From Asticcacaulis excentricus (GTDB lineage: Bacteria; Pseudomonadota; Alphaproteobacteria; Caulobacterales; Caulobacteraceae): DNA of 64,000 nt. The notes under the pieces are model-generated. The model was not told where the DNA came from. It was given only the letters and a program-made list of their open reading frames with translations, and searched no databases. This document shows, one piece after another, positions 1 to 64,000 of this stretch. The translations under genes were made by a program, and so were the position numbers. Numbering within the stretch: the first letter of the stretch is position 1; every line of letters begins with the position of its first letter. The stretch is from NCBI RefSeq assembly GCF_003966695.1, contig NZ_AP018827.1, positions 496,001 to 560,000 of the forward strand, in the 5' to 3' direction.

Positions 1-798
1 GCCAAGCACATAGCCGACAAAAAGTTTGTCGAAATCGCCTATGCCGCCGCGCCGTATTACCAGCTTTGGACGCGGCAAGCCGACAACAGCCTTGCCAGCT
101 TTGTCTATAACCGCGAACAGAACATCAAGGGCTGGACGCAGCAACAGCTTGCCGGGGGTATGACGGTCGAAAGCCTCTGTGTCGTACCCGATGCGCTGGG
201 CAATGATCGGCTGTGGATCGTGGCCAAGCGTCGCAAGGGCGGCGCGGATCAGCGGTTTGTGCTGTGGATGTCTGATCCGGATGATCGGATGCGCCTTGAC
301 CTTGCCGGGCGGCGCTATGACGCCACGCCGACGGGCACGGTAACGGTTGGCGCGCACCTGAACGGAGAAACGCTTACCGTGTTGATAGGCGACGGCGACG
401 GGCGGTTTGCCAGCGCCGGTCCCAACATTGTGGTCAGCGGCGGCAGCATCACCTTGCCTATGGAGCAGACGGCCAAAGAGATCATCTGGGGCCTGCCCTA
501 TACCTGGCGCTATCGCAGCCTTCCCTTCACGGCTGACGATCGGCAGGGCCGCAAGTTCAGGCCCACCGAGGTCAGTGTCGCCTTTGAGGGCGTATTCGTC
601 CGGGCGTCTGTTGAGGGCGTTGACCGTTGGGATTGGGATGTGTCGCGCGACCTTGGCGACACAGAGGCTTTGACGCCCAGACACCGGGTTGAAACTCTCA
701 ACCTTGGCGGCGCGGATGAGGAAGACCCGTGCATCGTCATCGAAGGCGATGACGGCTTCGATTTCATACTGAAAAGCATTCAGACGGTGGCGCAATAA
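1..798 (+). CDS. phage tail (nozzle/tubular-like) protein, 5' end missing
   Basis: The frame is open at the window edge, so only the last 265 residues are seen; the ATG at 160 is internal. The visible part is beta-rich and carries YNREQNIKGW, then VESLCVVPD and RLWIVAKRR, a pattern I associate with the large beta-rich tail tube or nozzle proteins of short-tailed phages. Such proteins sit at the distal tail and connect the portal to the tail spikes. The stop overlaps the next start by one base (TAATG), so the genes are translationally coupled. Assignment rests on pattern memory and on the neighbouring internal virion and tail-spike genes; 'phage structural protein' is safe, 'nozzle' is inference. 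Confidence 0.6.
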   Translation, partial: AKHIADKKFVEIAYAAAPYYQLWTRQADNSLASFVYNREQNIKGWTQQQLAGGMTVESLCVVPDALGNDRLWIVAKRRKGGADQRFVLWMSDPDDRMRLDLAGRRYDATPTGTVTVGAHLNGETLTVLIGDGDGRFASAGPNIVVSGGSITLPMEQTAKEIIWGLPYTWRYRSLPFTADDRQGRKFRPTEVSVAFEGVFVRASVEGVDRWDWDVSRDLGDTEALTPRHRVETLNLGGADEEDPCIVIEGDDGFDFILKSIQTVAQ

Positions 799-1190
799 TG
801 GGAACGTGGATCAGACCCTACCGCGACGGGGACGAGGCCCGTTGCTATCTCAGGGAAGACATGCAGGCCGAATTTGATGCGCTGCAACGGCGGGTGCATG
901 GCGGCCCGAAATGGACGCTACAGGCCGGAACCCGCATCCTTGGCATGGGTGGCCTTATTGATGATCCGGCACGCGGCACGCTCGATCTTTGGGCGCTTGT
1001 CGGTAGTCAGATGACCAAGCGGCATTGGGTACTGGTTTATCGCCACGTCACCGAAATGATCCTGAACGCCAAGATTGCCAACCCGGATAAGCAAATCTGG
1101 GTCAATGCATCCCGCTGTCCGGGGGCCGAAGCGTTTATTCTTAAGCTCGGTTTCCTGCCCAGCGCCAATGAAGGGGAATTCTATGTCTAG
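798..1190 (+). CDS. GNAT-like phage virion protein
   Basis: A 130-residue protein with features of a small acetyltransferase fold: an N-terminal IRPYRDGD segment typical of GNAT beta-1, a central GGLIDD turn, and a C-terminal stretch ending in AEAFILKLGF, resembling the GNAT 'A..FY.K.GF' end. In T7-like phages a GNAT-fold protein of similar length lies at this place between tail tube and internal virion genes and acts in particle assembly rather than as an enzyme. I see no convincing acetyl-CoA binding R/Q-x-x-G-x-G/A motif, so a structural role is more likely. It overlaps the tail gene by 1 nt and the next gene by 8 nt. Confidence 0.5.
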   Translation: MGTWIRPYRDGDEARCYLREDMQAEFDALQRRVHGGPKWTLQAGTRILGMGGLIDDPARGTLDLWALVGSQMTKRHWVLVYRHVTEMILNAKIANPDKQIWVNASRCPGAEAFILKLGFLPSANEGEFYV

Positions 1191-1794
1191 TGCAGCCTTG
1201 GCGTCTTCGGCGGGCGGATCATCGGGCGGCGCAAAAGGCGGCGGCGGTGGCGGCGGATCGTCTTTGGCCGGATCGGCAATCAATGCCTTCGCCTCGCTTT
1301 TGGGCGCGTTCAACGCCAATAACGCGGCCAAGGCCCGCGCGCGACAGCTTCGCATGGAAGCCGACCGGATCAATATGGAGGCCGGGCGCAGCGCCATGGA
1401 AGACATGCGCCAGTCGTCGAAAGCCGAGGCGTCTGGGTTTGTGAGCGCGGCGGCGGGCGGCGGTTTCACCGGATCGGCCATTGACGTGATGAATGAGTTT
1501 GTCGGGGACAGCCTCTATAACGCCCGCGCCCTGATCTATCAGGGCCAGACGCAGGCCCGGAACGCCCTTTATGAAGCCAATGTGGCGCGGGCCGAAGGCA
1601 AGAATGCGCTGATCGGCGGTGTGCTTAATGCCGGAGCCTCGTTGTTGGGGGGATATGGGCAGTACCGTGAAAGTCGCGGCATGGCCTCCACCCGTGGGTC
1701 TGAGGGTAACCCTGCCTCAGCGCCGTCGCTTACGCCGCGCCCGTCATGGAGTGGGGCGGGGTATGGCGGCTACAATAACCGGAGGATGTTCTAA
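1183..1794 (+). CDS. small internal virion-like protein
   Basis: 203 residues starting at the ATG at 1183, which has an AAGGGGAA ribosome site 5 nt upstream; the longer frame from 1075 has no such site and would overlap the preceding gene by over 100 nt. The N-terminus is Gly/Ser/Ala-rich (a run of seven Gly near residue 20), followed by an amphipathic segment SLAGSAINAFASLLGAF, a charged coiled-coil-prone helix (NNAAKARARQLRMEADRI) and two more Gly-rich helices (VLNAGASLLGGYG). This layout fits the ejected internal proteins of T7-like phages that enter the cell envelope. No enzyme motif is seen. Function is inferred from position and composition. Confidence 0.5.
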   Translation: MSSAALASSAGGSSGGAKGGGGGGGSSLAGSAINAFASLLGAFNANNAAKARARQLRMEADRINMEAGRSAMEDMRQSSKAEASGFVSAAAGGGFTGSAIDVMNEFVGDSLYNARALIYQGQTQARNALYEANVARAEGKNALIGGVLNAGASLLGGYGQYRESRGMASTRGSEGNPASAPSLTPRPSWSGAGYGGYNNRRMF

Positions 1795-4152
1795 ATGGCC
1801 AAACTGCCCGGTGTGGCGCGTCGTGACCTAAATGGCGCGTCGATTTCAACAGATGTGGTCAGGCCTACGGATTTCGGTCTTGGGGCGCTTGGCGATGCCA
1901 TGGAACGTTTCAATGCGTCTGAGGACCGCATAGCGCAGGAAAACGCGCAAAGAGCGCTGACGGGCCTAGATACGGCCTATAACGACACCTATGGCCAGCT
2001 TGAGGCCACGCGCGACACGACGCGCCCCGGCTTTGCCAAGGCGGCGACCGACAGTTATGACGCGCTTTCCGCCGGTACGCGCGCCATGTTGAATGAGCGC
2101 GAGCAGCGCTTTTTCGATCAGATGAATGACGCAAACCGCGCGGGCCGTGTTCAGCGGGCGGCGGATGTCGAGAACGCCGACATAGGCCGCATCGTTCAGG
2201 CGCAGCAAGAAGCGGTGCGCGCGTCCGAAACGTCCAAAGTCCTCACCGGTTTCAACATCGACATCATGCAGCAGCTCAAGGATGATGAGCGCGGCGATGT
2301 GATGTTGCAGCCGGATTATGAGGCTACGGCCACGGCGCGATTTGATCAGCGGGCGCAATCGCTGATCGACGCCGCGCCGGAGTGGCAAAAGCCAATCCTG
2401 ACGCAACAGGTGGCACAGTTGCGGTCTAAGGTTCAGCTTGACCTTCGCGGGACGCTTATGCGGGTGAATGAAACCCAGATCCGCGAAAACTCGAAACAGG
2501 TCATCGGCAACCTTGTCAACGCGGTGCGCCTGAGCCCTACAAAAGACGCCTATCAAACGGCAATGACTGAAGGAACCAAGGCAATCAGCGCCTTGCCGCC
2601 AGAGCAGCGGATACAGGTTATGGCATCCATGCCGACCACCTTCCTTGGCGCCATGGCCGATAGCTATGTCGATAATCAGGATGCGGCGGGCCTTGAAGCC
2701 TTTTTGCAAAGTCCGGATTTTGAAGCCGCCAAGGTGATGCAGCCGGAAGTCTTCGCGCGGTTTCAGGGGCAGGTCGCCACGATCCGCGCTTCGGCGGCGC
2801 AGGCGGCGGCGGCGCAGGCCTTAGAGCAGGACATGCAGGATGAATTGACGCGAATTACCGTCACGGGCGAAGGCGCGTCTTTGAGCCAGGCGCAGTTCAT
2901 CAAGGCCTATGGCCCGGTTGAGGGGCCGGTGCGATTTAAACAGTACGGGCAGGCCGCGACGGAAGCCAAGGCAGACTTTGGCCTTACCAAGACGGCCTTG
3001 ACCCAGACCAGCGCGCAATACGCCGAAACCATAGCGGCCATGAAGCCCGCCGATAATGACCCGGATTATGCGCGTAAATATGCACGGTGGCAGAAAGCGC
3101 GCGAGGCGGGTGATAGGGTCTTTGCCGCGCGTCAGGCGGATGGGGCCGGTGCGGCACTGTCTATGCCAGACTATAACGCCAAGTGGCAGGCGGTGCAGTC
3201 CGGTCAGCCGGGGGCGGGCGAACAATGGGCCAATGGGGTTGTGGCGCTGCAAAAACAGTGGGGGCATTCCGATGCGCAGCTCAGTGTCCTGCCCGGACGT
3301 GCGGCCAGAAGCATCGTGAACGCCATCAAAAAGGCCCCGCCGGATCAGAAGGACGAACGTCTTCTTGAGGCGTGGAATACGCTGGGGGGCTTTGGCCGCT
3401 ATGGCGGGCTGGGGCTTCGGGATTTGCAACGTGCGCGCCTTGACGGCACGGATGCGGCCATATTGAACCAGACGCAGGGTGACCCGGTCGCGCTGGGGCA
3501 ATATGCCTATCTGACGGGACGTGCGGCGCAGATCAAGCTGAATGAAAATCAGACCGCGTCTTTGAAAAGCGCAGTCGATGAGGCCATGGACGATTATGTC
3601 GGCACATGGGCCTATTCCCCCGCCGGACAGGGATTTGGCGGCAATCTTAAACAGGCGGCCTATCAGATGGCCAGAGGCCTGAAAGCCGATGGTAAGGGCG
3701 ATGATGAGGCGGCGCGCGACGTGGCCAAGCTTCTTATTGAGCAGCGCTACGCCATAAGTGACCGGCTGAATATCCGTGTGCCGCGCGCACTGGCTAATCA
3801 GCAGCGCGTACAGGTGAAGCTGAAAGGCGGACTGTTCGCGCGTCCGGCGGAAACCGATGGATTGGGGGCCGTCACGCTTGGGCTGCAATACATCAAGACA
3901 GACCTTGAATTGGGTCGCCGGGCGTTTCAACCGCGCCAGACCTCACCGGGCCTTACTGCGGATCAGGAGCGCGAGCGCGAACGGTCGCAAATCAAAGACC
4001 GGGGTGTGTGGATCAATACCGAAGACGATACGGGCGTCATGTTGACCGTGCCTTCGGCCACCGGCGGGTTTCGTGCCGTTTTCGGTGAGGATGGCAAGCC
4101 GATTGTCGTGACGTGGGAACAGGCGCAACGCCATGCGTGGGAGGGTCTGTAA
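1795..4152 (+). CDS. large internal virion protein (helical, coiled-coil)
   Basis: 785 residues, starting directly after the preceding stop with AATAACCGGAGG upstream. The sequence is rich in Ala, Gln and Arg, nearly all helical, with long coiled-coil-prone stretches (residues 30 to 350) and no transmembrane segment or signal peptide. It lies just before the transglycosylase protein, which in T7-like phages is the place of the internal core protein that lines the DNA ejection channel. The frame ends in TAATG, overlapping the next start by one base. No motif gives an activity; the call rests on size, composition and gene order. Confidence 0.5.
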   Translation: MAKLPGVARRDLNGASISTDVVRPTDFGLGALGDAMERFNASEDRIAQENAQRALTGLDTAYNDTYGQLEATRDTTRPGFAKAATDSYDALSAGTRAMLNEREQRFFDQMNDANRAGRVQRAADVENADIGRIVQAQQEAVRASETSKVLTGFNIDIMQQLKDDERGDVMLQPDYEATATARFDQRAQSLIDAAPEWQKPILTQQVAQLRSKVQLDLRGTLMRVNETQIRENSKQVIGNLVNAVRLSPTKDAYQTAMTEGTKAISALPPEQRIQVMASMPTTFLGAMADSYVDNQDAAGLEAFLQSPDFEAAKVMQPEVFARFQGQVATIRASAAQAAAAQALEQDMQDELTRITVTGEGASLSQAQFIKAYGPVEGPVRFKQYGQAATEAKADFGLTKTALTQTSAQYAETIAAMKPADNDPDYARKYARWQKAREAGDRVFAARQADGAGAALSMPDYNAKWQAVQSGQPGAGEQWANGVVALQKQWGHSDAQLSVLPGRAARSIVNAIKKAPPDQKDERLLEAWNTLGGFGRYGGLGLRDLQRARLDGTDAAILNQTQGDPVALGQYAYLTGRAAQIKLNENQTASLKSAVDEAMDDYVGTWAYSPAGQGFGGNLKQAAYQMARGLKADGKGDDEAARDVAKLLIEQRYAISDRLNIRVPRALANQQRVQVKLKGGLFARPAETDGLGAVTLGLQYIKTDLELGRRAFQPRQTSPGLTADQERERERSQIKDRGVWINTEDDTGVMLTVPSATGGFRAVFGEDGKPIVVTWEQAQRHAWEGL

Positions 4153-7013
4153 TGCCTTTGCCGGGATATATTGACGGGCCGGTCACCGATCAGTCCGAGG
4201 CCGACCGTCAGGCGGCATTGACGCCCGCCACGCAACGCGACGTGCGCGGCGTCATGTTTACGGGCGGTGAGGTGGGTTCATTGACCGGCCTGACCGGGGG
4301 CTTTCTGGGGCAGGTGTGGGATCAGGCCAGAGGCCAAAATCAGCGCATGTTGACGCCTGCCGAAGCCAATAGCCGATATGGCATCGACGGCGAACTGAGT
4401 TTCACCGGGCCGGTCACCGAAAGCGATGCGGCCTATAAACACCGTAACAAGCGCGATGAAATCTATCGCCGCGATGTGTTGAGCCGCAATGACAGCGTCG
4501 GCGGCCTTGAAGGCTTTGCGTTGTCCCTTACGGGCGGCATGGTTGATCCGGCGGGCATGGTGGTCAACCTTATCCCTGTGGCGGGCGAAGCGCGCATGGC
4601 CGGAACGGTGGGTAAGGCGGGCCTTGCCACGCGGGTGGCGCGCGGTGGCTGGGCCGGGTTCAAAGGCGGCGCTTTGTCGGGAGGTCTCACCTATGGATTG
4701 TCCAGCTATGCGGGCCGGGATTATGGCCCGGAAGATGCGGCCATTGACATTTTGGGCGGCACCATTTTGGGCGGCGGTATTGAGGGCCTTTCCTATGGTT
4801 ATGGGGCTTTGCGCCGTGCCACGCGCCCCAACTATAGCGATGCGGCGTTTGACGCCCTCATTCACCGCGAAAGCCGAGGCCAGCAATTCGGCGCGGATGG
4901 CCAGCCGTTACGGTCGCCGAAAGGGGCAATCGGTGTTGCTCAGGTCATGCCCGGCACAGCCCCGGAAGCGGCGCGTCTGGCGGGGCTTCCCTTTGATGAG
5001 GTGAAGTATAAAACCGATCCGGACTATAACCGCGCGCTGGGGCGGGCCTATTTTGACAAGCAGCTTGAAACCTTTGGCGGTGATGTGGACAAGGCATGGG
5101 CGGCCTACAATGCCGGGCCGGGACGTGTGCAAAAGGCGATGAACACGCACGGGGCCGACTGGCTTAGCGCCATGCCCAAGGAAACGCGCGATTACGTAGC
5201 CGCCAATCGCGCCAGAATGGCCGAGAACGGATATGAGGCCGATGTGCCCGCCATGCCGGAAACGCCGATGGCAAGGCCGCGCGCGCCGCTCCCTGTACAG
5301 GCTTTGGACGCCATAGATCAGGCCGGGGCCACGGCCAAGGCGATTGGCGATTTTGCCGATGATGGCCGCGTCGATGTGGCGGAATTGGTCCTTAAGGCCG
5401 CCGACCGTCCGCGTGCGGCGCGATCACTGGACGAAGCCGGTGTGGATTTGCAAATCCCGGCGCGCGTCTATGACGCCGATGTGGCGGCCACGGTGCGCGG
5501 CACGAATATTCCGGTGCGCTTTGCCGTGGTCGAAGCCCGTGATTTGATGACCAGCCATGATGATGAGCTAAGCCGCAACCTGATGTATCCCGAAGAGATG
5601 CAGCCGCGCGAACGCGACCGCGCGGGATCACAGGCGCGGTTGCAGCGCATGGAGCGTGAATTCAACCCCTTACGGCTTTTGACGTCACGCGAAGCCGAAG
5701 GCGGCGCGCCGATCATTGCCCCCGATGGCACGGTGGAAAGCGGCAATGGCCGAACCATCGTGATCCGCCGTGGCTATGCCAAGGGGGCCGATTATGCCGC
5801 CAAGTATCGTCAGGCGCTGATTGACAGCGGCTTTGACGTGAAGGGCATGGAAGCGCCGGTTTTGGTCCGCGTCCGCACTCAGCCGATGGACGGGCCGCAG
5901 CGCGTGCGGCTCAGCCGTGAAATGAATGCCGACACATCCGAACGCATGGGGGTCACCGAGCAGGCCTTTGTGGACGCCGAAGCGATGCGCGCCGAAGACA
6001 TCGGCCTTTATCAGGGCGGCCTGATCACGCGCACGCAAAACGATGCCTTTGCCCGCCGGTTCCTTGAACGCGCAGGCGCGGGGCAGGAAAACGACCTGAT
6101 CGACCCGCAGACCAAGCGGCTCAGTCAGGCGGGGATTGAGCGGATGCAGGCCGGCATGGTGGCCAAGGCGTTCGGTGACCGCGATTTGGTCTTCTCAATT
6201 TTTGAAACCGGCAACCCGATGATGAAGGCGCTGGGGAACGCGCTTTCGGACGTGGCCTCGACCTGGGCAAAGATGCGGTCCATGGCGCAGGCCGGAGAAT
6301 TGACGCCGGGGGCCGATACGACCGAAGCGTTGAAGGAGGCTTTGGCCTTTGTGCGCCATGTGCGTGATCAGCGGCTCAACATGGCCGAGACGATTGAGAA
6401 GTGGGCGGATCAGCCGGTTTTGTTCGGTGGCGATGCGCTTAGCCCGGAGGCGCGTGATTACCTTGACCTGTTTTTCAAAGACAAGGATTACCGGGTTCAG
6501 CGCCGCGCCGACGATATTGCCGCCGACCTGAAAGACCTTGCCGAAGCCGCCATGGCCAGAACCGGCGGGGTTGATTTGCTTGGTGACGTGCCGGATTTTG
6601 ATGTAAAAGCGCAGATAGAGGTTTTGCGCGCTAAAGCCGTGAGGAATGGACGCGATGGCGTTGAACAGTTCGCAGATGAGGGCGGAGGGCCTGAGGGCAA
6701 TGGCCGATGGTTTTCAGCGGATCGCCCAGCGCCGGGCGAAAATGCCGGACCCGGACTTATCCCCGATGCAGGCCAAGGCGGCGGAAAAGCGGCTGAGGGC
6801 ACTGGCGGAACAACTGAGCCCGGCAACGCCACCGCCGCCGAAAAACCCATAAGGCCCTACGTCCCGCAGGACGATGAAACCCGCACACTTATGGCCGAGG
6901 TGGACGCGCTAAGGGCCGAAACCGCCCTTACCCCTGAGCCGATTGATAATCCTGATTTGCTGGCCGAAGCCGTGAGGGCGGCGGCGTTTTGCGTGAGCCA
7001 AGGGATCGTCTGA
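4152..7013 (+). CDS. internal virion protein with lytic transglycosylase and DdrB/ParB-like domain
   Basis: 953 residues from the ATG at 4152 (TAATG overlap with the previous gene). After a hydrophobic Gly-rich N-terminal part, residues about 230 to 345 form a soluble lytic transglycosylase domain: HRESRGQQFG with the catalytic Glu, then GAIGVAQVMPGTA and AWAAYNAGPGRV. Residues about 410 to 630 resemble the DdrB-like ParB-superfamily domain found in phage and plasmid proteins (LTSREAEGGAPII, GNGRTIVIRRGY, SREMNADTSERM). The C-terminal 110 residues are a Gly/Pro-rich linker and a short helix. The enzyme probably cuts peptidoglycan locally during DNA entry; the ParB-like part has no known role here. 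The end (GIV, TGATG) touches a possible insertion. Confidence 0.75.
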   Translation: MPLPGYIDGPVTDQSEADRQAALTPATQRDVRGVMFTGGEVGSLTGLTGGFLGQVWDQARGQNQRMLTPAEANSRYGIDGELSFTGPVTESDAAYKHRNKRDEIYRRDVLSRNDSVGGLEGFALSLTGGMVDPAGMVVNLIPVAGEARMAGTVGKAGLATRVARGGWAGFKGGALSGGLTYGLSSYAGRDYGPEDAAIDILGGTILGGGIEGLSYGYGALRRATRPNYSDAAFDALIHRESRGQQFGADGQPLRSPKGAIGVAQVMPGTAPEAARLAGLPFDEVKYKTDPDYNRALGRAYFDKQLETFGGDVDKAWAAYNAGPGRVQKAMNTHGADWLSAMPKETRDYVAANRARMAENGYEADVPAMPETPMARPRAPLPVQALDAIDQAGATAKAIGDFADDGRVDVAELVLKAADRPRAARSLDEAGVDLQIPARVYDADVAATVRGTNIPVRFAVVEARDLMTSHDDELSRNLMYPEEMQPRERDRAGSQARLQRMEREFNPLRLLTSREAEGGAPIIAPDGTVESGNGRTIVIRRGYAKGADYAAKYRQALIDSGFDVKGMEAPVLVRVRTQPMDGPQRVRLSREMNADTSERMGVTEQAFVDAEAMRAEDIGLYQGGLITRTQNDAFARRFLERAGAGQENDLIDPQTKRLSQAGIERMQAGMVAKAFGDRDLVFSIFETGNPMMKALGNALSDVASTWAKMRSMAQAGELTPGADTTEALKEALAFVRHVRDQRLNMAETIEKWADQPVLFGGDALSPEARDYLDLFFKDKDYRVQRRADDIAADLKDLAEAAMARTGGVDLLGDVPDFDVKAQIEVLRAKAVRNGRDGVEQFADEGGGPEGNGRWFSADRPAPGENAGPGLIPDAGQGGGKAAEGTGGTTEPGNATAAEKPIRPYVPQDDETRTLMAEVDALRAETALTPEPIDNPDLLAEAVRAAAFCVSQGIV
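6655..6852 (+). CDS. possible small gene nested out of frame in the transglycosylase gene
   Basis: A second frame inside the 3' part of the large virion gene encodes about 65 residues from ATG 6655, which has GAGGA at 6641 to 6645 nine bases upstream; an ATG at 6646 is too close to it. The product (ALNSSQMRAEGLRAMADG..., ending PPPPKNP) reads as a charged amphipathic helix with a Pro tail. By eye its third codon positions are more G/C-rich than those of the main frame over the same stretch, where the main frame gives a low-complexity Gly/Pro linker. This could be dual coding, an old frameshift in the parent gene, or chance. Confidence 0.25.
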   Translation: MALNSSQMRAEGLRAMADGFQRIAQRRAKMPDPDLSPMQAKAAEKRLRALAEQLSPATPPPPKNP

Positions 7014-7308
7014 TGTTTGATATCCGAAAGAAGCATGACCCTTGGAATGTTTATCGGATAGGCTTCATAGGGCTCACGCCTGTCTATCCCGATGATTTCA
7101 AATGGCGGGATGGCGCGACTTACGCCCTTGCTTTGGCTGGGGGCACACTTGATGCGCCGTTCCATTCCGAAGCCGATTTCATGGAGAAGGTGAAGGATGA
7201 GCCGCCGGAGCCTGAGTGTCATTTTATTATTGTTTTGCTTGATGCGCCTGACCTTACGCAGGCTCAGCGCCGTCTGATCCGTGCGCAATTTGGAAAGATC
7301 GTCTGATG
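7004..7308. repeat. 12-bp direct repeat GATCGTCTGATG bracketing a small gene
   Basis: GATCGTCTGATG occurs at 7004 to 7015 and again at 7297 to 7308. Each copy contains a Val codon, a TGA stop and the overlapping ATG of the next gene. The segment from one copy to the next (293 bp) is exactly the small gene 7013 to 7306. This could be a duplication left by insertion of that gene, or independent use of the same TGATG coupling. Confidence 0.5.
7013..7306 (+). CDS. small unrecognised phage protein, possible late insertion
   Basis: 97 residues from the ATG at 7013, coupled by TGATG to both neighbours; an upstream ATG at 6989 would lie inside the previous gene. The protein begins [20 protein letters not shown] and ends [13 protein letters not shown]. 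It is soluble and mixed alpha/beta with no motif I recognise. Its base composition is visibly less G/C-rich than the surrounding structural genes. Together with the flanking 12-bp repeat this suggests a recently added 'moron'-type gene between two virion genes, but no function can be given. Confidence 0.6.
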
Positions 7309-9762
7309 GCCAAAGACCCTCGTTTGTGTCATGCGCCGGTCAGAGCGGCGGTTAAGGGCGCGTTTTCGGATGACGAAATTGAGCGCATCGTTGAGCGGTA
7401 TATCGCCAAGAAGTTAGCGAAAAAAAACGCTAATCCTATGCTTACGGATGCCGATGCGGCCCGTGAAGCCGCGCGTGAACTCACCAAAGAAGAGGTTATT
7501 TCTGGCCTTCAATCGACGCGGGCGCGGGCTATGTCTGAGCGTGCCAAGGCCGCGCGCCGCGCCGATATGGCGCGTATGACGGGTAATGAGGTTGACCGTC
7601 TTGAGGCCCTGACCATCGGTTCGGAAAAGGCCGGTTTCGGCGGGCTCAATAGTGTGGACGCCATGGGTGGCGCGCTACAGGCCGAAATCATTGGCGACAT
7701 CGAGGAGGGATTGCGCGCGCGCGGCGTGTGGAAGCGCGTCACTTCGATACTCAGGGACCGTGCATGGGAAGGCCGCGTGGCGCAGGACATGGCGCATCTG
7801 AACGGCGGTAAGGGTGGCCCCAGCGGCGATGATATGGCCATGGCGGCGGCCAAGGTGTTCAACGCGGCCTTAGAGCGCGTGCGCCTGATGCAGAATGACG
7901 CCGGGGCATGGATCGGCAAGCTGGACGGCTATGTCGTTCGGCAGACGCACGATCCGGTCAAGGTGTCGGGGGGGTATTTCAACCGCGCGGATCAGGAAGC
8001 CGCGCAAAAGGCATGGGCGGATTTCATCACGCCGTTGCTTGATCCCGCGACGTTCGACGGCGTCGATAATCCGCGTCAGATGCTGAACGACATATGGTTC
8101 AATATCGTGGCGGGTAAGCACGATGTGTCCAAAGGCATTGACGAAATCGAAGGTTTTTTGCCGAAGGGCGGCGCGGCGCGCAACGCTTCGGGTGAGCGGG
8201 TGTTGCATTTCCGGTCACCCGATGCGTGGATGACGTACCACGACGCCTATGGCCGGGGGTCTTTGTTTGACGCCATCACGCAACAGGTGCGGCGCGGCGC
8301 GCGTAACACGGCGCTGATGCGTCGTTTCGGGCCAAACCCGGACATAGCGTGGCAGAACGAAATCACCGAGGCGATGAATTCGGCCAAGGCGCGCGGCGAC
8401 GGCAAGACCGGGGAAAAGCTACAGAGCCGGCGCATGGCGGCCGCCTATGAGGCGATCACGGGTGCGGCGGATGCGCCTGAAAACCTCCGCCTGGCTATGG
8501 CCGGTTCGCTGTTGAGGAAACACCAAAGCGTGGCCAAGCTGGGGGGCATGGTGCTTTCGGCGTTCGGTGACCTTCAGGTTGCCCACTATCAACTTCACCG
8601 TGCCGGTGTGCCGTGGTTGCAGGCGTGGGGCGGTGTGCTGGGTGGTATAACGCGGCTTGGCGGCACGCGCACGCGCGAAGCGGCGGCATTGCTCGACGCC
8701 GGGGCGCGAATGGCCATCGGTAAGATGGCGTCCGGCGTCAATATGCGCGACGGGGCGTTGGGGTTTTATACCGCCGCCGGTCGCTTCAATATGATGGCGC
8801 AGGGCTTTGAATTCTGGAATGACGGGTTGCGGGCCGGTGTGGCGTCCATCTATGGCCGTCGCATGGCGCAGCTCGCCAACCGGTCCTATGACGATGTGCC
8901 CAAGATGTTCCGCCGCACGCTGGAACGATACGGGATCGACGCCAAAGATTGGGACAAAATCAGGCTGAATACTCAAACCATTGAGGGCGAAACCTTCATT
9001 GTCTTTGATGGCCTTGACGACGCGACGGCCACCAAGGGCCGGACGATGATGCAGGACATTCTCGATAACGCCACGTCCGAAGCACGGGGCCGTGAAAACC
9101 GCGCGCTTAGTTTCGGTGGCTTGAAGCCCGGCACGGTCGAAGGTGAGGCGGTGCGCGCCTTCCTGCAATTCTGGTCCTTCTCGACGGCCTATATCAATCG
9201 CTCTCTGGCCCCCGCAATCCGCGATGCGCGCGACGGCCACGCGGTTGCGCCGCTTGTTCAACTCATCCTTGGGACCACGCTTTTGGGCTATGCCAGCATG
9301 AGCGCCAAGGATTTGGCCAAGGGGCGTGAACCGCGCCCGGTCAATACCAAGACCGTTCTGGCGGCCATGGTGCAGGGCGGTGGCCTTGGCATCTATGGAG
9401 ACTTCCTGTTCGGAGAGAAAAGCCGATACGGCGGCGGGCTTCTGGAAACCTTTGGTGGCCCAGCCGTCAGCGACTTTGCCGCCCTGTATAATCTGGCGGG
9501 GACGTTGCGCGGCGTGGCCACGGAAAAGGACGCGGCCAAACGTCCGAAGGGCCTGAAAAACGCAGGCGATCAGGCCTATTACATTTCCAAGTCGCAAGTC
9601 CCTCTGATCAATCTGTGGTACACGCGCGCGGCGCTGGATTACGCCTTGTTCTGGCGGGTTCAGGAGGCGATGGACCCCGGCTGGGCCGCGCGATATGAGA
9701 AGCGCGTCAAGCGCGAAAACGATCAGGAATTCTGGCTTAAGCCCACCGAAGCCGTGCAATAA
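7306..9762 (+). CDS. large internal virion protein (ejection protein)
   Basis: 818 residues with an N-terminal charged, helical region ([10 protein letters not shown] near residue 40), a mixed middle, and a C-terminal third with hydrophobic helices (for example [19 protein letters not shown] and [12 protein letters not shown]). Phage proteins of this size and layout next to the transglycosylase protein are usually ejected with the DNA and span the envelope, like T7 gp16. No catalytic motif is seen. The start at 7306 is coupled by TGATG to the small upstream gene. A hairpin follows the stop. Confidence 0.55.
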
Positions 9763-9773
9763 GGTCCCAAAAC

Positions 9774-9793
9774 GCCCGCCCTTTGGGGTGGGC
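9774..9793 (+). terminator. hairpin between virion and tail-spike genes
   Basis: GCCCGCC (9774 to 9780) pairs with GGTGGGC (9787 to 9793) with one G-U pair and a 6-nt loop. No T-run follows, so it may be an mRNA processing or attenuation hairpin rather than a strong terminator. It separates the internal protein genes from the tail-spike gene. Confidence 0.3.
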
Positions 9794-9830
9794 TTACACT
9801 CGTCTGGAGTTTGTTTCAGACGGGTTTGCC

Positions 9831-12368
9831 ATGACCACCCCCAATGTCGTTCCGGTCACAGTCTATGACCTTACGGGTACTGCCGTAGGGCCTTTTGCCA
9901 CGTCCGGCACAACGCCGAAATGGGGTTATGACGATCCGGCAGAAGTCAGGGTCATTATTGAAGCCGATGGCGTTCAGACCGTGTTGACGTCCGGTTCACA
10001 ATACACGCTTAGCGGTTCCGACACCCTGGTTAATGGCGGATCAGTCACGCTCAATTCCAGCGTGGTCCCGGTGGGCGGTTGGGGGGCCGGTGGCGTTGTC
10101 CGCAAACTGGCTATCGCCCGCGTCACGCCGATCAATCAGGAACAGCCGTTTGGTGCAACGGCGCGCTTTGTGCCGGGGGCCTCAGAAGAGGCCTATGACA
10201 AGCTGACACGTCAATCGCAGGAGCACCGCCGCGATATTGAGCGAGCGGTCAAAGCGCCATTTGGCGTCACGGGCGAGCAGTACAAGGCGCAGTTTGACGC
10301 CGATGTCGCTCAGGTGGCTACGGATCGTGGGGCGGTCGCCGCCGACCGGTCTGCCGTTCAGACCTTGCGCAACCAGACGCAGACGGACCGGGGGGCGGCG
10401 GAAACCGCGCGTGAGGCTGCCCAAGCCGCGCGCGACGTGACGATCCAGACGCGCGACGCGGCGGTTATCGATATTGAGGCGGAGCGCGAAAACAGCCTTG
10501 GGTCTATCAGAAACGAGCGAGAAAATACGCTTGGTTCGATCAACACGCGGCGCGAGGAGGTTTTGTATGATTTTGCCTCCGCGCGTTCAGCGACATTGGC
10601 GGATATTTCCGAGGACCGCGCAGCGGCGCTTGCCGCCATTGCCGCAGATGTGGCCCGCGCTGAGACCGCAGCGGATGAGGCCGATGAAATATTGGCGCAT
10701 TCCCTGCGTAGCGACGTGGATCAGGAGTTTTCGGCGGCGGCGCTGAAAAAATTCTGGATCAATATTGGCCTTGATCTGGACATTGAGAAGTTCGGCGGTC
10801 GTGCGGACGGCATCTTCGATAATACCGCAGCCTTCAATGCGATGAAGGCTTATGCCGCCGACATCGGTAAGGGGTTTTATTGGAAAATGCGCAGCGGCAA
10901 TTACCGCTGCAACAGCCCGTTGCAACTCTTCGATCAGCCTTTTGCAATCTATGGTGAAAGCGAAGAGATATCGCGATTGGTTGCGCCCAGCCTATACACC
11001 AAGATCACAGACAAAGAGCATACGGGCTATCTGGGTTATTTCACCCTGGCTTACGGCGGTGTGGGGGAGACGGCCCTTACCTCCGAATATACGCCTACCG
11101 GGTTTGATGAGCGTTCGGCCATTAGGTTTCGAACCGAGCATCTGCGTATCAAGGGGCTAAACGAACAGACGCAGGGTTTCGACACCCTGATGCAATTGAT
11201 CAATATTAACGGTTCGCTGCATTCCGGGCTTGGGCTTGAGGGCATTATGCCGAATGGCACCAGCAGCCTTGCCGAAGCGGACAACACCATCACCTCGACC
11301 GGCGTCAAAATAACCGGCGTGATGTATCCCACGGACCACCGGTTTATCGATCTCACGGCTGTGGGGATGGACGATGTCATTTATTCATTCGCGGCGAGCG
11401 AGGGCATCATCCTAAATCAGGCCACCGTGTTCAACATTGGTCGCGTGATGAATGTTGAATTTCCGGAAGGCTATGCCGGAAGGCCGCATTTCTCGATCAT
11501 CAACTGCCACGGCAATAGCTACAAAGGCGTGTTTCGAGCGGATAAAGCACAACAGATTTTTTTTCAGGGCAACAATGTCTATCACAACGCGGGGGCGACA
11601 TCCGCGTGGGTCGGCGTTGACCTGATCGATTGTTTTGACGTGACCATCACCGATAACAAGCTCAATCAATACCCCGACGATCCTGAACCGCCCGCGACAC
11701 GCCCGCCATCTACGGGCGTAAAGCTATCAGGCACAAATGCGGATTATCTGAGCCGCTCAAGCGTGATCATCGACCGTAATGATTTCGGTGGGTCATATAC
11801 CGAAATGGACTATGGCGTGCACGTCGTGTCGTCTCCGAAGTATCTGATTTGGGGCGGAGCCAACCATTTCAACGGTCGCTATCGTCAGGCGGATGTGTCT
11901 CTGCCTGCCGGGGCCGCGCCGATCTGGTACTCAAAAATCTCTAAATTCCGTCTGGCTACCAATTTGCTGATGACGTCCGGGACCGAATATCCGGTGCCGC
12001 TGGAGCCGGAATACGACACATTTGGCATGTGGTCCTCAGCGAACCCGTCACGCCTGACGATCCCGGCAGGCCGAAATATCAAGGCCATTTCGATCCAGTT
12101 TTACGGTGAGTTTGACGTTAACGCTTATGGCTATCGCCGGGTCGAGTTGCGACGCGATGGCGGCGCCTTCCTTGGGCGTTTCAATGTGGCGCTGCCCGGC
12201 AACGCAGATGCCGGGGGGCTGAACGCTTTCAGTGGCGCGCTCAGCGTCGCAGCGGGTCAGTATTACGAGCTGATCGTCAAGCACACGGCCACCGATGGCA
12301 CGAACCCGGTCAACCTGAACCTTCAGGGGTTTGGTCTGACGCACGTAACCGTAGAGGTGCTGACATGA
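9831..12368 (+). CDS. tail fibre/tail spike with probable polysaccharide-binding or -cleaving beta-helix
   Basis: 845 residues from ATG 9831; the frame could begin at TTG 9783, but that codon lies in the preceding hairpin. Residues 1 to 140 resemble the T7-type tail-fibre N-terminal virion-anchor domain (VPVTVYDLTGTAVGPF, GGVVRKLAIARVTPINQEQPF). Residues 140 to 290 are a trimeric coiled-coil shaft with many Arg/Ala/Asp repeats and tandem ENSLGSIRNERENTLGSI segments. From about 310 the protein has the pectate-lyase-like entry motif EKFGGRADGIFDNTAAF, then repetitive short beta segments typical of a right-handed beta-helix. It probably recognises, and may degrade, a surface polysaccharide. The last four bases (ATGA) overlap the endolysin start. 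Confidence 0.75.
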   Translation: MTTPNVVPVTVYDLTGTAVGPFATSGTTPKWGYDDPAEVRVIIEADGVQTVLTSGSQYTLSGSDTLVNGGSVTLNSSVVPVGGWGAGGVVRKLAIARVTPINQEQPFGATARFVPGASEEAYDKLTRQSQEHRRDIERAVKAPFGVTGEQYKAQFDADVAQVATDRGAVAADRSAVQTLRNQTQTDRGAAETAREAAQAARDVTIQTRDAAVIDIEAERENSLGSIRNERENTLGSINTRREEVLYDFASARSATLADISEDRAAALAAIAADVARAETAADEADEILAHSLRSDVDQEFSAAALKKFWINIGLDLDIEKFGGRADGIFDNTAAFNAMKAYAADIGKGFYWKMRSGNYRCNSPLQLFDQPFAIYGESEEISRLVAPSLYTKITDKEHTGYLGYFTLAYGGVGETALTSEYTPTGFDERSAIRFRTEHLRIKGLNEQTQGFDTLMQLININGSLHSGLGLEGIMPNGTSSLAEADNTITSTGVKITGVMYPTDHRFIDLTAVGMDDVIYSFAASEGIILNQATVFNIGRVMNVEFPEGYAGRPHFSIINCHGNSYKGVFRADKAQQIFFQGNNVYHNAGATSAWVGVDLIDCFDVTITDNKLNQYPDDPEPPATRPPSTGVKLSGTNADYLSRSSVIIDRNDFGGSYTEMDYGVHVVSSPKYLIWGGANHFNGRYRQADVSLPAGAAPIWYSKISKFRLATNLLMTSGTEYPVPLEPEYDTFGMWSSANPSRLTIPAGRNIKAISIQFYGEFDVNAYGYRRVELRRDGGAFLGRFNVALPGNADAGGLNAFSGALSVAAGQYYELIVKHTATDGTNPVNLNLQGFGLTHVTVEVLT

Positions 12369-13060
12369 TCGAATTTCAACAATACCTCAAGGCGCGCGGC
12401 TTCGATCCGGGGCCGATTGACGGTGTGTGGGGTCGGAAGACCGAAGCCGCGACTGAGGCGTGGTTTAGGGCCGGGCCGGACACAAAGTTGTCTGAGGCGG
12501 ATTTCCGGGCCTCTGCGCAGCGCCTTGGCGTCAGTGTCGAACACGTCAAGGCGGTGCGTCAAGTCGAGGCGTCGGGCGATGGCTTTTCAAACGGCATGGC
12601 CAAGAAGCTGTTCGAGCCGCACCGGTTCAGCAAATTGACCGGCGCGCGGTTTGATGAGCGGTGGCCTTCGATCAGCTACCCTAAATGGGACCGCACGAAG
12701 TACCCCAAGACGGAGGCCCTTCGTCATCAGCAACACCTCCGGGCCATCGCCCTTGACCCCGAAGCGGGGCTTAAGGCGGCGTCCTATGGCCTGTTTCAGA
12801 TCATGGGTGAAAACCACAAGGCGGCGGGATTTGAGGACGTGTTCGGATACGTGCAGGCCATGAACCGGGACGAGGCGGCGCAACTGATCGCCTTTGAAAA
12901 TTTCATCCGGAATTCCGGCCTGTTGCCCGCGCTCAAAAAGGGTGGGCGCATGGCCGATAGCTGGGTCGCGTTCGCGCGCGGCTATAACGGGTCTGCGTTC
13001 CGCGAAAACCGCTATCACGAAAAGCTGGCCGCCGCGTATTGCGGCTTTGGGGGGAGTTGA
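12365..13060 (+). CDS. endolysin: N-acetylmuramidase with peptidoglycan-binding domain
   Basis: 231 residues. The N-terminal 50 residues (FQQYLKARGFDPGPIDGVWG) form a peptidoglycan-binding helix bundle. The rest matches the DUF3380/N-acetylmuramidase family (PF11860): AVRQVEASGDGF with probable catalytic Glu68, KKLFEPHRFSKLTG, ASYGLFQIMGENH and VAFARGYNG. It would cut the glycan strands of peptidoglycan at the end of the lytic cycle. There is no signal peptide, so release should depend on the holin encoded next. Start overlaps the tail-spike stop by four bases and the stop overlaps the holin start by one. Confidence 0.85.
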   Translation: MIEFQQYLKARGFDPGPIDGVWGRKTEAATEAWFRAGPDTKLSEADFRASAQRLGVSVEHVKAVRQVEASGDGFSNGMAKKLFEPHRFSKLTGARFDERWPSISYPKWDRTKYPKTEALRHQQHLRAIALDPEAGLKAASYGLFQIMGENHKAAGFEDVFGYVQAMNRDEAAQLIAFENFIRNSGLLPALKKGGRMADSWVAFARGYNGSAFRENRYHEKLAAAYCGFGGS

Positions 13061-13365
13061 TGGACACGCTGGATCATGTGTTTGCGGGCCTTGCGGCCAT
13101 GGGCGGCGGGCTCGTCTCCGCGCTTTATGACTGGCATGACGTGAAAGGTGCGGCGCGCAAAACCGCCGTGGGTTTCATCACCGGCTTTGTGGGGCATCCG
13201 TGGCTTGCGCCCTTTCTGATCAATGACGGGATCACGCCGCAGCAAGCAAGCTGGGGCGCGGCCTTCCTGATCGGGCTCACGGCCATGATCATTGTGGAGG
13301 TCATCATAAAGATGGCCAGCACAAAGGCGCGTCAGGTTGAAGGGAACGGCGATGAAACGTCTTAA
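13060..13365 (+). CDS. holin-like membrane protein
   Basis: 101 residues from ATG 13060, preceded by GGGGAG and coupled to the endolysin by TGATG; the longer frame from 13039 would start inside the endolysin. Three hydrophobic segments are visible: VFAGLAAMGGGLVSALY, AVGFITGFVGHPWLAPFLI and WGAAFLIGLTAMIIVEVII. A charged C-terminus (KARQVEGNGDETS) follows. Size, segment number and position after the endolysin fit a class I holin that permeabilises the inner membrane. The family cannot be named from sequence alone. Confidence 0.7.
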   Translation: MDTLDHVFAGLAAMGGGLVSALYDWHDVKGAARKTAVGFITGFVGHPWLAPFLINDGITPQQASWGAAFLIGLTAMIIVEVIIKMASTKARQVEGNGDETS

Positions 13366-13447
13366 GCAAGCCGCACACACCGAATTGAGGTCCATTGTCG
13401 TTCTCGTGATTGTTACGGCTGTCGTAATAATTGGAAAAATGTCCTGA
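13352..13447 (+). CDS. 31-residue membrane peptide of the lysis cassette
   Basis: A tiny gene overlapping the holin end by 14 nt, with AGGGAA just upstream of ATG 13352. The product has a basic start (MKRLKQAAHTELRS) and one transmembrane helix (IVVLVIVTAVVIIGKM). Position and form suggest an accessory lysis protein such as an antiholin, pinholin or part of a spanin; there is no lipobox Cys, so an outer-membrane Rz1 type is unlikely. It is too short for most gene finders. Confidence 0.5.
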   Translation: MKRLKQAAHTELRSIVVLVIVTAVVIIGKMS

Positions 13448-13471
13448 TTTTTAAGTGGAGCCGAGAAAAAA

Positions 13472-14452
13472 ATGTTGTTTTTCAGGTCAACCCAAGACAA
13501 TCGTTTTGGAATAGCTACAAAATGGTTGTTCGCAAAGCCGACTGGTGATGAGGCTGATGGTTTAATTTCGGCAACCTGTCTGGTAGGGGCTGATGGCAAT
13601 GAACTGGCGTTGCCGAATGAGGCAGATGTCGGAAATAAGACCGATCCGGCCGCAGTGTCCGACACTGGCGATTTTTCGATAATTGCCTTTTTGAAGCGCA
13701 TATCGTTCAACATCTCAGGGGTCCTTTCACGGGTGCCGGCCTTGGGGGTTGGCACCTTGGGCGGGAGCGTGCCAGTCAATATGGCGTCGTCTGTGGCGGT
13801 TCAAACCGTCGAAGTTCAAGGCGGGGCAATTACGACGACAACGACCAGTTCGGCGATAACGCCTGTTTATGGCGGCGCTGGGAGTTATCAGTGTATGCTG
13901 GCGGTCACCTCTGTCAGTGGCACCAATCCGACGCTGGACGTTGTGATTGAAGAGAGTGAAGACGGGTCTAACTGGTATCACGTATATCAATTCGAGCGCG
14001 TCACCGGTGCGGGGATTTACAGGTCGCCCCGCCTGCCTATGCGCGGCCTGTTTCGTCGTTTTGTTCGGACGGTCGCAGGAACAACGCCGTCGTTCAATTG
14101 TTCGGTTCGCACCATCGAGCGGCCATTTGATCGTCCGCCGACGCGGTTTCAGGCGATTTCGCGCGTGGTTGATCCGACCGTGGTCAACTCAACGACGCCG
14201 ACGTACAACATTGAGGGCTGCTCACGTATCCAGATATCGGTACAGGCCACGCTTGGGGCTAATTTTACAATAGCCCTGGCAGGGTCTCAAAATGGTGCAA
14301 ATTTTGCGATCATCGGCTCTGTCAACGTGACTGGTTCGGGAGCAACGCCGCTCTATCACACGACCGGCCTGTGGAAGTTTGTTCGGGTTTTTGTCCAGTC
14401 GGCTGGCGCGGGCAGTACAATCGACAACATATCAATCGCGGCACAGGAGTAA
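13472..14452 (+). CDS. phage accessory structural protein, beta-rich
   Basis: 326 residues, preceded by an AT-richer spacer with GGAGCCGAG before the ATG. The N-terminus (QDNRFGIATKWLFAKPTGDEADG) is followed by beta-strand-rich, Thr/Ser/Val-rich sequence with two similar segments (LDVVIEESEDGSNWYHVYQF and FTIALAGSQNGANFAIIG), reminiscent of the repeated 'S.DG..W' beta-sandwich domains in phage decoration or appendage proteins. Its place after the lysis genes suggests a host-interaction or virion-surface accessory. No enzymatic motif is seen. Confidence 0.5.
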   Translation: MLFFRSTQDNRFGIATKWLFAKPTGDEADGLISATCLVGADGNELALPNEADVGNKTDPAAVSDTGDFSIIAFLKRISFNISGVLSRVPALGVGTLGGSVPVNMASSVAVQTVEVQGGAITTTTTSSAITPVYGGAGSYQCMLAVTSVSGTNPTLDVVIEESEDGSNWYHVYQFERVTGAGIYRSPRLPMRGLFRRFVRTVAGTTPSFNCSVRTIERPFDRPPTRFQAISRVVDPTVVNSTTPTYNIEGCSRIQISVQATLGANFTIALAGSQNGANFAIIGSVNVTGSGATPLYHTTGLWKFVRVFVQSAGAGSTIDNISIAAQE

Positions 14453-14458
14453 GCGGCA

Positions 14459-14644
14459 ATGGTGACTGATTACAGGTCGCACCCAGAATGGCAACTCGTC
14501 GGAGAGTGCTGGGCGGATGCCAACACGAAAGTGCAGACATATCGCCACGATGGCGTTGAGACGGGCGAATATGACCCGGACACCTTTCAGGTAATCCGTG
14601 AGGGTGGCACCGGTGAAACGGTTACCGTATCGGAAGTTTTCTGA
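14459..14644 (+). CDS. small unrecognised phage protein
   Basis: 61 acidic residues (VTDYRSHPEWQLVGECWADA, ending TVSEVF) starting 6 nt after the preceding stop with CAGGAGTAAG upstream. It is soluble and has no recognisable motif. The tight spacing to both neighbours supports that it is a real gene. Confidence 0.5.
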   Translation: MVTDYRSHPEWQLVGECWADANTKVQTYRHDGVETGEYDPDTFQVIREGGTGETVTVSEVF

Positions 14645-14666
14645 CCTCAGGCAAAGGAGCATGGTC

Positions 14667-15095
14667 ATGGTTAAGAGTAAAGCGGGTAGCGCCGTCGCGG
14701 GCGCGGTAGTGGCGGCAGCGGTCGCCACGGTAGCCAATCAGGCCGCCGAAGCCGTCACCGACGCGGTGAGCGGCGACGATGCGCCGGAGACGGGTGACGA
14801 TACCCAGCCGGAGGGCGATAAGCCGGGTCTGATCGAAAGCGTCATTGACGCGATCATTCCGGATCAGGTGCAGGAAGCGGCGGCGGATACGCTGGCGCTG
14901 GCGGGTCTTGCCGTCGAAACCTTCACCGGCATTCCGGACGGGACGCCCGCCAACAAGGTGCGCTTCCTTCTGGAGAAGCTGGGCGAGGCGCTGGAAATCG
15001 TCCTGACCGACAGTGACGCCGACACCCACGCCGTCATGAAGCGCTTCGGCCAATTGCAGGCCGCGTTCGAGCAGCACCCTAAAGCGGTGGCCTGA
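14667..15095 (+). CDS. small Ala-rich protein at prophage end
   Basis: 142 residues. ATG 14667 is preferred because AAAGGAG (14653 to 14659) lies 7 nt upstream; ATG 14661 is too close and the frame from 14598 overlaps the previous gene. An N-terminal hydrophobic Ala/Val helix (AGAVVAAAVATVANQAAEAV) is followed by an acidic linker and two amphipathic helices. It could be membrane-associated. Function unknown. It is the last phage gene before the tRNA fragment. Confidence 0.55.
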   Translation: MVKSKAGSAVAGAVVAAAVATVANQAAEAVTDAVSGDDAPETGDDTQPEGDKPGLIESVIDAIIPDQVQEAAADTLALAGLAVETFTGIPDGTPANKVRFLLEKLGEALEIVLTDSDADTHAVMKRFGQLQAAFEQHPKAVA

Positions 15096-15212
15096 TCACA
15101 TCTGTGACCAAAAGGCTAAAAAAAGCTAAAAAAGACTAAAAAAAGCTAAGGTTTCGCCGGGTGGCAATCCCGCAAACCGTTGTAAAATAAGGGTTTCATA
15201 ATAGAGTAAATG

Positions 15213-15260
15213 GGATTGAAAATCCGCGTGTCGCTGGTTCGATTCCGGCTCCAGGCACCA
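15213..15260 (+). pseudogene. 3' fragment of tRNA-Phe(GAA)
   Basis: From GGATT (15213) the sequence follows a bacterial tRNA-Phe: anticodon loop TTGAAAA with GAA at 15218 to 15220, variable part CGTGTC, T-arm GCTGG-TTCGATT-CCGGC, 3' acceptor strand TCCAGGC, discriminator A and encoded CCA. The 5' half is absent; the sequence to the left is phage. It is therefore an attachment-site remnant, and the intact tRNA gene should lie to the left of the window. Confidence 0.8.
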
Positions 15261-15262
15261 TT
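15240..15262 (+). repeat. att site copy 1 (23-bp direct repeat)
   Basis: The 23 bp covering the end of the T-arm, the acceptor strand, CCA and two following T residues are identical to 35955 to 35977. The core reads ggctccaggcacca. This is the left boundary of the mobilizable element and the right boundary of the prophage; an integrase gene begins 160 bp to the right. Confidence 0.85.
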
Positions 15263-15348
15263 TCCCTATTTCCTGACATACGCCGAAGACTAGAAAATCC
15301 TGTAGATTCATGCTATTGTGCGGCTCTCACCTCCGCAGGTGACCGCTC

Positions 15349-15421
15349 GTATTCGCCGGTATTCGCGATAAAATGGGTTATCCTGCGGGTTATCTTCGCT
15401 TGCCCAAAATCACGATAACCC
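15349..15421. promoter_or_regulatory. repeated sites between att and integrase (probable arm-type sites)
   Basis: GTATTCGC occurs at 15349 and 15359 (10-bp period); GGGTTATC occurs at 15375 and 15387 (12-bp period), with its inverse GATAACCC at 15414 to 15421 directly before the integrase ATG. Repeats of helical-turn spacing beside an attachment site are typical of integrase arm-binding or excisionase sites, and the last one could allow autoregulation of the integrase promoter. Confidence 0.45.
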
Positions 15422-15424
15422 ACG

Positions 15425-16648
15425 ATGCCTCTTTCCGACGCTACCGTCCGTTCTGCAAAGCCAACAGGCAAGGCTTTTACGATCTACGATGAGCGGGGAC
15501 TTTTCCTTCAGGTCTCTCCATCCGGCGCCAAGCTGTGGCGTCTAAAATACTCGTTCGGCGGCCTCAGGAAGCTTTTGGCTCTGGGACGTTACCCTGAAAC
15601 GGGCCTGAAAGACGCCCGCACCAAGCGTGACGAAGCTCGTGAGCTTTTGGCAAAGGGGATTGACCCAAGCGTAGACAAGAAGCGCAAAAAGGTAGCCGCC
15701 GACATTGCCAATGCCACGACATTCAAGGCGGTGGCCGACGAGTATATGGACAAGATCGAGCGCGAAGGGATTGCCGAGGCGACACGAAAGAAGACTCGCT
15801 GGCTGGCATCCCAATTGGAAAAAGACATCGGAAGCCTGCCGATTGCCGACATCGAGCCCTACGAGGTCCTGGCGGCGTTGAAAAAGATCGAGCTTCGGGG
15901 CAACCATGAAACCGCCAAGCGCGTCCGCTCTTTTGCCAGCCGCGTCTTTACCTATGCTATCATCACGTCTCGCGCACGGATTGATCCAGCGGCCTCCCTA
16001 GGCGGCGCACTGATTACGCCTAAGGTCAAGAACCATGCGGCCATCGTTGATGCAAGAGGGGTCGGGGGGCTGCTCAAAGCGATCGAAGGATATGAAGGGT
16101 ATTTGACGACCAAACTGGCTCTCAAGGTCATGGCGCATCTGTTTGTACGCCCTGGAGAACTTCGTCACGCCGAATGGCCAGAGTTCGATTTTGAATCCAA
16201 GGTCTGGCGCATACCCGCTGCGAAGACGAAAATGCGCAGCGAACACGTTGTCCCTTTAAGCGTCCAGGTGTTGGACATACTCAAAGAGGTCCAAGGTCTA
16301 ACGGGCGACGGGCGCTATGTGTTCCCATCGGTGAGGTCCGGCAACACACCAATGTCAGAGAATACACTAAACGCAGCTTTGCGAGGCATGGGCTACGGGC
16401 AAGATCAAATGACCTCCCACGGCTTTCGCAGCACGGCCAGCACCCTGTTGAATGAAAGCGGTAAATGGTCGTCTGACGCTATTGAACGCGCGCTCGCCCA
16501 TAAGGATAGTAACAAGATACGGGGCACCTATCATCGCGGCACTCATTGGGATGAGCGTGTCAAGATGGCGCAATGGTGGTCCGATTATCTGGACATTTTA
16601 CGCGACGGTGGCAAAGTCATCGCCTTGCGACGCGGGGCTCAAGGATAA
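15425..16648 (+). CDS. tyrosine integrase (DUF4102/P4-type)
   Basis: 407 residues. The N-terminal arm-binding domain (residues 1 to 95: LSDATVRSAKPTGKAFTIYD, LWRLKYSFGG, LALGRYP) is of the DUF4102 type, followed by a core-binding SAM-like domain and the catalytic domain from about 200. The catalytic residues are visible: Arg in FVRPGELRHAEW, HGFRSTAS supplying His and Arg, and Tyr369 in RGTYHRG. It is complete and should recombine the tRNA-Phe 3' end next to it. It closely resembles the integrase half of the fused gene at 36139; both have Tyr369 and both sit just right of the same att sequence. Confidence 0.92.
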   Translation: MPLSDATVRSAKPTGKAFTIYDERGLFLQVSPSGAKLWRLKYSFGGLRKLLALGRYPETGLKDARTKRDEARELLAKGIDPSVDKKRKKVAADIANATTFKAVADEYMDKIEREGIAEATRKKTRWLASQLEKDIGSLPIADIEPYEVLAALKKIELRGNHETAKRVRSFASRVFTYAIITSRARIDPAASLGGALITPKVKNHAAIVDARGVGGLLKAIEGYEGYLTTKLALKVMAHLFVRPGELRHAEWPEFDFESKVWRIPAAKTKMRSEHVVPLSVQVLDILKEVQGLTGDGRYVFPSVRSGNTPMSENTLNAALRGMGYGQDQMTSHGFRSTASTLLNESGKWSSDAIERALAHKDSNKIRGTYHRGTHWDERVKMAQWWSDYLDILRDGGKVIALRRGAQG

Positions 16649-16709
16649 AAGCCAATTGTCTCGCCACTAGTGCGACAATTGACCGATCGCCCCCTAACTT
16701 CGGCGAGGC

Positions 16710-17216
16710 TCACCCGCATCTGTAAATGTATCGGGTGCCGCCAAGTAGAATTTCTTCATATTCAACGCTGAGGTCGCGGGCGATGGCCTCATAATCGATG
16801 TAGTTTCGCAATGGCTCAGGTATCTCGCCATAAAGCCCCTCTTCGATAAACTGCGCGGCCAAGTCGGCTATGCTATCAGCTGGGTATAGGTTAACCTCGT
16901 ACTGATGGGGCGCGTCGTCGCCGAGTGTGAATTTATAACCGGCCTCGCCCACGGCGATGATTACCTTGATTTTGTCGTCGTCGCTCCAGTCGGTCACGGC
17001 TTCAAGGAAGGCCGCATGGTTCGCTTGATTGACGCCCAGGGCCTCGAACATCTTGGCGTCTAGGTATTCGCCTTCGATGAACTGGATTTCAAACTCTTCG
17101 ACGGGCTGGCTATAATCGTTTTTCAGCTTCGCGGCCTTTGCGGAAAATTCCGACGCAGTGTTGAAATAGAACCCTGACGCGGTGATGTCGTAGGGCTGGG
17201 CAAACAGTGTGGTCAT
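16710..17216 (-). CDS. ardA: antirestriction protein ArdA
   Basis: 168 residues from the ATG at 17216, preceded by AGAGGGA; a longer frame would add an unrelated N-terminus. The sequence is strongly acidic and matches alphaproteobacterial ArdA proteins: TTLFAQPYDITASGFYF at the start, VEEFEIQFIEGE, NQANHAAFLEAV and a C-terminal end in RYIYRCG. ArdA is a DNA-mimic dimer that blocks type I restriction-modification enzymes as an element enters a new host. It is transcribed divergently from the restriction-like operon at 17586, so the element carries both an offensive and a defensive function. Confidence 0.85.
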   Translation of the reverse strand: MTTLFAQPYDITASGFYFNTASEFSAKAAKLKNDYSQPVEEFEIQFIEGEYLDAKMFEALGVNQANHAAFLEAVTDWSDDDKIKVIIAVGEAGYKFTLGDDAPHQYEVNLYPADSIADLAAQFIEEGLYGEIPEPLRNYIDYEAIARDLSVEYEEILLGGTRYIYRCG

Positions 17217-17585
17217 TGAAAATCCCTCTTTGGCTTTGGGTTGCGCATAGCAACCCTTGGCTCCCGCCGAGGGTGGGGGTAGCAAACGCAAGGGCGATCA
17301 AAGCCGAGGGGTATCACCCGCCTGCACAGAGCGCAGCGAAGGAAGGCAGGGGATACGGCCTTGGTCGTTCATCGAAGACCCTTGCTTGCGCGAGGGGCAA
17401 CGCCCCTTAGGTCTATCCGCGAGACGCTCTATGCGTGTAGACTCGATCATCGACACCCTATAGGCTTTGGCTCCTATGAGGGTTCGCGTGGATTCGCATT
17501 GGGGGTAGATTTCGAGACAACATTGTTCGCTCTGAGTATAATAATTCAAATGAACATCATCAATCGTTCTTTATAGAGATCAACT
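17217..17585. promoter_or_regulatory. divergent control region between ardA and the defence operon
   Basis: 369 bp without a credible gene. GGGTTGC (17238 to 17244) pairs with GCAACCC (17250 to 17256) to give a perfect 7-bp hairpin in the ardA leader. The right half is AT-rich, with GAGTATAATAATT at about 17539 giving a plausible -10 for the operon, about 45 bp before its start. No tRNA or repeat array is seen. Confidence 0.35.
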
Positions 17586-20500
17586 TTGCCGCGTATATTT
17601 GATAATATTGATAAAACCCTTCTGCCAGAATTAAAGAATATTCTGGATGTTTCCAATCGCGCCGATTTTTGTGTTGGATATTTCAACTTGCGTGGTTGGC
17701 GTCAAATTGACGATAAAATCGAAACATGGTCTGGGCAAGGCGGTAATGCGTGCCGATTACTCGTAGGTATGCATCAGTCACCCGAGAGAGGGCTTCGCGA
17801 GAAACTTACAGCCGCCATACATGATGATGGCATCGATAACGCGCGCGTTCTTGAGCTAAAAAAGGGACTTGCAGAGGAGTTTAGGGCACAACTGGCTCTC
17901 GGAACTCCAACCAACGCCGACGAGGCAGGTCTACGACGTCTCGCCCGCCAGATTCGGGCTAAGAAAGTCGTTGTTAAGCTATTTCTTAGGCACCCTCTTC
18001 ATGCAAAGCTATATCTCCTTCATAGACCCGACCCCGTGAACCCTAAAGTCGGATTTGTCGGCAGCAGCAACTTGACTTTCGCTGGCTTGGCGTTTCAGGG
18101 GGAGCTGAATGTCGATGTAATGGATCATGATGCCTGTGACAAATTGGCGACGTGGTTCGAGGCGCGGTGGAATGACCGCTGGTGCATTGATATATCGGAT
18201 GAACTTGCCACAATCATTGAGGAGAGCTGGGCTGGCGAAGCATTGGTTCCGCCCTACCATGTCTATCTCAAGATTGCCTATCATCTCGCCCAAGAGGCAC
18301 GACTTGGGCAATCGGAGTTCAGGATACCTGCCATTTTTGGCGATAAACTATTTGATTTTCAAACCAGCGCCGTAAAGGTTGCGGCCCATCATCTAAACAA
18401 GCGCGGCGGCGTCGTGATTGGCGACGTGGTCGGTTTGGGCAAGTCGATCATGGCATCGGCGCTACTAAAGATACTCGAAGACAGCGATGGCCGTAGCCTT
18501 ATAATTTGCCCTAAAAACCTTGTCGAAATGTGGGATGATTATGTCGAAACCTACAATCTTTCTGCCAAAATAGTCTCGCTTTCCCGCGTGGAAAGCGAAC
18601 TACCGGAACTTCGCCGCTATCGAACAGTTCTGATCGATGAAAGCCATAACCTGCGCAATCGCGAGGGTAAGCGTTACAAGGTAATTGAGGATTACATTCG
18701 CTCCAATGATAGCCAGTGTATCCTGCTATCCGCTACTCCATACAACAAATCGTTCATCGACCTTTCCTCCCAACTTCGACTTTTTATCGAAGATGATCAG
18801 GATATTGGCATCCGACCGGAAGCGATGATACGCGCTATCGGTGGTGAAACCGAATTCGTCCGCAAACACCAATGCGCGGTACGCTCAATTCCGGCCTTTG
18901 AAAAAAGTGACCAGACTGATGATTGGCGAGAGCTGATGCGCCTCTATATGATCCGCCGAACACGCGGCTTCATACTTCAGAACTACGCCCAGACGGATGA
19001 CGTCAGCGGGCGAAAATTCATCACCTTCTCCGATGGCCGCCGTTCGTATTTTCCTGTGCGTCAGCCTAAATCTGTCAAGTTCGCAATCAATGACTCCGAC
19101 CCCAATGACCCATACGCGAAAGCCTATTCCGATGCAGTGGTGTCGGCAGTGGATGGGCTCAAGTTACCGCGCTACGGGCTTGCCAATTACCTGAACCCAG
19201 ACCCTGCACATCCTCCGACCCCCGCTGAAGATGCAATCATGGACGGGCTCGGGCGTGCCGGAGTCCGGCTAATGGGCTTTTGCAAAACCAATCTGTTCAA
19301 GCGGCTTGAAAGTGGTGGTCCGGCGTTCATTCAGTCGCTGCAACGCCACATAATGCGCAATCTTGTCTTTCTTCACGCGCTAGAAAATGAATTGCCCGTG
19401 CCAATTGGAACCCAAGACGCAGAGTTGCTCGACGTATCGGACGAGGACGCAGATTCCGAGGCTGCCGATACGCTGTTTGCCAACGGTGAATATGGCGAAG
19501 AAGGAGTAGAAGCAGAGCCGACATTCGACGAGTTGGAAAAATTGCGTGAGCAGGCCGCTCTGATCTACGGCGTTTATAGCAATGCAAAGAAGCGTCGCTT
19601 CAAATGGCTGAAAGCCTCACTCTTTAAAGGGAGTTTGCAAACCGCCTTGCGAGCAGATATCGACGCCCTGCGCGAGGTGTTGCGTGTTTGTGGGACCTGG
19701 GACGAAGCTCGCGACAGCAAGTTAAAGGCATTGATCGACCTCGTCCGCGTAGATCACCCAACCGGCAAGTTTCTGATATTCACCCAATTCGCTGACACTG
19801 CGCGCTATCTTGAGGCCGCACTGCGGAAGGCTGGAGTTACAGCCGTTTCCGCAGTCACCGGACAGTCCGAAAACCCTACTCGCCTTGCATGGCGATTTAG
19901 TCCCAGGTCAAACAAAAAGGAAAAGGTCGCAGAGGCAGAGGGGGAATTGCGCGTGCTTATTGCCACCGATGTGTTGTCCGAAGGCCAGAACCTTCAAGAT
20001 TGCGCAACTATCGTCAATTTTGACCTGCCCTGGGCGATCATCCGCTTAATCCAACGTGCGGGCCGAGTGGACCGAATTGGCCAACAGGCCGACACTATCA
20101 ATTGCTACTCGTTCCTTCCGGCCGATGGTGTTGAACGGATCATCCGACTTCGCGCACGCGTCCGTGAGCGCTTGAGGGAAAATCAGGAAGTTGTAGGTTC
20201 GGATGAGGCGTTCTTTGAGGATGATAGCAAGGAGAACCCGATCCAAGACCTTTACAGCGAAAAATCAGGTGTACTCGACGGTGACGACGATGGCGAAGTC
20301 GATCTAGCATCTTATGCGTTTCAGATTTGGCAAAACGCGATTACCGCAGACCCCAAGCTGAAGAAGTTGGTCGAGGATTTGCCCGATGTGGTTTTCGCGA
20401 CCAAGGCCGTGCCGCCGGTTGCCGACGCAAAAGAGGGCGCGCTAGTTTACATTCGCACCCCTGATGATAATGACTCACTTGCTTGTATGAGCCGAGAAGG

Positions 20501-20975
20501 TGAGATTTTGACCCAATCGCCGCTTGCCATCCTGCGGGCCGCCGAATGTTTGCCCGACGAGCCGCCGCTGGAACGCTCCGATTTTCACCATGAAATCGTG
20601 CGCAAGGGTGTCGAGCACTTGATGCAGGAAGAGCGCACCACTCATGGCGCACTTGGGCGCCCGTCCGGCGCGCGATTCAAGACGTATGATCGCCTCAAGC
20701 GGTTTCTTGAGCAACAGGGCAATGAACGCAACCTGTTTTTCACCGATCATTTCGTGCGCGATGTCGAAAAGGCCATGGGCGACATTTACGAATATCCAAT
20801 GTTCCAATCGACTATCGACACTTTGAATCGGCACTTAAAATCCGGGATCAACGATCAAAAGCTTGCAGAAATGGTGGTGGCTCTCCGCGAGGACGGGAGG
20901 CTCTGCATGAAGCAAGACAAGGACGAGGCGTCCAGTGAACTTCGAATTATCTGCTCAATGGGCTTGAAGGGTTGA
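17586..20975 (+). CDS. PLD-nuclease/SNF2-type helicase defence protein
   Basis: 1129 residues starting at TTG 17586; no good ATG or GTG lies nearby and the first residues PRIFDNIDKTLLPEL look native. Residues 20 to 200 form a phospholipase-D-like domain with HAKLYLLH near 139 and VGFVGSSNLTFAG after it, giving a single HxK...SSN site. From about 250 there is a superfamily 2 helicase: Walker A GDVVGLGKSI near 279, DESHNL near 351, LLSATPYN, and the C-terminal lobe with QRAGRVDRIGQ near 821. PLD-helicase fusions occur in phage-defence loci next to methylases, where the helicase probably scans DNA and the PLD site cuts it. It overlaps or abuts the methylase gene, so they form one operon. Confidence 0.85.
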   Translation: MPRIFDNIDKTLLPELKNILDVSNRADFCVGYFNLRGWRQIDDKIETWSGQGGNACRLLVGMHQSPERGLREKLTAAIHDDGIDNARVLELKKGLAEEFRAQLALGTPTNADEAGLRRLARQIRAKKVVVKLFLRHPLHAKLYLLHRPDPVNPKVGFVGSSNLTFAGLAFQGELNVDVMDHDACDKLATWFEARWNDRWCIDISDELATIIEESWAGEALVPPYHVYLKIAYHLAQEARLGQSEFRIPAIFGDKLFDFQTSAVKVAAHHLNKRGGVVIGDVVGLGKSIMASALLKILEDSDGRSLIICPKNLVEMWDDYVETYNLSAKIVSLSRVESELPELRRYRTVLIDESHNLRNREGKRYKVIEDYIRSNDSQCILLSATPYNKSFIDLSSQLRLFIEDDQDIGIRPEAMIRAIGGETEFVRKHQCAVRSIPAFEKSDQTDDWRELMRLYMIRRTRGFILQNYAQTDDVSGRKFITFSDGRRSYFPVRQPKSVKFAINDSDPNDPYAKAYSDAVVSAVDGLKLPRYGLANYLNPDPAHPPTPAEDAIMDGLGRAGVRLMGFCKTNLFKRLESGGPAFIQSLQRHIMRNLVFLHALENELPVPIGTQDAELLDVSDEDADSEAADTLFANGEYGEEGVEAEPTFDELEKLREQAALIYGVYSNAKKRRFKWLKASLFKGSLQTALRADIDALREVLRVCGTWDEARDSKLKALIDLVRVDHPTGKFLIFTQFADTARYLEAALRKAGVTAVSAVTGQSENPTRLAWRFSPRSNKKEKVAEAEGELRVLIATDVLSEGQNLQDCATIVNFDLPWAIIRLIQRAGRVDRIGQQADTINCYSFLPADGVERIIRLRARVRERLRENQEVVGSDEAFFEDDSKENPIQDLYSEKSGVLDGDDDGEVDLASYAFQIWQNAITADPKLKKLVEDLPDVVFATKAVPPVADAKEGALVYIRTPDDNDSLACMSREGEILTQSPLAILRAAECLPDEPPLERSDFHHEIVRKGVEHLMQEERTTHGALGRPSGARFKTYDRLKRFLEQQGNERNLFFTDHFVRDVEKAMGDIYEYPMFQSTIDTLNRHLKSGINDQKLAEMVVALREDGRLCMKQDKDEASSELRIICSMGLKG

Positions 20976-20977
20976 AC

Positions 20978-23900
20978 ATGGTAATCGACAGGCCCCGCGC
21001 CACCATCCATCTCAAAGCTTTCGACTTCGCAAAGTTGTTCATCGAAGAACTGGGCTGGGATCGCCCGTCATCCCGGCAGCCAGAAATGGTCGAGGCTGAA
21101 GGTCTCCAATTCGCTCTCGCCCCTGTGGCAGACAAACGTGGTGTTCGCATTTTCCATTGCCCCGCCATACCCGAGCGCAACACCCGCCAGCGCATTGAGC
21201 GCGAGATCACGAAGCGCGCCTACGAACACCTGATCATTTTCACCGACCCGGCGAAGACCAAACAAGTCTGGCAGTGGGTGGCCCGTGAAAAGGGCAGGCC
21301 AGCGGCGTTCCGCGAACATACCTGGCTTTCAAGCAGTGCACCCGATGCGCTGATCCAGAAGCTGGATCACATCGCCTTTGCTCTCAGTGACGAAGAGGGT
21401 CTAACCCTTGCCGGGACCACGCGGAAGCTCGCCGACGCATTTAATCGCGAAACAATCACAAAGCGGTTTTACGAAGCCTTCAAGAAGCAGCACGACCAGT
21501 TCCTTGGCTTCATCGATGGGTTGGGCAGTGTTTCAGACCGGCAGTGGTATGCATCGCTGATGCTCAACCGCTTGATGTTCGTCTATTTCATTCAGAAAAA
21601 ACGGTTTCTGGACGGCGATATCGACTATCTGAAAAACCGCTTGGCACAGGTTCGCGCGGCCAAGGGCACCGACCAGTTCCACAGCTTCTACCGAGCGTTC
21701 CTGCTCAAGCTGTTCCATGGTGGCTTGGCAACCGCTGTTCATTCACGCGATCCGGAAACGGCCAAATTGCTGGGCACCATCCCCTATCTCAACGGCGGGC
21801 TATTCGAACCCCACGCGCTGGAGGCCGATGGCAACACTATCCAGATTGCCGATGCGGCATTCGAAGGCGTGTTCAACTTCTTCGATCAGTATGAATGGAC
21901 CCTCGACACCCGTCCCATCGAACAGGCCGATGGCAAGGAGATCAACCCGGACGTTCTGGGCCATATCTTCGAAAAATACATCAACCAGAAGCAGATGGGG
22001 GCCTACTACACCAAGGAAGACATCACAGATTACATCACCAAAAACACGGTGGTGCCTTGGCTGTTCCAGAACGCCATCTCCAATGACAAAGTGGCGTTTG
22101 AGGCGGGCGGCTATGTCTGGCGGCTTCTGTCTGATAACCCCGATGCCTACATCCACAAGTCAGTCCGGCATGGCACCGACAGTGATCTTCCGGCAAACAT
22201 CGCGGCGGGCATCGATGATGTTACGCAGCGCATGGATTGGAACAAGACCGCACCGCGCGAATACGGCCTGCCCACAGAAATCTGGCGTGAAGTTGTCGTG
22301 CGCCGCGGACGCTATGAATCCATCCGCGCCAAGGCCGCTGGCGGAGAGATCACGCGGATTGAGGATTTCATCACCCACAATCTGGATATCCGGCAGTTCG
22401 CCCGCGACGTGATCCAGTATGCCGAAAGCCCAGATCTGGTGCGGGCATTCTGGAAAGGCATTTCGTCGATCAAGATTCTGGACCCCGCCTGCGGTTCAGG
22501 CGCGTTCCTATTTGCCGCGCTTAATATTCAGTATGACCTGTATGACGCCTGCCTTGAGCGCATGGAGCAATTCGTTGCCTCTGCACCTGATAGCGGCGGC
22601 GGACGTGGGCAGGTCTATTCTGATTTCCGCACGGTTCTGGCGCAGGTGGCGCAGCACCCTAATCGCGACTATTTCATCTACAAATCGATTATTATCGCCA
22701 ATCTTTATGGCGTTGATATCATGGATGAGGCGGTCGAGATTTGTAAACTCCGTCTTTTCCTGAAACTGGCCTCGCAGCTTGAAAACCCGGACCAGATCGA
22801 GCCGCTGCCGGACATCGATTTCAACATCAGGGCGGGCAACACCCTAATAGGCTATACCTCCATAGCCGATGTGAAAAAGGCGACCGAGGCCACAGGCTTC
22901 GATTTCGATGATCGCGCCGGGAAAATTGAAGCAGCGGCGCAAGACCTTGATCAGGCATTCCGTTTGTTCCGAGAGCAGCAGACCACGCTGCACGGCGGCA
23001 TCCAGGTCGAGCACAAAACTGAACTGCGCAGGCGGCTTGGAGCACTGGAGAGCCAGCTCGACCGGTTTCTGGCAAAGGATTATGGCGTTGACGTTGGCGA
23101 CGACCTCGCCGCTTCGGCCAAATTCCTGACTTGGAAAGCCAGCCATAAGCCGTTCCATTGGTTGATAGAGTTCTACGGCATCATAGACGACGGTGGCTTT
23201 GATGCAGTCGTTGGCAATCCCCCCTACATCGCTTCGAATAAAGTTGGCTATCTTTCCAAGCTAGAACAGGGGGAGCGCTTTCCAGACATTTATGCTTACA
23301 TCTTATTGCGGGCACAGGATGTGACGGCAAAAGATGGGCGATGCGGAATGATTGTCCCTCTGTCATTAACGTTTAGCGAGGACTTTTCGGGCTTGCGGGA
23401 TAGACTGCGCGGTTCGGCTTGGTATTCATCTTTCGACAATATTCCTGCGGCCGTTTTTACTGGCGTAAGTCAACGATGCACGATCTGGATTTCCAGTCCG
23501 GATGGCACCGATGTTTATGTCGCGCCGATGTATCGATGGCGGTCCGCAGCGCGCCCTCATCTCGTCGATACAATCACATTCACCCAATTGAAAAATTTGA
23601 CGCCCGGAATACGAGGCATTCCGAAGGTAGCATCGACGGGTAGCCTTACGACACTGAATGCAATTTGCGATTTGACACGCAAGCGGAGGCGCGAGATTTT
23701 TGCGAGTGGTCGCGTCGGGGGGGCACGTCTTGGATTTTCTCAAGCTGCCAGAAATTTTGTGTCAGTTTTTCGCCAAGATCCACCTTGCCTCGATGCGAAC
23801 AGTTATCGTCCGATTGCCTCGTCAGAAATTGGGGGTCTGAAACTAGCTTCTGAAGAATTAGCTTATGCATCAAAAGCGGCGCTACTTGGAGAGTTGTATT

Positions 23901-24421
23901 TTTCGTTTTGGCTAAGCCAGGGCGATGGATTTCATGTTACGGTAGGAGTTATAAAAGACTATCTGAATTCACTTGCTTTCGTCGAAGATCAAGTGATTTC
24001 CGACCTGGCCTTATTAGGCTTGGCGATGCACGAACAGCGAGGTTCCGCGCTAGCATTCAAAAAGAACGCGGGAAAGTTTGTAGGAAACTACAATTTTCGC
24101 TCCCTACACGCCCTGACACGGCGCGCCGATCTCATATTGATGCAGGGATTAGGGTTAACCCCACAGGTCTCGTTGGGAACCTTCGACTATGTGCAACGTG
24201 TGCTGGCCACCAACCCTTTCGCAGGGGAAAAGGGCATACCGGATGGACTTCGAGATTCACTTGACGAACTGACCGTGGTCGCTGTGGATCGATCAGACGA
24301 CTTGCGGCGGATCGATAACGGTCTTCGCGACTATTTGAGTATGTCGCAGGCTTCATACGACTTCCTATTGAACCGTGATGTTGTGCTGATCGAGGGCGTA
24401 GACGAGGCCGATGCCGAGTGA
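20978..24421 (+). CDS. Eco57I-type adenine DNA methyltransferase with specificity region
   Basis: 1147 residues from ATG 20978 (GAAGG seven bases upstream); a TTG at 20972 overlaps the helicase stop but is too close to the ribosome site. Adenine-N6 methylase motifs are clear: LDPACGSGAFL near 502 (AdoMet binding), DPAC..GVDIMDEAVEICK after it, and VVGNPPYIAS near 745 (catalytic NPPY). The C-terminal quarter (about 880 to 1040; 23640 to 24100) is visibly more AT-rich than the rest and probably contains the target-recognition domain. I see no PD-(D/E)xK nuclease in the N-terminus, so cutting is probably supplied by the partner helicase-PLD protein. PglX of BREX is of related build, but no brxC or pglZ is present. 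Confidence 0.88.
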   Translation: MVIDRPRATIHLKAFDFAKLFIEELGWDRPSSRQPEMVEAEGLQFALAPVADKRGVRIFHCPAIPERNTRQRIEREITKRAYEHLIIFTDPAKTKQVWQWVAREKGRPAAFREHTWLSSSAPDALIQKLDHIAFALSDEEGLTLAGTTRKLADAFNRETITKRFYEAFKKQHDQFLGFIDGLGSVSDRQWYASLMLNRLMFVYFIQKKRFLDGDIDYLKNRLAQVRAAKGTDQFHSFYRAFLLKLFHGGLATAVHSRDPETAKLLGTIPYLNGGLFEPHALEADGNTIQIADAAFEGVFNFFDQYEWTLDTRPIEQADGKEINPDVLGHIFEKYINQKQMGAYYTKEDITDYITKNTVVPWLFQNAISNDKVAFEAGGYVWRLLSDNPDAYIHKSVRHGTDSDLPANIAAGIDDVTQRMDWNKTAPREYGLPTEIWREVVVRRGRYESIRAKAAGGEITRIEDFITHNLDIRQFARDVIQYAESPDLVRAFWKGISSIKILDPACGSGAFLFAALNIQYDLYDACLERMEQFVASAPDSGGGRGQVYSDFRTVLAQVAQHPNRDYFIYKSIIIANLYGVDIMDEAVEICKLRLFLKLASQLENPDQIEPLPDIDFNIRAGNTLIGYTSIADVKKATEATGFDFDDRAGKIEAAAQDLDQAFRLFREQQTTLHGGIQVEHKTELRRRLGALESQLDRFLAKDYGVDVGDDLAASAKFLTWKASHKPFHWLIEFYGIIDDGGFDAVVGNPPYIASNKVGYLSKLEQGERFPDIYAYILLRAQDVTAKDGRCGMIVPLSLTFSEDFSGLRDRLRGSAWYSSFDNIPAAVFTGVSQRCTIWISSPDGTDVYVAPMYRWRSAARPHLVDTITFTQLKNLTPGIRGIPKVASTGSLTTLNAICDLTRKRRREIFASGRVGGARLGFSQAARNFVSVFRQDPPCLDANSYRPIASSEIGGLKLASEELAYASKAALLGELYFSFWLSQGDGFHVTVGVIKDYLNSLAFVEDQVISDLALLGLAMHEQRGSALAFKKNAGKFVGNYNFRSLHALTRRADLILMQGLGLTPQVSLGTFDYVQRVLATNPFAGEKGIPDGLRDSLDELTVVAVDRSDDLRRIDNGLRDYLSMSQASYDFLLNRDVVLIEGVDEADAE

Positions 24422-24947
24422 TCCGCCCTCCCAGCGCGGCAATGCGGCGTTGCTGGCGGGCCAGCCCATCGCCTTTTTCTGCTCGCAGTCCTGCCCCGGC
24501 GACTTGATTCTTAAAGCGCAGGATTGGGCCAATTCTCGCGGGCCAGATGCCACACCTGTGGTAGGAGGCTTGCAAACAACAGCCGAGCGTAACGTGCTGC
24601 GCGTCTTGTTGCGCGGCGGCACGCCGATCATTCAAGTGCTAGCCTGGGCTCTTAATGAGGCGCTCGTGCCTGCAACACTCCGTAATGCCGAAAACGCAGT
24701 GCGCGCGCTGATCGCTTCCTCATTCACAGTCTCCTTTTGTCAGAACACTGCCCGGAACGCTGACCCGCGCAACCGCTACATCCTAAGTTTCGCCGCCATT
24801 ATTCTGTCCGCCCACGCCTCCCCCGGGGGCAAAGCTGAAACCCTTGCCACTAGGGCGATTGCTCGAAGCATCGCGATAGAAACCCTCAATTCTCCCGCCA
24901 ATACCAACAAAGTGGTTCTATGCGCGTTGATAGGAACGGTGCAATGA
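24411..24947 (+). CDS. SLOG/DprA-like Rossmann protein in the defence operon
   Basis: 178 residues beginning inside the methylase stop region (11-nt overlap) and ending in an ATGA overlap with the next gene. The sequence follows the DprA/Smf (SLOG) nucleotide- or DNA-binding fold: PIAFFCSQSCPGDLILKA, VVGGLQTTAERNVLRVLLRGG, then PRNRYILSFAAIILSAHAS-type strand and GGKAETLATRAIARSIAIETL, paralleling RNR...G...V.VVEA..GS..TA..A of DprA. In defence loci SLOG proteins may bind nucleotide signals or single-stranded DNA. The exact family is not known to me; the fold call is from pattern alignment by eye. Confidence 0.6.
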   Translation: MPSDPPSQRGNAALLAGQPIAFFCSQSCPGDLILKAQDWANSRGPDATPVVGGLQTTAERNVLRVLLRGGTPIIQVLAWALNEALVPATLRNAENAVRALIASSFTVSFCQNTARNADPRNRYILSFAAIILSAHASPGGKAETLATRAIARSIAIETLNSPANTNKVVLCALIGTVQ

Positions 24948-25681
24948 GCGAGAAAGCCGATTTCAACGCAATCCCAGCCGAAATCCTTACTGACATCCGC
25001 AAACGCGCAAAGCTCTTGTGGCCAGATGATCGCGAGTGGCAAGAGGATTTCATCACGCTGGAGGCGAATAGCTACGCGGCGTTTCAAGAAATGGATTTTT
25101 CCAATGCAGCTCTGGTAAAGGACGACATAGTCACCCAAGCAATGGAATATTTCGAAAGCTGGGAAGAGCGGGCATCGCACGTTGAGAGCGAGATAGACGC
25201 TTATGCTCAAATCGCCACGACAGCACCGGACGATATCCCACCGGATGTAATCAGCAAGATGAAGCAGGACATTGCGACCGAAGACGATTGGTTCGCTATG
25301 CAGTTGGACAGCTTGCGCAGGGCCATCGACGGCTATCGCTACGTCCGAGACACCCGTGAAAAGGTCGGGCCGATCCGTGAGTTGCTGGTCCGCATGGAAG
25401 GGATCATCGGAAAGGAATGCTATAACGGCAATATCCAGAACTACAGCTCTTGGGGTGAATGGGATGGCGAAGGTCGCTCGTTCCGCTACCCCGTTACATT
25501 CATCCGTAAAGGAGTTGCAGAGAAATGCCACACCGGTTTCGCCGCTTTGACGCACGAGGAACTTATCACCGGCTACTACAAGTTCGGCGCGAATGAATTG
25601 AGCATTTATCGTGCGCTAATGCAGGTCATCGAGATGTTGGAGTCCGAATACGGATTTGTGCGGCCCGATTCGCGCGGTTGA
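24944..25681 (+). CDS. unrecognised protein of the defence operon
   Basis: 245 residues from ATG 24944 (ATGA overlap with the SLOG gene), which argues for co-translation. It is soluble and acidic, with a helical N-terminal two-thirds (ILTDIRKRAKLLWPDDREWQ, EYFESWEERASHVESEIDAY, DSLRRAIDGYRYVRDTREK) and a short beta-like C-terminal part (NYSSWGEWDGEGRSFRYPV, GFAALTHEELITGYYKFG). I recognise no nuclease, methylase or toxin motif. Genomic coupling suggests it is a subunit or regulator of the restriction-like system. Confidence 0.65.
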   Translation: MSEKADFNAIPAEILTDIRKRAKLLWPDDREWQEDFITLEANSYAAFQEMDFSNAALVKDDIVTQAMEYFESWEERASHVESEIDAYAQIATTAPDDIPPDVISKMKQDIATEDDWFAMQLDSLRRAIDGYRYVRDTREKVGPIRELLVRMEGIIGKECYNGNIQNYSSWGEWDGEGRSFRYPVTFIRKGVAEKCHTGFAALTHEELITGYYKFGANELSIYRALMQVIEMLESEYGFVRPDSRG

Positions 25682-25699
25682 AGGTAAAATGGGGTGGCT

Positions 25700-26108
25700 T
25701 GGGGAAGCGTGGTTCCGGGAATGAGCAAATCGGCCTGTCCAGAGCCTATATAGAATTGCGCCCAGTACCATTTCAATCGGCACGATTGCGCAATTGACAG
25801 CATTAACCTAAATGCGGCGCTCGACTGTTTCGAAAAGAAGACGTGTTCTTTGATCGTTTCCCCGTTCACTGCCACGGTGCGGAAGCCCACCCGCCCGCAT
25901 AACTGCGGAGCCAAACAGGTATACCCTCAAGCTTGGTGCCAGCGTCGTCCTCGCTCACGCATCATTGGACGGAAAACCGCAGCTGGCGTACGAGGCAAAA
26001 TCGCTGGGCCTACCCATCTTTACCTTGCCATCGCCATCCAAGTCTAATCTACTCGCCGTAGGGCTGAAATCTTTTCCGATGAGCGGCAGTAAGAAAGCAA
26101 AGATATAA
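25700..26108 (+). pseudogene. decayed second SLOG/DprA-like gene
   Basis: This stretch holds no intact gene, but pieces in different frames align with the second half of the SLOG protein at 24411. One frame gives SLIVSPFTATVRKPT, parallel to ALIASSFTVSFCQNTA. After a shift of frame around 25885 to 25910 another gives PNRYTLKLGASVVLAHAS, parallel to PRNRYILSFAAIILSAHAS, then GKPQLAYEAKSLGLPIFTL parallel to GKAETLATRAIARSIAIETL, ending at TAA 26108. Further stops (for example TGA near 25795) break the N-terminal part. It looks like a paralogue lost by several indels just before the DUF262 gene. Confidence 0.5.
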
Positions 26109-26117
26109 GGGGGCCGT

Positions 26118-27818
26118 GTGGCAAAAGCAGAAGCATCAGTTGAAGAACTTGTAGGCATGGTAGAGCGCGGGGAGCTGCGTTTGCCAGAGATGCAGCGGCA
26201 GTATGTCTGGCGGTCTCCGCGTGTTCGCGATCTCCTTGATTCATTATATCGCGGTTATCCATCGGGTGCGATTCTGCTATGGGAGACAGATGAACCTGTT
26301 CCACTGCAAGATATGGCAATTACACAGGCAGCTAATCCCTATGCCGCCACGCGCCTGCTGTTGGATGGTCAGCAGCGGCTGACGTCGCTTTCAGCGGTCA
26401 TTCGTGGCGAACCTGTGAAAGTCAGGGGGCGGGTCAAGCCGATCGAACTGCTGTTCAACCTTGAACACCCAGAGCGGCAGGAAATCATCACGGAAGTTGA
26501 TGAAGACGCCGACGACGAAGCGACCGAGATGGACGAGGCAGATTCGACCGAGGATGAGCTTCAGCGCCGGTTTGAGCGAATGACTTTTGTTGTGGCCACC
26601 AATAAGCTCGCCGCTCTACCTCAGTGGGTGAAGGTTTCTGAGGTCTTCAAGAGTGACAGTGATACGAGCTTTTTGAAGGGGGCGGGCATCGTTGGTTTCG
26701 ATGATCCGCGCTATGAAAAGTACAGCAAGCGTCTCGCCCAGCTTCGCCGTATTCGCAAATACGTTTATCGGATGGACGTGCTAGAAAGGTCACTTACCTA
26801 TGAGGAAGTGACCGAGATATTCGTGCGCGTAAACTCGTTGGGCGCGAAGCTGCGCAGTTCCGATCTGGCGCTGGCACAGATCACGGCCAGGTGGCGGCAC
26901 AGCCTTGAAGTTTTCCAAAAATTTCAGGCTGAATGCGCCAAGTTGGGTTTCGAACTGGACCTTGGCATTCACCTTAAAACCCTCATCGCCTTCGCCACCG
27001 GGCAGTCACGGTTTCTAACCGCCGGGCGGCTTTCGCTCGATGTGCTGCAAACAGCCTGGAAAGTGGCAACCGAGGGAATGCGGTTTGCCATCAACTTCCT
27101 CAAAAGCAATGTTGGGATCGACAGCCCGGCTCTGCTGTCTTCCCCTTTCCTGATGATTGTTGTGGCCTATTTCGGCCATGCTAAGGGCTACGCATTATCA
27201 CCCGAAGAATCGGACCGTTTGCGACAGTGGGCATTGTTAGCCAATGCCAAGGGCAGATTCTCACGCGGCTCCAGTGAAACAATTCTCGATCAGGATTTGA
27301 GCATCATCTCGAAGGGCGGATCAGCCGATGCGCTCATTGACCGGGTACGGCTGCAATTTGGCAGGCTTAACATTACGCCCGAAGACCTTGAGGGTCGCGA
27401 TCAGCGAAGCTCGCTATTCAAAACGATGTTCCTTACCTTTCGGGCCCTCGGTGCAAAGGACTGGACGTCAAATCTACAAATCTCGCTAGATCATTCTGGC
27501 TCACAACATCGGCTCCAATTCCACCATTTCTTCCCAAAGGCGCTGCTAACCAAGAACGGATTTTCGTCTCGTGAAGCAGATGATATTGCCAATTTGACTT
27601 TCATTGGTGGTCGCACCAATCGTAAGATCAGCGACAAGGCTCCATCTGTTTATCTCGCCGATTTTATGGCCAAGCAAGGGCCTGGGTTGCTTACGTTACA
27701 AAGCATTCCCTCGGACCCAAAATTGTTCGATGTAGGAAGATATCGGGAATTCCTTGCTGCGCGCCGCGTGCTTCTGGCGAAGGCCCTCAATGAATTTCTT
27801 GGCGTGTCGGGCGAGTAA
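26118..27818 (+). CDS. DUF262 protein with C-terminal HNH-like (DUF1524) nuclease region, GmrSD-like
   Basis: 566 residues from GTG 26118 with AAGGGGG just upstream. The N-terminal DUF262 (ParB/sulfiredoxin-like) domain shows LPEMQRQYVWR, LLDSLYRGYPSGAILLW and LLLDGQQRLTSL, the last resembling the nucleotide-binding DGQQR motif of GmrS. An acidic insert (EVDEDADDEATEMDEADSTE) follows. Near residues 470 to 530, QFHHFFPKALL and NLTFIGGRTNRKISDKAPS match the H..FP...N..I.....N..I.D..P pattern of the DUF1524/HNH nuclease half. Proteins of this build act as type IV-like restriction enzymes or NTP-dependent nucleases. It lies 9 nt after the decayed SLOG gene and ends the defence block. Confidence 0.8.
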   Translation: MAKAEASVEELVGMVERGELRLPEMQRQYVWRSPRVRDLLDSLYRGYPSGAILLWETDEPVPLQDMAITQAANPYAATRLLLDGQQRLTSLSAVIRGEPVKVRGRVKPIELLFNLEHPERQEIITEVDEDADDEATEMDEADSTEDELQRRFERMTFVVATNKLAALPQWVKVSEVFKSDSDTSFLKGAGIVGFDDPRYEKYSKRLAQLRRIRKYVYRMDVLERSLTYEEVTEIFVRVNSLGAKLRSSDLALAQITARWRHSLEVFQKFQAECAKLGFELDLGIHLKTLIAFATGQSRFLTAGRLSLDVLQTAWKVATEGMRFAINFLKSNVGIDSPALLSSPFLMIVVAYFGHAKGYALSPEESDRLRQWALLANAKGRFSRGSSETILDQDLSIISKGGSADALIDRVRLQFGRLNITPEDLEGRDQRSSLFKTMFLTFRALGAKDWTSNLQISLDHSGSQHRLQFHHFFPKALLTKNGFSSREADDIANLTFIGGRTNRKISDKAPSVYLADFMAKQGPGLLTLQSIPSDPKLFDVGRYREFLAARRVLLAKALNEFLGVSGE

Positions 27819-27976
27819 GTCTGTCGTTGCCAAACCTTTCTATTTCAATCGCCGTGCCGCTGCACAAAACACCTGGTTCGTTGAACATTCGCGTTTGATA
27901 GCAACAATGCTCAAGCACCGTGTGCGGCAAGTTCGAACTTAAAAATTCTCGCTCGACGTGTAGCGCTTAGGAGGTG

Positions 27977-28012
27977 ATGGCACTTGGTTACATTCGCAAC
28001 CTACATGGATAG
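27977..28012 (+). pseudogene. possible truncated start of a serine recombinase gene
   Basis: A textbook ribosome site (TAGGAGGTG) precedes ATG 27977, which encodes MALGYIR and then loses similarity (NLHG, stop at 28012). MALGYIR is the usual beginning of resolvase/invertase serine recombinases, which continue with VST..Q. The break falls at about 27997, three bases before the relaxase stop codon on the other strand, so this may mark a recombination joint. Seven residues are weak evidence. Confidence 0.35.
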
Positions 28013-30775
28013 GCCTTTCGTCGTGTGAGTTGTCGCAATGCCTGCGTCTGGGTTGACAACCTGGCTCAAGGAGCTCTGGGCCTGGCCTGACCGTTCGTGT
28101 ATGCCGCGTATCAGCTTATCGCGGTCGTCGGTGTAAATCACGGCCTCAGCCTTGGCGCGGGAAATGCCGACATAGAGGACGCTCTGGTCGATCAGGTTCG
28201 TCCGATTGCTTTCAAAATGGATGAAGGCTCGTTCCGCCGTCTGTCCCTGGGCGGCATAAGCAGTCTGCACATAGGCATGGCGTATATGCTGGTCGGACGC
28301 CTCATGGATAAACAGGGTGACGGTCTTCCCGCGCTCGGTCTCGATCGTGACGGTTTCCTGGTCGGGGTCCACCTTCGTCACCTCGGCCTTCAGACCATTT
28401 ATACGGGCCTGGGCGGCATTGTTGCGGGTGAACTCGATCCTGTCCCCAGCGCGCAATTCGCGTTGCTGGCCCTGGAACACTTCGACGCTGCCCCATGATT
28501 CAGGCAGCCAGTTTCGCTCCTGGCCGTGTCTGTCTCGAAGCGCGACTGTCCCTTTGTCGGCATCAACCCGCGCCACATCAAACGCAGCACCTCGCTCGAT
28601 GCCATGCGCGCGTTCGGCCTTGTTGAATATCACCACGTCGCCGGTTTCATAGGCCTTGGCTTGCATGATCTCGGCCTTGGTCATGTCCTTTTGGTTCAAG
28701 GTGCGCATGGTTATGGCCTGACTGCCAAACTCACCTTTGTCTGCCAAGGCGGTTCTGATCCGATCTGTCAGCAGGTCGCGGCCTTCGCGGGATGGGTCAA
28801 TGACAATGGTCTTGCGCCGCTCGTTCGGGGCCAAGCCTGCGTAGGCGCCAGCTATGGCCGCCATACGGTCGGAGGCGCTGGAGTGCTCCATCACACGGCC
28901 ACCGCCGCGATCAAGCGCATCAAGAGCCAGTTTCGCTTGACCCTTTATGGAATGCTCGACGGCCTCAAGCGTCAGTTCGTTGGTCTGGCGTACGATCTTT
29001 TCCAGCTTGAACGTCGGCATTCCGGCCTCCTGTAGCTGTCGGAAGGCCGCACCCGCACCGACGGAGTTTAACTGTTTGTAGTCGCCGACGAGAACCGTCT
29101 TTGCCCCTCGCTGTTCGGCGGCCTCCAGTAGACGGGTCATGTCCCGCGCCGAAATCAGGCTGGCCTCGTCAACGAGCCAGATTTGCCGGTCATTAGTTTT
29201 CGGCTCAGTTTGTCGCTCCATCAAACGTAGATGACGCTCAACAGTAACGGCGGGCACGGTCAGGGCATCGCCAAGCGTCTGTGCTGCCGACGCGGACGGG
29301 GCCATTGCCTTGATGTCAAATCCCGCTGCCTGCGCCGCGTCCGCGAACGTCGTCAACACCGTCGTCGTCTTCGCCGTCCCGGCATAGCCCTGGATGGCGG
29401 TAACGGCATGGGTACTTGTCAGCAACCCTTTGGTTGCCTGCCTTTGGTCATCCGTCCAGCCAAAGCCCTGATCCTCAGAAGATCGGGCGGCGGTCGCTAC
29501 GAGCTCGGCGGCCTTGATAGGGGCGGCGACTGCCTCGGCCCCGTGCCTGCCGCGCATTTCGGCGTTCAACACGCGCTGCTCATAGTCGAGATTGGCGCGG
29601 GTGGTGTAGCCTTGACCCTCGCGGCCCTGGCGGTTGACGAAGGTGCGAGGCACGAGCTCGCCGCGCTCAACGGCCTGCGCCATTGCCCCGCGAATGACGG
29701 CATTGTCCACCTTTCCCATAGCGAAGCGACCAGCCTCCTTCTGGAGGTCAACACTGGAAAACACCGCTTGGCGCTCACCCAATTTGTTGTGGGCGAATGC
29801 CACCGCAGTATGCGCCAGGGCTTCGGCTTCGCCCTTTATGAGGAGTGATCGCCGGTCATCTTCGGCAAGATGCTCCGCCGCATGGACAAGGCCCTGGCGC
29901 TTGGCCTGGTCGAAACCAAGTTCACCGGCCCTGTCGCGCCAACCGTGCACCAGACCGGCGCGGTCGATCTCGCCTTTGGCCTCGCGGGTGTCCAGGGCGG
30001 CGATCTGCTTTTCCTCGGCGGACGCGGAAGCGCGGTCCTTGCCGCGCGCTCCAAGATGTTTCTCGATCTGCGACGACCGCTCGCTGAAAGCCAGCAATAG
30101 GTCCCGGCTCAAACCCTTGATCTCAAAATTCGAGTCCTTGCCGACCTCGATCTTGTAACCCAGGCGAACAACCCGGTGTGCCAATTCCTGTCGGTAAATC
30201 TCTCCTGCGGCTTTCTGGATTTGGTAGAGGGGACGGGATTCGAGACTACGCCAATTGCCGCCCTCGTCCTGGGTCATATTCAATATGACATTATGGGTAT
30301 GAAGTTGCGGGTCTTCCTCCCGGCTGGTCTGGTGCAGGAAGGACCCTATGACCAAATTGCCTGTTTGGACGTGCTCCACGCCATCTTTGCCCCGAACGCG
30401 GGCCTCGGCGGCGAACTCCTCGATGAACGCTATCGTCACTGAGGCGGCCTTGGCATGGGCTTCAACAAGACGTTCGTCTCCCGCCACCAAGGCCATGACT
30501 GAAACCGATTTCGGTGCCGAAAGGGTCAAGTCCCAACCAGGTCGATGCTCAAGCACATCGGACTTGTTGGTCCCCAAGGTCGTGCCATCGGTCAGCTTGC
30601 CTTCCAGCAACGCCTTGAACCTGTCGCGGTCAACTTCGCCCTTCAGGTCAAGCGCTTTGGCCCCTTCGCCCTGCCATTCAGACGGCGACACTCCGCCCTC
30701 GGTATAATAGTCGTCGGCTTCAAAATAGGTGGCGGCCTGACCCGAGCTGCGGATCGCGGATACGGTCGCGACCAT
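28001..30775 (-). CDS. MobF (TrwC/TraI-type) relaxase-helicase
   Basis: 924 residues from the ATG at 30775 (TGATG overlap with the coupling-protein gene); a longer frame from 30811 would overlap it further. The relaxase domain shows the N-terminal tyrosines (YFEADDYYTEG) and the metal-binding three-His motif with DPQLHTHNVILN. The second half is a superfamily 1 helicase with Walker A GYAGTAKTTTV near 462, VDEASLI, and the C-terminal AYAAQGQTAERAF. It would nick oriT, stay covalently bound and unwind the strand for transfer. The protein is complete; with traD and the accessory gene it forms a mobilization operon read leftward. Confidence 0.9.
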   Translation of the reverse strand: MVATVSAIRSSGQAATYFEADDYYTEGGVSPSEWQGEGAKALDLKGEVDRDRFKALLEGKLTDGTTLGTNKSDVLEHRPGWDLTLSAPKSVSVMALVAGDERLVEAHAKAASVTIAFIEEFAAEARVRGKDGVEHVQTGNLVIGSFLHQTSREEDPQLHTHNVILNMTQDEGGNWRSLESRPLYQIQKAAGEIYRQELAHRVVRLGYKIEVGKDSNFEIKGLSRDLLLAFSERSSQIEKHLGARGKDRASASAEEKQIAALDTREAKGEIDRAGLVHGWRDRAGELGFDQAKRQGLVHAAEHLAEDDRRSLLIKGEAEALAHTAVAFAHNKLGERQAVFSSVDLQKEAGRFAMGKVDNAVIRGAMAQAVERGELVPRTFVNRQGREGQGYTTRANLDYEQRVLNAEMRGRHGAEAVAAPIKAAELVATAARSSEDQGFGWTDDQRQATKGLLTSTHAVTAIQGYAGTAKTTTVLTTFADAAQAAGFDIKAMAPSASAAQTLGDALTVPAVTVERHLRLMERQTEPKTNDRQIWLVDEASLISARDMTRLLEAAEQRGAKTVLVGDYKQLNSVGAGAAFRQLQEAGMPTFKLEKIVRQTNELTLEAVEHSIKGQAKLALDALDRGGGRVMEHSSASDRMAAIAGAYAGLAPNERRKTIVIDPSREGRDLLTDRIRTALADKGEFGSQAITMRTLNQKDMTKAEIMQAKAYETGDVVIFNKAERAHGIERGAAFDVARVDADKGTVALRDRHGQERNWLPESWGSVEVFQGQQRELRAGDRIEFTRNNAAQARINGLKAEVTKVDPDQETVTIETERGKTVTLFIHEASDQHIRHAYVQTAYAAQGQTAERAFIHFESNRTNLIDQSVLYVGISRAKAEAVIYTDDRDKLIRGIHERSGQAQSSLSQVVNPDAGIATTHTTKGLSM

Positions 30776-32607
30776 CAGACCGGCCCTCCGGTAGGCAGAA
30801 TAGGCGAGCAACTATGGTCTTGCTTGGCTTGAAGCTTCTTCTGGCCCCAGTGGGTTTCTGAGATATCACCTGGGATGAAAGCCGGGTGCTTTGGCTCTCC
30901 ACGAGTAATGATATGTACATTTCGCAAGCGGATCAGGGCAATCGGCAGACCGTCCGGGAATTGCAGATATCCGCTGTGCGGTGGAAGCCTCAACTGAGAC
31001 TCGATTACAGCGGGCCTGAGCTGTCTAGTGGTGCCAAGGCTGGTGCGGCCTTTGCCATGCTCGAAGTCCAAGTTGTTCGTGGTGCCGTGGATTTCAACTT
31101 CTACATCGCCAAGGGTCTTGCTGATCCAAAGCCGTGTGTCGGAATCTATAGTTTGCAAAAACAACTTGGTATTGACGCAACCCAGCATGGCCTCTGCTCC
31201 TTCGCGTCCGTAGCGCTCGTGCATCTGGCCGATACTCTGGAGGGTGATGACGACGGACGCGCCGAACTTCCGACCTTGCGGAAGCAATCTAAGCAGTTGA
31301 TCTACTTTCGGAATATCTGGGAGTTCGTCCAGCAGCAGCCAGACGCGGCGGCTATTGCTCGGCTCCAAACCCAGAATTGAAGTCGACGCGCAATCGAGCC
31401 ACGTGGACATGAGTGGCTTCATCGCTTCAAAATAGTCTTCTTTGCGAGCCACGAATATCCAAGGTTTCCGGCCTTTGACGGCGTCGAGCCCTTTGAAAAA
31501 CTCTCTAAAGTTGAATGCCCCGCCAACTCGAGGCCCTGTACGAAGATATTGCAGAATGGCGGCGGCTTTCGTCAGCATGAAGAGGACGGAACCTGTGGCC
31601 CGATCCGCGTCTTCGGCGAAAATTCGCGATGAGGATGTGTGCTCGAGCCACTCTTTGAGGTCGTTCTTCGACAGCGATTGCACTGCCTCAATCAGGTCAC
31701 CGATATTGGTTCTGCCCTCGCGCCAAAGCTCACGGATCATGTTGGCTAGAAGGTTTCTACTTGCTGTCGTCCAAACGCTGTCCTCGTTGGAGCCGGAATC
31801 GGGAACCAATTGCCCGGCAATTCGATCGGCATCTGCTGGATGACATATTTCATTGAACGGATTCCAATACACCCCGCGCGCGTCGAACGGATTCAGAATA
31901 ATGTCGTGGCGGGAAGGGTCGAAATAGTGCGCTACGAATTCCCCGCTGGTGTCATACACGATGGCGCACTCGGCGCGCTGCTCAATTACGTCTAGCAGTT
32001 GACGCAGGACGGTCGTCTTCCCTGACCCGGTTGTGCCGATGAGTGCGGCGTGGCGAGTCTCCATGTGTGCCGGCCAGGCTACCGTGCCGATCCTGACTGG
32101 ATGTGGTCCGGCGAGGCCCCGGGTGTGGCGCGAGAGAACCTGCTCACTTACAATATGCGTCCCGCGCAAAACGTCGTCCCGGGCAATTTCTTCACCTTTC
32201 GCCGACAACCACCGAGTCCAGCCGTAGCATGCACCCAAGCCGATGAAAAAACCGGAAGAGGCGCCTAGGCTGACGAACAGTTTAAACCGTCGAAAGCTCT
32301 GCTGATATTCGGCGATTTGTAAGATGGTCGTTGCCCTAATCGGGACTTGCCGCCCCTCAATTGAGATGTTGATTTTAGGAGGCTCGGCGGCATTGCCGCT
32401 CAGCCACTTCGTAAGACCAGCATAAGCGTACTCGCCGCTGAGGACTTGGTCGTCATGTGACACCAATAGATTTAGGCTGGCCCAACAGCACAGGCCCGTC
32501 GAAGCCAACAGAATAATGGCATAACCCCTAAGGCGGTGCGTTGCGGCCGCAAGGTTGAGGTTTTGCAGCCCCTGGCCGCGTTGCAAATTTTCGAGTACGT
32601 TTTTCAT
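30775..32607 (-). CDS. TraD/TrwB-type coupling protein (VirD4 family)
   Basis: 610 residues. Two N-terminal transmembrane helices (GYAIILLASTGLCCWASLNLL and FKLFVSLGASSGFFIGLGACYGW) anchor it in the inner membrane. The ATPase domain has Walker A IGTTGSGKTTVL near 192, VYDTSGEF, the Walker B region VWLLLDELPDIP near 422 and ITLQSIGQMHERYG. It brings the relaxosome to a type IV secretion channel; no such channel is encoded in the window. Its ATG overlaps the stop of the accessory gene (ATGA) and its stop overlaps the relaxase start, so the three genes are one operon. Confidence 0.9.
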   Translation of the reverse strand: MKNVLENLQRGQGLQNLNLAAATHRLRGYAIILLASTGLCCWASLNLLVSHDDQVLSGEYAYAGLTKWLSGNAAEPPKINISIEGRQVPIRATTILQIAEYQQSFRRFKLFVSLGASSGFFIGLGACYGWTRWLSAKGEEIARDDVLRGTHIVSEQVLSRHTRGLAGPHPVRIGTVAWPAHMETRHAALIGTTGSGKTTVLRQLLDVIEQRAECAIVYDTSGEFVAHYFDPSRHDIILNPFDARGVYWNPFNEICHPADADRIAGQLVPDSGSNEDSVWTTASRNLLANMIRELWREGRTNIGDLIEAVQSLSKNDLKEWLEHTSSSRIFAEDADRATGSVLFMLTKAAAILQYLRTGPRVGGAFNFREFFKGLDAVKGRKPWIFVARKEDYFEAMKPLMSTWLDCASTSILGLEPSNSRRVWLLLDELPDIPKVDQLLRLLPQGRKFGASVVITLQSIGQMHERYGREGAEAMLGCVNTKLFLQTIDSDTRLWISKTLGDVEVEIHGTTNNLDFEHGKGRTSLGTTRQLRPAVIESQLRLPPHSGYLQFPDGLPIALIRLRNVHIITRGEPKHPAFIPGDISETHWGQKKLQAKQDHSCSPILPTGGPV

Positions 32608-33005
32608 GATTGACCGCTTACCTGCGTTTTCTGGGCCAGCGTCCTTTGGCGCTGGTACGCTTCGGCGGCCTCTGCCGCTAAAGCCTGGTTGATTTTGGAG
32701 GGGTCGGCTTCACCCTTGAGGGCGGTGCGCTGGGCGTAGACATAGGCACAGACCGCCGTGAACAAGGCGCGGTCGGTCATGGCCTCCATGCGCCTGACGG
32801 CGGCACTGATGTCACCCAGGGCGTCGATGAGGTCATTGCCGGTACTGGTCGTCACGGCTCCAGGCATGACCAACGATGCCAGGCCCGCCTCAAAAACTCG
32901 GACACCGGCCTGGTACAAATCAAGGCCAAGGGCGGCTCCGTAGGCCTCGATCATCGCCTTTTGGCTGAGGCTTATGCGGATTGAGAACGGATGTCGGGAG
33001 GTCAT
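32604..33005 (-). CDS. relaxosome accessory protein (TrwA/TraY-like position)
   Basis: 133 residues from ATG 33005; a longer frame would add an N-terminus translated from the oriT region. The N-terminal 45 residues (HPFSIRISLSQKAMIEAYGAALGL) resemble a ribbon-helix-helix DNA-binding segment with a beta strand and two helices. The remainder is helical (ALGDISAAVRRMEAMTDRALF). In MobF systems the gene first in the relaxase operon binds oriT, helps nicking and represses the operon. The start codon here lies inside a perfect 16-bp palindrome, which fits autorepression. Confidence 0.6.
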   Translation of the reverse strand: MTSRHPFSIRISLSQKAMIEAYGAALGLDLYQAGVRVFEAGLASLVMPGAVTTSTGNDLIDALGDISAAVRRMEAMTDRALFTAVCAYVYAQRTALKGEADPSKINQALAAEAAEAYQRQRTLAQKTQVSGQS

Positions 33006-33019
33006 GACAGGCCTGTCAT
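33004..33019. promoter_or_regulatory. 16-bp perfect palindrome over the mobilization operon start
   Basis: ATGACAGGCCTGTCAT is self-complementary and includes the first two bases of the minus-strand start codon of the accessory gene. A dimeric ribbon-helix-helix protein could bind here and block transcription or initiation. The binding protein is inferred. Confidence 0.5.
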
Positions 33020-33020
33020 C

Positions 33021-33140
33021 CGTATGCGCAACGCATACGCCCAACACGTTGCTATGCCTGGCATTTTTAAATATGCCACTTGACCGTAAGCTCTGCGCAT
33101 ACGCACAACGCATTGTTTTCTATAGAAACACGCGTGCGTA
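33021..33140. other. probable origin of transfer (oriT)
   Basis: Just upstream of the relaxosome genes lie several inverted repeats: CGTATGCG/CGCATACG (33021 to 33039, 3-nt loop) and TACGCAC/GTGCGTA (33100 to 33106 and 33134 to 33140). Between the latter arms is GCATTGTTTTCTATAG (33110 to 33125), which resembles the R388-type nic region (GCGTATTGTCT/ATAG) cut by TrwC relaxases. Location, hairpins and a nic-like sequence together support oriT; the exact nick is inference. The rest of this gap up to 33242 holds no gene. Confidence 0.55.
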
Positions 33141-33242
33141 GGGTGTGTACTTCCTTTCCCCCTATTTGTTACAGATGGTTTTGTCGTTTCGTTATTGAGC
33201 GATGAGTTTTGCTCGCAAAGGTGGTCACAGCGCGTAGCAAGA

Positions 33243-33674
33243 TTAGAGGCCATTGTTTGCGACCTCTAAAGCTTGTCCCGAAATCTCACGCTGGAGGCGG
33301 CGGGCGGCGGGCTTGATAAGTTTGGCAAGGGCGATAGGAAAGAAGAGCACTGGGAATAGGTAGCCCACCTCCCGGTGCGCACCGATGACCTTGAAACGAG
33401 ACGCCCGGCCAGCGTCATCAATTTGAACTGCAAAGAACTGGATGCGCTTCAAGTCTGAGATGTGAAGTTCGGCGCTTGCCCAAGACCTGAAGCAGAAGAG
33501 AAGATTGTCGCGTAAAAAGCGGTCGTTTTGCAGGTGCCAAACAAAACATGCACGCCAACGTCCGCAAAGTGATTTGGAGGCGGTGACGATATAAGGCGCG
33601 GTGTAGTCTAGGGACCTAAATTCGTAGGCGGCTATAGCGGTTTCAGGCATGGCAGTGCCTTGAGGATTTTCCAT
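33243..33674 (-). CDS. unrecognised element protein
   Basis: 143 residues; AAAGGA lies 8 nt before the ATG at 33674. The protein contains VWHLQNDRFLRDNLLFCFRSW and a hydrophobic stretch near the end (VGYLFPVLFFPIALAKLI) that may be membrane-associated. No known motif. It is read in the same direction as the downstream mobilization genes but separated from them by oriT. Confidence 0.45.
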   Translation of the reverse strand: MENPQGTAMPETAIAAYEFRSLDYTAPYIVTASKSLCGRWRACFVWHLQNDRFLRDNLLFCFRSWASAELHISDLKRIQFFAVQIDDAGRASRFKVIGAHREVGYLFPVLFFPIALAKLIKPAARRLQREISGQALEVANNGL

Positions 33675-33727
33675 CGGATGATCCTTTGCCCGAAAGGGCG
33701 ACTTAAAGTATGGGAGGAGAGATTGGG

Positions 33728-33916
33728 TTAGAGGCTGTTCAGCCAGCGCTCAGCTTCTGCCTGCGCGATCAGGGTCCGACGCCCCATTTTCAATATGGCC
33801 AGCTTACCTAGCTTGACTTGTGCGTAAAAGGTGGTCGGACTTATCCCGTAATCGCGGCAAAAATCGGCGACAGACAGAGCCTGTCGTCTTTTAATTTCAT
33901 CCTTATTATCAATCAC
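33728..33916 (-). CDS. AlpA/excisionase-like helix-turn-helix protein
   Basis: 62 residues from a GTG at 33916 with AGGAGA seven bases upstream. The sequence (ALSVADFCRDYGISPTTFYAQVKLGKL followed by GRRTLIAQAEAERWLN) is a winged helix-turn-helix of the excisionase/MerR-like type. Such small proteins act as recombination directionality factors or transcription activators of element integrases. Likely partner: the integrase at 15425. Confidence 0.75.
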   Translation of the reverse strand: MIDNKDEIKRRQALSVADFCRDYGISPTTFYAQVKLGKLAILKMGRRTLIAQAEAERWLNSL

Positions 33917-34355
33917 TTGAGTCTCCTTTATGCTGGGGTGGTTCAGCGCCTAAAGGAAACCACAGGCGGATATTCTCGTCTGTATCCAGGCAGTACCGGA
34001 TCGGAAACTTTTGAGCTTCCGAACTCGTACATGTGAAGAATTGAATTTGCGTGGTCGCGGTACGCCTGATCCATAACAACTTTGCGGAGGGTCATAACAT
34101 CTTGCGCATGTCGCTAGCGAACTCGGCTGGCGTTTCAAAAAGCGCGGGGAAGTACCGAAGGTTATGGCAACTTTCGACGCTTTAGGTGTGCCACAACACG
34201 CGCGCTAATTAGAAGCGTGACATAAACGCCGAATAAGTTCTAGAAAAGGTTGAGGGCGGCGCCCTTTCAGGCCCGCCCTCCGATCTTGTCCACGGGAGGG
34301 GCTTTCGCAACCTATCCGCAGCTCACTCAACATTCTTACAAAATAAGTTGTAAAG
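33917..34355. other. intergenic region with one long hairpin
   Basis: No credible gene in 439 bp. GAGGGCGG (34251 to 34258) pairs with CCGCCCTC (34272 to 34279), giving an 8-bp GC-rich stem that is not followed by a T-run. The sequence becomes strongly AT-rich from about 34320, where the Abi-like gene starts. Confidence 0.3.
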
Positions 34356-35021
34356 ATGCAATTAACAAATTTGCCACACACTAAAGATTTTGCATCTGTC
34401 GAGAGATTTTTACAAACGGAACGTCTATCTAGGTACTATGCTGCGTCAAAGGGAAATAAAACTAAAGCATTTGCTCATTATATATGGAATTGTGATCTAT
34501 CTCAATATTTCTATATACCTCTTCACTTCGCTGAAATAGGGAGTAGGAACGCAATAAATCTGGCTCTAATTGCGAATCTTGGGCCCTTATGGTTTTCAAA
34601 TTCAAATTTTGTGGCGATGCTCGATCCACGTTTTAGCACTGAGCTTGGCAAAGCAATTCAGGATGAAACGAAACAGCACGGCGCATCTCTCACCGCACAT
34701 CACATCGTTTCCGCCTTAACATTTGGCTTTTGGGAGCACCTCCTGACAAAACGATTTGACCGTTTACTCTGGAACAAAGGCATCGCGCTGTATTTCCCCG
34801 GCGCCCCCGCCGCCCTTTCAAGGGAGGATTTAAGAACAAGCATTGAGGGTGTGCGGAGATGGCGAAACCGGATCGCTCATCATCGCGCGATTTTCGATAA
34901 ATCGCCTTCTAGAAAATACCAACAGGTCGTCGAGCTCATAATGTGGGCTTGCCCAACGACGTGTGCTTGGGTGAAATCAGTGACGCCCGTCCACACGATT
35001 ATAAACCAGCGCCCTAAATGA
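34356..35021 (+). CDS. Abi-like/HEPN-type phage-defence candidate
   Basis: 221 residues. It resembles short Abi-like proteins: FLQTERLSRYYAASKG, YIWNCDLSQYFYIPLHFAEIGSRNAIN, GFWEHLLTKRFDRLLW, and near the end RRWRNRIAHHRAIF. The last contains an R-x4-H arrangement like the catalytic site of HEPN ribonucleases, which cut RNA in abortive infection or toxin-antitoxin systems. The gene is much more AT-rich than its surroundings, suggesting recent transfer. No antitoxin-like gene is adjacent on the same strand; the convergent neighbour at 35071 is a candidate partner. Confidence 0.65.
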   Translation: MQLTNLPHTKDFASVERFLQTERLSRYYAASKGNKTKAFAHYIWNCDLSQYFYIPLHFAEIGSRNAINLALIANLGPLWFSNSNFVAMLDPRFSTELGKAIQDETKQHGASLTAHHIVSALTFGFWEHLLTKRFDRLLWNKGIALYFPGAPAALSREDLRTSIEGVRRWRNRIAHHRAIFDKSPSRKYQQVVELIMWACPTTCAWVKSVTPVHTIINQRPK

Positions 35022-35070
35022 ATTCCTAGATTTCAAACTGAGGAAGGACCCAAGTGGCCATTACGTTGGA

Positions 35071-35691
35071 TTATTCTTTTTCCCATTTTAAAACGAGGTC
35101 ATAAAGTGCGCCCGGCGTCATTCCTGGGATTTTGTAACTCGCGTCAATGGCGTCTCTGATTTGTACGGATGATGTGAGTTCTGGTCTGTTGGCTTTGACT
35201 TCGTGATAGGCATCCTTGGCGGGCGCGTGCCATGCCGTAGTTTTGGCGGTCGTTTCGGCCTGCACCCTTTGGCGTATAGCCTTATTCTCTCGCCCCTTTT
35301 GAATAAAATTATGCTCGAGAACAAACGCAGGATTGAGATAGCCGAATGTCATCCCCATGAAGAATGCTTGATAAATGATTTTGTTTGTTCTGTTCAATCG
35401 GTCTGGCATCAATACTGAAGAATTCAACTCTTCGTTTAATAAATTGATCGCATTTTTCATATGCAGGACATTGGCAATATTTTCATTTTTTCGTTTCAAG
35501 ACTTCGACTTCATCAAGGAATGCCTTGGACGATGGATTTATTTTAAATTCTGAAAGCCACTTGTCACCTAGTATATTGGCAAGTTGAAATAGAGCTGAAA
35601 CACCCTTAGCGTAGCTCTCGTCGTCCCCGACATCTTCGTTGAGCGCGGCCATGGCCTGGTTGACAAGTTCTGAATTGTCTTTTTTGCTCAT
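35071..35691 (-). CDS. unrecognised AT-rich cargo protein
   Basis: 206 residues from ATG 35691 with GAGGAG upstream; an ATG 18 nt earlier has a poorer site. The protein is helical and charged (SKKDNSELVNQAMAALNED, FLDEVEVLKRKNENIANVLH), with one moderately hydrophobic segment (IIYQAFFMGMTFGYLNPAFV) and a C-terminal helix ending LYDLVLKWEKE. It is AT-rich like the Abi-like gene with which it converges, 49 bp apart. No function can be assigned. Confidence 0.5.
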   Translation of the reverse strand: MSKKDNSELVNQAMAALNEDVGDDESYAKGVSALFQLANILGDKWLSEFKINPSSKAFLDEVEVLKRKNENIANVLHMKNAINLLNEELNSSVLMPDRLNRTNKIIYQAFFMGMTFGYLNPAFVLEHNFIQKGRENKAIRQRVQAETTAKTTAWHAPAKDAYHEVKANRPELTSSVQIRDAIDASYKIPGMTPGALYDLVLKWEKE

Positions 35692-35954
35692 AAAGTGCTC
35701 CTCACTCACTTACTCGATTCCACAGGCGGGCTTAAATTACGGATTACGTTAGGTAAACTTAAATCGCGTAAATGGGCTGGTTTTGAGACGCTCGCCGATC
35801 GATTCTGTTGCCCAAAAGGCGGCTCTATTGGATTCCCAAATTGCACGCATCTAGCCCTTTTTTTTATGTTCCGGGGACGGGGTTACCCATTGGGTTATGC
35901 AGCAAAATCACATTGGTGATTACTGTGTTAAATCAATAACTTGCTGTCTTAATG

Positions 35955-35977
35955 CGATTCCGGCTCCAGGCACCATT
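35955..35977 (+). repeat. att site copy 2 (23-bp direct repeat)
   Basis: Identical over 23 bp to 15240 to 15262, ending in the tRNA-Phe acceptor strand, CCA and TT. To its left there is no further tRNA similarity, so it is the right boundary of the mobilizable element and at the same time the left boundary of the next integrase. The remainder of the gap 35692 to 36138 contains only the hairpins listed below. Confidence 0.85.
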
Positions 35978-36068
35978 GCGCCTTCCGTCGGCGTACGTCG
36001 CGTTGAAAAAATCCTTTAAAATTGATAGTTTAGGGCCTCAGTGAGGTCCGCCGAAGTCCGACCCGTTC

Positions 36069-36089
36069 CGCCCGCATCCGGGCGTTTTT
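36069..36089 (+). terminator. terminator-like hairpin before the fused integrase gene
   Basis: CGCCCG (36069 to 36074) and CGGGCG (36079 to 36084) form a 6-bp stem with a 4-nt loop, followed by five T residues. It would stop transcription arriving from the att side and may insulate or attenuate the integrase. Confidence 0.5.
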
Positions 36090-36101
36090 GGGGTCTTTTT
36101 G

Positions 36102-36135
36102 GGGGTCTCGCGACGAACCTCAAAAGCGAGACCCC
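36102..36135 (+). promoter_or_regulatory. 10-bp inverted repeat directly before the integrase start
   Basis: GGGGTCTCGC (36102 to 36111) is the exact reverse complement of GCGAGACCCC (36126 to 36135); the ATG follows at 36139. In mRNA the stem would cover the ribosome-binding region, so translation of the integrase could be held low. It might equally be an operator. Confidence 0.45.
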
Positions 36136-36138
36136 AAA

Positions 36139-38463
36139 ATGTCACTTTCGGACGCCGCAATCCGTTGTGTTAAAAGCAAAAATCAGGAATTCAAACTATT
36201 CGATGAAGGCGGACTTTACCTGCTCATAAAGCCCTCTGGTTCGAAGCTATGGCGGTTCAAATATCGCATCCACGGCAAGGACCGGGCTCTAGCCCTCGGG
36301 AGCTATCCCGCAACCAGTCTCAAAGCGGCACGTAAGGCGCGTGATGAAGCCAGAGAACTCCTGGAAAAAGGTGGTGACCCTGGCACGGAAAAGAAGCGCC
36401 AGGCGGTGGCCGCCTCAATCGCCGCAGCAAGCACGTTCAACCTCGTCGCCGAGGAATACGTTCAGAAATTGCGGGACGATGGCATGGCCCCCGCAACTGA
36501 AAAGAAGACTCTTTGGCTTCTGAAGCAATTTGCTGACAACCTCGGCCCGCGCCCGATCTCCGATATCGAGGCATTCGAAGTTCTGCATATGCTTAGGAAG
36601 GTGGAGAAGAAAGGTAATCTGGAGACCGCCCACAGGCTTCGTTCATTTGCGGGGCGGGTCTTCAGGTATGCCATTTGGACGAGCCGCGCCAATACAGATC
36701 CTACGGCTATGCTGGCGGGTGCTCTTCGCACCCCGAAGGTGACCAATCACGCCGCGATCGTGGAAGCCAAGCCACTTGGAGGGCTCTTGAGGGCGATAGA
36801 TGGCTTCGAAGGCTACAAGCCCATCGGATACGCACTCAAACTCTCACCCCACGTCTTTGTGCGTCCATCAGAGCTGCGCAGAGCGGAATGGACAGAGTTT
36901 AATCTGGACGAGGCCTACTGGCGCATCCCCGCGAATAGAATGAAGATGGGGCGTGAACATTGGGTACCGCTCTCCCGGCAGTCGGTCACTCTCTTGCTAG
37001 ATTTGAACGAGATTACCGGCAATCACGTCTATTTGTTCCCTTCGATACGTACCTGGCAGCGACCGATGTCCGAGAACGCGGTGAATGTGGCCCTGCGCCG
37101 CCTCGGATATGGTCCCGATGAAATGACCGGTCATGGATTTCGTAGCACGGCCAGTACGCTTTTGAACGAAAGCGGTCTTTGGCAGCCGGATGCCATTGAA
37201 GTCGCGCTGGTGCACAAGGATAAAAATAAGGTCCGTGGTACGTATAATCGTGGCCGATACTGGAGTGAACGGGTTGAGATGGCCCAATGGTGGTCCGACC
37301 ACCCCTATGCGCACGGTTGGGGGCGCGTCTATCCGCAAACCGTGCCCCTATCCCCTGAGGCCGCAGAGCAGCTTCAAACGAAGCAACAGGCGCTTGAGGA
37401 CCTGTTAGTGCCTTTTGAGGGGGCCGACGAACTGCCCGACGAGATCGATCAGGCCGCAGGCGTCCTCGAAGCCGAAATCGCCACCCTCGAAGCGCCTCAG
37501 GACGTCTATGACCCGCAAGACATCGCCCGTGGCGGTGTCTTCGTCACCCTGCTGAGCGACGGCGGCGCGGCCATTCATCGGGGGCTGATCCGCCCCGAGG
37601 ACGCGCTACCCGAACCCGAGACCCCCGAGCCGGAGACCGAAGACTTCGCGGCTCACCCGGACGATGCGCCGGAAGACAGGGTGGGTGAAGAGGAGGCCGA
37701 AGGGGCTGGCCTGCACACCGAGGATACCGAAGACGCCTCCGAAGCCGCGCCTGTGTCCGATCTTCTGTTGCGAGACCTGACGACCCACTGGACGCTGGCG
37801 CTGCGCTATACACTGGCCGAACAGCCGGAACTGGCCGCGCGCTATCTTGTCCATAGGCTGGCGCTCGACACCTTTTATCGTCAGCGCAGCGTCACCTGTC
37901 TCGATATCACCGCGCGCAGCGCGTCGATTGAAAGCTTCGCCGAAGGCTTAGACGACAGCCCGACCGCCGCCGCGCTCGCCGCTCGTCACGAAGCATGGGC
38001 GGCGGGTCTGCCCGACAACCCCGCCGATCTGTGGCCCCATCTTCTGACGCTCAACGCCGAAACGCTCGGCTCATTGATGGCCCATTGTACGGTCCTGACG
38101 GTCTTTGCCGTGCGGCAGGCCTATATGCCTGCGGCCCCCTATGTGGCCTCGCTCATGATGGCGCGTGATCTGCGGCTGAACATGACCGACCACTGGACCC
38201 CTACGGCGCGCAGCTATTTCAGCCGCGTGACCAAGGGGCAAATCCTCGCGGCGGTGCGTGAAGCCGTAGGGGATGAGGCGGCCCGTCGCCTCCACAAGCT
38301 GAAAAAACCGGAAATGGCCGAAGCCGCAGAGCAACTCGTGCAGGGCACGGGCTGGCTGCCCGCTTGCCTGCGCACACCCGCACCACCGGAAGAGACGGCG
38401 CAGGCGCCACTGGCCTTGCCGCTGTCGGAGCCAACGCCTGACCTGCCGGAAGCGGCGGAGTAG
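36139..38463 (+). CDS. in-frame fusion: tyrosine integrase joined to C-terminal half of a ParB-like protein
   Basis: 774 residues from ATG 36139; the earlier ATG at 36088 lies in hairpin sequence. Residues 1 to 387 are a DUF4102-type tyrosine integrase with FVRPSELRRAEW, HGFRSTAS and catalytic Tyr369 in RGTYNRG, but they stop at MAQWWSD, where integrases usually continue for about 20 residues. From about 390 (GWGRVYPQTVPLSPEAAEQL) the sequence is that of large plasmid/ICE ParB-like proteins: YDPQDIARGGVFVTLL, an acidic linker, LDITARSASIE, and TPTARSYFSRVTKGQIL to the GTGWLPACLRT end. The ParB nuclease half is missing. An in-frame deletion is the simplest origin. The integrase part may still be active; the ParB part cannot be complete. 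Confidence 0.8.
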   Translation: MSLSDAAIRCVKSKNQEFKLFDEGGLYLLIKPSGSKLWRFKYRIHGKDRALALGSYPATSLKAARKARDEARELLEKGGDPGTEKKRQAVAASIAAASTFNLVAEEYVQKLRDDGMAPATEKKTLWLLKQFADNLGPRPISDIEAFEVLHMLRKVEKKGNLETAHRLRSFAGRVFRYAIWTSRANTDPTAMLAGALRTPKVTNHAAIVEAKPLGGLLRAIDGFEGYKPIGYALKLSPHVFVRPSELRRAEWTEFNLDEAYWRIPANRMKMGREHWVPLSRQSVTLLLDLNEITGNHVYLFPSIRTWQRPMSENAVNVALRRLGYGPDEMTGHGFRSTASTLLNESGLWQPDAIEVALVHKDKNKVRGTYNRGRYWSERVEMAQWWSDHPYAHGWGRVYPQTVPLSPEAAEQLQTKQQALEDLLVPFEGADELPDEIDQAAGVLEAEIATLEAPQDVYDPQDIARGGVFVTLLSDGGAAIHRGLIRPEDALPEPETPEPETEDFAAHPDDAPEDRVGEEEAEGAGLHTEDTEDASEAAPVSDLLLRDLTTHWTLALRYTLAEQPELAARYLVHRLALDTFYRQRSVTCLDITARSASIESFAEGLDDSPTAAALAARHEAWAAGLPDNPADLWPHLLTLNAETLGSLMAHCTVLTVFAVRQAYMPAAPYVASLMMARDLRLNMTDHWTPTARSYFSRVTKGQILAAVREAVGDEAARRLHKLKKPEMAEAAEQLVQGTGWLPACLRTPAPPEETAQAPLALPLSEPTPDLPEAAE

Positions 38464-38613
38464 GTCCGACCGGGGCCGCGTCAGCGGTCCCGGTTTTGAT
38501 TTGTGCCCGTCACTGAGGGGCACGGGGTGTCCCGTCTGAGGCGGGCCGACGCAGGGGCGACCGCGACGATGGAGGTCTGAACGCAACCGGACCTTGGGCG
38601 CGCAACGGGCTCT

Positions 38614-38668
38614 GGGCGCTTTTTTCCGCCGCGCTTCGCGCTTTGCATCGCGAGGCAAAAAAGCGCCC
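38614..38668 (+). promoter_or_regulatory. 12-bp inverted repeat in the DUF736 leader
   Basis: GGGCGCTTTTTT (38614 to 38625) is the reverse complement of AAAAAAGCGCCC (38657 to 38668), separated by 31 nt that themselves contain short GCG/CGC pairings. The surrounding 38464 to 38775 region has no gene and is very GC-rich. Similar leaders precede DUF736 genes in other alphaproteobacterial elements as I remember them; it could act as a bidirectional terminator or regulatory RNA structure. Confidence 0.5.
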
Positions 38669-38775
38669 CGCCGCCCGTCCTTCGGCCCTGCGGGTGCGCG
38701 CGGTCCGGCCCCGTTCCCAGCGACCCCATCGCGGTCGCGATTGGCGCGGCCCCGACCTCAGAAAGGAACACCCCT

Positions 38776-39033
38776 ATGTCCATCATCGGCACGTTTGTAA
38801 AATCTGACACCGGCTTTACCGGCACCATCAAGACCGTCTCGCTGAACTTCAAGGCTAGGCTCGTTGAAACCGAAGGCGGCGCCGGCTGGAAACGCACCGC
38901 CGAAAACAGCCGCGCCTACATCTCGATCAAGCTCGATGATCCCTCCTTCCCCCATCCGATCTATGCGAGCCTGTTCGAAGGCGAAGACCCCGACACCTTC
39001 AACCTCCTCTGGTCGCGTCCGCGCAGCCAGTAG
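38776..39033 (+). CDS. DUF736 family protein
   Basis: 85 residues preceded by AGAAAGGAACACCCCT. The sequence (IIGTFVKSDTGFTGTIKTVSLN, GAGWKRTAENSRAYISIKLDD, YASLFEGEDPDTFNLLWSR) is a full-length DUF736 protein, a small beta-rich family found on alphaproteobacterial plasmids and ICEs, usually between parB-like and DUF932 genes. Its function is not established. A strong intrinsic terminator follows. Confidence 0.9.
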   Translation: MSIIGTFVKSDTGFTGTIKTVSLNFKARLVETEGGAGWKRTAENSRAYISIKLDDPSFPHPIYASLFEGEDPDTFNLLWSRPRSQ

Positions 39034-39056
39034 CTGACCCCAATCGGTCTCAATCG

Positions 39057-39087
39057 GCCTCGCCGCACACGCGGCGGGGCCTTTTTT
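39057..39087 (+). terminator. intrinsic terminator after DUF736
   Basis: GCCTCGCCGC (39057 to 39066) pairs with GCGGCGGGGC (39071 to 39080) across an ACAC loop, one T-G pair, followed by CTTTTTT. Confidence 0.85.
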
Positions 39088-39461
39088 GTGCTGTCAAAGA
39101 TAAGGAAGGAGTGAGCGGCCCCGGTCCCGGGAGCCGCTCGGGTCACCGGAATCGAGGGGGGGGGGATGAGCCCGGCGACAGGGATGACGCTAATGGAAGG
39201 CGGGCGCTGTTACCACACACAGGCCGTGAGGTCCCCCTCTTAGAAAAGAGCTAAGGGCTCCGCCCTCGCGCCGGTCAAGGGGGTGTCCCTTCGGTCCCGA
39301 TGGCAGCGGCCTCCCCAACCTTCCTTGGCTTCGCCTGCGTGCAGGTTGGGTGATCCCCCACCGCCGCCATCGCCCCTGACCGTTGCGACCCCGCTCTCGC
39401 CGAGGGGCAGGGTTTCAGCGCGGTAAAGGCGCTGCAACCCAAGCCCAAAGGAGACTTTTCC
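39088..39461. other. long untranslated leader of the DUF932 gene
   Basis: 374 bp without a credible gene. It contains a run of ten G residues (39156 to 39165), GC-rich short inverted repeats, and ends in AAAGGAGAC before the DUF932 ATG. A long structured leader between DUF736 and DUF932 is usual in this type of element; no further function is visible. Confidence 0.3.
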
Positions 39462-40430
39462 ATGATGAATGATACCCCCATTGAAGCCCCCGTCACCCAA
39501 GCTTTCAAGGTCAATCCCCATCGCGGCACCGTCAATAGCCGCGTCTCCGGTCAGTGGTTTTCACGGCCTGAGGACCAGCGGTTTCTCAGTCTCGATGACC
39601 TCTTTGCCCATACCCGCCAGCGCCGCGACACGGCCCATGTGCGCACTGTTGCCTCCGACGCCGTGCGCGTTATCGCCGAGCGCGACGATCTTGAGAGCCT
39701 GCGGCTGGTCTGCCCCGGACGCGACACCCCGACGGCCCCCACCCACTGGTCATTTGGTCAGTTGTGCGGGCTGGTTGGCGCACCGTCGGGCTATCTGCGC
39801 CAGCTCCCGGCCCCTCTGGCCGCCATTAACCTGCAGCATGGTCTGCTGAACCACCGCGCCGAGTTGATCAAGACGCTTGAGACCGACACCGGCGGACTTG
39901 AATTGCGCGCGGTCACCGGCCCTGACTATGGCCGCATCTGGGATTACGAACTGGTGCAGGCCGTGCAAAAGATCGCCGGAAATGGTCTGGGCGATACGCG
40001 CTGGAAGGTCCCCGGGGTGCTGGACTGGGGCACGATGACCCACAATCCCTTTGTCGATGTGACGAAGGAAACCACGACGCTTTATGCCTCAGATCGTGAC
40101 GTGTTTTTGTTCCTCGTCGACGACACCCAGCCCATCGAAGCCGGGCGTCTGCCTAATGGCGAGCCCGATCTATATTTCCGGGGCTTTTATGCGTGGAATT
40201 CCGAAGTGGGCTCAAAAACGCTTGGGATTGCCTCGTTTTATCTGCGTGCCGTGTGCCAGAACCGCAATCTCTGGGGCGTCGAAAACTTTCAGGAAATCAG
40301 CATTCGCCACAGCAAAAATGCCGCCAGCCGCTTTGCGTGGGAGGCCGCCCCGGCGCTTACAAAGTTTGCCAATTCCTCGCCCGCAGCCTTTATTGAAGGC
40401 ATCAGGGCCGCGCGCTCCCTCTCTTTTTGA
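39462..40430 (+). pseudogene. DUF932 protein, C-terminus lost
   Basis: 322 residues matching the DUF932 family (SRVSGQWFSRPEDQRFLSL, LVGAPSGYLRQLP, LRAVTGPDYGRIWDYELV, DRDVFLFLVDD, GFYAWNSEVGSKTLG, QNRNLWGV). Family members of this type usually continue for roughly 60 to 80 residues after the AAPAL..FA.SSP segment, with a helical end. Here the protein stops soon after FIEGIRAAR with SLSF, and the sequence beyond is unrelated. The cut falls where element genes give way to sugar-acid genes, so a deletion probably removed the 3' end together with the rest of the element. The truncated product may still be made. Confidence 0.65.
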
Positions 40431-40602
40431 GCGGATGATGGGGCTGTCCGTTGAATATGATTACGTCACCGGGGACGATTCACGCCGATCTTACGGACGC
40501 CTTGACACCCCGTTTGGTTGCGGCGCGCGGATGTCTCGACGGCTGGAATCTTCACGCAGATCGGTCGCGTCAATGTATCGAAGCCGGGGGTTCGACTTGA
40601 GT

Positions 40603-41562
40603 TTACGCTAGCCTCACGATGGGATGGGGTTCGTCTTTCAAGGCCGTTGGCTGCACTTTGGCAATCAGGGCCTTAAGTTCAGCCATTTCCGCCTGACTGA
40701 GATCGGTCAAAGGCGTGCGCACCGGACCGGCCGGGCGGCCAATCGCCTGCATCCCCGCCTTGACGATAGAGACGGCATAGCCTTTGCCCTTATTGCGCAA
40801 GGCGATGTAGGGCATGACGAAATCGCGCAGCCCGGCCAGAACCGCCGCCTGATCTTCGGCCCGCACCGCCTTGTAGAAGTTCAGGGCCCAGTCCGGCAGG
40901 AAGTTGAAAATGGCCGAGGAATAGGTGGTGACACCCATCTTGAGATAGGGCGCGGCAAAGGTTTCGGCTGTGGGCAGGCCGCCGATATAGGTCAGCCGGT
41001 CGCCCAGACGGGTATAGATGCGCGTCATCAGTTCGATATCGCCGACGCCGTCCTTATAACCCACCAGATTGGGGTTGTTGTCGCACAGGCGCGCCAGCGC
41101 CTCGTCCTCAATGATGCCGTTGTCGCGGTTGTAAACGATGACGCCCAGTGAAGTCGATTTACATACGGCATCGATATGGGCTTCGAACCCATCGGACTTG
41201 CCACTGATCAGATACGGCGGCAACAGCAGAAGACCATCCGCACCGGCCTGCTCGGCCGATTGCGCCAGTTCGATGGCGATCTGGGTGCCGTAGCCGCAAC
41301 CGGCCACGACCGGCACCTTGCCATTGGTTTCTTTGACCGCCGCGGCCACCACGTCGCGCACCTCAGTCAGGCTGAGGGAAAAAAACTCCCCCGTGCCTCC
41401 AGCGGCAAACAGACCGGCCAAAGGCTTTTCCAGCATCCACGCGCAATGTTCACGATAAGGGCCTTCATCGAAACGGTTGTCGCTATCGAAATGTGTCACA
41501 GGGAAAGACAGCAGCCCCGTGCCAATCGTTTGCGCCATATCCTTGGGGCCAATGCCAGCCAT
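40603..41562 (-). CDS. kdgD: 5-dehydro-4-deoxyglucarate dehydratase
   Basis: 319 residues from ATG 41562, with GGAGGTCTCAAT upstream; the longer frame from 41718 has no support. It belongs to the dihydrodipicolinate synthase/N-acetylneuraminate lyase barrel family: [34 protein letters not shown] with the catalytic Tyr, and NLVGYKDG with Schiff-base Lys170. [13 protein letters not shown] and the YNRDNG form point to KdgD, which turns 5-dehydro-4-deoxyglucarate into 2-oxoglutarate semialdehyde in galactarate, glucarate or galacturonate breakdown. It is divergent from the transporter gene; the 296-bp gap between them holds their promoters. Confidence 0.85.
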
Positions 41563-41858
41563 ATTGAGACCTCCGTGCATACCGAACTTTATAGGGAACA
41601 GGCCGCTTGCGCACGCAAGATCAGCCGCTTTTGGGCGCAGTCTGGCCGCCTGTCGATGTTGCGCTGACGCTATCGGCCCACCACGCAGGCGTCCAAGCCA
41701 AAGGCGGTATTGATCCATGCGTGGAACGCAATGAACGAGGCGTCGAAACCCTCCTCAACGGCCTAAAACTATGCGTAACTATGGGGAATAAAAGCACGTT
41801 CTGTCTGGCAGTCGCGGGTTCGCCATGCGCAGACGGAATGAATACAGAGAGTGACCCC

Positions 41859-43199
41859 ATGCCAGACCGTACCGCACGGCCGCCGGAGGTGACGCCAGCC
41901 GTCGCCAAGCCCAGCCATATCCGCTATGCCCTGATCGTCTTTTTGTTTGTCATCACGACGATCAACTACGCGGACCGTTCGACCTTCTCCATAGCGGGTT
42001 CGGCGGCCTCGGAAGCCCTGGGCCTCAATCCTGTGCAGATGGGCTTTATCCTGTCGGCCTTCGGCTGGGCCTATGTGGCGGCGCAGATCCCCGGCGGTGC
42101 CCTGCTTGACCGGTTTGGCGTCAAACGGGTTTATGTCGGTGCGATTGCTCTCTGGTCACTATTCACGGCGTTTCAGGGCTTTGTCGGGTTGATCGGGGGC
42201 CTGTCCATAGTCGGCTCCTTGTTTATTTTACGCTTTCTGGTGGGTCTGGCCGAAGCCCCCTCGTTTCCCGGCAACGCCCGTATCGTCGCGGCGTGGTTTC
42301 CGGCCTCCGAACGCGGCACGGCATCGGCCATTTTTAATTCGGCGCAGTATTTTGCACTGGTGGCCTTTGCCCCCTTGATGTCGTGGCTGGTGCATGAGCA
42401 CGGCTGGCGCATGGTGTTCTGGTTTATGGGCGCGCTGGGCCTTGTCGCCGCCTTTGTCTTCGCGAAATTCATCGCCAGCCCGGACCGGCATCCGTGGGTC
42501 AATGCCGGTGAACTGGCCATCCTGAAAGACGGCGGTGCCGTCAGCATGGAGGCGCGGCCCAGGGCGAACGCGGGCGGCTTCAGCCTTGCCCGGCTCAAGG
42601 TGCTTCTGACCAACCGCATGTTGGTCGGCATCTATCTGGCGCAATACTGTATCAACGTCCTGACCTATTTCTTTGTGACGTGGTTTCCGATCTATCTGGT
42701 CAAAGAGCGCGGCCTGAATATCGTGCAGGCGGGTTTTGCCGCCGCGGCCCCGGCTTTGTGCGGCTTTATCGGCGGGCTGGTCGGAGGTTTCCTGTCGGAC
42801 TATCTGCTCAAAAAGTCTGGCGACATCAGCCGCTCACGCAAGATTCCGATCTTTGTCGGCATGACTCTGGCTCTGTCGATCATCGCCTGCGCCTATGTCG
42901 ATCAGGAGTGGCTGGTCATCACGCTTATGGCCATCGCCTTCTTTGGCAAGGGTGTGGCCTCGCTCGGCTGGGCCGTGGTCTCAGACGTCGCACCCCGCGA
43001 ATATATCGGGCTGGCGGGCGGCGTGTTTAACATGTTCGGCAATACGGCCGGTATCGTCACCCCCATTGTTATCGGGTATATTGTCGCGGTGACAGGCTCG
43101 TTTGATGGGGCGCTCATCTATGTCGGAGTCCACTGTCTGATAACCCTGCTGGCCTTCGGTTTTATCACCGGCAAGATTGAGCGATTGAAGATCGACTGA
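41859..43199 (+). CDS. MFS transporter, probable sugar-acid (glucarate/galactonate-type) importer
   Basis: 446 residues; ATG 41859 is chosen over ATG 41838 for its position after AGAGAG, but either is possible. About twelve transmembrane helices are visible, beginning IRYALIVFLFVITTINYADRSTFSIAG, with the anion:cation symporter-type signature NYADRS and PGGALLDRFGVKRVY between helices 2 and 3. This subfamily imports hexuronates and aldarates with protons. Divergence from kdgD and coupling (TGATG) to the following exported protein suggest that all serve one sugar acid. Exact substrate is inference. Confidence 0.8.
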   Translation: MPDRTARPPEVTPAVAKPSHIRYALIVFLFVITTINYADRSTFSIAGSAASEALGLNPVQMGFILSAFGWAYVAAQIPGGALLDRFGVKRVYVGAIALWSLFTAFQGFVGLIGGLSIVGSLFILRFLVGLAEAPSFPGNARIVAAWFPASERGTASAIFNSAQYFALVAFAPLMSWLVHEHGWRMVFWFMGALGLVAAFVFAKFIASPDRHPWVNAGELAILKDGGAVSMEARPRANAGGFSLARLKVLLTNRMLVGIYLAQYCINVLTYFFVTWFPIYLVKERGLNIVQAGFAAAAPALCGFIGGLVGGFLSDYLLKKSGDISRSRKIPIFVGMTLALSIIACAYVDQEWLVITLMAIAFFGKGVASLGWAVVSDVAPREYIGLAGGVFNMFGNTAGIVTPIVIGYIVAVTGSFDGALIYVGVHCLITLLAFGFITGKIERLKID

Positions 43200-45040
43200 T
43201 GAACCGCCGCCATTTCCTTCTGTGTGCGACTGCCGGTGCGGCGTTTAGCAGTGTCCCCGCTCTGGCCAGAACTGCTGACGCCACGCTCAGCACCCCCATG
43301 AGCCCCCCGGAATGGGCGCTTTTGCAACGCGAAGTCCTGCGCGTCGAAAGCGAGGCGGTCGAAACCTTCTACAACCGCTATTTCGATGAGCGCGGCTATT
43401 TCCAGTGCTTTGAACGCTGGGGGGCCAATGATGGCCCCGACGATGCAATCGAGAATTGTAACGACTGGCCGCATCTGCACGCGCTTGGCGGATCGGACAC
43501 GGTGCTGGACCTCTATACACGTGCTTGGGAAGGGCACCTGAAACAATACACAGCCGCCCGAACGGTCGAGACCCCGGCAGGGCGTGACGGCATGTATTAC
43601 CGGGAATTCCCGGTGATGAACGACTGGCAGCACCTGTCCGAAGGGCTGTCTGTGTTTAATCTGATGGGGCTTTCCAACCCTTATGATCCGCGGTTTCAGG
43701 CGCGCGTGCGGCGGTTTTCCGGCTTTTATACGGGTGAAGACCCGACGGCCCCCAACTATGACCGCAAACACAGAATCATCCGTTCGATGATCACGGGGTC
43801 AACAGGCCCGATGCTGCGTAAGGCAACACCGCTCGACTGGGCCGGTGACCCGTTCGACCCGACCGGCTTTTTCATGGAGCACGGCGAATCCACCTATCAG
43901 GAGACGCTCGACCACTATGCGGAATATACCGACATTGTTGGCGACAGTCCGTTGAACCTTCAGGCGACCAGTCTGGTCATGAACGCCTATATGCTGTCGG
44001 GGGAACGCAAGTACCGCGACTGGATCATCAGCTACCTCGATGTCTGGATCGAGCGCGCCAAAAAAAATGGCCATGTCCTGCCGAGCTATGTGGACCTGAA
44101 GGGCCGCATCGGCGGGCCGCGCAAGGCATGGTGGGGCAATGTCTATGGCTGGGGCTTTTCCCCGGTCGATCCGGTCACCGGCAAGCGCGAGGATCGCAAC
44201 CGCGTGCCGCGCGCCATCGTCGCTTTTCTGAATGCCTACCTGCTGACCGGTGATGACAAATATCTACAGGTGTGGCGCGACCAGACCGACGCCATCAATG
44301 CGCAGTCAAAAACCATAGATGGCGTGCTTTGCGCCCCCACCATGTATGGTCCGGACGGCTGGTACGGCTTCAAGCCCGGCCCCTATCGCACCAATGGGCT
44401 CGACATCTGGTATATGTCCATGCGCGATGACGATTATGCGCGTGCGGATACCGATCATCCCTGGGTGCAATATCTGGCCGGAAAGAACCCGACCTATCCG
44501 GTCACGGCGCTGCGTGCCACGCTGGACAGTGTCCGGCAAAAGATGGCCGCCCTGTCGAAAGACACCACGACCAAAGACACCCGTCTGGCCGATGCGCTGT
44601 TGAAGTTTACCCCGGCCGTTGTCACGGCCCTGCTGCATCTGATGTGCGGCGCGATCCATATTGCGCGGCCCACCTGGTCGAAAACCTCCCCGTCTCAGGG
44701 GGGCGCCCTCCTTTATGCCCGGTTGCGTTATTTTGACCCGGTCAGGCGTCGCGCCGGCCTGCCCGAAGACGTCGCCGCGCTGGTCAGTGCCCTGAGCGAT
44801 ACCGCGACAACCCTCACCCTAGTCAACACACACCCGTTCCGTCCGCGTCGTGTCACGGTTCAGGCGGGCGGCTATGGTGAGCATCAGTTTACCGGCATGA
44901 CGTTTGCCCAAAAGACAACGGCACTTAACAGCAATCAGGTGACGTTTGATCTGGCACCCGGTTGTGGCGCAGAGATCCGCTTTACGCATAAACGCCACGT
45001 CAATGCCCCGACCCTGCGCCACCCGTGGGATAGAAGCTGA
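43199..45040 (+). CDS. Tat-exported protein of unknown family in the sugar-acid locus
   Basis: 613 residues. The N-terminus (NRRHFLLCATAGAAFSSVPALA) is a Tat signal with twin arginines, so the folded protein is exported to the periplasm. The body is rich in Trp, Tyr and His with helical segments (NCNDWPHLHALGGSDTVLDL, YREFPVMNDWQHLSEGL, HGESTYQETLDHYAEY), reminiscent of an alpha/alpha-toroid enzyme such as a polysaccharide lyase or unsaturated glycosyl hydrolase, with a beta domain at the end. I cannot assign a family. Operon position after the transporter suggests that it releases or processes the imported uronate or aldarate. Its stop is immediately next to the stop of the convergent LysR gene. 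Confidence 0.6.
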   Translation: MNRRHFLLCATAGAAFSSVPALARTADATLSTPMSPPEWALLQREVLRVESEAVETFYNRYFDERGYFQCFERWGANDGPDDAIENCNDWPHLHALGGSDTVLDLYTRAWEGHLKQYTAARTVETPAGRDGMYYREFPVMNDWQHLSEGLSVFNLMGLSNPYDPRFQARVRRFSGFYTGEDPTAPNYDRKHRIIRSMITGSTGPMLRKATPLDWAGDPFDPTGFFMEHGESTYQETLDHYAEYTDIVGDSPLNLQATSLVMNAYMLSGERKYRDWIISYLDVWIERAKKNGHVLPSYVDLKGRIGGPRKAWWGNVYGWGFSPVDPVTGKREDRNRVPRAIVAFLNAYLLTGDDKYLQVWRDQTDAINAQSKTIDGVLCAPTMYGPDGWYGFKPGPYRTNGLDIWYMSMRDDDYARADTDHPWVQYLAGKNPTYPVTALRATLDSVRQKMAALSKDTTTKDTRLADALLKFTPAVVTALLHLMCGAIHIARPTWSKTSPSQGGALLYARLRYFDPVRRRAGLPEDVAALVSALSDTATTLTLVNTHPFRPRRVTVQAGGYGEHQFTGMTFAQKTTALNSNQVTFDLAPGCGAEIRFTHKRHVNAPTLRHPWDRS

Positions 45041-45937
45041 TTAAACCGTCTTCGGTGCCACCTCTGAACACAGCTCACGGACCGCCCCCAGCGCCGGGTT
45101 GGTGTTGGCGCGCCGCCAGACCATATAAAGCTCGACGGGCTTTTCCGGTACGGTGACAATGTTGCGGTAATGAACGCCGGAAAACTGCAAACTCATGGCC
45201 GTGTGCGGGACGATAGCGACCCCAAGCCCGGCCCGTACAAGCCCCAGCATCGAATGGATCTGCGTCACCTGCTGCACATAGTCAGGTCGCACATCGGCCT
45301 CAGAAAACAGGCCCATCAGCATATTGTGGAAGTAGCTGGCCCCTTCCCGCGAATACATGATTAGGGGTGAGCCATCAAAGGCCTTGAGGGTGAGCTCCGG
45401 CGTGGTCAGTCGCGTATCCCCCGTCGGCAGGGCCGCGATCAGGGCCTCACTGACGACCCGTTCGCTTTCGAATTCGTGACGGTCCAGTGGCTGTCGCAAA
45501 AAGCCGATGTCGATCAGCCCCGTTTGCAGGGCCTCCACCTGCTGGCTGGACACCATCTCCCGCAGATCAAGCTCAATATTGGGCAAGCGCGCGCGGGCCT
45601 GTGCCACGATCTGCGGCAGGAAGCTGTAACCGGAAACCGCTGTAAAGCCGATGCCGATGCGCCCGGCGTCGCCCTGAGCCACCTTTCGGGCCGCCAGCGT
45701 GGCGCTTTCCGCCAGCCAGACGATACGACGGGCTTCTGGCAGGAAGACGCGGCCGGCTGGGGTGAGTTTGACGCTGCGACTGGTGCGTTCAAACAGCGGA
45801 ACCCCCAGAATGCGCTCAAGAACCTGAATCTGGCGGCTGAGGGGCGGCTGGGTCATGTTGAGCCGTGCTGCTGCCCGCCCGAAGTGCAACTCTTCGGCGG
45901 CAGTCACGAAACAGCGTATCTGGCTCAGTTCAAACAT
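45041..45937 (-). CDS. LysR-family transcription regulator
   Basis: 298 residues from the ATG at 45937. The N-terminal helix-turn-helix (LSQIRCFVTAAEELHFGRAAARLNMTQPPLSRQI) and the periplasmic-binding-like effector domain (from about 90: GRIGIGFTAVSGYSFLP) are typical LysR. The effector domain probably binds an aromatic or sugar acid. Convergent arrangement with the exported protein and the nearby kdgD/transporter genes suggests that it controls that locus. Longer upstream frames lack a start site with a ribosome signal. Confidence 0.85.
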   Translation of the reverse strand: MFELSQIRCFVTAAEELHFGRAAARLNMTQPPLSRQIQVLERILGVPLFERTSRSVKLTPAGRVFLPEARRIVWLAESATLAARKVAQGDAGRIGIGFTAVSGYSFLPQIVAQARARLPNIELDLREMVSSQQVEALQTGLIDIGFLRQPLDRHEFESERVVSEALIAALPTGDTRLTTPELTLKAFDGSPLIMYSREGASYFHNMLMGLFSEADVRPDYVQQVTQIHSMLGLVRAGLGVAIVPHTAMSLQFSGVHYRNIVTVPEKPVELYMVWRRANTNPALGAVRELCSEVAPKTV

Positions 45938-45982
45938 GTACCCCTGCCTGTGATCAGTTTGGTCAAGGCTATGACGATGCGA

Positions 45983-46021
45983 AGAAAAAGAAAAGGCACG
46001 GCTGTAGGGAACAGCCGTGCC
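45983..46021 (-). terminator. intrinsic terminator of the TonB receptor gene
   Basis: On the minus strand GGCACGGCTGT and ACAGCCGTGCC (46021 to 45995) form an 11-bp perfect stem with a 5-nt loop, followed by TTTTCTTTTTCTTC. It lies 73 bp after the receptor stop and before the LysR gene. Confidence 0.85.
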
Positions 46022-46094
46022 CGAAGTGTGCCGGTCCAAACGGGGAAGAATGACCGACGGCTTGGCGCAGGGTGACGCCCGCACAAGGTGCGGA

Positions 46095-48881
46095 TCAGAA
46101 GCTATAGCGGGCGCTGAGGAAGAACTGCCGTCCGGTGTGTGAACGCACATTCAGGCGGTTGGTGGCATCGACGTACTGATCGTTGAATTCATCGGTCAGG
46201 TTGATGCCTTCGAGGCTGAGCTTCAGCTTAGGCGTCAGGTTGTAGGAGGCCTGCATGTCGAAATTGGTCGTCTCATTGGTGCCGGCGACCGTGTTGCCAT
46301 CGTTGGACGGAACGGCCGTCAGATAGCCCTCCCGATAGGCAACCGATCCCCGGATCGAGAATTTTTCGGTCTCATAATACAGGGTGAGGTTGGCGGCATT
46401 TTTCGACAGCCCGACAAGCGTCTCTGAAACGGTCAGTGCGCCAGGTGTGGTGGAGGTCAGGTAATCAATCGTAGAGTCTACATAGGTATAATTGGCCAGC
46501 ACACCAAAATTACGCCAGAAGCCCGGCAGGAAGCTCAGTTGTTGCTGCGCATTGACCTCAAAGCCTTTCAGATCGCCGCCCGGTGAATTGACCGGCTGGC
46601 TGACAGCGAAGATGTCGGTCGCTGTCGCGGTTGTCCCGTCCAGCAGCGAATTCGGCAGACCTAACTGATTGAACGGAATGTCCTGACGCAGGGTCTGCAC
46701 GAAGGTATCAATTTTCTTGTAGAACAAACCAAAAGCGTAGATCGAATTGGGAGCCGGATACCATTCCAACGACAGGTCCAGATTCTTTGATTTGGTCGGA
46801 TTGATATAGGGATTGCCGCGTGAATAGGCGCGATTGGCCCCCTGAATGGCCACATCACCGCCGGGCGTCAGGCCCGCGATCGACGGGCGGGCAATGGTTT
46901 CAGCGGCGCTGACCCGGAAGACGATATCGTCAGTGACGTCGGCCGCCAGATTGAGCGACGGGAGCGTCATGTCATAGCTGCGCGACGCTTCGACCAACTT
47001 GATCACCGCCCCCACCGCGGCATAGCCAGACGAGCGCTGATCGGTCTTGAAGTAGCGCAGACCGGCATCGCCTCGCCACGGCACACCCAGCGCCGTAAAC
47101 TTAAAGTCCGCTTGCAGGAAGGCACCCGTGTCGGTCTCATCAACCGTGATCCACTGCCCGCGCGCCGACGAATTGTTGATGTCGGTCAGGGCATAGATGC
47201 CGCAATTGCAATAGATGTTGTATTTGGCGGCAAACTTGTCGAGATCAGGGGCCAGCCACGCCGTGGCATTGCCCGACGGCTGATCCAGATGGCGACCGAA
47301 ACCCGAATAGACGCTCGACACATCGGCCAGTTCGGCGGCCGTCAGGGTCTGCACCACGGTTTCCGAGGTGCGATAATAGCCCCGCGAGTCGAAGCTGAAC
47401 TTGCGACTATCCAGCCCGCCCTTGATCGTCAGGTTTTCGTTGGCATCGAACTCAAGATAGGCCTTGGCCGTGGCAAAAGCATTGGTCACGAAGTTGGGGC
47501 GGATACGCACCTCGGATGTGCCATTGATCATCGACCAGTTGGCCGGGTTGGTGGCATCGAAATTGAGCCCGATAGCCGGCAGTCGAGAACGAAAATCGTA
47601 GCTGTAGCCCTGCGAATTGGCGCGATCAAAGGTGATTATGGTCGAGACCGGGTTGGAAAATTCCGACCGCGAATAGCCGCCGATAAAGCCGCCGCGCAGT
47701 TTATCCGAGAAGTTATGCGTTACGGTCAGCGTGTACTGGGTAAACTCGGTTTCCATCTCGTCCCAGGCCGTCTGGGTACGCAGATCGACATTATCAAACA
47801 CACCCTGAACGATGTTTTTCCCCTCAACCGTGCCGCTACGGATGATGGTCTGTGGCTTGCCGGTGCCAGCCCGGCTGAAGCCAATGGCCTGAAGCTGATG
47901 CTCGCCACGGGTGGTTTTGACGTCGGAATAGAGGATATCGAGCGTCACCAGCGTCGCGTCTGACGGGCGCATCTGGAACGATCCCGTCAGGCCCAGACGC
48001 TCGGAGTTGATGTCATAACTGACATAGGAGGGGATGCGCGGGTGATAGAGGGCCGTCGCCGTATTGGTGTCGTTGATCTGAGCGATCGTATAGCCATTGA
48101 GCGTCGAAGCCGTATTGAAACCGCTATTGGCCCCGCCATAGGTCCAGCGTGTAATATTGGCCCCTTCCTCCAGCAGATGCCGCTTTTCATAGGCCAGAGA
48201 GAACAGCGCCCCCAGTTTGCCATCCGCCCAGCGCCGGCTGGCCATCAGGGTCACGCGCGGGGTCACTTCGCGCGCCAGATCATTATAGCTGGCCTGCGCC
48301 GACATGACGAACTGACCGGTTTTGTAATCGAAGGGCCGAGCGGTCTGAAGGTCAACCGTCGCCCCCAGCGAGCCTTCCTCGACCTCGGCTGAGGCGGTCT
48401 TGCGCACGCTCAAACTATTGAACAGCTCCGAGGCGAACATGTTGAAATCGAAGCCACGGGTGCGGTTGGTGCCCCCGGAATTGACCGTGCCGCCCGTGGT
48501 GGCGATGGCTTCCATACCGTTGACACGCACGCGGGTGTATTCCGAGCCTAGCCCGCGCACCGAAATCTGGCGGCCTTCGCCATTGACACGGGTAATGGCG
48601 ACGCCGGGGATGCGTTGCAGCGATTCTGCAAGGTTCAGATCGGGGAAATCCGCAATGTCTTCAGCCTTGATCGCATCGACGACACCGCTTTCGTTGCGCT
48701 TGGTACGAATGGCGCTTTGTAACGAAGCCCGAAAGCCGGTCACGACCACTTCGACAGGCGCCTCGGAAGCTTCCGGAGCCACCTGCTGCGCCATGACCGG
48801 CGTGCCCAGCGCCAGAAGCGTGAGAGTGGAAACCCCGCACGCCAAACGGCGGCGCGCCGTGTAGGCTCGTCTTGTGTGCAT
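46095..48881 (-). CDS. TonB-dependent outer-membrane receptor
   Basis: 928 residues from the ATG at 48881, with GAGGAAAAAG before it. A signal peptide (RRLACGVSTLTLLALGTPVMAQ) precedes a TonB box-like PVEVVVTGF, the plug domain (AEDIADFPDLNLAESLQRIPGVAI, ISVRGLGSEYTRVRVNGM) and a beta barrel ending in the outer-membrane C-terminus LSARYSF. It belongs to the large TonB receptor type common in Caulobacterales for glycan uptake. The operon ending at 49179 on the same strand (halogenase, cutC, kinase) lies upstream, so the receptor may be partly co-transcribed with it. Substrate unknown. Confidence 0.92.
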   Translation of the reverse strand: MHTRRAYTARRRLACGVSTLTLLALGTPVMAQQVAPEASEAPVEVVVTGFRASLQSAIRTKRNESGVVDAIKAEDIADFPDLNLAESLQRIPGVAITRVNGEGRQISVRGLGSEYTRVRVNGMEAIATTGGTVNSGGTNRTRGFDFNMFASELFNSLSVRKTASAEVEEGSLGATVDLQTARPFDYKTGQFVMSAQASYNDLAREVTPRVTLMASRRWADGKLGALFSLAYEKRHLLEEGANITRWTYGGANSGFNTASTLNGYTIAQINDTNTATALYHPRIPSYVSYDINSERLGLTGSFQMRPSDATLVTLDILYSDVKTTRGEHQLQAIGFSRAGTGKPQTIIRSGTVEGKNIVQGVFDNVDLRTQTAWDEMETEFTQYTLTVTHNFSDKLRGGFIGGYSRSEFSNPVSTIITFDRANSQGYSYDFRSRLPAIGLNFDATNPANWSMINGTSEVRIRPNFVTNAFATAKAYLEFDANENLTIKGGLDSRKFSFDSRGYYRTSETVVQTLTAAELADVSSVYSGFGRHLDQPSGNATAWLAPDLDKFAAKYNIYCNCGIYALTDINNSSARGQWITVDETDTGAFLQADFKFTALGVPWRGDAGLRYFKTDQRSSGYAAVGAVIKLVEASRSYDMTLPSLNLAADVTDDIVFRVSAAETIARPSIAGLTPGGDVAIQGANRAYSRGNPYINPTKSKNLDLSLEWYPAPNSIYAFGLFYKKIDTFVQTLRQDIPFNQLGLPNSLLDGTTATATDIFAVSQPVNSPGGDLKGFEVNAQQQLSFLPGFWRNFGVLANYTYVDSTIDYLTSTTPGALTVSETLVGLSKNAANLTLYYETEKFSIRGSVAYREGYLTAVPSNDGNTVAGTNETTNFDMQASYNLTPKLKLSLEGINLTDEFNDQYVDATNRLNVRSHTGRQFFLSARYSF

Positions 48882-49178
48882 GTCTTTTTCCTCGCCTGTA
48901 TGAAGCTGCCTTTGATGCCGTAGCGGCATCCGCTTCTGATTTTGTCCAGATATTAGGCAGCTTTCACAAAGGCGGGCGAATCCCAATCGCGCATGAATCA
49001 ATGCGCGAAATGAATTGAAGGGATCAGTTCATTTTGGGGCTTCCACCAAACCTGGCGGGTTCAATGCGGGCAAAAAGGGGCAGATATCTCGTCAGGTGAC
49101 CGACCCTGTCGCATCTGCTCCCAGAACAGGCGCAAAGTTTAAAACGCACACTTTCCACAAATAAGGAAACAAATCAGG

Positions 49179-50087
49179 CTAACATGCGGAAAATGCACTG
49201 TCGTTACAGGGGTTGAGTTGCCCCTCGCTGGCACCCGCACACATCAGAAGCGCACCGTCCAGCGCATCGCCTTGCGCTGTGGCAATGAAGGGGCGCGTTG
49301 CGTCTGACAGATAGGGTATATAATGCGGTGCGACGCCGCCCAGCAGACAGACCTGCGGGGCACCCAAGGCCGTCAGACGCTGCACATAGGTTTCCAGCCA
49401 GCGCACGGCGGTCTTGATGATTCCGGTCGCCAGTGGGTCTTCGGCCTTGGCCAGTTCCACCACGTCCGGCGCAAAGGTGCCGAAATCGGTGGGCCGCGCC
49501 TCAGCCAGCCAACCATGCAGGTCGATACCGGCGCTGGTGAAAAAGCGAATAACGCGCTCGGTCAAGGCCGAACCTTCGATCAGACCATCGCTGGCCATCA
49601 GGGTAAGCCTTAGGGCCTGACGCCCCAAAGTGGCCCCTGAGCCTTCATCACCCAAGGCGAAGCCCCAGCCGCCGACCTGATGGCTCTGACCCGACAACCA
49701 GGCATAGCCGACCGACCCCGTGCCGCCGATAAAGATGGCCCCGTCGCGACCCTCAAAGGCCCCAAGGCAGGCCGTATGGGCATCGGTGGCCACCTTGACG
49801 CTGTGAAACGCAGCCGCTTTGGCGGCCACGCGCTGACGGTCCGCTTCGGTGACCACGCCGGCCAGTCCCAGCCCCAGCCGGCACTCAGGGAAGATGTGCG
49901 CCTCGAGCCCTGCCTGATCCAGCGCGCGGTCGATGGCTTCGCGGATATTGCCCCAGCTATAGTCGAGACCCAGTTGAATATTGGCTGGCCCCGACAGGCC
50001 CTGCCCAAGGATGCGACCGTCTGAGGTCGTCAGTCGCGCGCGGCAGCGCGTGCCGCCGCCATCAATGCCGATGAAGTATCCTGACAT
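49179..50087 (-). CDS. BadF/BadG-type ATPase, probable N-acetylglucosamine kinase
   Basis: 302 residues. The ASKHA ATPase motifs are clear: FIGIDGGGTRCRARL (phosphate 1), the ATDAHTACLGAF segment with catalytic Asp, FIGGTGSVGYAW (phosphate 2) and CLLGGVAPHY (adenosine). GGWGFALGDEGSGATLG is typical of N-acetylglucosamine/glucosamine kinases. It would phosphorylate an amino sugar released from a glycan. It is the last gene of a three-gene operon, 10 nt after cutC. Other sugar substrates are possible. Confidence 0.8.
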   Translation of the reverse strand: MSGYFIGIDGGGTRCRARLTTSDGRILGQGLSGPANIQLGLDYSWGNIREAIDRALDQAGLEAHIFPECRLGLGLAGVVTEADRQRVAAKAAAFHSVKVATDAHTACLGAFEGRDGAIFIGGTGSVGYAWLSGQSHQVGGWGFALGDEGSGATLGRQALRLTLMASDGLIEGSALTERVIRFFTSAGIDLHGWLAEARPTDFGTFAPDVVELAKAEDPLATGIIKTAVRWLETYVQRLTALGAPQVCLLGGVAPHYIPYLSDATRPFIATAQGDALDGALLMCAGASEGQLNPCNDSAFSAC

Positions 50088-50097
50088 GAACCTTGCC

Positions 50098-50880
50098 TCA
50101 GCTTTGCGTCAGCAGGGCGTCGCAGATCGCCCGGACCAGCGAAGCCTCAGTGAGGCGGTAGGAGTCGCTCGACAGGCCCAGCTCCAGTTCGGCGGGACCG
50201 ACCTCCTGCAGGCGCGAGCAGGACCCATGCACCCAGGGCACACCGGTGGCGCTGATGATCTGGCCGATCTGCGCGGCATTGACACCGCCACCGGCCATGA
50301 TGTCGATGCGTCCGGCCGCAGTCTCGACCATCGCCCTCACGGTCTCAAGCCCTTCGATAGCGCGCATGCGGGTCCCAGAGGTGAGGACCGTGTCAAAGCC
50401 CAGTCCGATGGCCGTTTCCAGAGCGTCAAGCGGATCAGGCGTCAGATCGATGGCGCGGTGCAGGGTCATTTTCAGCCCCTTGGCGTGCGCGCACAGCCGG
50501 GCGAGAAAACTCTCATCCAGATAACCCTCTTCGGTCAGCGCGCCCATCACCACGCCTTCGAGACCGTGATCGGCCATGGCGTCGATGTCGCGACGCATGA
50601 CATCGAGATCGTCCGGCCTATAGACAAAGCCGCCTTCGGTGGGGCGGATCATGGCACGGGTGGAGTGGCCGAGCGCCTGCGCCGTGCGCACGAGGCCGGG
50701 CCCCGGTGTCAGGCCACCCAGACTAAGCGCGCTGCACAGTTCAATGCGCGCTGCCCCGCCTTCGACTGCGGCATAAAGCGAGCGTGGACTGTCCACGCAG
50801 ACTTCCAGCTGGCAGGGTGGGGTGGGGAGGCGCCGCAGAGCGGGCTCGGCCAGCAGGGTGGGGTGTTTGGAAAGCGACAT
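50098..50880 (-). CDS. cutC: CutC family protein
   Basis: 260 residues of the CutC TIM-barrel family: LEVCVDSPRSLYAAVEGGAARIELC, LGGLTPGPGLV, RPTEGGFVY, GVVMGALTEEGYLD, MTLHRAIDLTPD and LTSGTRMRAIEG. The family was named for copper homeostasis, but its enzymatic role is unresolved; in glycan-use operons, as here between a halogenase-type gene and an amino-sugar kinase, it more likely acts on a sugar or related metabolite (inference). Confidence 0.85.
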   Translation of the reverse strand: MSLSKHPTLLAEPALRRLPTPPCQLEVCVDSPRSLYAAVEGGAARIELCSALSLGGLTPGPGLVRTAQALGHSTRAMIRPTEGGFVYRPDDLDVMRRDIDAMADHGLEGVVMGALTEEGYLDESFLARLCAHAKGLKMTLHRAIDLTPDPLDALETAIGLGFDTVLTSGTRMRAIEGLETVRAMVETAAGRIDIMAGGGVNAAQIGQIISATGVPWVHGSCSRLQEVGPAELELGLSSDSYRLTEASLVRAICDALLTQS

Positions 50881-50886
50881 CTAACT

Positions 50887-52419
50887 TTATTCTCCGGCCA
50901 CGATCGTAAGGCCCAGCTTTTCGAGGTAGCGGGCCTGCGGTGGCATGGTGTTCGCGTAATCGGTGATGGTGTCCTGCATCTGGTGCAGTATGGCGGACAG
51001 GTCCTGCGGTTCGATCAGATCGGCCAGCGGGTCATAGCGCCTGGGCCTCAGACCCTGACCGAACAGGACGGCCAGCCAACTGGGGATCTGAAACAGGTCT
51101 CCGCGGGACATGATGACGCGCCCGCTCTCATTGAACTGATCCAGCTTGTACTGGAGCGAAGCGGGAATGCTCATTTCGCGGCAGTATCGCCAGAAGTCGG
51201 AATCGTCGCGCTTGGTCAGCTTGTAATGGGCGATCAGGAAATCGCGGATGGTGTCGTAATCCATGCCGACCGCCTGATTATATTGCTGGGACAAAAGCGG
51301 ATTGAAGTCCGGGTCCGGGAAGAGGTCCATGAACTTGATCAGACCCGAATGGATCAGGTGGATGGAGGTGGACTCCAGCGGCTCAAGGAAGCCGCCGGAC
51401 AGGCCGATGGCGACCACATTCTTGTGCCAGAATTGTCGGGCGCGGCCCGTGCGGAAGCGAATCAGGCGGGGATCAGCCAAGGGCGGGGCATCGAGGTTGT
51501 CGAGAAGTATCCGCTGGGCCTCGTCCTCGCTCATGAAGTCTGCGCTGAAGACGTGGCCATTGCCGGTACGGTGTTGCAGCGGGATGCGCCATTGCCACCC
51601 TGCGCTGTGGGCCGTGGCCCGTGTATAGGGCAGGGGCTCTGAAATATTGGCGCAGGGCACCGCCCAGGCCCGGTTGGCGGGCAGCCAGTGGCTCCAGTCC
51701 TCAAAGCCCGTCTCCAGCGTCTTTTGCAGCAGAAGCGCGTGCATACCGGAACAGTCGAGGAATAGGTCGCCGTCGAGGGTGTCCCCCCGTTCGGTTTGCA
51801 CGCCAGTGATAAAGCCGTCTTCGGCACGCTGGTTCACCTGCGTAATACGGCCTTCGTGACGCACGACGCCGCGCGCTTCGGCATAACGGCGCAGGAATTG
51901 CGCAAACAGGCCGGCATCAAAGTGATAGGCATAGCCAAGCGTGGAATGTACACCGGTGTCATGGCGTGGCGCGGGCGCAAAACGCCCCTGCCGCGCGGCG
52001 ACGCTGGCCAGGGAATAGGCTTCGAAAGGGGTGGTGTCGCCGGACAGGGCGGCGCGTATATAATAGTGGTGAAAAGCCGCCCGCCCGATCTGCGCCCCGA
52101 TGACGCCGAAGGGATGGATATAGCTGTCGTCCTTCTGGTGCCAGTTGCGAAACTCGATCCCCAGTTTGAAGGTGGCCTTCGTTTCGCGCAGAAACGTCGT
52201 TTCGTCTATGCCCAGAAGCCGGTTGAAGTCCTGAATCGGCGGGATCGTCGCTTCACCGACGCCAATGGTGCCGATGTCTTCCGACTCAATCAGGTGGATT
52301 TGCCCTAACTTGCCTTCGGTGAGTCGCGCCAGAAGGGCCGCCGTCATCCAGCCGGCTGTCCCGCCGCCAACAATGACAATTTTACGAAAACCCGGTTGCT
52401 TCCGAGGTAAATCCTGCAT
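50887..52419 (-). CDS. flavin-dependent tryptophan-halogenase family protein
   Basis: 510 residues. It carries the FAD site IVIVGGGTAGWMTAALLA, GVGEATIPPI, the Lys of TKATFKLGIEF that binds hypohalous acid in halogenases, and W-x-W-x-I-P in GWQWRIPLQHR. All key family residues are thus present. In Caulobacterales such proteins are common next to TonB receptors of glycan-use loci, where their substrate is unknown and need not be tryptophan. It heads the operon with cutC and the kinase. Confidence 0.88.
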   Translation of the reverse strand: MQDLPRKQPGFRKIVIVGGGTAGWMTAALLARLTEGKLGQIHLIESEDIGTIGVGEATIPPIQDFNRLLGIDETTFLRETKATFKLGIEFRNWHQKDDSYIHPFGVIGAQIGRAAFHHYYIRAALSGDTTPFEAYSLASVAARQGRFAPAPRHDTGVHSTLGYAYHFDAGLFAQFLRRYAEARGVVRHEGRITQVNQRAEDGFITGVQTERGDTLDGDLFLDCSGMHALLLQKTLETGFEDWSHWLPANRAWAVPCANISEPLPYTRATAHSAGWQWRIPLQHRTGNGHVFSADFMSEDEAQRILLDNLDAPPLADPRLIRFRTGRARQFWHKNVVAIGLSGGFLEPLESTSIHLIHSGLIKFMDLFPDPDFNPLLSQQYNQAVGMDYDTIRDFLIAHYKLTKRDDSDFWRYCREMSIPASLQYKLDQFNESGRVIMSRGDLFQIPSWLAVLFGQGLRPRRYDPLADLIEPQDLSAILHQMQDTITDYANTMPPQARYLEKLGLTIVAGE

Positions 52420-52820
52420 GGGGGAGCCTGATCGAAGAGGGGGTATTTCAAAGATGAAAACACAGGGTCACAAAGTTTGCGGAACGGCGCAATGCCAATT
52501 TGGTATTTTAGTGGTTATGTTGCCAATTTACATCAAGGTCTATTATTGGTCCTATGGCTAGCTGGCTCTGTGGAAAATTTATATACCTGAAATAATTCAA
52601 TAAAAATCTACAGAAATCGAAATTCTGGTTTTATGGGTCTATTTATATGGCAAATTTGGTCCCCAAAACGTACAATAATTAAATCAAATATATGAATTAT
52701 CGTTGACAGAGATCAAAGTTGTCATACGCTCGTTATACGAACGCCACTCTCGTGTCACACAAGCGACGCGAACGGCGTGCGAGCCACCATGGATTTATGA
52801 CCATTTAAGGGGACGAAGTG
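52420..52820. promoter_or_regulatory. divergent promoter region between halogenase operon and TonB receptor
   Basis: 401 bp without a gene, unusually AT-rich from 52500 to 52700 for this genome. TTGACA at 52704 with TACGCT about 16 bp downstream is a plausible promoter for the receptor gene, and TCGTTATACGA nearby is a short imperfect palindrome that could be an operator. The receptor start has AAGGGGAC in front of it. Confidence 0.35.
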
Positions 52821-55487
52821 ATGAGTTTGAAACGCTCTGTTTTAATGAGCACGGCGCTCGTCGGGGTGATGCTTTCGGGCGCCGCCTACGCACAGCAAGG
52901 CAACGACGTACAGGAAGTTGTTGTTGTCGGTATCAAGGGCAGCCTGCAAAAGGCCGCGGCTATCAAGAAGAAGACCGACGCCATTGTCGATGTCATCTCG
53001 GCTGAAGACGTCAGCAAGTTTCCCGACACCAATATCGCGGAATCGCTGTCGCACCTGCCGGGCGTCAGCGTTGACCGTAACTTCGGCGAAGGCGAAAAGG
53101 TCTCGATTCACGGTACCGATCCGGCTCTGAACCGCATTCTGGTCGATGGCCACTCGATTGCCTCGGCCGATTGGGGCGGTAATCCGAACGACCCGACCAG
53201 CCGGACCTTCAACTATTCGATGATGGCGCCGGAAATCGTCGGTCAGCTTAAGGTTTACAAGAACCCCGAAGCGTGGATCGACGAAGGCTCGCTGGGTGGT
53301 ACGGTTATCCTCGAAACCCGCAAGCCGCTGGACCTGAAGCCCGGCACCATCACCGGCTCGCTCGGCTATAGCTATAATGACCGCTCGGAAAAGGGCGATG
53401 TACGTGGTTCGGCCCTGTATAGCTGGCGCAACGAAGCCCGTACCTTTGGTATCCTCGTTGCGGCCACCTATGACAAGCAGCAACTGCACCGCGCCGGTAT
53501 CGAATACTTCGGCTATATGGGTGCTGGTGCTTTCAACAGCGCCTTCACGGTGTCTGGCAACAATGTCACCGGCCCGAAGATCAACGGCGCGGCGCCGACC
53601 CTGGCGTCCTACAACCAGTTGGCGGCCGCCAATGTGCCCTGCTGCTTCAACTGGGCCTATTTCGACCAGACCCGCCAGCGCACCGGCGTCAGCACGGCCA
53701 TACAGTGGAAGCCGAATGATGACACGCAGTTCGACCTGACGGCCCTGCACATCGAAGGCGACTACACCAACTACAATCAGTCGATGTACGCCGTTCCGGT
53801 GTGGAACAGCTCGAATGCGCGCGACTTCACCGTCTCGAATGGCCTGATCACCGGGGCCTATATCCCGGCAAAGGCCGCTGGCACCGGCAGTCTGACGCAG
53901 TATGACGCCATCCTGCGCACCACGGTTGTCAAGACGGACAGTGTCAACCTGGCCGGTAAGTGGAATGCCGGTGACTGGAAAATCTCGGGTAATGTCGGCT
54001 GGACGCAGGCGACCGGTGGTAAAGAGCCGGAGCGCATGATCAGCTTCGATCTGAATTCGGGCTTCCAGTTCGGTTTCACGGCCAACAGCACCTATATCAA
54101 CTACGATACGTCGCCCACGACGCCCAAGTCGTTTTTCCGTTCGCCGTCGTCTTCGACCAGCACCATCAACGGCGTGACCGGCAACTATGTCCAGATGGGC
54201 GGCATGGAACGCAGCCGCACCACCGACAAGGAAACCTATGGTCAGATCGACTTCCGTCGCAATCTGGACGGTTTCTTTGAGACCGTGCTGTTCGGCGCCA
54301 AGCTGACCAAGCACGAGAACTCGCTGGATGCCGAGGGCTGGGACTATTTCGCCAACAAGACCCTGTACCTCAGCGACTTTGCTTCTGCGGTTACGCCGAA
54401 CAGCCTGTGGGCTGATATGGGCGGCAGCGGCAACGCCATGCAGTATCTGGGTCTGACGCGCGACGGCATTTTCGGTGTCATCAATGCCAGCATCACCCGC
54501 TATAACGGGCCGAAGTACGGCATGGAATTCACCGTTAAGGAAAACATCGCCGCCGCTTACCTGCAAGGCAACTTCCGTCACGACAAGTGGCGCGGTAACG
54601 TCGGTGCGCGTCTGGTTTCTACCGAAGACATCTCCAACTATTGGGAGACGACGGATGGCGGCACTACCTACACGCCCAAGAGCGTGACCCAGAAGGAAAC
54701 CAAGCTGCTCCCGAACATCAACGTCGTTTATGAAGCGACCGATGATGTGCTGATCAAGGTCGGTGCGGCGCAGGTGATCGCTCGTCCTCGCTACAGCCAG
54801 TTGGCCGGCACGGTGGAACTGAATGACCGTCAGCTGACCGGCGGTGGCGGCAACGCCAACCTGAAGCCGTATGAATCGACCAACTTCGGTGCCTCGGTAG
54901 AATGGTACTTCGACAAGACCGGCCTTCTGGCGTTGGAACTCTTCCACCGCAAGATCAGCTCCTACGTCGTCAGCGATACGCAGGAAAAGGTCTTCTTCAA
55001 CAAGCTGACCAACGCCAACGCGACCTATTCCTTCTCGTCGCCCTTCAATGCTCAGGAAGCCACCGTCACCGGCTTTGCGCTGCAAGGGCAAAAGGATATC
55101 GCTTACGGCTTCGGTGTCATCGCGAACTACACCTTCGCCGATGCCGACACGGGCACGACGGCCTACAACATGCCGTACCTGTCGCGTGATACCATCAGCT
55201 TCATCCCCTATTACGAAGAAGGCCCCTGGCAGGTTCGTCTGAGCTACAACTACCGCTCGCAATACTTCACGGGCATCGGTCGTCGTAACTCGAAGGACTT
55301 CACCGACTCCTACAAGCAAGTCGATCTGTCGGCCACCTATAAGGTCAATGACAAGGTGTCGATCTATGCCAACGGCCAGAACCTGCTCGACGAGATGTAC
55401 TACTCGTTCAGCTCGTTTGCAGACGCGCCGACCGCCTTCTACAAGAACGGCCGCCGTTTCTTCGTTGGTGTGAATCTGAAAATGTAA
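52821..55487 (+). CDS. TonB-dependent outer-membrane receptor
   Basis: 888 residues from ATG 52821 (AAGGGGACGAAG upstream). Signal peptide LKRSVLMSTALVGVMLSGAAYAQ, TonB box-like QEVVVVGI, plug (AEDVSKFPDTNIAESLSHLPGV, VSIHGTDPALNRILVDGHS) and a long beta barrel. The C-terminus ends VGVNLKM rather than in the usual aromatic residue. Codon use is strongly biased compared with neighbours, suggesting high expression. It is followed by a strong terminator, then the glycoside hydrolase genes, and probably imports the oligosaccharides they act on. Confidence 0.92.
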   Translation: MSLKRSVLMSTALVGVMLSGAAYAQQGNDVQEVVVVGIKGSLQKAAAIKKKTDAIVDVISAEDVSKFPDTNIAESLSHLPGVSVDRNFGEGEKVSIHGTDPALNRILVDGHSIASADWGGNPNDPTSRTFNYSMMAPEIVGQLKVYKNPEAWIDEGSLGGTVILETRKPLDLKPGTITGSLGYSYNDRSEKGDVRGSALYSWRNEARTFGILVAATYDKQQLHRAGIEYFGYMGAGAFNSAFTVSGNNVTGPKINGAAPTLASYNQLAAANVPCCFNWAYFDQTRQRTGVSTAIQWKPNDDTQFDLTALHIEGDYTNYNQSMYAVPVWNSSNARDFTVSNGLITGAYIPAKAAGTGSLTQYDAILRTTVVKTDSVNLAGKWNAGDWKISGNVGWTQATGGKEPERMISFDLNSGFQFGFTANSTYINYDTSPTTPKSFFRSPSSSTSTINGVTGNYVQMGGMERSRTTDKETYGQIDFRRNLDGFFETVLFGAKLTKHENSLDAEGWDYFANKTLYLSDFASAVTPNSLWADMGGSGNAMQYLGLTRDGIFGVINASITRYNGPKYGMEFTVKENIAAAYLQGNFRHDKWRGNVGARLVSTEDISNYWETTDGGTTYTPKSVTQKETKLLPNINVVYEATDDVLIKVGAAQVIARPRYSQLAGTVELNDRQLTGGGGNANLKPYESTNFGASVEWYFDKTGLLALELFHRKISSYVVSDTQEKVFFNKLTNANATYSFSSPFNAQEATVTGFALQGQKDIAYGFGVIANYTFADADTGTTAYNMPYLSRDTISFIPYYEEGPWQVRLSYNYRSQYFTGIGRRNSKDFTDSYKQVDLSATYKVNDKVSIYANGQNLLDEMYYSFSSFADAPTAFYKNGRRFFVGVNLKM

Positions 55488-55552
55488 TTTTTCAGTATTT
55501 GCGTTTTAGTATGAGTATTTAAACTATCCTGACTGTATTATTGGTGCAAACT

Positions 55553-55585
55553 GGCCCGCCCTCAATTGAGGTGCGGGCCTTTTTT
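55553..55585 (+). terminator. intrinsic terminator of the TonB receptor gene
   Basis: GGCCCGC (55553 to 55559) pairs with GCGGGCC (55573 to 55579); CCTCAATTGAGG lies within the loop and extends the stem. Six T residues follow. Confidence 0.9.
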
Positions 55586-55730
55586 GCTTTTAACTGATTT
55601 GGTTTTTAAAATTAAAATCGTTTGCAAAAACTTATTTTAGTTGATTGAATTTTTTGAATTGCTATTAATTTGGCGCGCCTCTTGCGGGGCGGGTGGCCAG
55701 AGGGCTGTGCAGAACAAGGGAGAACCATTC

Positions 55731-58412
55731 GTGCATCGGGCAGTGATTTCGAAGGGGCGTGTGGTCGCCGGGATGGACGGGCTGATCGCTTTTTGTCTCT
55801 GGCTGATTATGGCTCTCTCTTTGGTGAGCGTGCCGGCGCGGGCGGAGATCCTGAAAGGGCCTGAGACGCGGACCCTGGCGGAGGGGTGGCGTTTTCGCAT
55901 CGCTGAGGGCGACCCCAATCGCGCGGCCCATCCCGAAGTCGCAAACTGGATGACGGCCACGGTGCCGGGTACGGTGCAGAGCGACCTGATCGCGTCGGGC
56001 AAGCTCAAAGACCCCTATGTCGGCCTGAACGAGGCGGCGGCGCAGTGGGTCGGTCTGTCCGACTGGGAATACGAAACGTCGTTTTTGCTGGATGAGGCGA
56101 CGCTTAAGCGCGGTCATATCGACCTTGTATTTGACGGGCTCGATACGTTTGCCGAGGTGACGCTGAACGGTAAGGCTTTGCTGTCGACGGATAACATGTT
56201 CCGCACCTGGCGTGTGCCGGTTAAGGATATGGTAGTGAACGGGGCCAATCGCCTGCATATCCGTTTTGCCTCACCGATCAATAAAATGTGGCCCTTTATG
56301 CAGGGGCTCAGCTATTACCAGCCGGGGGCCTATGACTCGGCCTTTGGCGATGAGCCGCTGGGGCAGAACAGTTCGGCCTATGTGCGCAAAGCCGGGTATC
56401 AGTACGGCTGGGACTGGGGCCCGCGCATCGTGACGCTGGGGCCGTGGCGACCGGTGCGGCTGGATATTTATGACGGGGTGCGCCTGTCGGATTTTTATGC
56501 GCAGCAACAACACCTTGACGATCAGGTAGCCGCCCTGGAGGCTCGGTTCGAGATTGTCGCCGACGCCGCGCGCAACGCCACGCTGGAGGTTACCGTCACT
56601 GATCCGGACGGCAAGACGCAGACCCAGACACAAAATTTTCCGCTCTATGCCGGTAGCAACAGCCTCAGCCTGCCTGTGCGTATCGACCATCCGAAACGCT
56701 GGTGGCCGGTGGGCTATGGTCGCCCGGACCGCTACACCGTCCGCGCACGTGTTCTGAGCGACGGCGTGGTGATGGGTGAGCGTGTGCAGCGCATTGGTCT
56801 GCGCACCTCTGAAATTCGCCGCCAGAAGGACGAATGGGGGCGCAGCTTCGACATACTGATCAATGGCGTGCCCATTTATATGAAGGGCGCCAACATGATC
56901 CCGCTCGATATGATGCCGCCGCGCGTCTCTGATGCTTATCGTGATCGCATCCTGAAAACCGCCATCGACGCAAACATGAATATGCTGCGTCTGTGGGGTG
57001 GAGGGCACTATTTCGATGAAGGCTTATACGACTGGGCCGACGCCCACGGCCTGATGCTGTGGCAGGACTTCATGTTTGGCGGCTCCATCCCGCCATACGA
57101 CGAAGCCTATCGCGAAAACGTGCGTCAGGAGGCCTATGATCAGGTGCGTCGCCTGCGCCACCATCCGTCTATCGTCATCTGGGGTGGCAATAATGAGGTG
57201 CAGGTCAACTGGGATAACTGGAGCGACAGTCAGGCCCTGAAGGACAAGGTGGGCCGTAAGGAGGCCGAGCGCATCCATACCGGTCTGGTTCGTCTGTTCG
57301 ATCAGGTGCTGCGCGGCGCGGTCGATAAGTATTCACCGGGCGTACCCTATTGGCCGGGTTCCCCCACCGCTAACTATGACGGGCCGTCGAATGGTGACCG
57401 CGACGGGAACGTCCACTACTGGACGGTCTGGGGCGGCAAGCAGCCAGTGGAAACCTATCTGACGGTAACGCCGCGTTTCATGTCGGAATACGGGCTGCAA
57501 TCCTTCCCGGTTATGGCGACGATCAAGACCTTTGCCGGCCCAAAGGATATGGCCATTGATGCCCCGGTGATGATCGCCCACCAGAAGTTCGACAAGGGGC
57601 GCGGCAATCAGCGCCTTCTGATGTACATCAATAACAATTACGGTCAGCCCAAGCGCTTCGAGGACTTCGTCTATCTGTCGCAGGTGATGCAGGCCGAAGG
57701 CATTGAACTGGCGGCGCGTCACCTGCGCGCCTCACGCCCGCAGAATATGGGCGGCCTCTACTGGCAACTGAACGACGTGTGGCCAGTGGCGTCTTGGTCG
57801 AGCGTGGATTATTACGGCCGCTGGAAGGCGCTGCACTATTCGGCGCGTCGCTTCTATGCTCCCGTCTCCGTATCGCTGCTGCGCCGCGACGGCGTGACCG
57901 AGTTGTCGGTGGTATCTGATCGCCAGAGCGAGGCGCGCCTGCACTGGCGGCTGAAGGTGATGACTCTCGACGGCAAGCTGTTGTCGCAATGGACGCAGGA
58001 CCTCAACGCCGCCCCACTCAGCGCACAGGTCGTCACGCGGCTCAGTGATGCCGACCTGCTGAAAGGCGCCGATCCCAAATCGACCTTGGTCAGCGTCGAG
58101 CTTCTGGAAAACGATCGGGTTATCTCGCGGCATCAGAGCTATTTCGTCGCCTCCAAGGCGCTGGCGCTCAGCGATCCGAAGATCAGGTCGCGCCTGACCC
58201 GCACGGCGGACGGCTATCGCCTTACCCTGTCGGCGCGCACGCTGGCGCGGCAGGTCTGGGTCGACACGGACGCGCTGGAGGTGAGCCTGTCCGACAATGC
58301 GTTCGATCTGCTACCCGGTGAGACCGTCACCCTTGATCTCAAAACTTCAGCTTCCGAAGCGCAACTGCGCCGGGCGCTGACCATCCGTTCCCTCTATGGT
58401 GCCGCGCAATGA
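55731..58412 (+). CDS. beta-mannosidase (glycoside hydrolase family 2)
   Basis: 893 residues from GTG 55731 with AAGGGAGAA upstream; the longer frame begins at a TTG in AT-rich leader sequence. A hydrophobic signal segment (GLIAFCLWLIMALSLVSVPARA) is followed by the GH2 sugar-binding domain (GWRFRIAEGDPN, VPGTVQSDLIASGKL, WDWGPRI), an immunoglobulin-like domain, and the barrel with acid/base Glu489 in VIWGGNNE and nucleophile Glu586 in MSEYGLQSFP. These are hallmarks of beta-mannosidases that remove terminal beta-1,4-mannose. It overlaps the GH3 gene by four bases. Confidence 0.88.
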   Translation: MHRAVISKGRVVAGMDGLIAFCLWLIMALSLVSVPARAEILKGPETRTLAEGWRFRIAEGDPNRAAHPEVANWMTATVPGTVQSDLIASGKLKDPYVGLNEAAAQWVGLSDWEYETSFLLDEATLKRGHIDLVFDGLDTFAEVTLNGKALLSTDNMFRTWRVPVKDMVVNGANRLHIRFASPINKMWPFMQGLSYYQPGAYDSAFGDEPLGQNSSAYVRKAGYQYGWDWGPRIVTLGPWRPVRLDIYDGVRLSDFYAQQQHLDDQVAALEARFEIVADAARNATLEVTVTDPDGKTQTQTQNFPLYAGSNSLSLPVRIDHPKRWWPVGYGRPDRYTVRARVLSDGVVMGERVQRIGLRTSEIRRQKDEWGRSFDILINGVPIYMKGANMIPLDMMPPRVSDAYRDRILKTAIDANMNMLRLWGGGHYFDEGLYDWADAHGLMLWQDFMFGGSIPPYDEAYRENVRQEAYDQVRRLRHHPSIVIWGGNNEVQVNWDNWSDSQALKDKVGRKEAERIHTGLVRLFDQVLRGAVDKYSPGVPYWPGSPTANYDGPSNGDRDGNVHYWTVWGGKQPVETYLTVTPRFMSEYGLQSFPVMATIKTFAGPKDMAIDAPVMIAHQKFDKGRGNQRLLMYINNNYGQPKRFEDFVYLSQVMQAEGIELAARHLRASRPQNMGGLYWQLNDVWPVASWSSVDYYGRWKALHYSARRFYAPVSVSLLRRDGVTELSVVSDRQSEARLHWRLKVMTLDGKLLSQWTQDLNAAPLSAQVVTRLSDADLLKGADPKSTLVSVELLENDRVISRHQSYFVASKALALSDPKIRSRLTRTADGYRLTLSARTLARQVWVDTDALEVSLSDNAFDLLPGETVTLDLKTSASEAQLRRALTIRSLYGAAQ

Positions 58413-61018
58413 CTTCCCGATCTGTTTTTTCCGCTGTGAAACCCCTTCTGCTGACCGTTAGCCTCAGCGCCCTGTCCTTTGGTGCGGCCTTGGCGCAAAC
58501 GGCTGAGCCACCGCTTGACCCGCGCATTGCCCGCATGACGGTCGAGCAGAAGGCAGCGCAGATGCAGAACCGGGCGCCAGCCCTGCCATCGGCGGGCCTG
58601 ACCGCCTACGAATGGTGGAACGAAGGCCTGCACGGCGTAGCGCGGGCGGGCGAAGCCACCGTATTCCCACAGGCCATCGGGCTGGCGGCCACCTGGAATC
58701 CGGCCCTGCTGAAACAGGTGGGGGATGTGGTCTCCACCGAGGCGCGCGCCAAGTTCAATTCGACCGATCCGGCGGGGGATCACCAGCGCTATTTCGGCCT
58801 GACCCTGTGGTCGCCCAATATCAATATCTTCCGCGATCCGCGCTGGGGGCGGGGGCAGGAGACCTATGGCGAAGACCCCTTCCTGACCAGCCGTCTGGCG
58901 GAAGGCTTTGTTACCGGGCTTCAGGGGCCGGACCCGCAGCACCCGAAAGTTGTGGCCTCGGTCAAGCATCTGGCCGTGCATTCGGGGCCAGAGGCCGGGC
59001 GGCATGGCTTTGCGGCCTCGGTTTCGCCCTATGATCTGGAAATGACCTATCTGCCGGCCTTCCGCTATTCGGTGATGACCACAAAGGCGCAGTCGGTCAT
59101 GTGTGCCTATAATGCCGTAGCGGGCGTGCCGGCCTGTGCCTCGGAGCTGTTGCTCAAGACCTATGTGCGCGAGGCCTGGGGTTTCAAGGGCTACATCGTC
59201 ACCGACTGCGACGCCATTTACGACATGACGCGCTTCCACTTCTATCGCCTCAATGATGCCGAATCCTCGGCCGAGAGCCTGAAGGCTGGTGTCGATCTCA
59301 ATTGCGGCAATGCCTATGCGGCCCTGCCTGAAGCCGTGAGCCGGGGTCTGATCCCTGAATCCCTGATGGATCAGTCGCTGAACCGCCTGCTGGATGTGCG
59401 CAAGCGTCTTGGCATCGATGGCGCGCCCAGCCCGTGGTCGAAGATCAGCCCGGACGCCATCAACACGCCGCAGGCGCAAGGATTAGCGCTACAGGCGGCG
59501 GAACAGTCGCTGGTTCTGCTCAAAAACAACGGGGTCCTGCCGCTTAAGCCGGGTCAAACCGTCGCGGTCATAGGCCCCAATGCCGACACGCAGGAGACTC
59601 TGCGCGGCAATTATAATGGCATAGCGCGTCAGCCGGTGACGCCGCTGGCTGGATTGCGGGCGCAACTGGGGGCCGCGAAGGTGCTGTATGCGCAGGGCGC
59701 GACCTTGGCCGAAGGGGTGCCGACCACGGTGCCGGAAACCGCGCTACGCACACCCGAAGGCCTATCGGGCCTGACAGCCAGCTACTACGCCAATGCCGAC
59801 TTTGCCGGTGCGCCGGTCGAGACGCGCACCGAGCGTACGGTGAATCTGGAGTTCATGAACCGCCTGCCGGTCAAGGGGCTGAAAGACGGCCCTTACAGCA
59901 TCCGCTGGAGCGGTCAGATCGTACCCCCGGCGGCGGGCACCTATCGCCTGAAAGTGTTCGTGGATCGCTGCTGGTCCTGCGAGGCCAACCAGCACGATGA
60001 GGTGCGCCTCTATCTCGATGACAAGCCGGTCATCGTCGATACGGGCGACGGTAAGTCTCTGGAGGCCGAACTGACCTTCGACAGCGCCGCCGCGCGCCGG
60101 TTGCGCCTTGAGTACCGCCATGTGGGCGGCGATTGGGGCGTGCGCCTGCAATGGATCGCCCCGGCGCAGCCGCAGATCGACGAAGCGGTCAAGGCCGCGC
60201 AGGCCGCCGATGCCATCGTGGCCTTCGTCGGCCTGTCGCCGGACATCGAAGGCGAGGAGCTTCAGATTCTGGTGCCGGGCTTTGACCGCGGGGATCGCAC
60301 CGACCTCGGCCTGCCGCGCACGCAGGAGGACCTGCTGAAGGCGGTCAAGGCCACGGGTAAACCGCTGGTCGTGGTGCTGCTGTCTGGTTCGGCGGTGGCG
60401 CTTAACTGGGCCGACGCGCATGCCGACGCCGTGGTGGCCGCCTGGTATCCAGGCGAGGCGGGGGGCACGGCCATTGCCCGCACCCTGACCGGCGAGTCTA
60501 ACCCCTCCGGTCGCCTGCCCGTGACCTTCTATCGCTCGGTGCAGGACCTGCCACCCTTTATCGACTACCGCATGGAAGGGCGCACCTATCGTTATTTCAA
60601 GGGCAAGCCCCTCTATCCCTTCGGCCACGGCCTGTCTTACACGCAGTTCAGCTATAGCGATCTGAAACTGGACACGAACGCTCTGAATGCCGGCCAGCCG
60701 CTGCGCCTCAGCGTCCGTGTGCGCAATACAGGCGCGCGCGCGGGCGACGAGGTGGCTCAGCTCTATGTTAAGCGCCCGGATGCCTTTGGCCTCAACGCTT
60801 CGCTGGCGGCGTTTTCGCGCGTCAGCCTGAAGCCGGGCGAAAGCCGGGTCGTTTATATGACGATTGACCCGCGCGATCTGAGCACGGTCACGCTTGAGGG
60901 TGAGCGCGCCATCCGCGCCGGGGCCTACAGCCTGTCGGTCGGCGGCGGTCAGCCCGGATTTGCTCAGACGCTGAGCGCCGATTTTTCGATCACCGGCCAG
61001 ATGGCGCTGCCGAAGTAA
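58409..61018 (+). CDS. GH3 beta-glucosidase/xylosidase-type enzyme with PA14 insert
   Basis: 869 residues with a signal peptide (LLLTVSLSALSFGAALAQ). The GH3 barrel shows EWWNEGLHGV, DPRWGRGQETYGEDP, KHLAVHSGPE and nucleophile Asp266 in VTDCDAIYD. A PA14 carbohydrate-binding domain is inserted near 450 to 590 (GLTASYYANADFAG, CWSCEANQHDEVRLYLDD). The C-terminal fibronectin III-like domain follows. EWWNEGLHGVAR is typical of the beta-xylosidase/beta-glucosidase branch. Exported, probably periplasmic or outer-membrane associated. Exact sugar specificity cannot be read from the sequence. Confidence 0.88.
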   Translation: MTSRSVFSAVKPLLLTVSLSALSFGAALAQTAEPPLDPRIARMTVEQKAAQMQNRAPALPSAGLTAYEWWNEGLHGVARAGEATVFPQAIGLAATWNPALLKQVGDVVSTEARAKFNSTDPAGDHQRYFGLTLWSPNINIFRDPRWGRGQETYGEDPFLTSRLAEGFVTGLQGPDPQHPKVVASVKHLAVHSGPEAGRHGFAASVSPYDLEMTYLPAFRYSVMTTKAQSVMCAYNAVAGVPACASELLLKTYVREAWGFKGYIVTDCDAIYDMTRFHFYRLNDAESSAESLKAGVDLNCGNAYAALPEAVSRGLIPESLMDQSLNRLLDVRKRLGIDGAPSPWSKISPDAINTPQAQGLALQAAEQSLVLLKNNGVLPLKPGQTVAVIGPNADTQETLRGNYNGIARQPVTPLAGLRAQLGAAKVLYAQGATLAEGVPTTVPETALRTPEGLSGLTASYYANADFAGAPVETRTERTVNLEFMNRLPVKGLKDGPYSIRWSGQIVPPAAGTYRLKVFVDRCWSCEANQHDEVRLYLDDKPVIVDTGDGKSLEAELTFDSAAARRLRLEYRHVGGDWGVRLQWIAPAQPQIDEAVKAAQAADAIVAFVGLSPDIEGEELQILVPGFDRGDRTDLGLPRTQEDLLKAVKATGKPLVVVLLSGSAVALNWADAHADAVVAAWYPGEAGGTAIARTLTGESNPSGRLPVTFYRSVQDLPPFIDYRMEGRTYRYFKGKPLYPFGHGLSYTQFSYSDLKLDTNALNAGQPLRLSVRVRNTGARAGDEVAQLYVKRPDAFGLNASLAAFSRVSLKPGESRVVYMTIDPRDLSTVTLEGERAIRAGAYSLSVGGGQPGFAQTLSADFSITGQMALPK

Positions 61019-61035
61019 GACAGGATACGACGCTT

Positions 61036-62877
61036 ATGATTGATCGCAGACAGATTCTCGGCGGGCTGGCCGCTTCGACGGTGACGCTCGGTTTTTCAGC
61101 CGGTGACGCCAGCGCGGCCTCGTCGCGCTTTACGATAAAGGATGATGAGTTCCTGCTGGACGGCAAGCCCGTGCACCTGATGGCAGGCGAGATGCACTAT
61201 CCGCGCATCCCGCGCGAACTGTGGCGTGATCGTCTGCGCAAGCTGAAGGCGCTGGGGCTGAATACGCTCTCGACCTACACCTTCTGGAGCGCGCATGAGA
61301 AAAAGCCGGGCGTCTATGATTTCAGCGGCAATCTCGATGTTGCCGCCTGGGTGAAGATGGCGCAGGAAGAGGGGCTGCACGTCCTGTTGCGGCCCGGCCC
61401 CTATGCCTGCGCCGAGTGGGACAATGGCGGCTATCCGGCGTGGTTTCTCAATGACCCGGACATCCGCCCGCGTTCGCTCGACCCGCGCTATATGGGCCCG
61501 GCGGGTCAGTGGCTGAAGCGGCTGGGGCAGGAGGTGGCGCACCTTGAAATCGACAAGGGCGGCCCGATCCTGATGACGCAGGTCGAAAACGAATACGGCT
61601 CCTACGGCAATGACCTCAACTATATGCGCGCCGTCCGTGATCAGGTGCGCGCCGCGGGTTTCATCGGTCAGCTCTATACGGTCGATGGGGCGGCGGTCAT
61701 TGAAAATGGTGCCCTGCCGGAACTGTTCAATGGCATCAATTTTGGTACCTATGACAAGGCGGAAGGCGAATTTGCGCGCTATGCCAGGTTCAAGACCAAG
61801 GGCCCCCGCATGTGTACTGAGTTGTGGGGCGGCTGGTTCGACCATTTCGGCGAAATGCACGCCAATATGGAAATCCCGCCTCTGATGGAGAGCCTCAAAT
61901 GGATGCTCGACAATCGCATCAGCTTCTCCTTCTACATGCTGCATGGGGGCACCTCATTCGCCTTTGACGCCGGGGCCAATTTCCACAAAACGCATGGCTA
62001 TCAACCGGATATATCGAGCTATGATTACGACGCCATGCTGGATGAGGCCGGGCGCGTGACACCGAAATACGAGGCGGCGCGCGAACTCTTCCGTCGCTAT
62101 GTGCCGGCAGAACGCTTCACCGCCCTGCCGGAACCGGAAAAGGCGCTGAAGATTGAACGCTTTGCGCTGCGCGAAACGGCCCCGCTGTCACAACTGTACC
62201 CCGAGGGTGTCAGCCATGCGCAGCCCAAAACCTTTGAGCAGATGGGGCAGCCCCATGGCTTGATGCTCTACAGACACACCGCCAAAACCGCTCTTTCGGG
62301 GCAACTGCGTGTGGGCGAAGCGCGCGACTATGCCCTTGTCAGCGCTGGACAGGCGCGCGTCGGTACGCTGGATCGCCGCCTGAAAGAGACCGAGATAGAG
62401 GTCTCACTGAATGTAGGTGAGACTCTTGAGCTGCTCATCGATGCCATGGGACGTATCAACTATGGCGACCAGATCGGCAAGGATCAGAAGGGCCTGATCG
62501 GGCCGGTCACGCTGAATGGCAAGCCGCTCACCGGCTGGACGCATCAGGGCGTACCGCTCGATGACCTCAGCGCTTTGCGCTTCAAGCGTCAGCGCGTCGA
62601 TGGACCGGCCTTTTATCGCGGTACGTTTGAAACCCCTGAGGCGGGCTTCACCTTCCTCGACCTGCGCGGCTGGGGCAAGGGCTATGTCTGGGTCAACGGG
62701 CACAATCTGGGCCGCTACTGGTCCGTTGGGCCGCAGCGCGCCGTGTTCGTACCGGCCCCTTATCTCAAGGTCGGCGTCAATGAAGTCGTCGTGCTCGACC
62801 TGCACGATCAGGGTGAACGTTCACTGGCCGGTTCGGGATCGCAGATCTGGGACCTGCCGGGTCTGGTAAAAGGATAG
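61036..62877 (+). CDS. beta-galactosidase (glycoside hydrolase family 35)
   Basis: 613 residues beginning with a Tat-type signal (IDRRQILGGLAASTVTLGFSAG). GH35 features are complete: HLMAGEMHYPRIPRELW, TYTFWSAHEKKPGVYDF, RPGPYACAEWDNGGYPAWF, acid/base Glu186 in VENEYGSYG and nucleophile Glu262 in CTELWGGWFDHFG. C-terminal beta-sandwich domains include GWGKGYVWVNGHNLGRYW. It removes terminal beta-galactose from oligosaccharides, which fits side chains of galactomannan or complex N-glycans. It follows the GH3 gene by 17 nt. Confidence 0.92.
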   Translation: MIDRRQILGGLAASTVTLGFSAGDASAASSRFTIKDDEFLLDGKPVHLMAGEMHYPRIPRELWRDRLRKLKALGLNTLSTYTFWSAHEKKPGVYDFSGNLDVAAWVKMAQEEGLHVLLRPGPYACAEWDNGGYPAWFLNDPDIRPRSLDPRYMGPAGQWLKRLGQEVAHLEIDKGGPILMTQVENEYGSYGNDLNYMRAVRDQVRAAGFIGQLYTVDGAAVIENGALPELFNGINFGTYDKAEGEFARYARFKTKGPRMCTELWGGWFDHFGEMHANMEIPPLMESLKWMLDNRISFSFYMLHGGTSFAFDAGANFHKTHGYQPDISSYDYDAMLDEAGRVTPKYEAARELFRRYVPAERFTALPEPEKALKIERFALRETAPLSQLYPEGVSHAQPKTFEQMGQPHGLMLYRHTAKTALSGQLRVGEARDYALVSAGQARVGTLDRRLKETEIEVSLNVGETLELLIDAMGRINYGDQIGKDQKGLIGPVTLNGKPLTGWTHQGVPLDDLSALRFKRQRVDGPAFYRGTFETPEAGFTFLDLRGWGKGYVWVNGHNLGRYWSVGPQRAVFVPAPYLKVGVNEVVVLDLHDQGERSLAGSGSQIWDLPGLVKG

Positions 62878-62882
62878 GGCCA

Positions 62883-64000
62883 ATGCAGCGCAGACAGTTT
62901 CTCACCGCTTTGGGGGCAACCACCCTGGGCGTATTGGCGACGCCCGCTCTGGCCGAGATTCCGCCCATGTCGCCTCAGGTGGCCTCAGGCCTGCGGCTGC
63001 CGCCGCAACAGCGCGGTTTCCGCTCGGCGGCGGTCGAAGCGACCATCGCCAAGGCCCGCCGTGCTATCCGCAACCCGGCTCTGGCGCGGCTGTTTGAAAA
63101 CGCCTACCCCAACACGCTCGATACGACGGTTGAGCTGGGGGAGGTGGATGGCAAGCCCGACACCTTCGTCATTACCGGCGATATCAAGGCATTGTGGCTC
63201 AGGGACTCGTCCGCGCAGGTGACACCTTACCTGCCACTGGTGGCCGAAGACAAGGCGCTGCAACGCCTGTTTGTCGGTCTGATCCATCGTCAGTCGCGAT
63301 GCATCCTGATCGACCCCTATGCCAATGCCTATATGCACGACCCCAAGGCACGCACCGACCTGTCGTGGTCGCAGACCGACTTTACCGACATGAAGCCGGG
63401 CGTGGCCGAGCGCAAATGGGAAATAGACTCGCTGTGCTATCCGGTGCGCCTGTCCTATCTGTACTGGCGTCAGACGGGAGATGTCAGCGCCTTTGACGAG
63501 ACCTGGCGCGCCGCCATGCACACGGTGGTCGATACCTTCCGCGTTCAGCAGCGTAAGGAGGGCAACGGTCCTTACCGCTTTCAACGCACGGCGTCCGAAC
63601 CCACCGAGACGCTGGCGCGCGGCTATGGGGCCCCGACGCGCAAGGTCGGTTTGATCCATTCCGGCTTCCGCCCGTCCGACGATGCCTGCCTCTATCCCTT
63701 CCTCATCCCGGCCAATCATTTTGCGGTCGTGAGTCTGCGGCAACTGGCTGAGCTGGCGCAACCGTCAGGGCTGGGGGCAGCGTTCGCGCAGTCCTGTCTG
63801 GCGCTGGCGCAGGAGGTCAGCGACGCCTTGAACGCCTATGGTCGCCTCAGCGCGCCAGACGGTGGTGACATGTGGGCCTATGAGGTCGATGGCTTCGGCA
63901 ATGGCCTGTTCATGGACGACGCCAATGTGCCAAGCCTGCTCAGCCTGCCCTATCTGGGGGCCTGTCGTATCGACGACCCGCTATATCAGCGCACCCGCCG
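62883..64000 (+). CDS. GH125 exo-alpha-1,6-mannosidase, 3' end outside window
   Basis: At least 372 residues, starting at ATG 62883 six bases after the GH35 stop with AAAGGA in front, and running off the window. A Tat signal (QRRQFLTALGATTLGVLA) precedes the GH125 (formerly DUF1237) alpha/alpha-barrel: TFVITGDIKALWLRDSSAQV, DPYANAYM, KWEIDSLCYPVRL, SGFRPSDDACLYPFLIPAN and WAYEVDGFGNGLFMDDANVP. GH125 enzymes remove alpha-1,6-linked mannose, as in high-mannose N-glycans or yeast mannan. With the GH2 beta-mannosidase it gives the cluster its mannose theme. Confidence 0.9.
   Translation, partial: MQRRQFLTALGATTLGVLATPALAEIPPMSPQVASGLRLPPQQRGFRSAAVEATIAKARRAIRNPALARLFENAYPNTLDTTVELGEVDGKPDTFVITGDIKALWLRDSSAQVTPYLPLVAEDKALQRLFVGLIHRQSRCILIDPYANAYMHDPKARTDLSWSQTDFTDMKPGVAERKWEIDSLCYPVRLSYLYWRQTGDVSAFDETWRAAMHTVVDTFRVQQRKEGNGPYRFQRTASEPTETLARGYGAPTRKVGLIHSGFRPSDDACLYPFLIPANHFAVVSLRQLAELAQPSGLGAAFAQSCLALAQEVSDALNAYGRLSAPDGGDMWAYEVDGFGNGLFMDDANVPSLLSLPYLGACRIDDPLYQRTR

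What the first reader, a model, noticed from the sequence alone, without database searches (positions are those of the whole stretch)
17586..27818. Restriction-like defence block: PLD-helicase, Eco57I methylase, SLOG protein, unknown protein, DUF262/HNH
Four genes overlap start-to-stop and a fifth follows after a decayed gene. The set lacks the marker genes of BREX (brxC, pglZ), DISARM (DUF1998) and classical type I systems (hsdR/S). A PLD-helicase with an Eco57I-type methylase suggests that methylation marks self and the helicase-nuclease attacks unmodified DNA. The SLOG/DprA-like protein and the 245-residue protein have no obvious role in known restriction systems, so the complete set may be an uncharacterised variant. 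PLD-helicase/methylase pairs have been reported as restriction-like defence; the novelty is in the extra partners.
Basis: partly seen in the sequence, partly recalled or inferred. Interest (0 to 1): 0.75.

Follow-up and report, generated by a model that had tools for sequence, protein, structure and literature searches.

The report
Restriction operon with DprA-like third gene
A mobile element in this bacterium carries a DNA-cutting defence operon in which a nuclease-helicase and a methylase are joined by a DprA-like protein that may restrain the cutter, and by a small unnamed protein whose relatives also sit inside several other kinds of restriction operon.

Summary
The genes are real and placed as described. 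Four (17586-25681) overlap or nearly touch: a PLD-SNF2 nuclease-helicase, an Eco57I/type IIG-like methylase (MT), a DprA-like SLOG protein and a 245-aa protein (P245). The 'decayed gene' is the 3' remnant of a second SLOG gene, before a DUF262/HNH gene (GmrSD type, PADLOC HEC-05). The helicase-MT pair is an R-M-like core already noted in print (Lactococcus pLd8). SLOG is not an oddity: 8 of 15 helicase-MT cassettes counted here have it, and in 398 sampled genomes of the order it occurs in 3, all among the 4 with the helicase. Its domain matches the PsyrA model and is fused to an HmaB-type methylase elsewhere, so a brake on the helicase-nuclease is the favoured role (inferred). P245 is in only 2 of 15 cassettes, but its domain recurs in type I operons (hsdS-X-hsdR), after a type III res gene and in an MmeI-helicase-GIY operon: an unnamed, probably R-M-associated family. 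DUF262 is more likely exchangeable cargo. The block lies in a 20.7-kb element between 23-bp tRNA-Phe-end repeats. Verdict: new variant of R-M-like defence; mechanism inferred, nothing assayed.

The parts
15240..15262 (+). left 23-bp direct repeat (tRNA-Phe 3' end), element boundary
   Evidence: third copy with one mismatch at an intact tRNA-Phe 39.4 kb to the left
15425..16648 (+). tyrosine integrase of the element
   Evidence: Pfam Phage_integrase 2.7e-22
16710..17291 (-). ArdA-like antirestriction gene
   Evidence: Pfam ArdA 5.4e-09
17586..20975 (+). PLD-SNF2 nuclease-helicase, 1129 aa, TTG start
   Evidence: HxK, GSSN and helicase motifs invariant in 13 of 13 aligned
20972..24421 (+). Eco57I/type IIG-like DNA methylase (MT); the start may be the ATG at 20978
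   Evidence: Pfam Eco57I 3.2e-22; PADLOC REase_MTase_IIG 864 bits
24411..24947 (+). DprA-like SLOG protein, 178 aa
   Evidence: PADLOC PsyrA 5.9e-07; homologues
24944..25681 (+). P245, unnamed family with conserved C-terminal domain
   Evidence: (no family)
25854..26105 (+). remnant of a second SLOG gene
26118..27818 (+). DUF262/HNH protein, GmrSD-like, HEC-05 (157 bits); doubtful member of the system
35955..35977 (+). right 23-bp direct repeat, element boundary

Best explanation
The operon encodes an ATP-dependent restriction-modification system. The methylase marks one strand of a short asymmetric site with N6-methyladenine (inferred from its Synechocystis relative). The PLD-SNF2 protein, probably a dimer like SauUSI, is recruited to unmodified sites, moves along DNA using ATP and cuts it with its PLD nuclease (inferred). 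The DprA-like SLOG protein binds the helicase-nuclease, or its DNA, and keeps it from damaging the host, as RqlI does for the RecQ-like helicase RqlH (inferred by analogy). P245 is an optional accessory factor of restriction enzymes, associated with type I, IIL and III systems too; a nuclease-controlling or DNA-binding adaptor is the best guess. DUF262/HNH is a separate GmrSD-like nuclease that travels next to the cassette. Shown: gene order, motifs, conservation, recurrence. Inferred: every biochemical step.
For: 15 loci with an intact helicase-MT pair from several phyla; invariant PLD and helicase motifs in 13 of 13. The MT relative on pSYSX is by elimination M.Ssp6803IV, GA(m6A)GGC, 1446 of 1451 sites methylated. 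SLOG in 8 of 15 cassettes and in 3 of 398 genomes of the order, all among the 4 with the helicase. SLOG domain in a PsyrA beside a PsyrT-type helicase and fused to an HmaB-type methylase. RqlI constrains and interacts with RqlH (PMC4670107 passages). pN/pS 0.12-0.51 for the four genes.
Against: No assay. 7 of 15 cassettes have no recognisable SLOG and pairs without it persist, so it is not essential. The window SLOG matches DprA/PsyrA models only weakly and its structure model is unusable. Without the two genomes whose SLOG was in the query, the order co-occurrence rests on one genome (P 0.005). P245 is in 2 of 15. The MT could hold its own nuclease (the PADLOC model is named restriction enzyme-methyltransferase); its N-terminal ExK-like residues are not invariant in the 13-row alignment, which does not settle it.
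Confidence: 0.55

Rival explanations
1. The helicase and methylase are a complete R-M system; SLOG, P245 and DUF262 are independent defence or mobile-element genes that merely share the locus.
For: Pairs without SLOG exist (7 of 15); P245 in 2 of 15; the slots after the core hold different PADLOC candidates, HEC-05, PDC-S68, PDC-S06.
Against: SLOG in 8 of 15 including distant cassettes (35-42% SLOG identity); translational overlaps; SLOG seen in the order sample only with the helicase.
Confidence: 0.25
2. SLOG is an enzyme or sensor of nucleotides, as in other SLOG families, and triggers cell suicide through the helicase or DUF262 nuclease when phage DNA is met.
For: SLOG superfamily membership (nucleotide binding recalled); conserved GGFHSxxE-like motif in 8 sequences.
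Against: The best-matching model is PsyrA, an antitoxin-type protein (RqlI); no partner of a known nucleotide-signal kind beside it in the window.
Confidence: 0.12
3. The PLD-helicase works like SauUSI: it attacks DNA carrying a foreign modification, and the methylase serves another purpose.
For: Same order of N-terminal PLD and SF2 motor as SauUSI (PMC7913695 abstract and section 24).
Against: A methylase follows the helicase in all 15 counted cassettes, though such loci were what was counted; SauUSI ends in an SRA domain and no such Pfam hit was seen here.
Confidence: 0.05

Closest known systems
Putative R-M operon orf33-orf35 of Lactococcus plasmid pLd8 (PMC6098607, passages)
   Same: PLD + SNF2 helicase in one protein next to an N6-adenine methylase of type IIG kind; authors propose PLD as the restriction domain
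   Different: No SLOG, P245 or DUF262 mentioned in the passages seen; sequences not compared here
Synechocystis pSYSX helicase-VapC pair-MT cassette (M.Ssp6803IV by elimination)
   Same: Helicase 51% and MT 44% identical to the window proteins; methylation GA(m6A)GGC
   Different: No SLOG or P245; a VapC-type pair between helicase and MT
SauUSI (PMC7913695)
   Same: N-terminal PLD nuclease then SF2 motor in one chain, dimer, ATP-driven translocation
   Different: Type IV, methyl-dependent, SRA reader; no methylase partner
CglI / NgoAVII (PMC4267653 abstract)
   Same: ATP-dependent restriction at an asymmetric site with methylase, PLD-type nuclease (PMC7913695 section 24) and helicase
   Different: Nuclease and helicase are separate subunits
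PsyrTA / RqlHI (PMC4670107 passages)
   Same: DprA-like protein encoded with a helicase; PADLOC PsyrA is the best model for the SLOG proteins
   Different: RecQ-like helicase, no methylase; RqlI is longer with a helix-turn-helix
DISARM, Hma/DUF499 BREX-related systems, BREX (PMC12839542, passages and section 28)
   Same: Helicase plus adenine methylase; an HKD nuclease with Snf2 helicase in one BREX-related subtype
   Different: DUF499/HmaC, BrxC, PglZ and DrmB are not the best match of any of the five proteins

Membership tests
R-M-like system with PLD-helicase and IIG-like methylase (pLd8 type) | PLD + SNF2 helicase in one protein next to an adenine methylase | tested here: met
R-M-like system with PLD-helicase and IIG-like methylase (pLd8 type) | restriction of unmodified DNA and protection by methylation | not testable with these tools
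   needs assays
DISARM | DrmA and DrmB (DUF1998) present | tested here: not met
   not the best PADLOC match of any of the five proteins; helicase hits DrmA only weakly through the helicase domain (2.8e-14)
BREX | BrxC and PglZ present | tested here: not met
   no such hit in the rows shown for the five proteins; PglX matches of MT are to the shared methylase domain
Hma / DUF499 systems | DUF499 ATPase (HmaC) | tested here: not met
   no such hit in the rows shown; helicase to HmaA 1.9e-21 by the motor domain
NF042964 phospholipase D-like anti-phage protein | score above curated cut-off | tested here: not met
   137 bits against 1100
PsyrA/RqlI (SLOG protein) | DprA-like domain | tested here: met
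   PADLOC PsyrA 5.9e-07 window, 8.6e-14 L058, partial match to the profile
PsyrA/RqlI (SLOG protein) | full-length architecture beside a RecQ-like PsyrT | tested here: not met
   window protein 178 aa, matches profile 124-254 of 398; partner is a PLD-SNF2 helicase
GmrSD / HEC-05 (DUF262 gene) | GmrSD_N plus HNH C-terminal domain | tested here: inconclusive
   GmrSD_N met (2.5e-27), GmrSD_C 0.0047 below cut-off; HEC-05 157 bits against 763 and 778 for L048 and L050
P245 in any named family | hit in Pfam, NCBIfam, PADLOC or PHROGs | tested here: not met
   no significant hit for the window protein or six relatives in Pfam and NCBIfam (best NCBIfam 0.0031, far below cut-off)

The most novel reading that the evidence does not exclude
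P245 defines a small, unnamed regulator family that plugs into restriction enzymes of unrelated kinds (type I between hsdS and hsdR, type III Res, type IIL MmeI with helicase, PLD-helicase), and the DprA-like SLOG protein is the antitoxin of the PLD-helicase, so that this R-M system is wired like a toxin-antitoxin pair with two safety devices.
Probability: 0.25. Interest if true: 0.8.

Novelty: new variant of a known kind. Interest (0 to 1): 0.6.

Why it matters
It turns two 'proteins without a role' into testable parts. If the SLOG protein restrains a helicase-nuclease, one DprA-like module would link PsyrTA, an Hma variant and an R-M system, and explain how strong ATP-driven nucleases are kept safe. 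If the P245 domain acts alike in type I, IIL, III and PLD-helicase systems, it would be a common accessory of restriction enzymes overlooked because it is short and unnamed.

Tried and rejected

Rows left out of the 15-cassette count: L061 and L063 (contig ends), L036 and L040 (truncated methylase), L035 and L037 (another methylase clade), L038 (28% identity), L039 (helicase fragment). The 74 distant viral matches L064-L137 were not examined for neighbours (that scan kept 80 of 87). Of 28 plasmid records with a helicase hit, 10 were fetched. The R-M adjacency control used query proteins taken largely from the neighbours of the domain itself and is biased towards the near bin.

Print: nine searches of the open library were made. 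None named P245, which has no name to search for, and a description of this exact gene set was not met; subscription papers are not covered. Papers seen: passages of PMC6098607, PMC4670107, PMC6604393, PMC7296061, PMC6560206, PMC10734518, PMC12715929; passages and section 28 of PMC12839542; abstract and section 24 of PMC7913695; abstract of PMC4267653. The Synechocystis methylome paper behind the M.Ssp6803 names was not read.
Full report
Observation. The SLOG call for 24411-24947 rests on a weak PADLOC PsyrA match (5.9e-07), firmed up by homologues (PsyrA 8.6e-14, Pfam DNA_processg_A 6.9e-06, TIGR00732 dprA 8e-07, the last two below curated cut-offs). The 245-aa gene (P245) has no significant family hit. 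SLOG and P245 share an ATGA; MT and SLOG overlap by 11 bp. Between the window and Sphingobium subterraneum (L015) pN/pS is 0.12 (helicase), 0.38 (MT), 0.51 (SLOG) and 0.32 (P245), with synonymous sites near saturation, so all four look maintained.

The decayed gene. The stretch 25682-26117 contains the end of a second SLOG gene: 46% over 57 residues to the L015 SLOG, found again by profile. In genome G612 (L048) a SLOG gene lies directly before a DUF262 gene. The simplest reading is that this locus once had SLOG-DUF262 and that a SLOG-P245 module was exchanged in between (inference).

The helicase-methylase core. Relatives of the helicase over its whole length were found in 4 of 398 genomes of the order and 4 of 398 of a phylum sample (own genome and G026 in both), at E<=1e-100. 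28 plasmid records matched at E<=1e-30, 20 of them over at least 80% of the query; six viral contigs matched at 48-62% identity, five over nearly the whole protein. In 13 aligned helicases the PLD HxK and GSSN residues and helicase motifs are invariant. In 15 loci with enough sequence a methylase of the same clade follows, directly or after a small toxin-antitoxin pair: window, L015, L047-L051, L058, L059, L060, L062 and plasmids L031-L034. In L035 and L037 (Actinomycetota) the helicase is followed by a methylase of another clade. Such a pair has been noted in print on Lactococcus plasmid pLd8 (PMC6098607 passages).

What the methylase does. Its relative on Synechocystis pSYSX (43.9%) should, by elimination, be M.Ssp6803IV: pSYSX is said to encode M.Ssp6803IV and V (PMC6604393), V is slr6095, and in 1-100900 of 106004 bases the gene table, which can be incomplete, shows only one other DNA methylase, in the type I region. 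M.Ssp6803IV makes GA(m6A)GGC, methylated at 1446 of 1451 sites (PMC7296061 passages). That motif is asymmetric, as is the site of CglI (PMC4267653 abstract). The motif of the window enzyme is unknown; its C-terminal part is diverged. Whether the MT N-terminus still cuts DNA is not settled: the residues that could form an ExK are not invariant.

SLOG. A profile of eight SLOG proteins was run against all reading frames of the loci then held: SLOG is in 8 of the 15 cassettes (window, L015, L048, L049, L058, L059, L060, L062) and in none of the other seven at E<=1e-3. In L049 it follows a 376-aa gene and in L059 a 163-aa ORF and a 396-aa gene; elsewhere it follows MT directly. In the order sample SLOG occurs in 3 of 398 genomes, all among the 4 with the helicase; by chance 4e-07, but 0.005 if the two genomes already in the query are left out. 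In a phylum sample of 357 genomes the profile found, besides the own genome, two genomes at E<=1e-10. G1066 has a PsyrA (561 bits) beside a PsyrT-type helicase; G889 has the domain fused to the N-terminus of an HmaB-type methylase beside an HmaC-type ATPase, and there it matches PsyrA and ShosA (the HmaC neighbour was tested on one of the two G889 contigs). RqlI constrains the genotoxicity of the helicase RqlH, is reported to interact with it, and needs its N-terminal and DprA regions (PMC4670107 passages); that RqlI is the E. coli PsyrA is recalled. Hence the favoured role: a brake or gate on the PLD-helicase.

P245. It is rare: own genome plus one partial hit in 61 relatives, own plus one weak hit in 385 genomes of the class, 4 plasmid records. 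One scan of the genome collection gave 23 loci: ten cover at least 228 residues, thirteen only the C-terminal ~90-107, with the conserved CYNGNIQN...GR.FRYP...FGAN core. Beside helicase-MT cassettes it occurs only in the window and L015. Elsewhere it lies between hsdS and hsdR (L019, L024, L027), before an hsdR-like gene (L023), 3 bp after a type III-type RE_endonuc domain (L006; 'type III' is recalled for that Pfam family), at the end of an MmeI-hypothetical-helicase-GIY-YIG operon (L003, L007, same species), after a GIY-YIG (L021) or HNH gene (L025), and near type I genes (L004 about 0.5 kb, L138 about 3 kb). In the 23 genome loci, 11 of 30 genes within 100 bp (8 loci) are of these kinds, against 3 of 112 at 100-3000 bp, 2 of 89 at 3-6 kb and 0 of 94 at 6-10 kb; the query set came largely from the neighbours, so this overstates the contrast. 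In 14 of the 23 loci no gene of these kinds was found in the sequence held. AlphaFold gives a helical N-terminal part and an uncertain C-terminal domain, without a convincing fold match.

DUF262. The window gene matches HEC-05 with 157 bits; genes after the cassette in L048 and L050 match with 763 and 778 bits and share only 22-26% identity with it. In L015 the slot after P245 holds a PDC-S68 helicase (1560 bits); in L062 the slot after SLOG holds a PDC-S06 ATPase (862 bits). These are PADLOC candidate families, so the slot looks like exchangeable cargo; DUF262 follows in 3 of 15 cassettes, which is also compatible with a loose functional link.

Setting. The block lies in a 20.7-kb element between 23-bp repeats (15240-15262 and 35955-35977) with integrase, ArdA-like gene, TrwC relaxase and TrwB coupling protein. 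A third copy with one mismatch lies 39.4 kb to the left, at the end of an intact tRNA-Phe, and the window part of that interval holds phage structural genes: a prophage and a mobilisable element appear to stand in tandem at one tRNA (inference). G+C is 0.505-0.557 across the block against 0.60-0.63 at the left end of the window and 0.61 at 28001-30000.

Verdict. R-M-like defence core: well supported by anatomy, not assayed. SLOG as a regular third gene: supported. SLOG as a brake: inferred. P245 as an R-M accessory: supported as an association in part of its loci, function unknown. DUF262 as part of the system: doubtful. Novelty: new variant of a known kind.

Noticed in passing
window 15240-35977 and G000:C1:471866-471888: 23-bp repeats of a tRNA-Phe end suggest a prophage and a mobilisable element in tandem at one tRNA; a further integrase (36088-38463) starts just right of the last repeat.
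   Followed up: partly
window 16710-17291 (-): The element carries an ArdA-like antirestriction gene beside its own restriction operon.
   Followed up: no
window 34356-35021 (+): AbiD/PD-T4-5-like gene (PADLOC 6e-14) in the same element.
   Followed up: no
L059 13145-14335: A 396-aa protein joins a domain like the N-terminus of MT to sigma-70 regions 2 and 4, inside the cassette.
   Followed up: partly
L144 3336-7004 and L145 344-3958: SLOG/PsyrA-like domain at the N-terminus of an HmaB-type methylase.
   Followed up: partly
L031 11487-12120 and L033 11473-12106: In two cyanobacterial plasmids a small gene and a VapC-type toxin gene sit between helicase and methylase.
   Followed up: no
L047 8604-9479: A 291-aa protein with a weak second PLD domain (1.2e-05) takes the third-gene position in the cassette of G026.
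   Followed up: no
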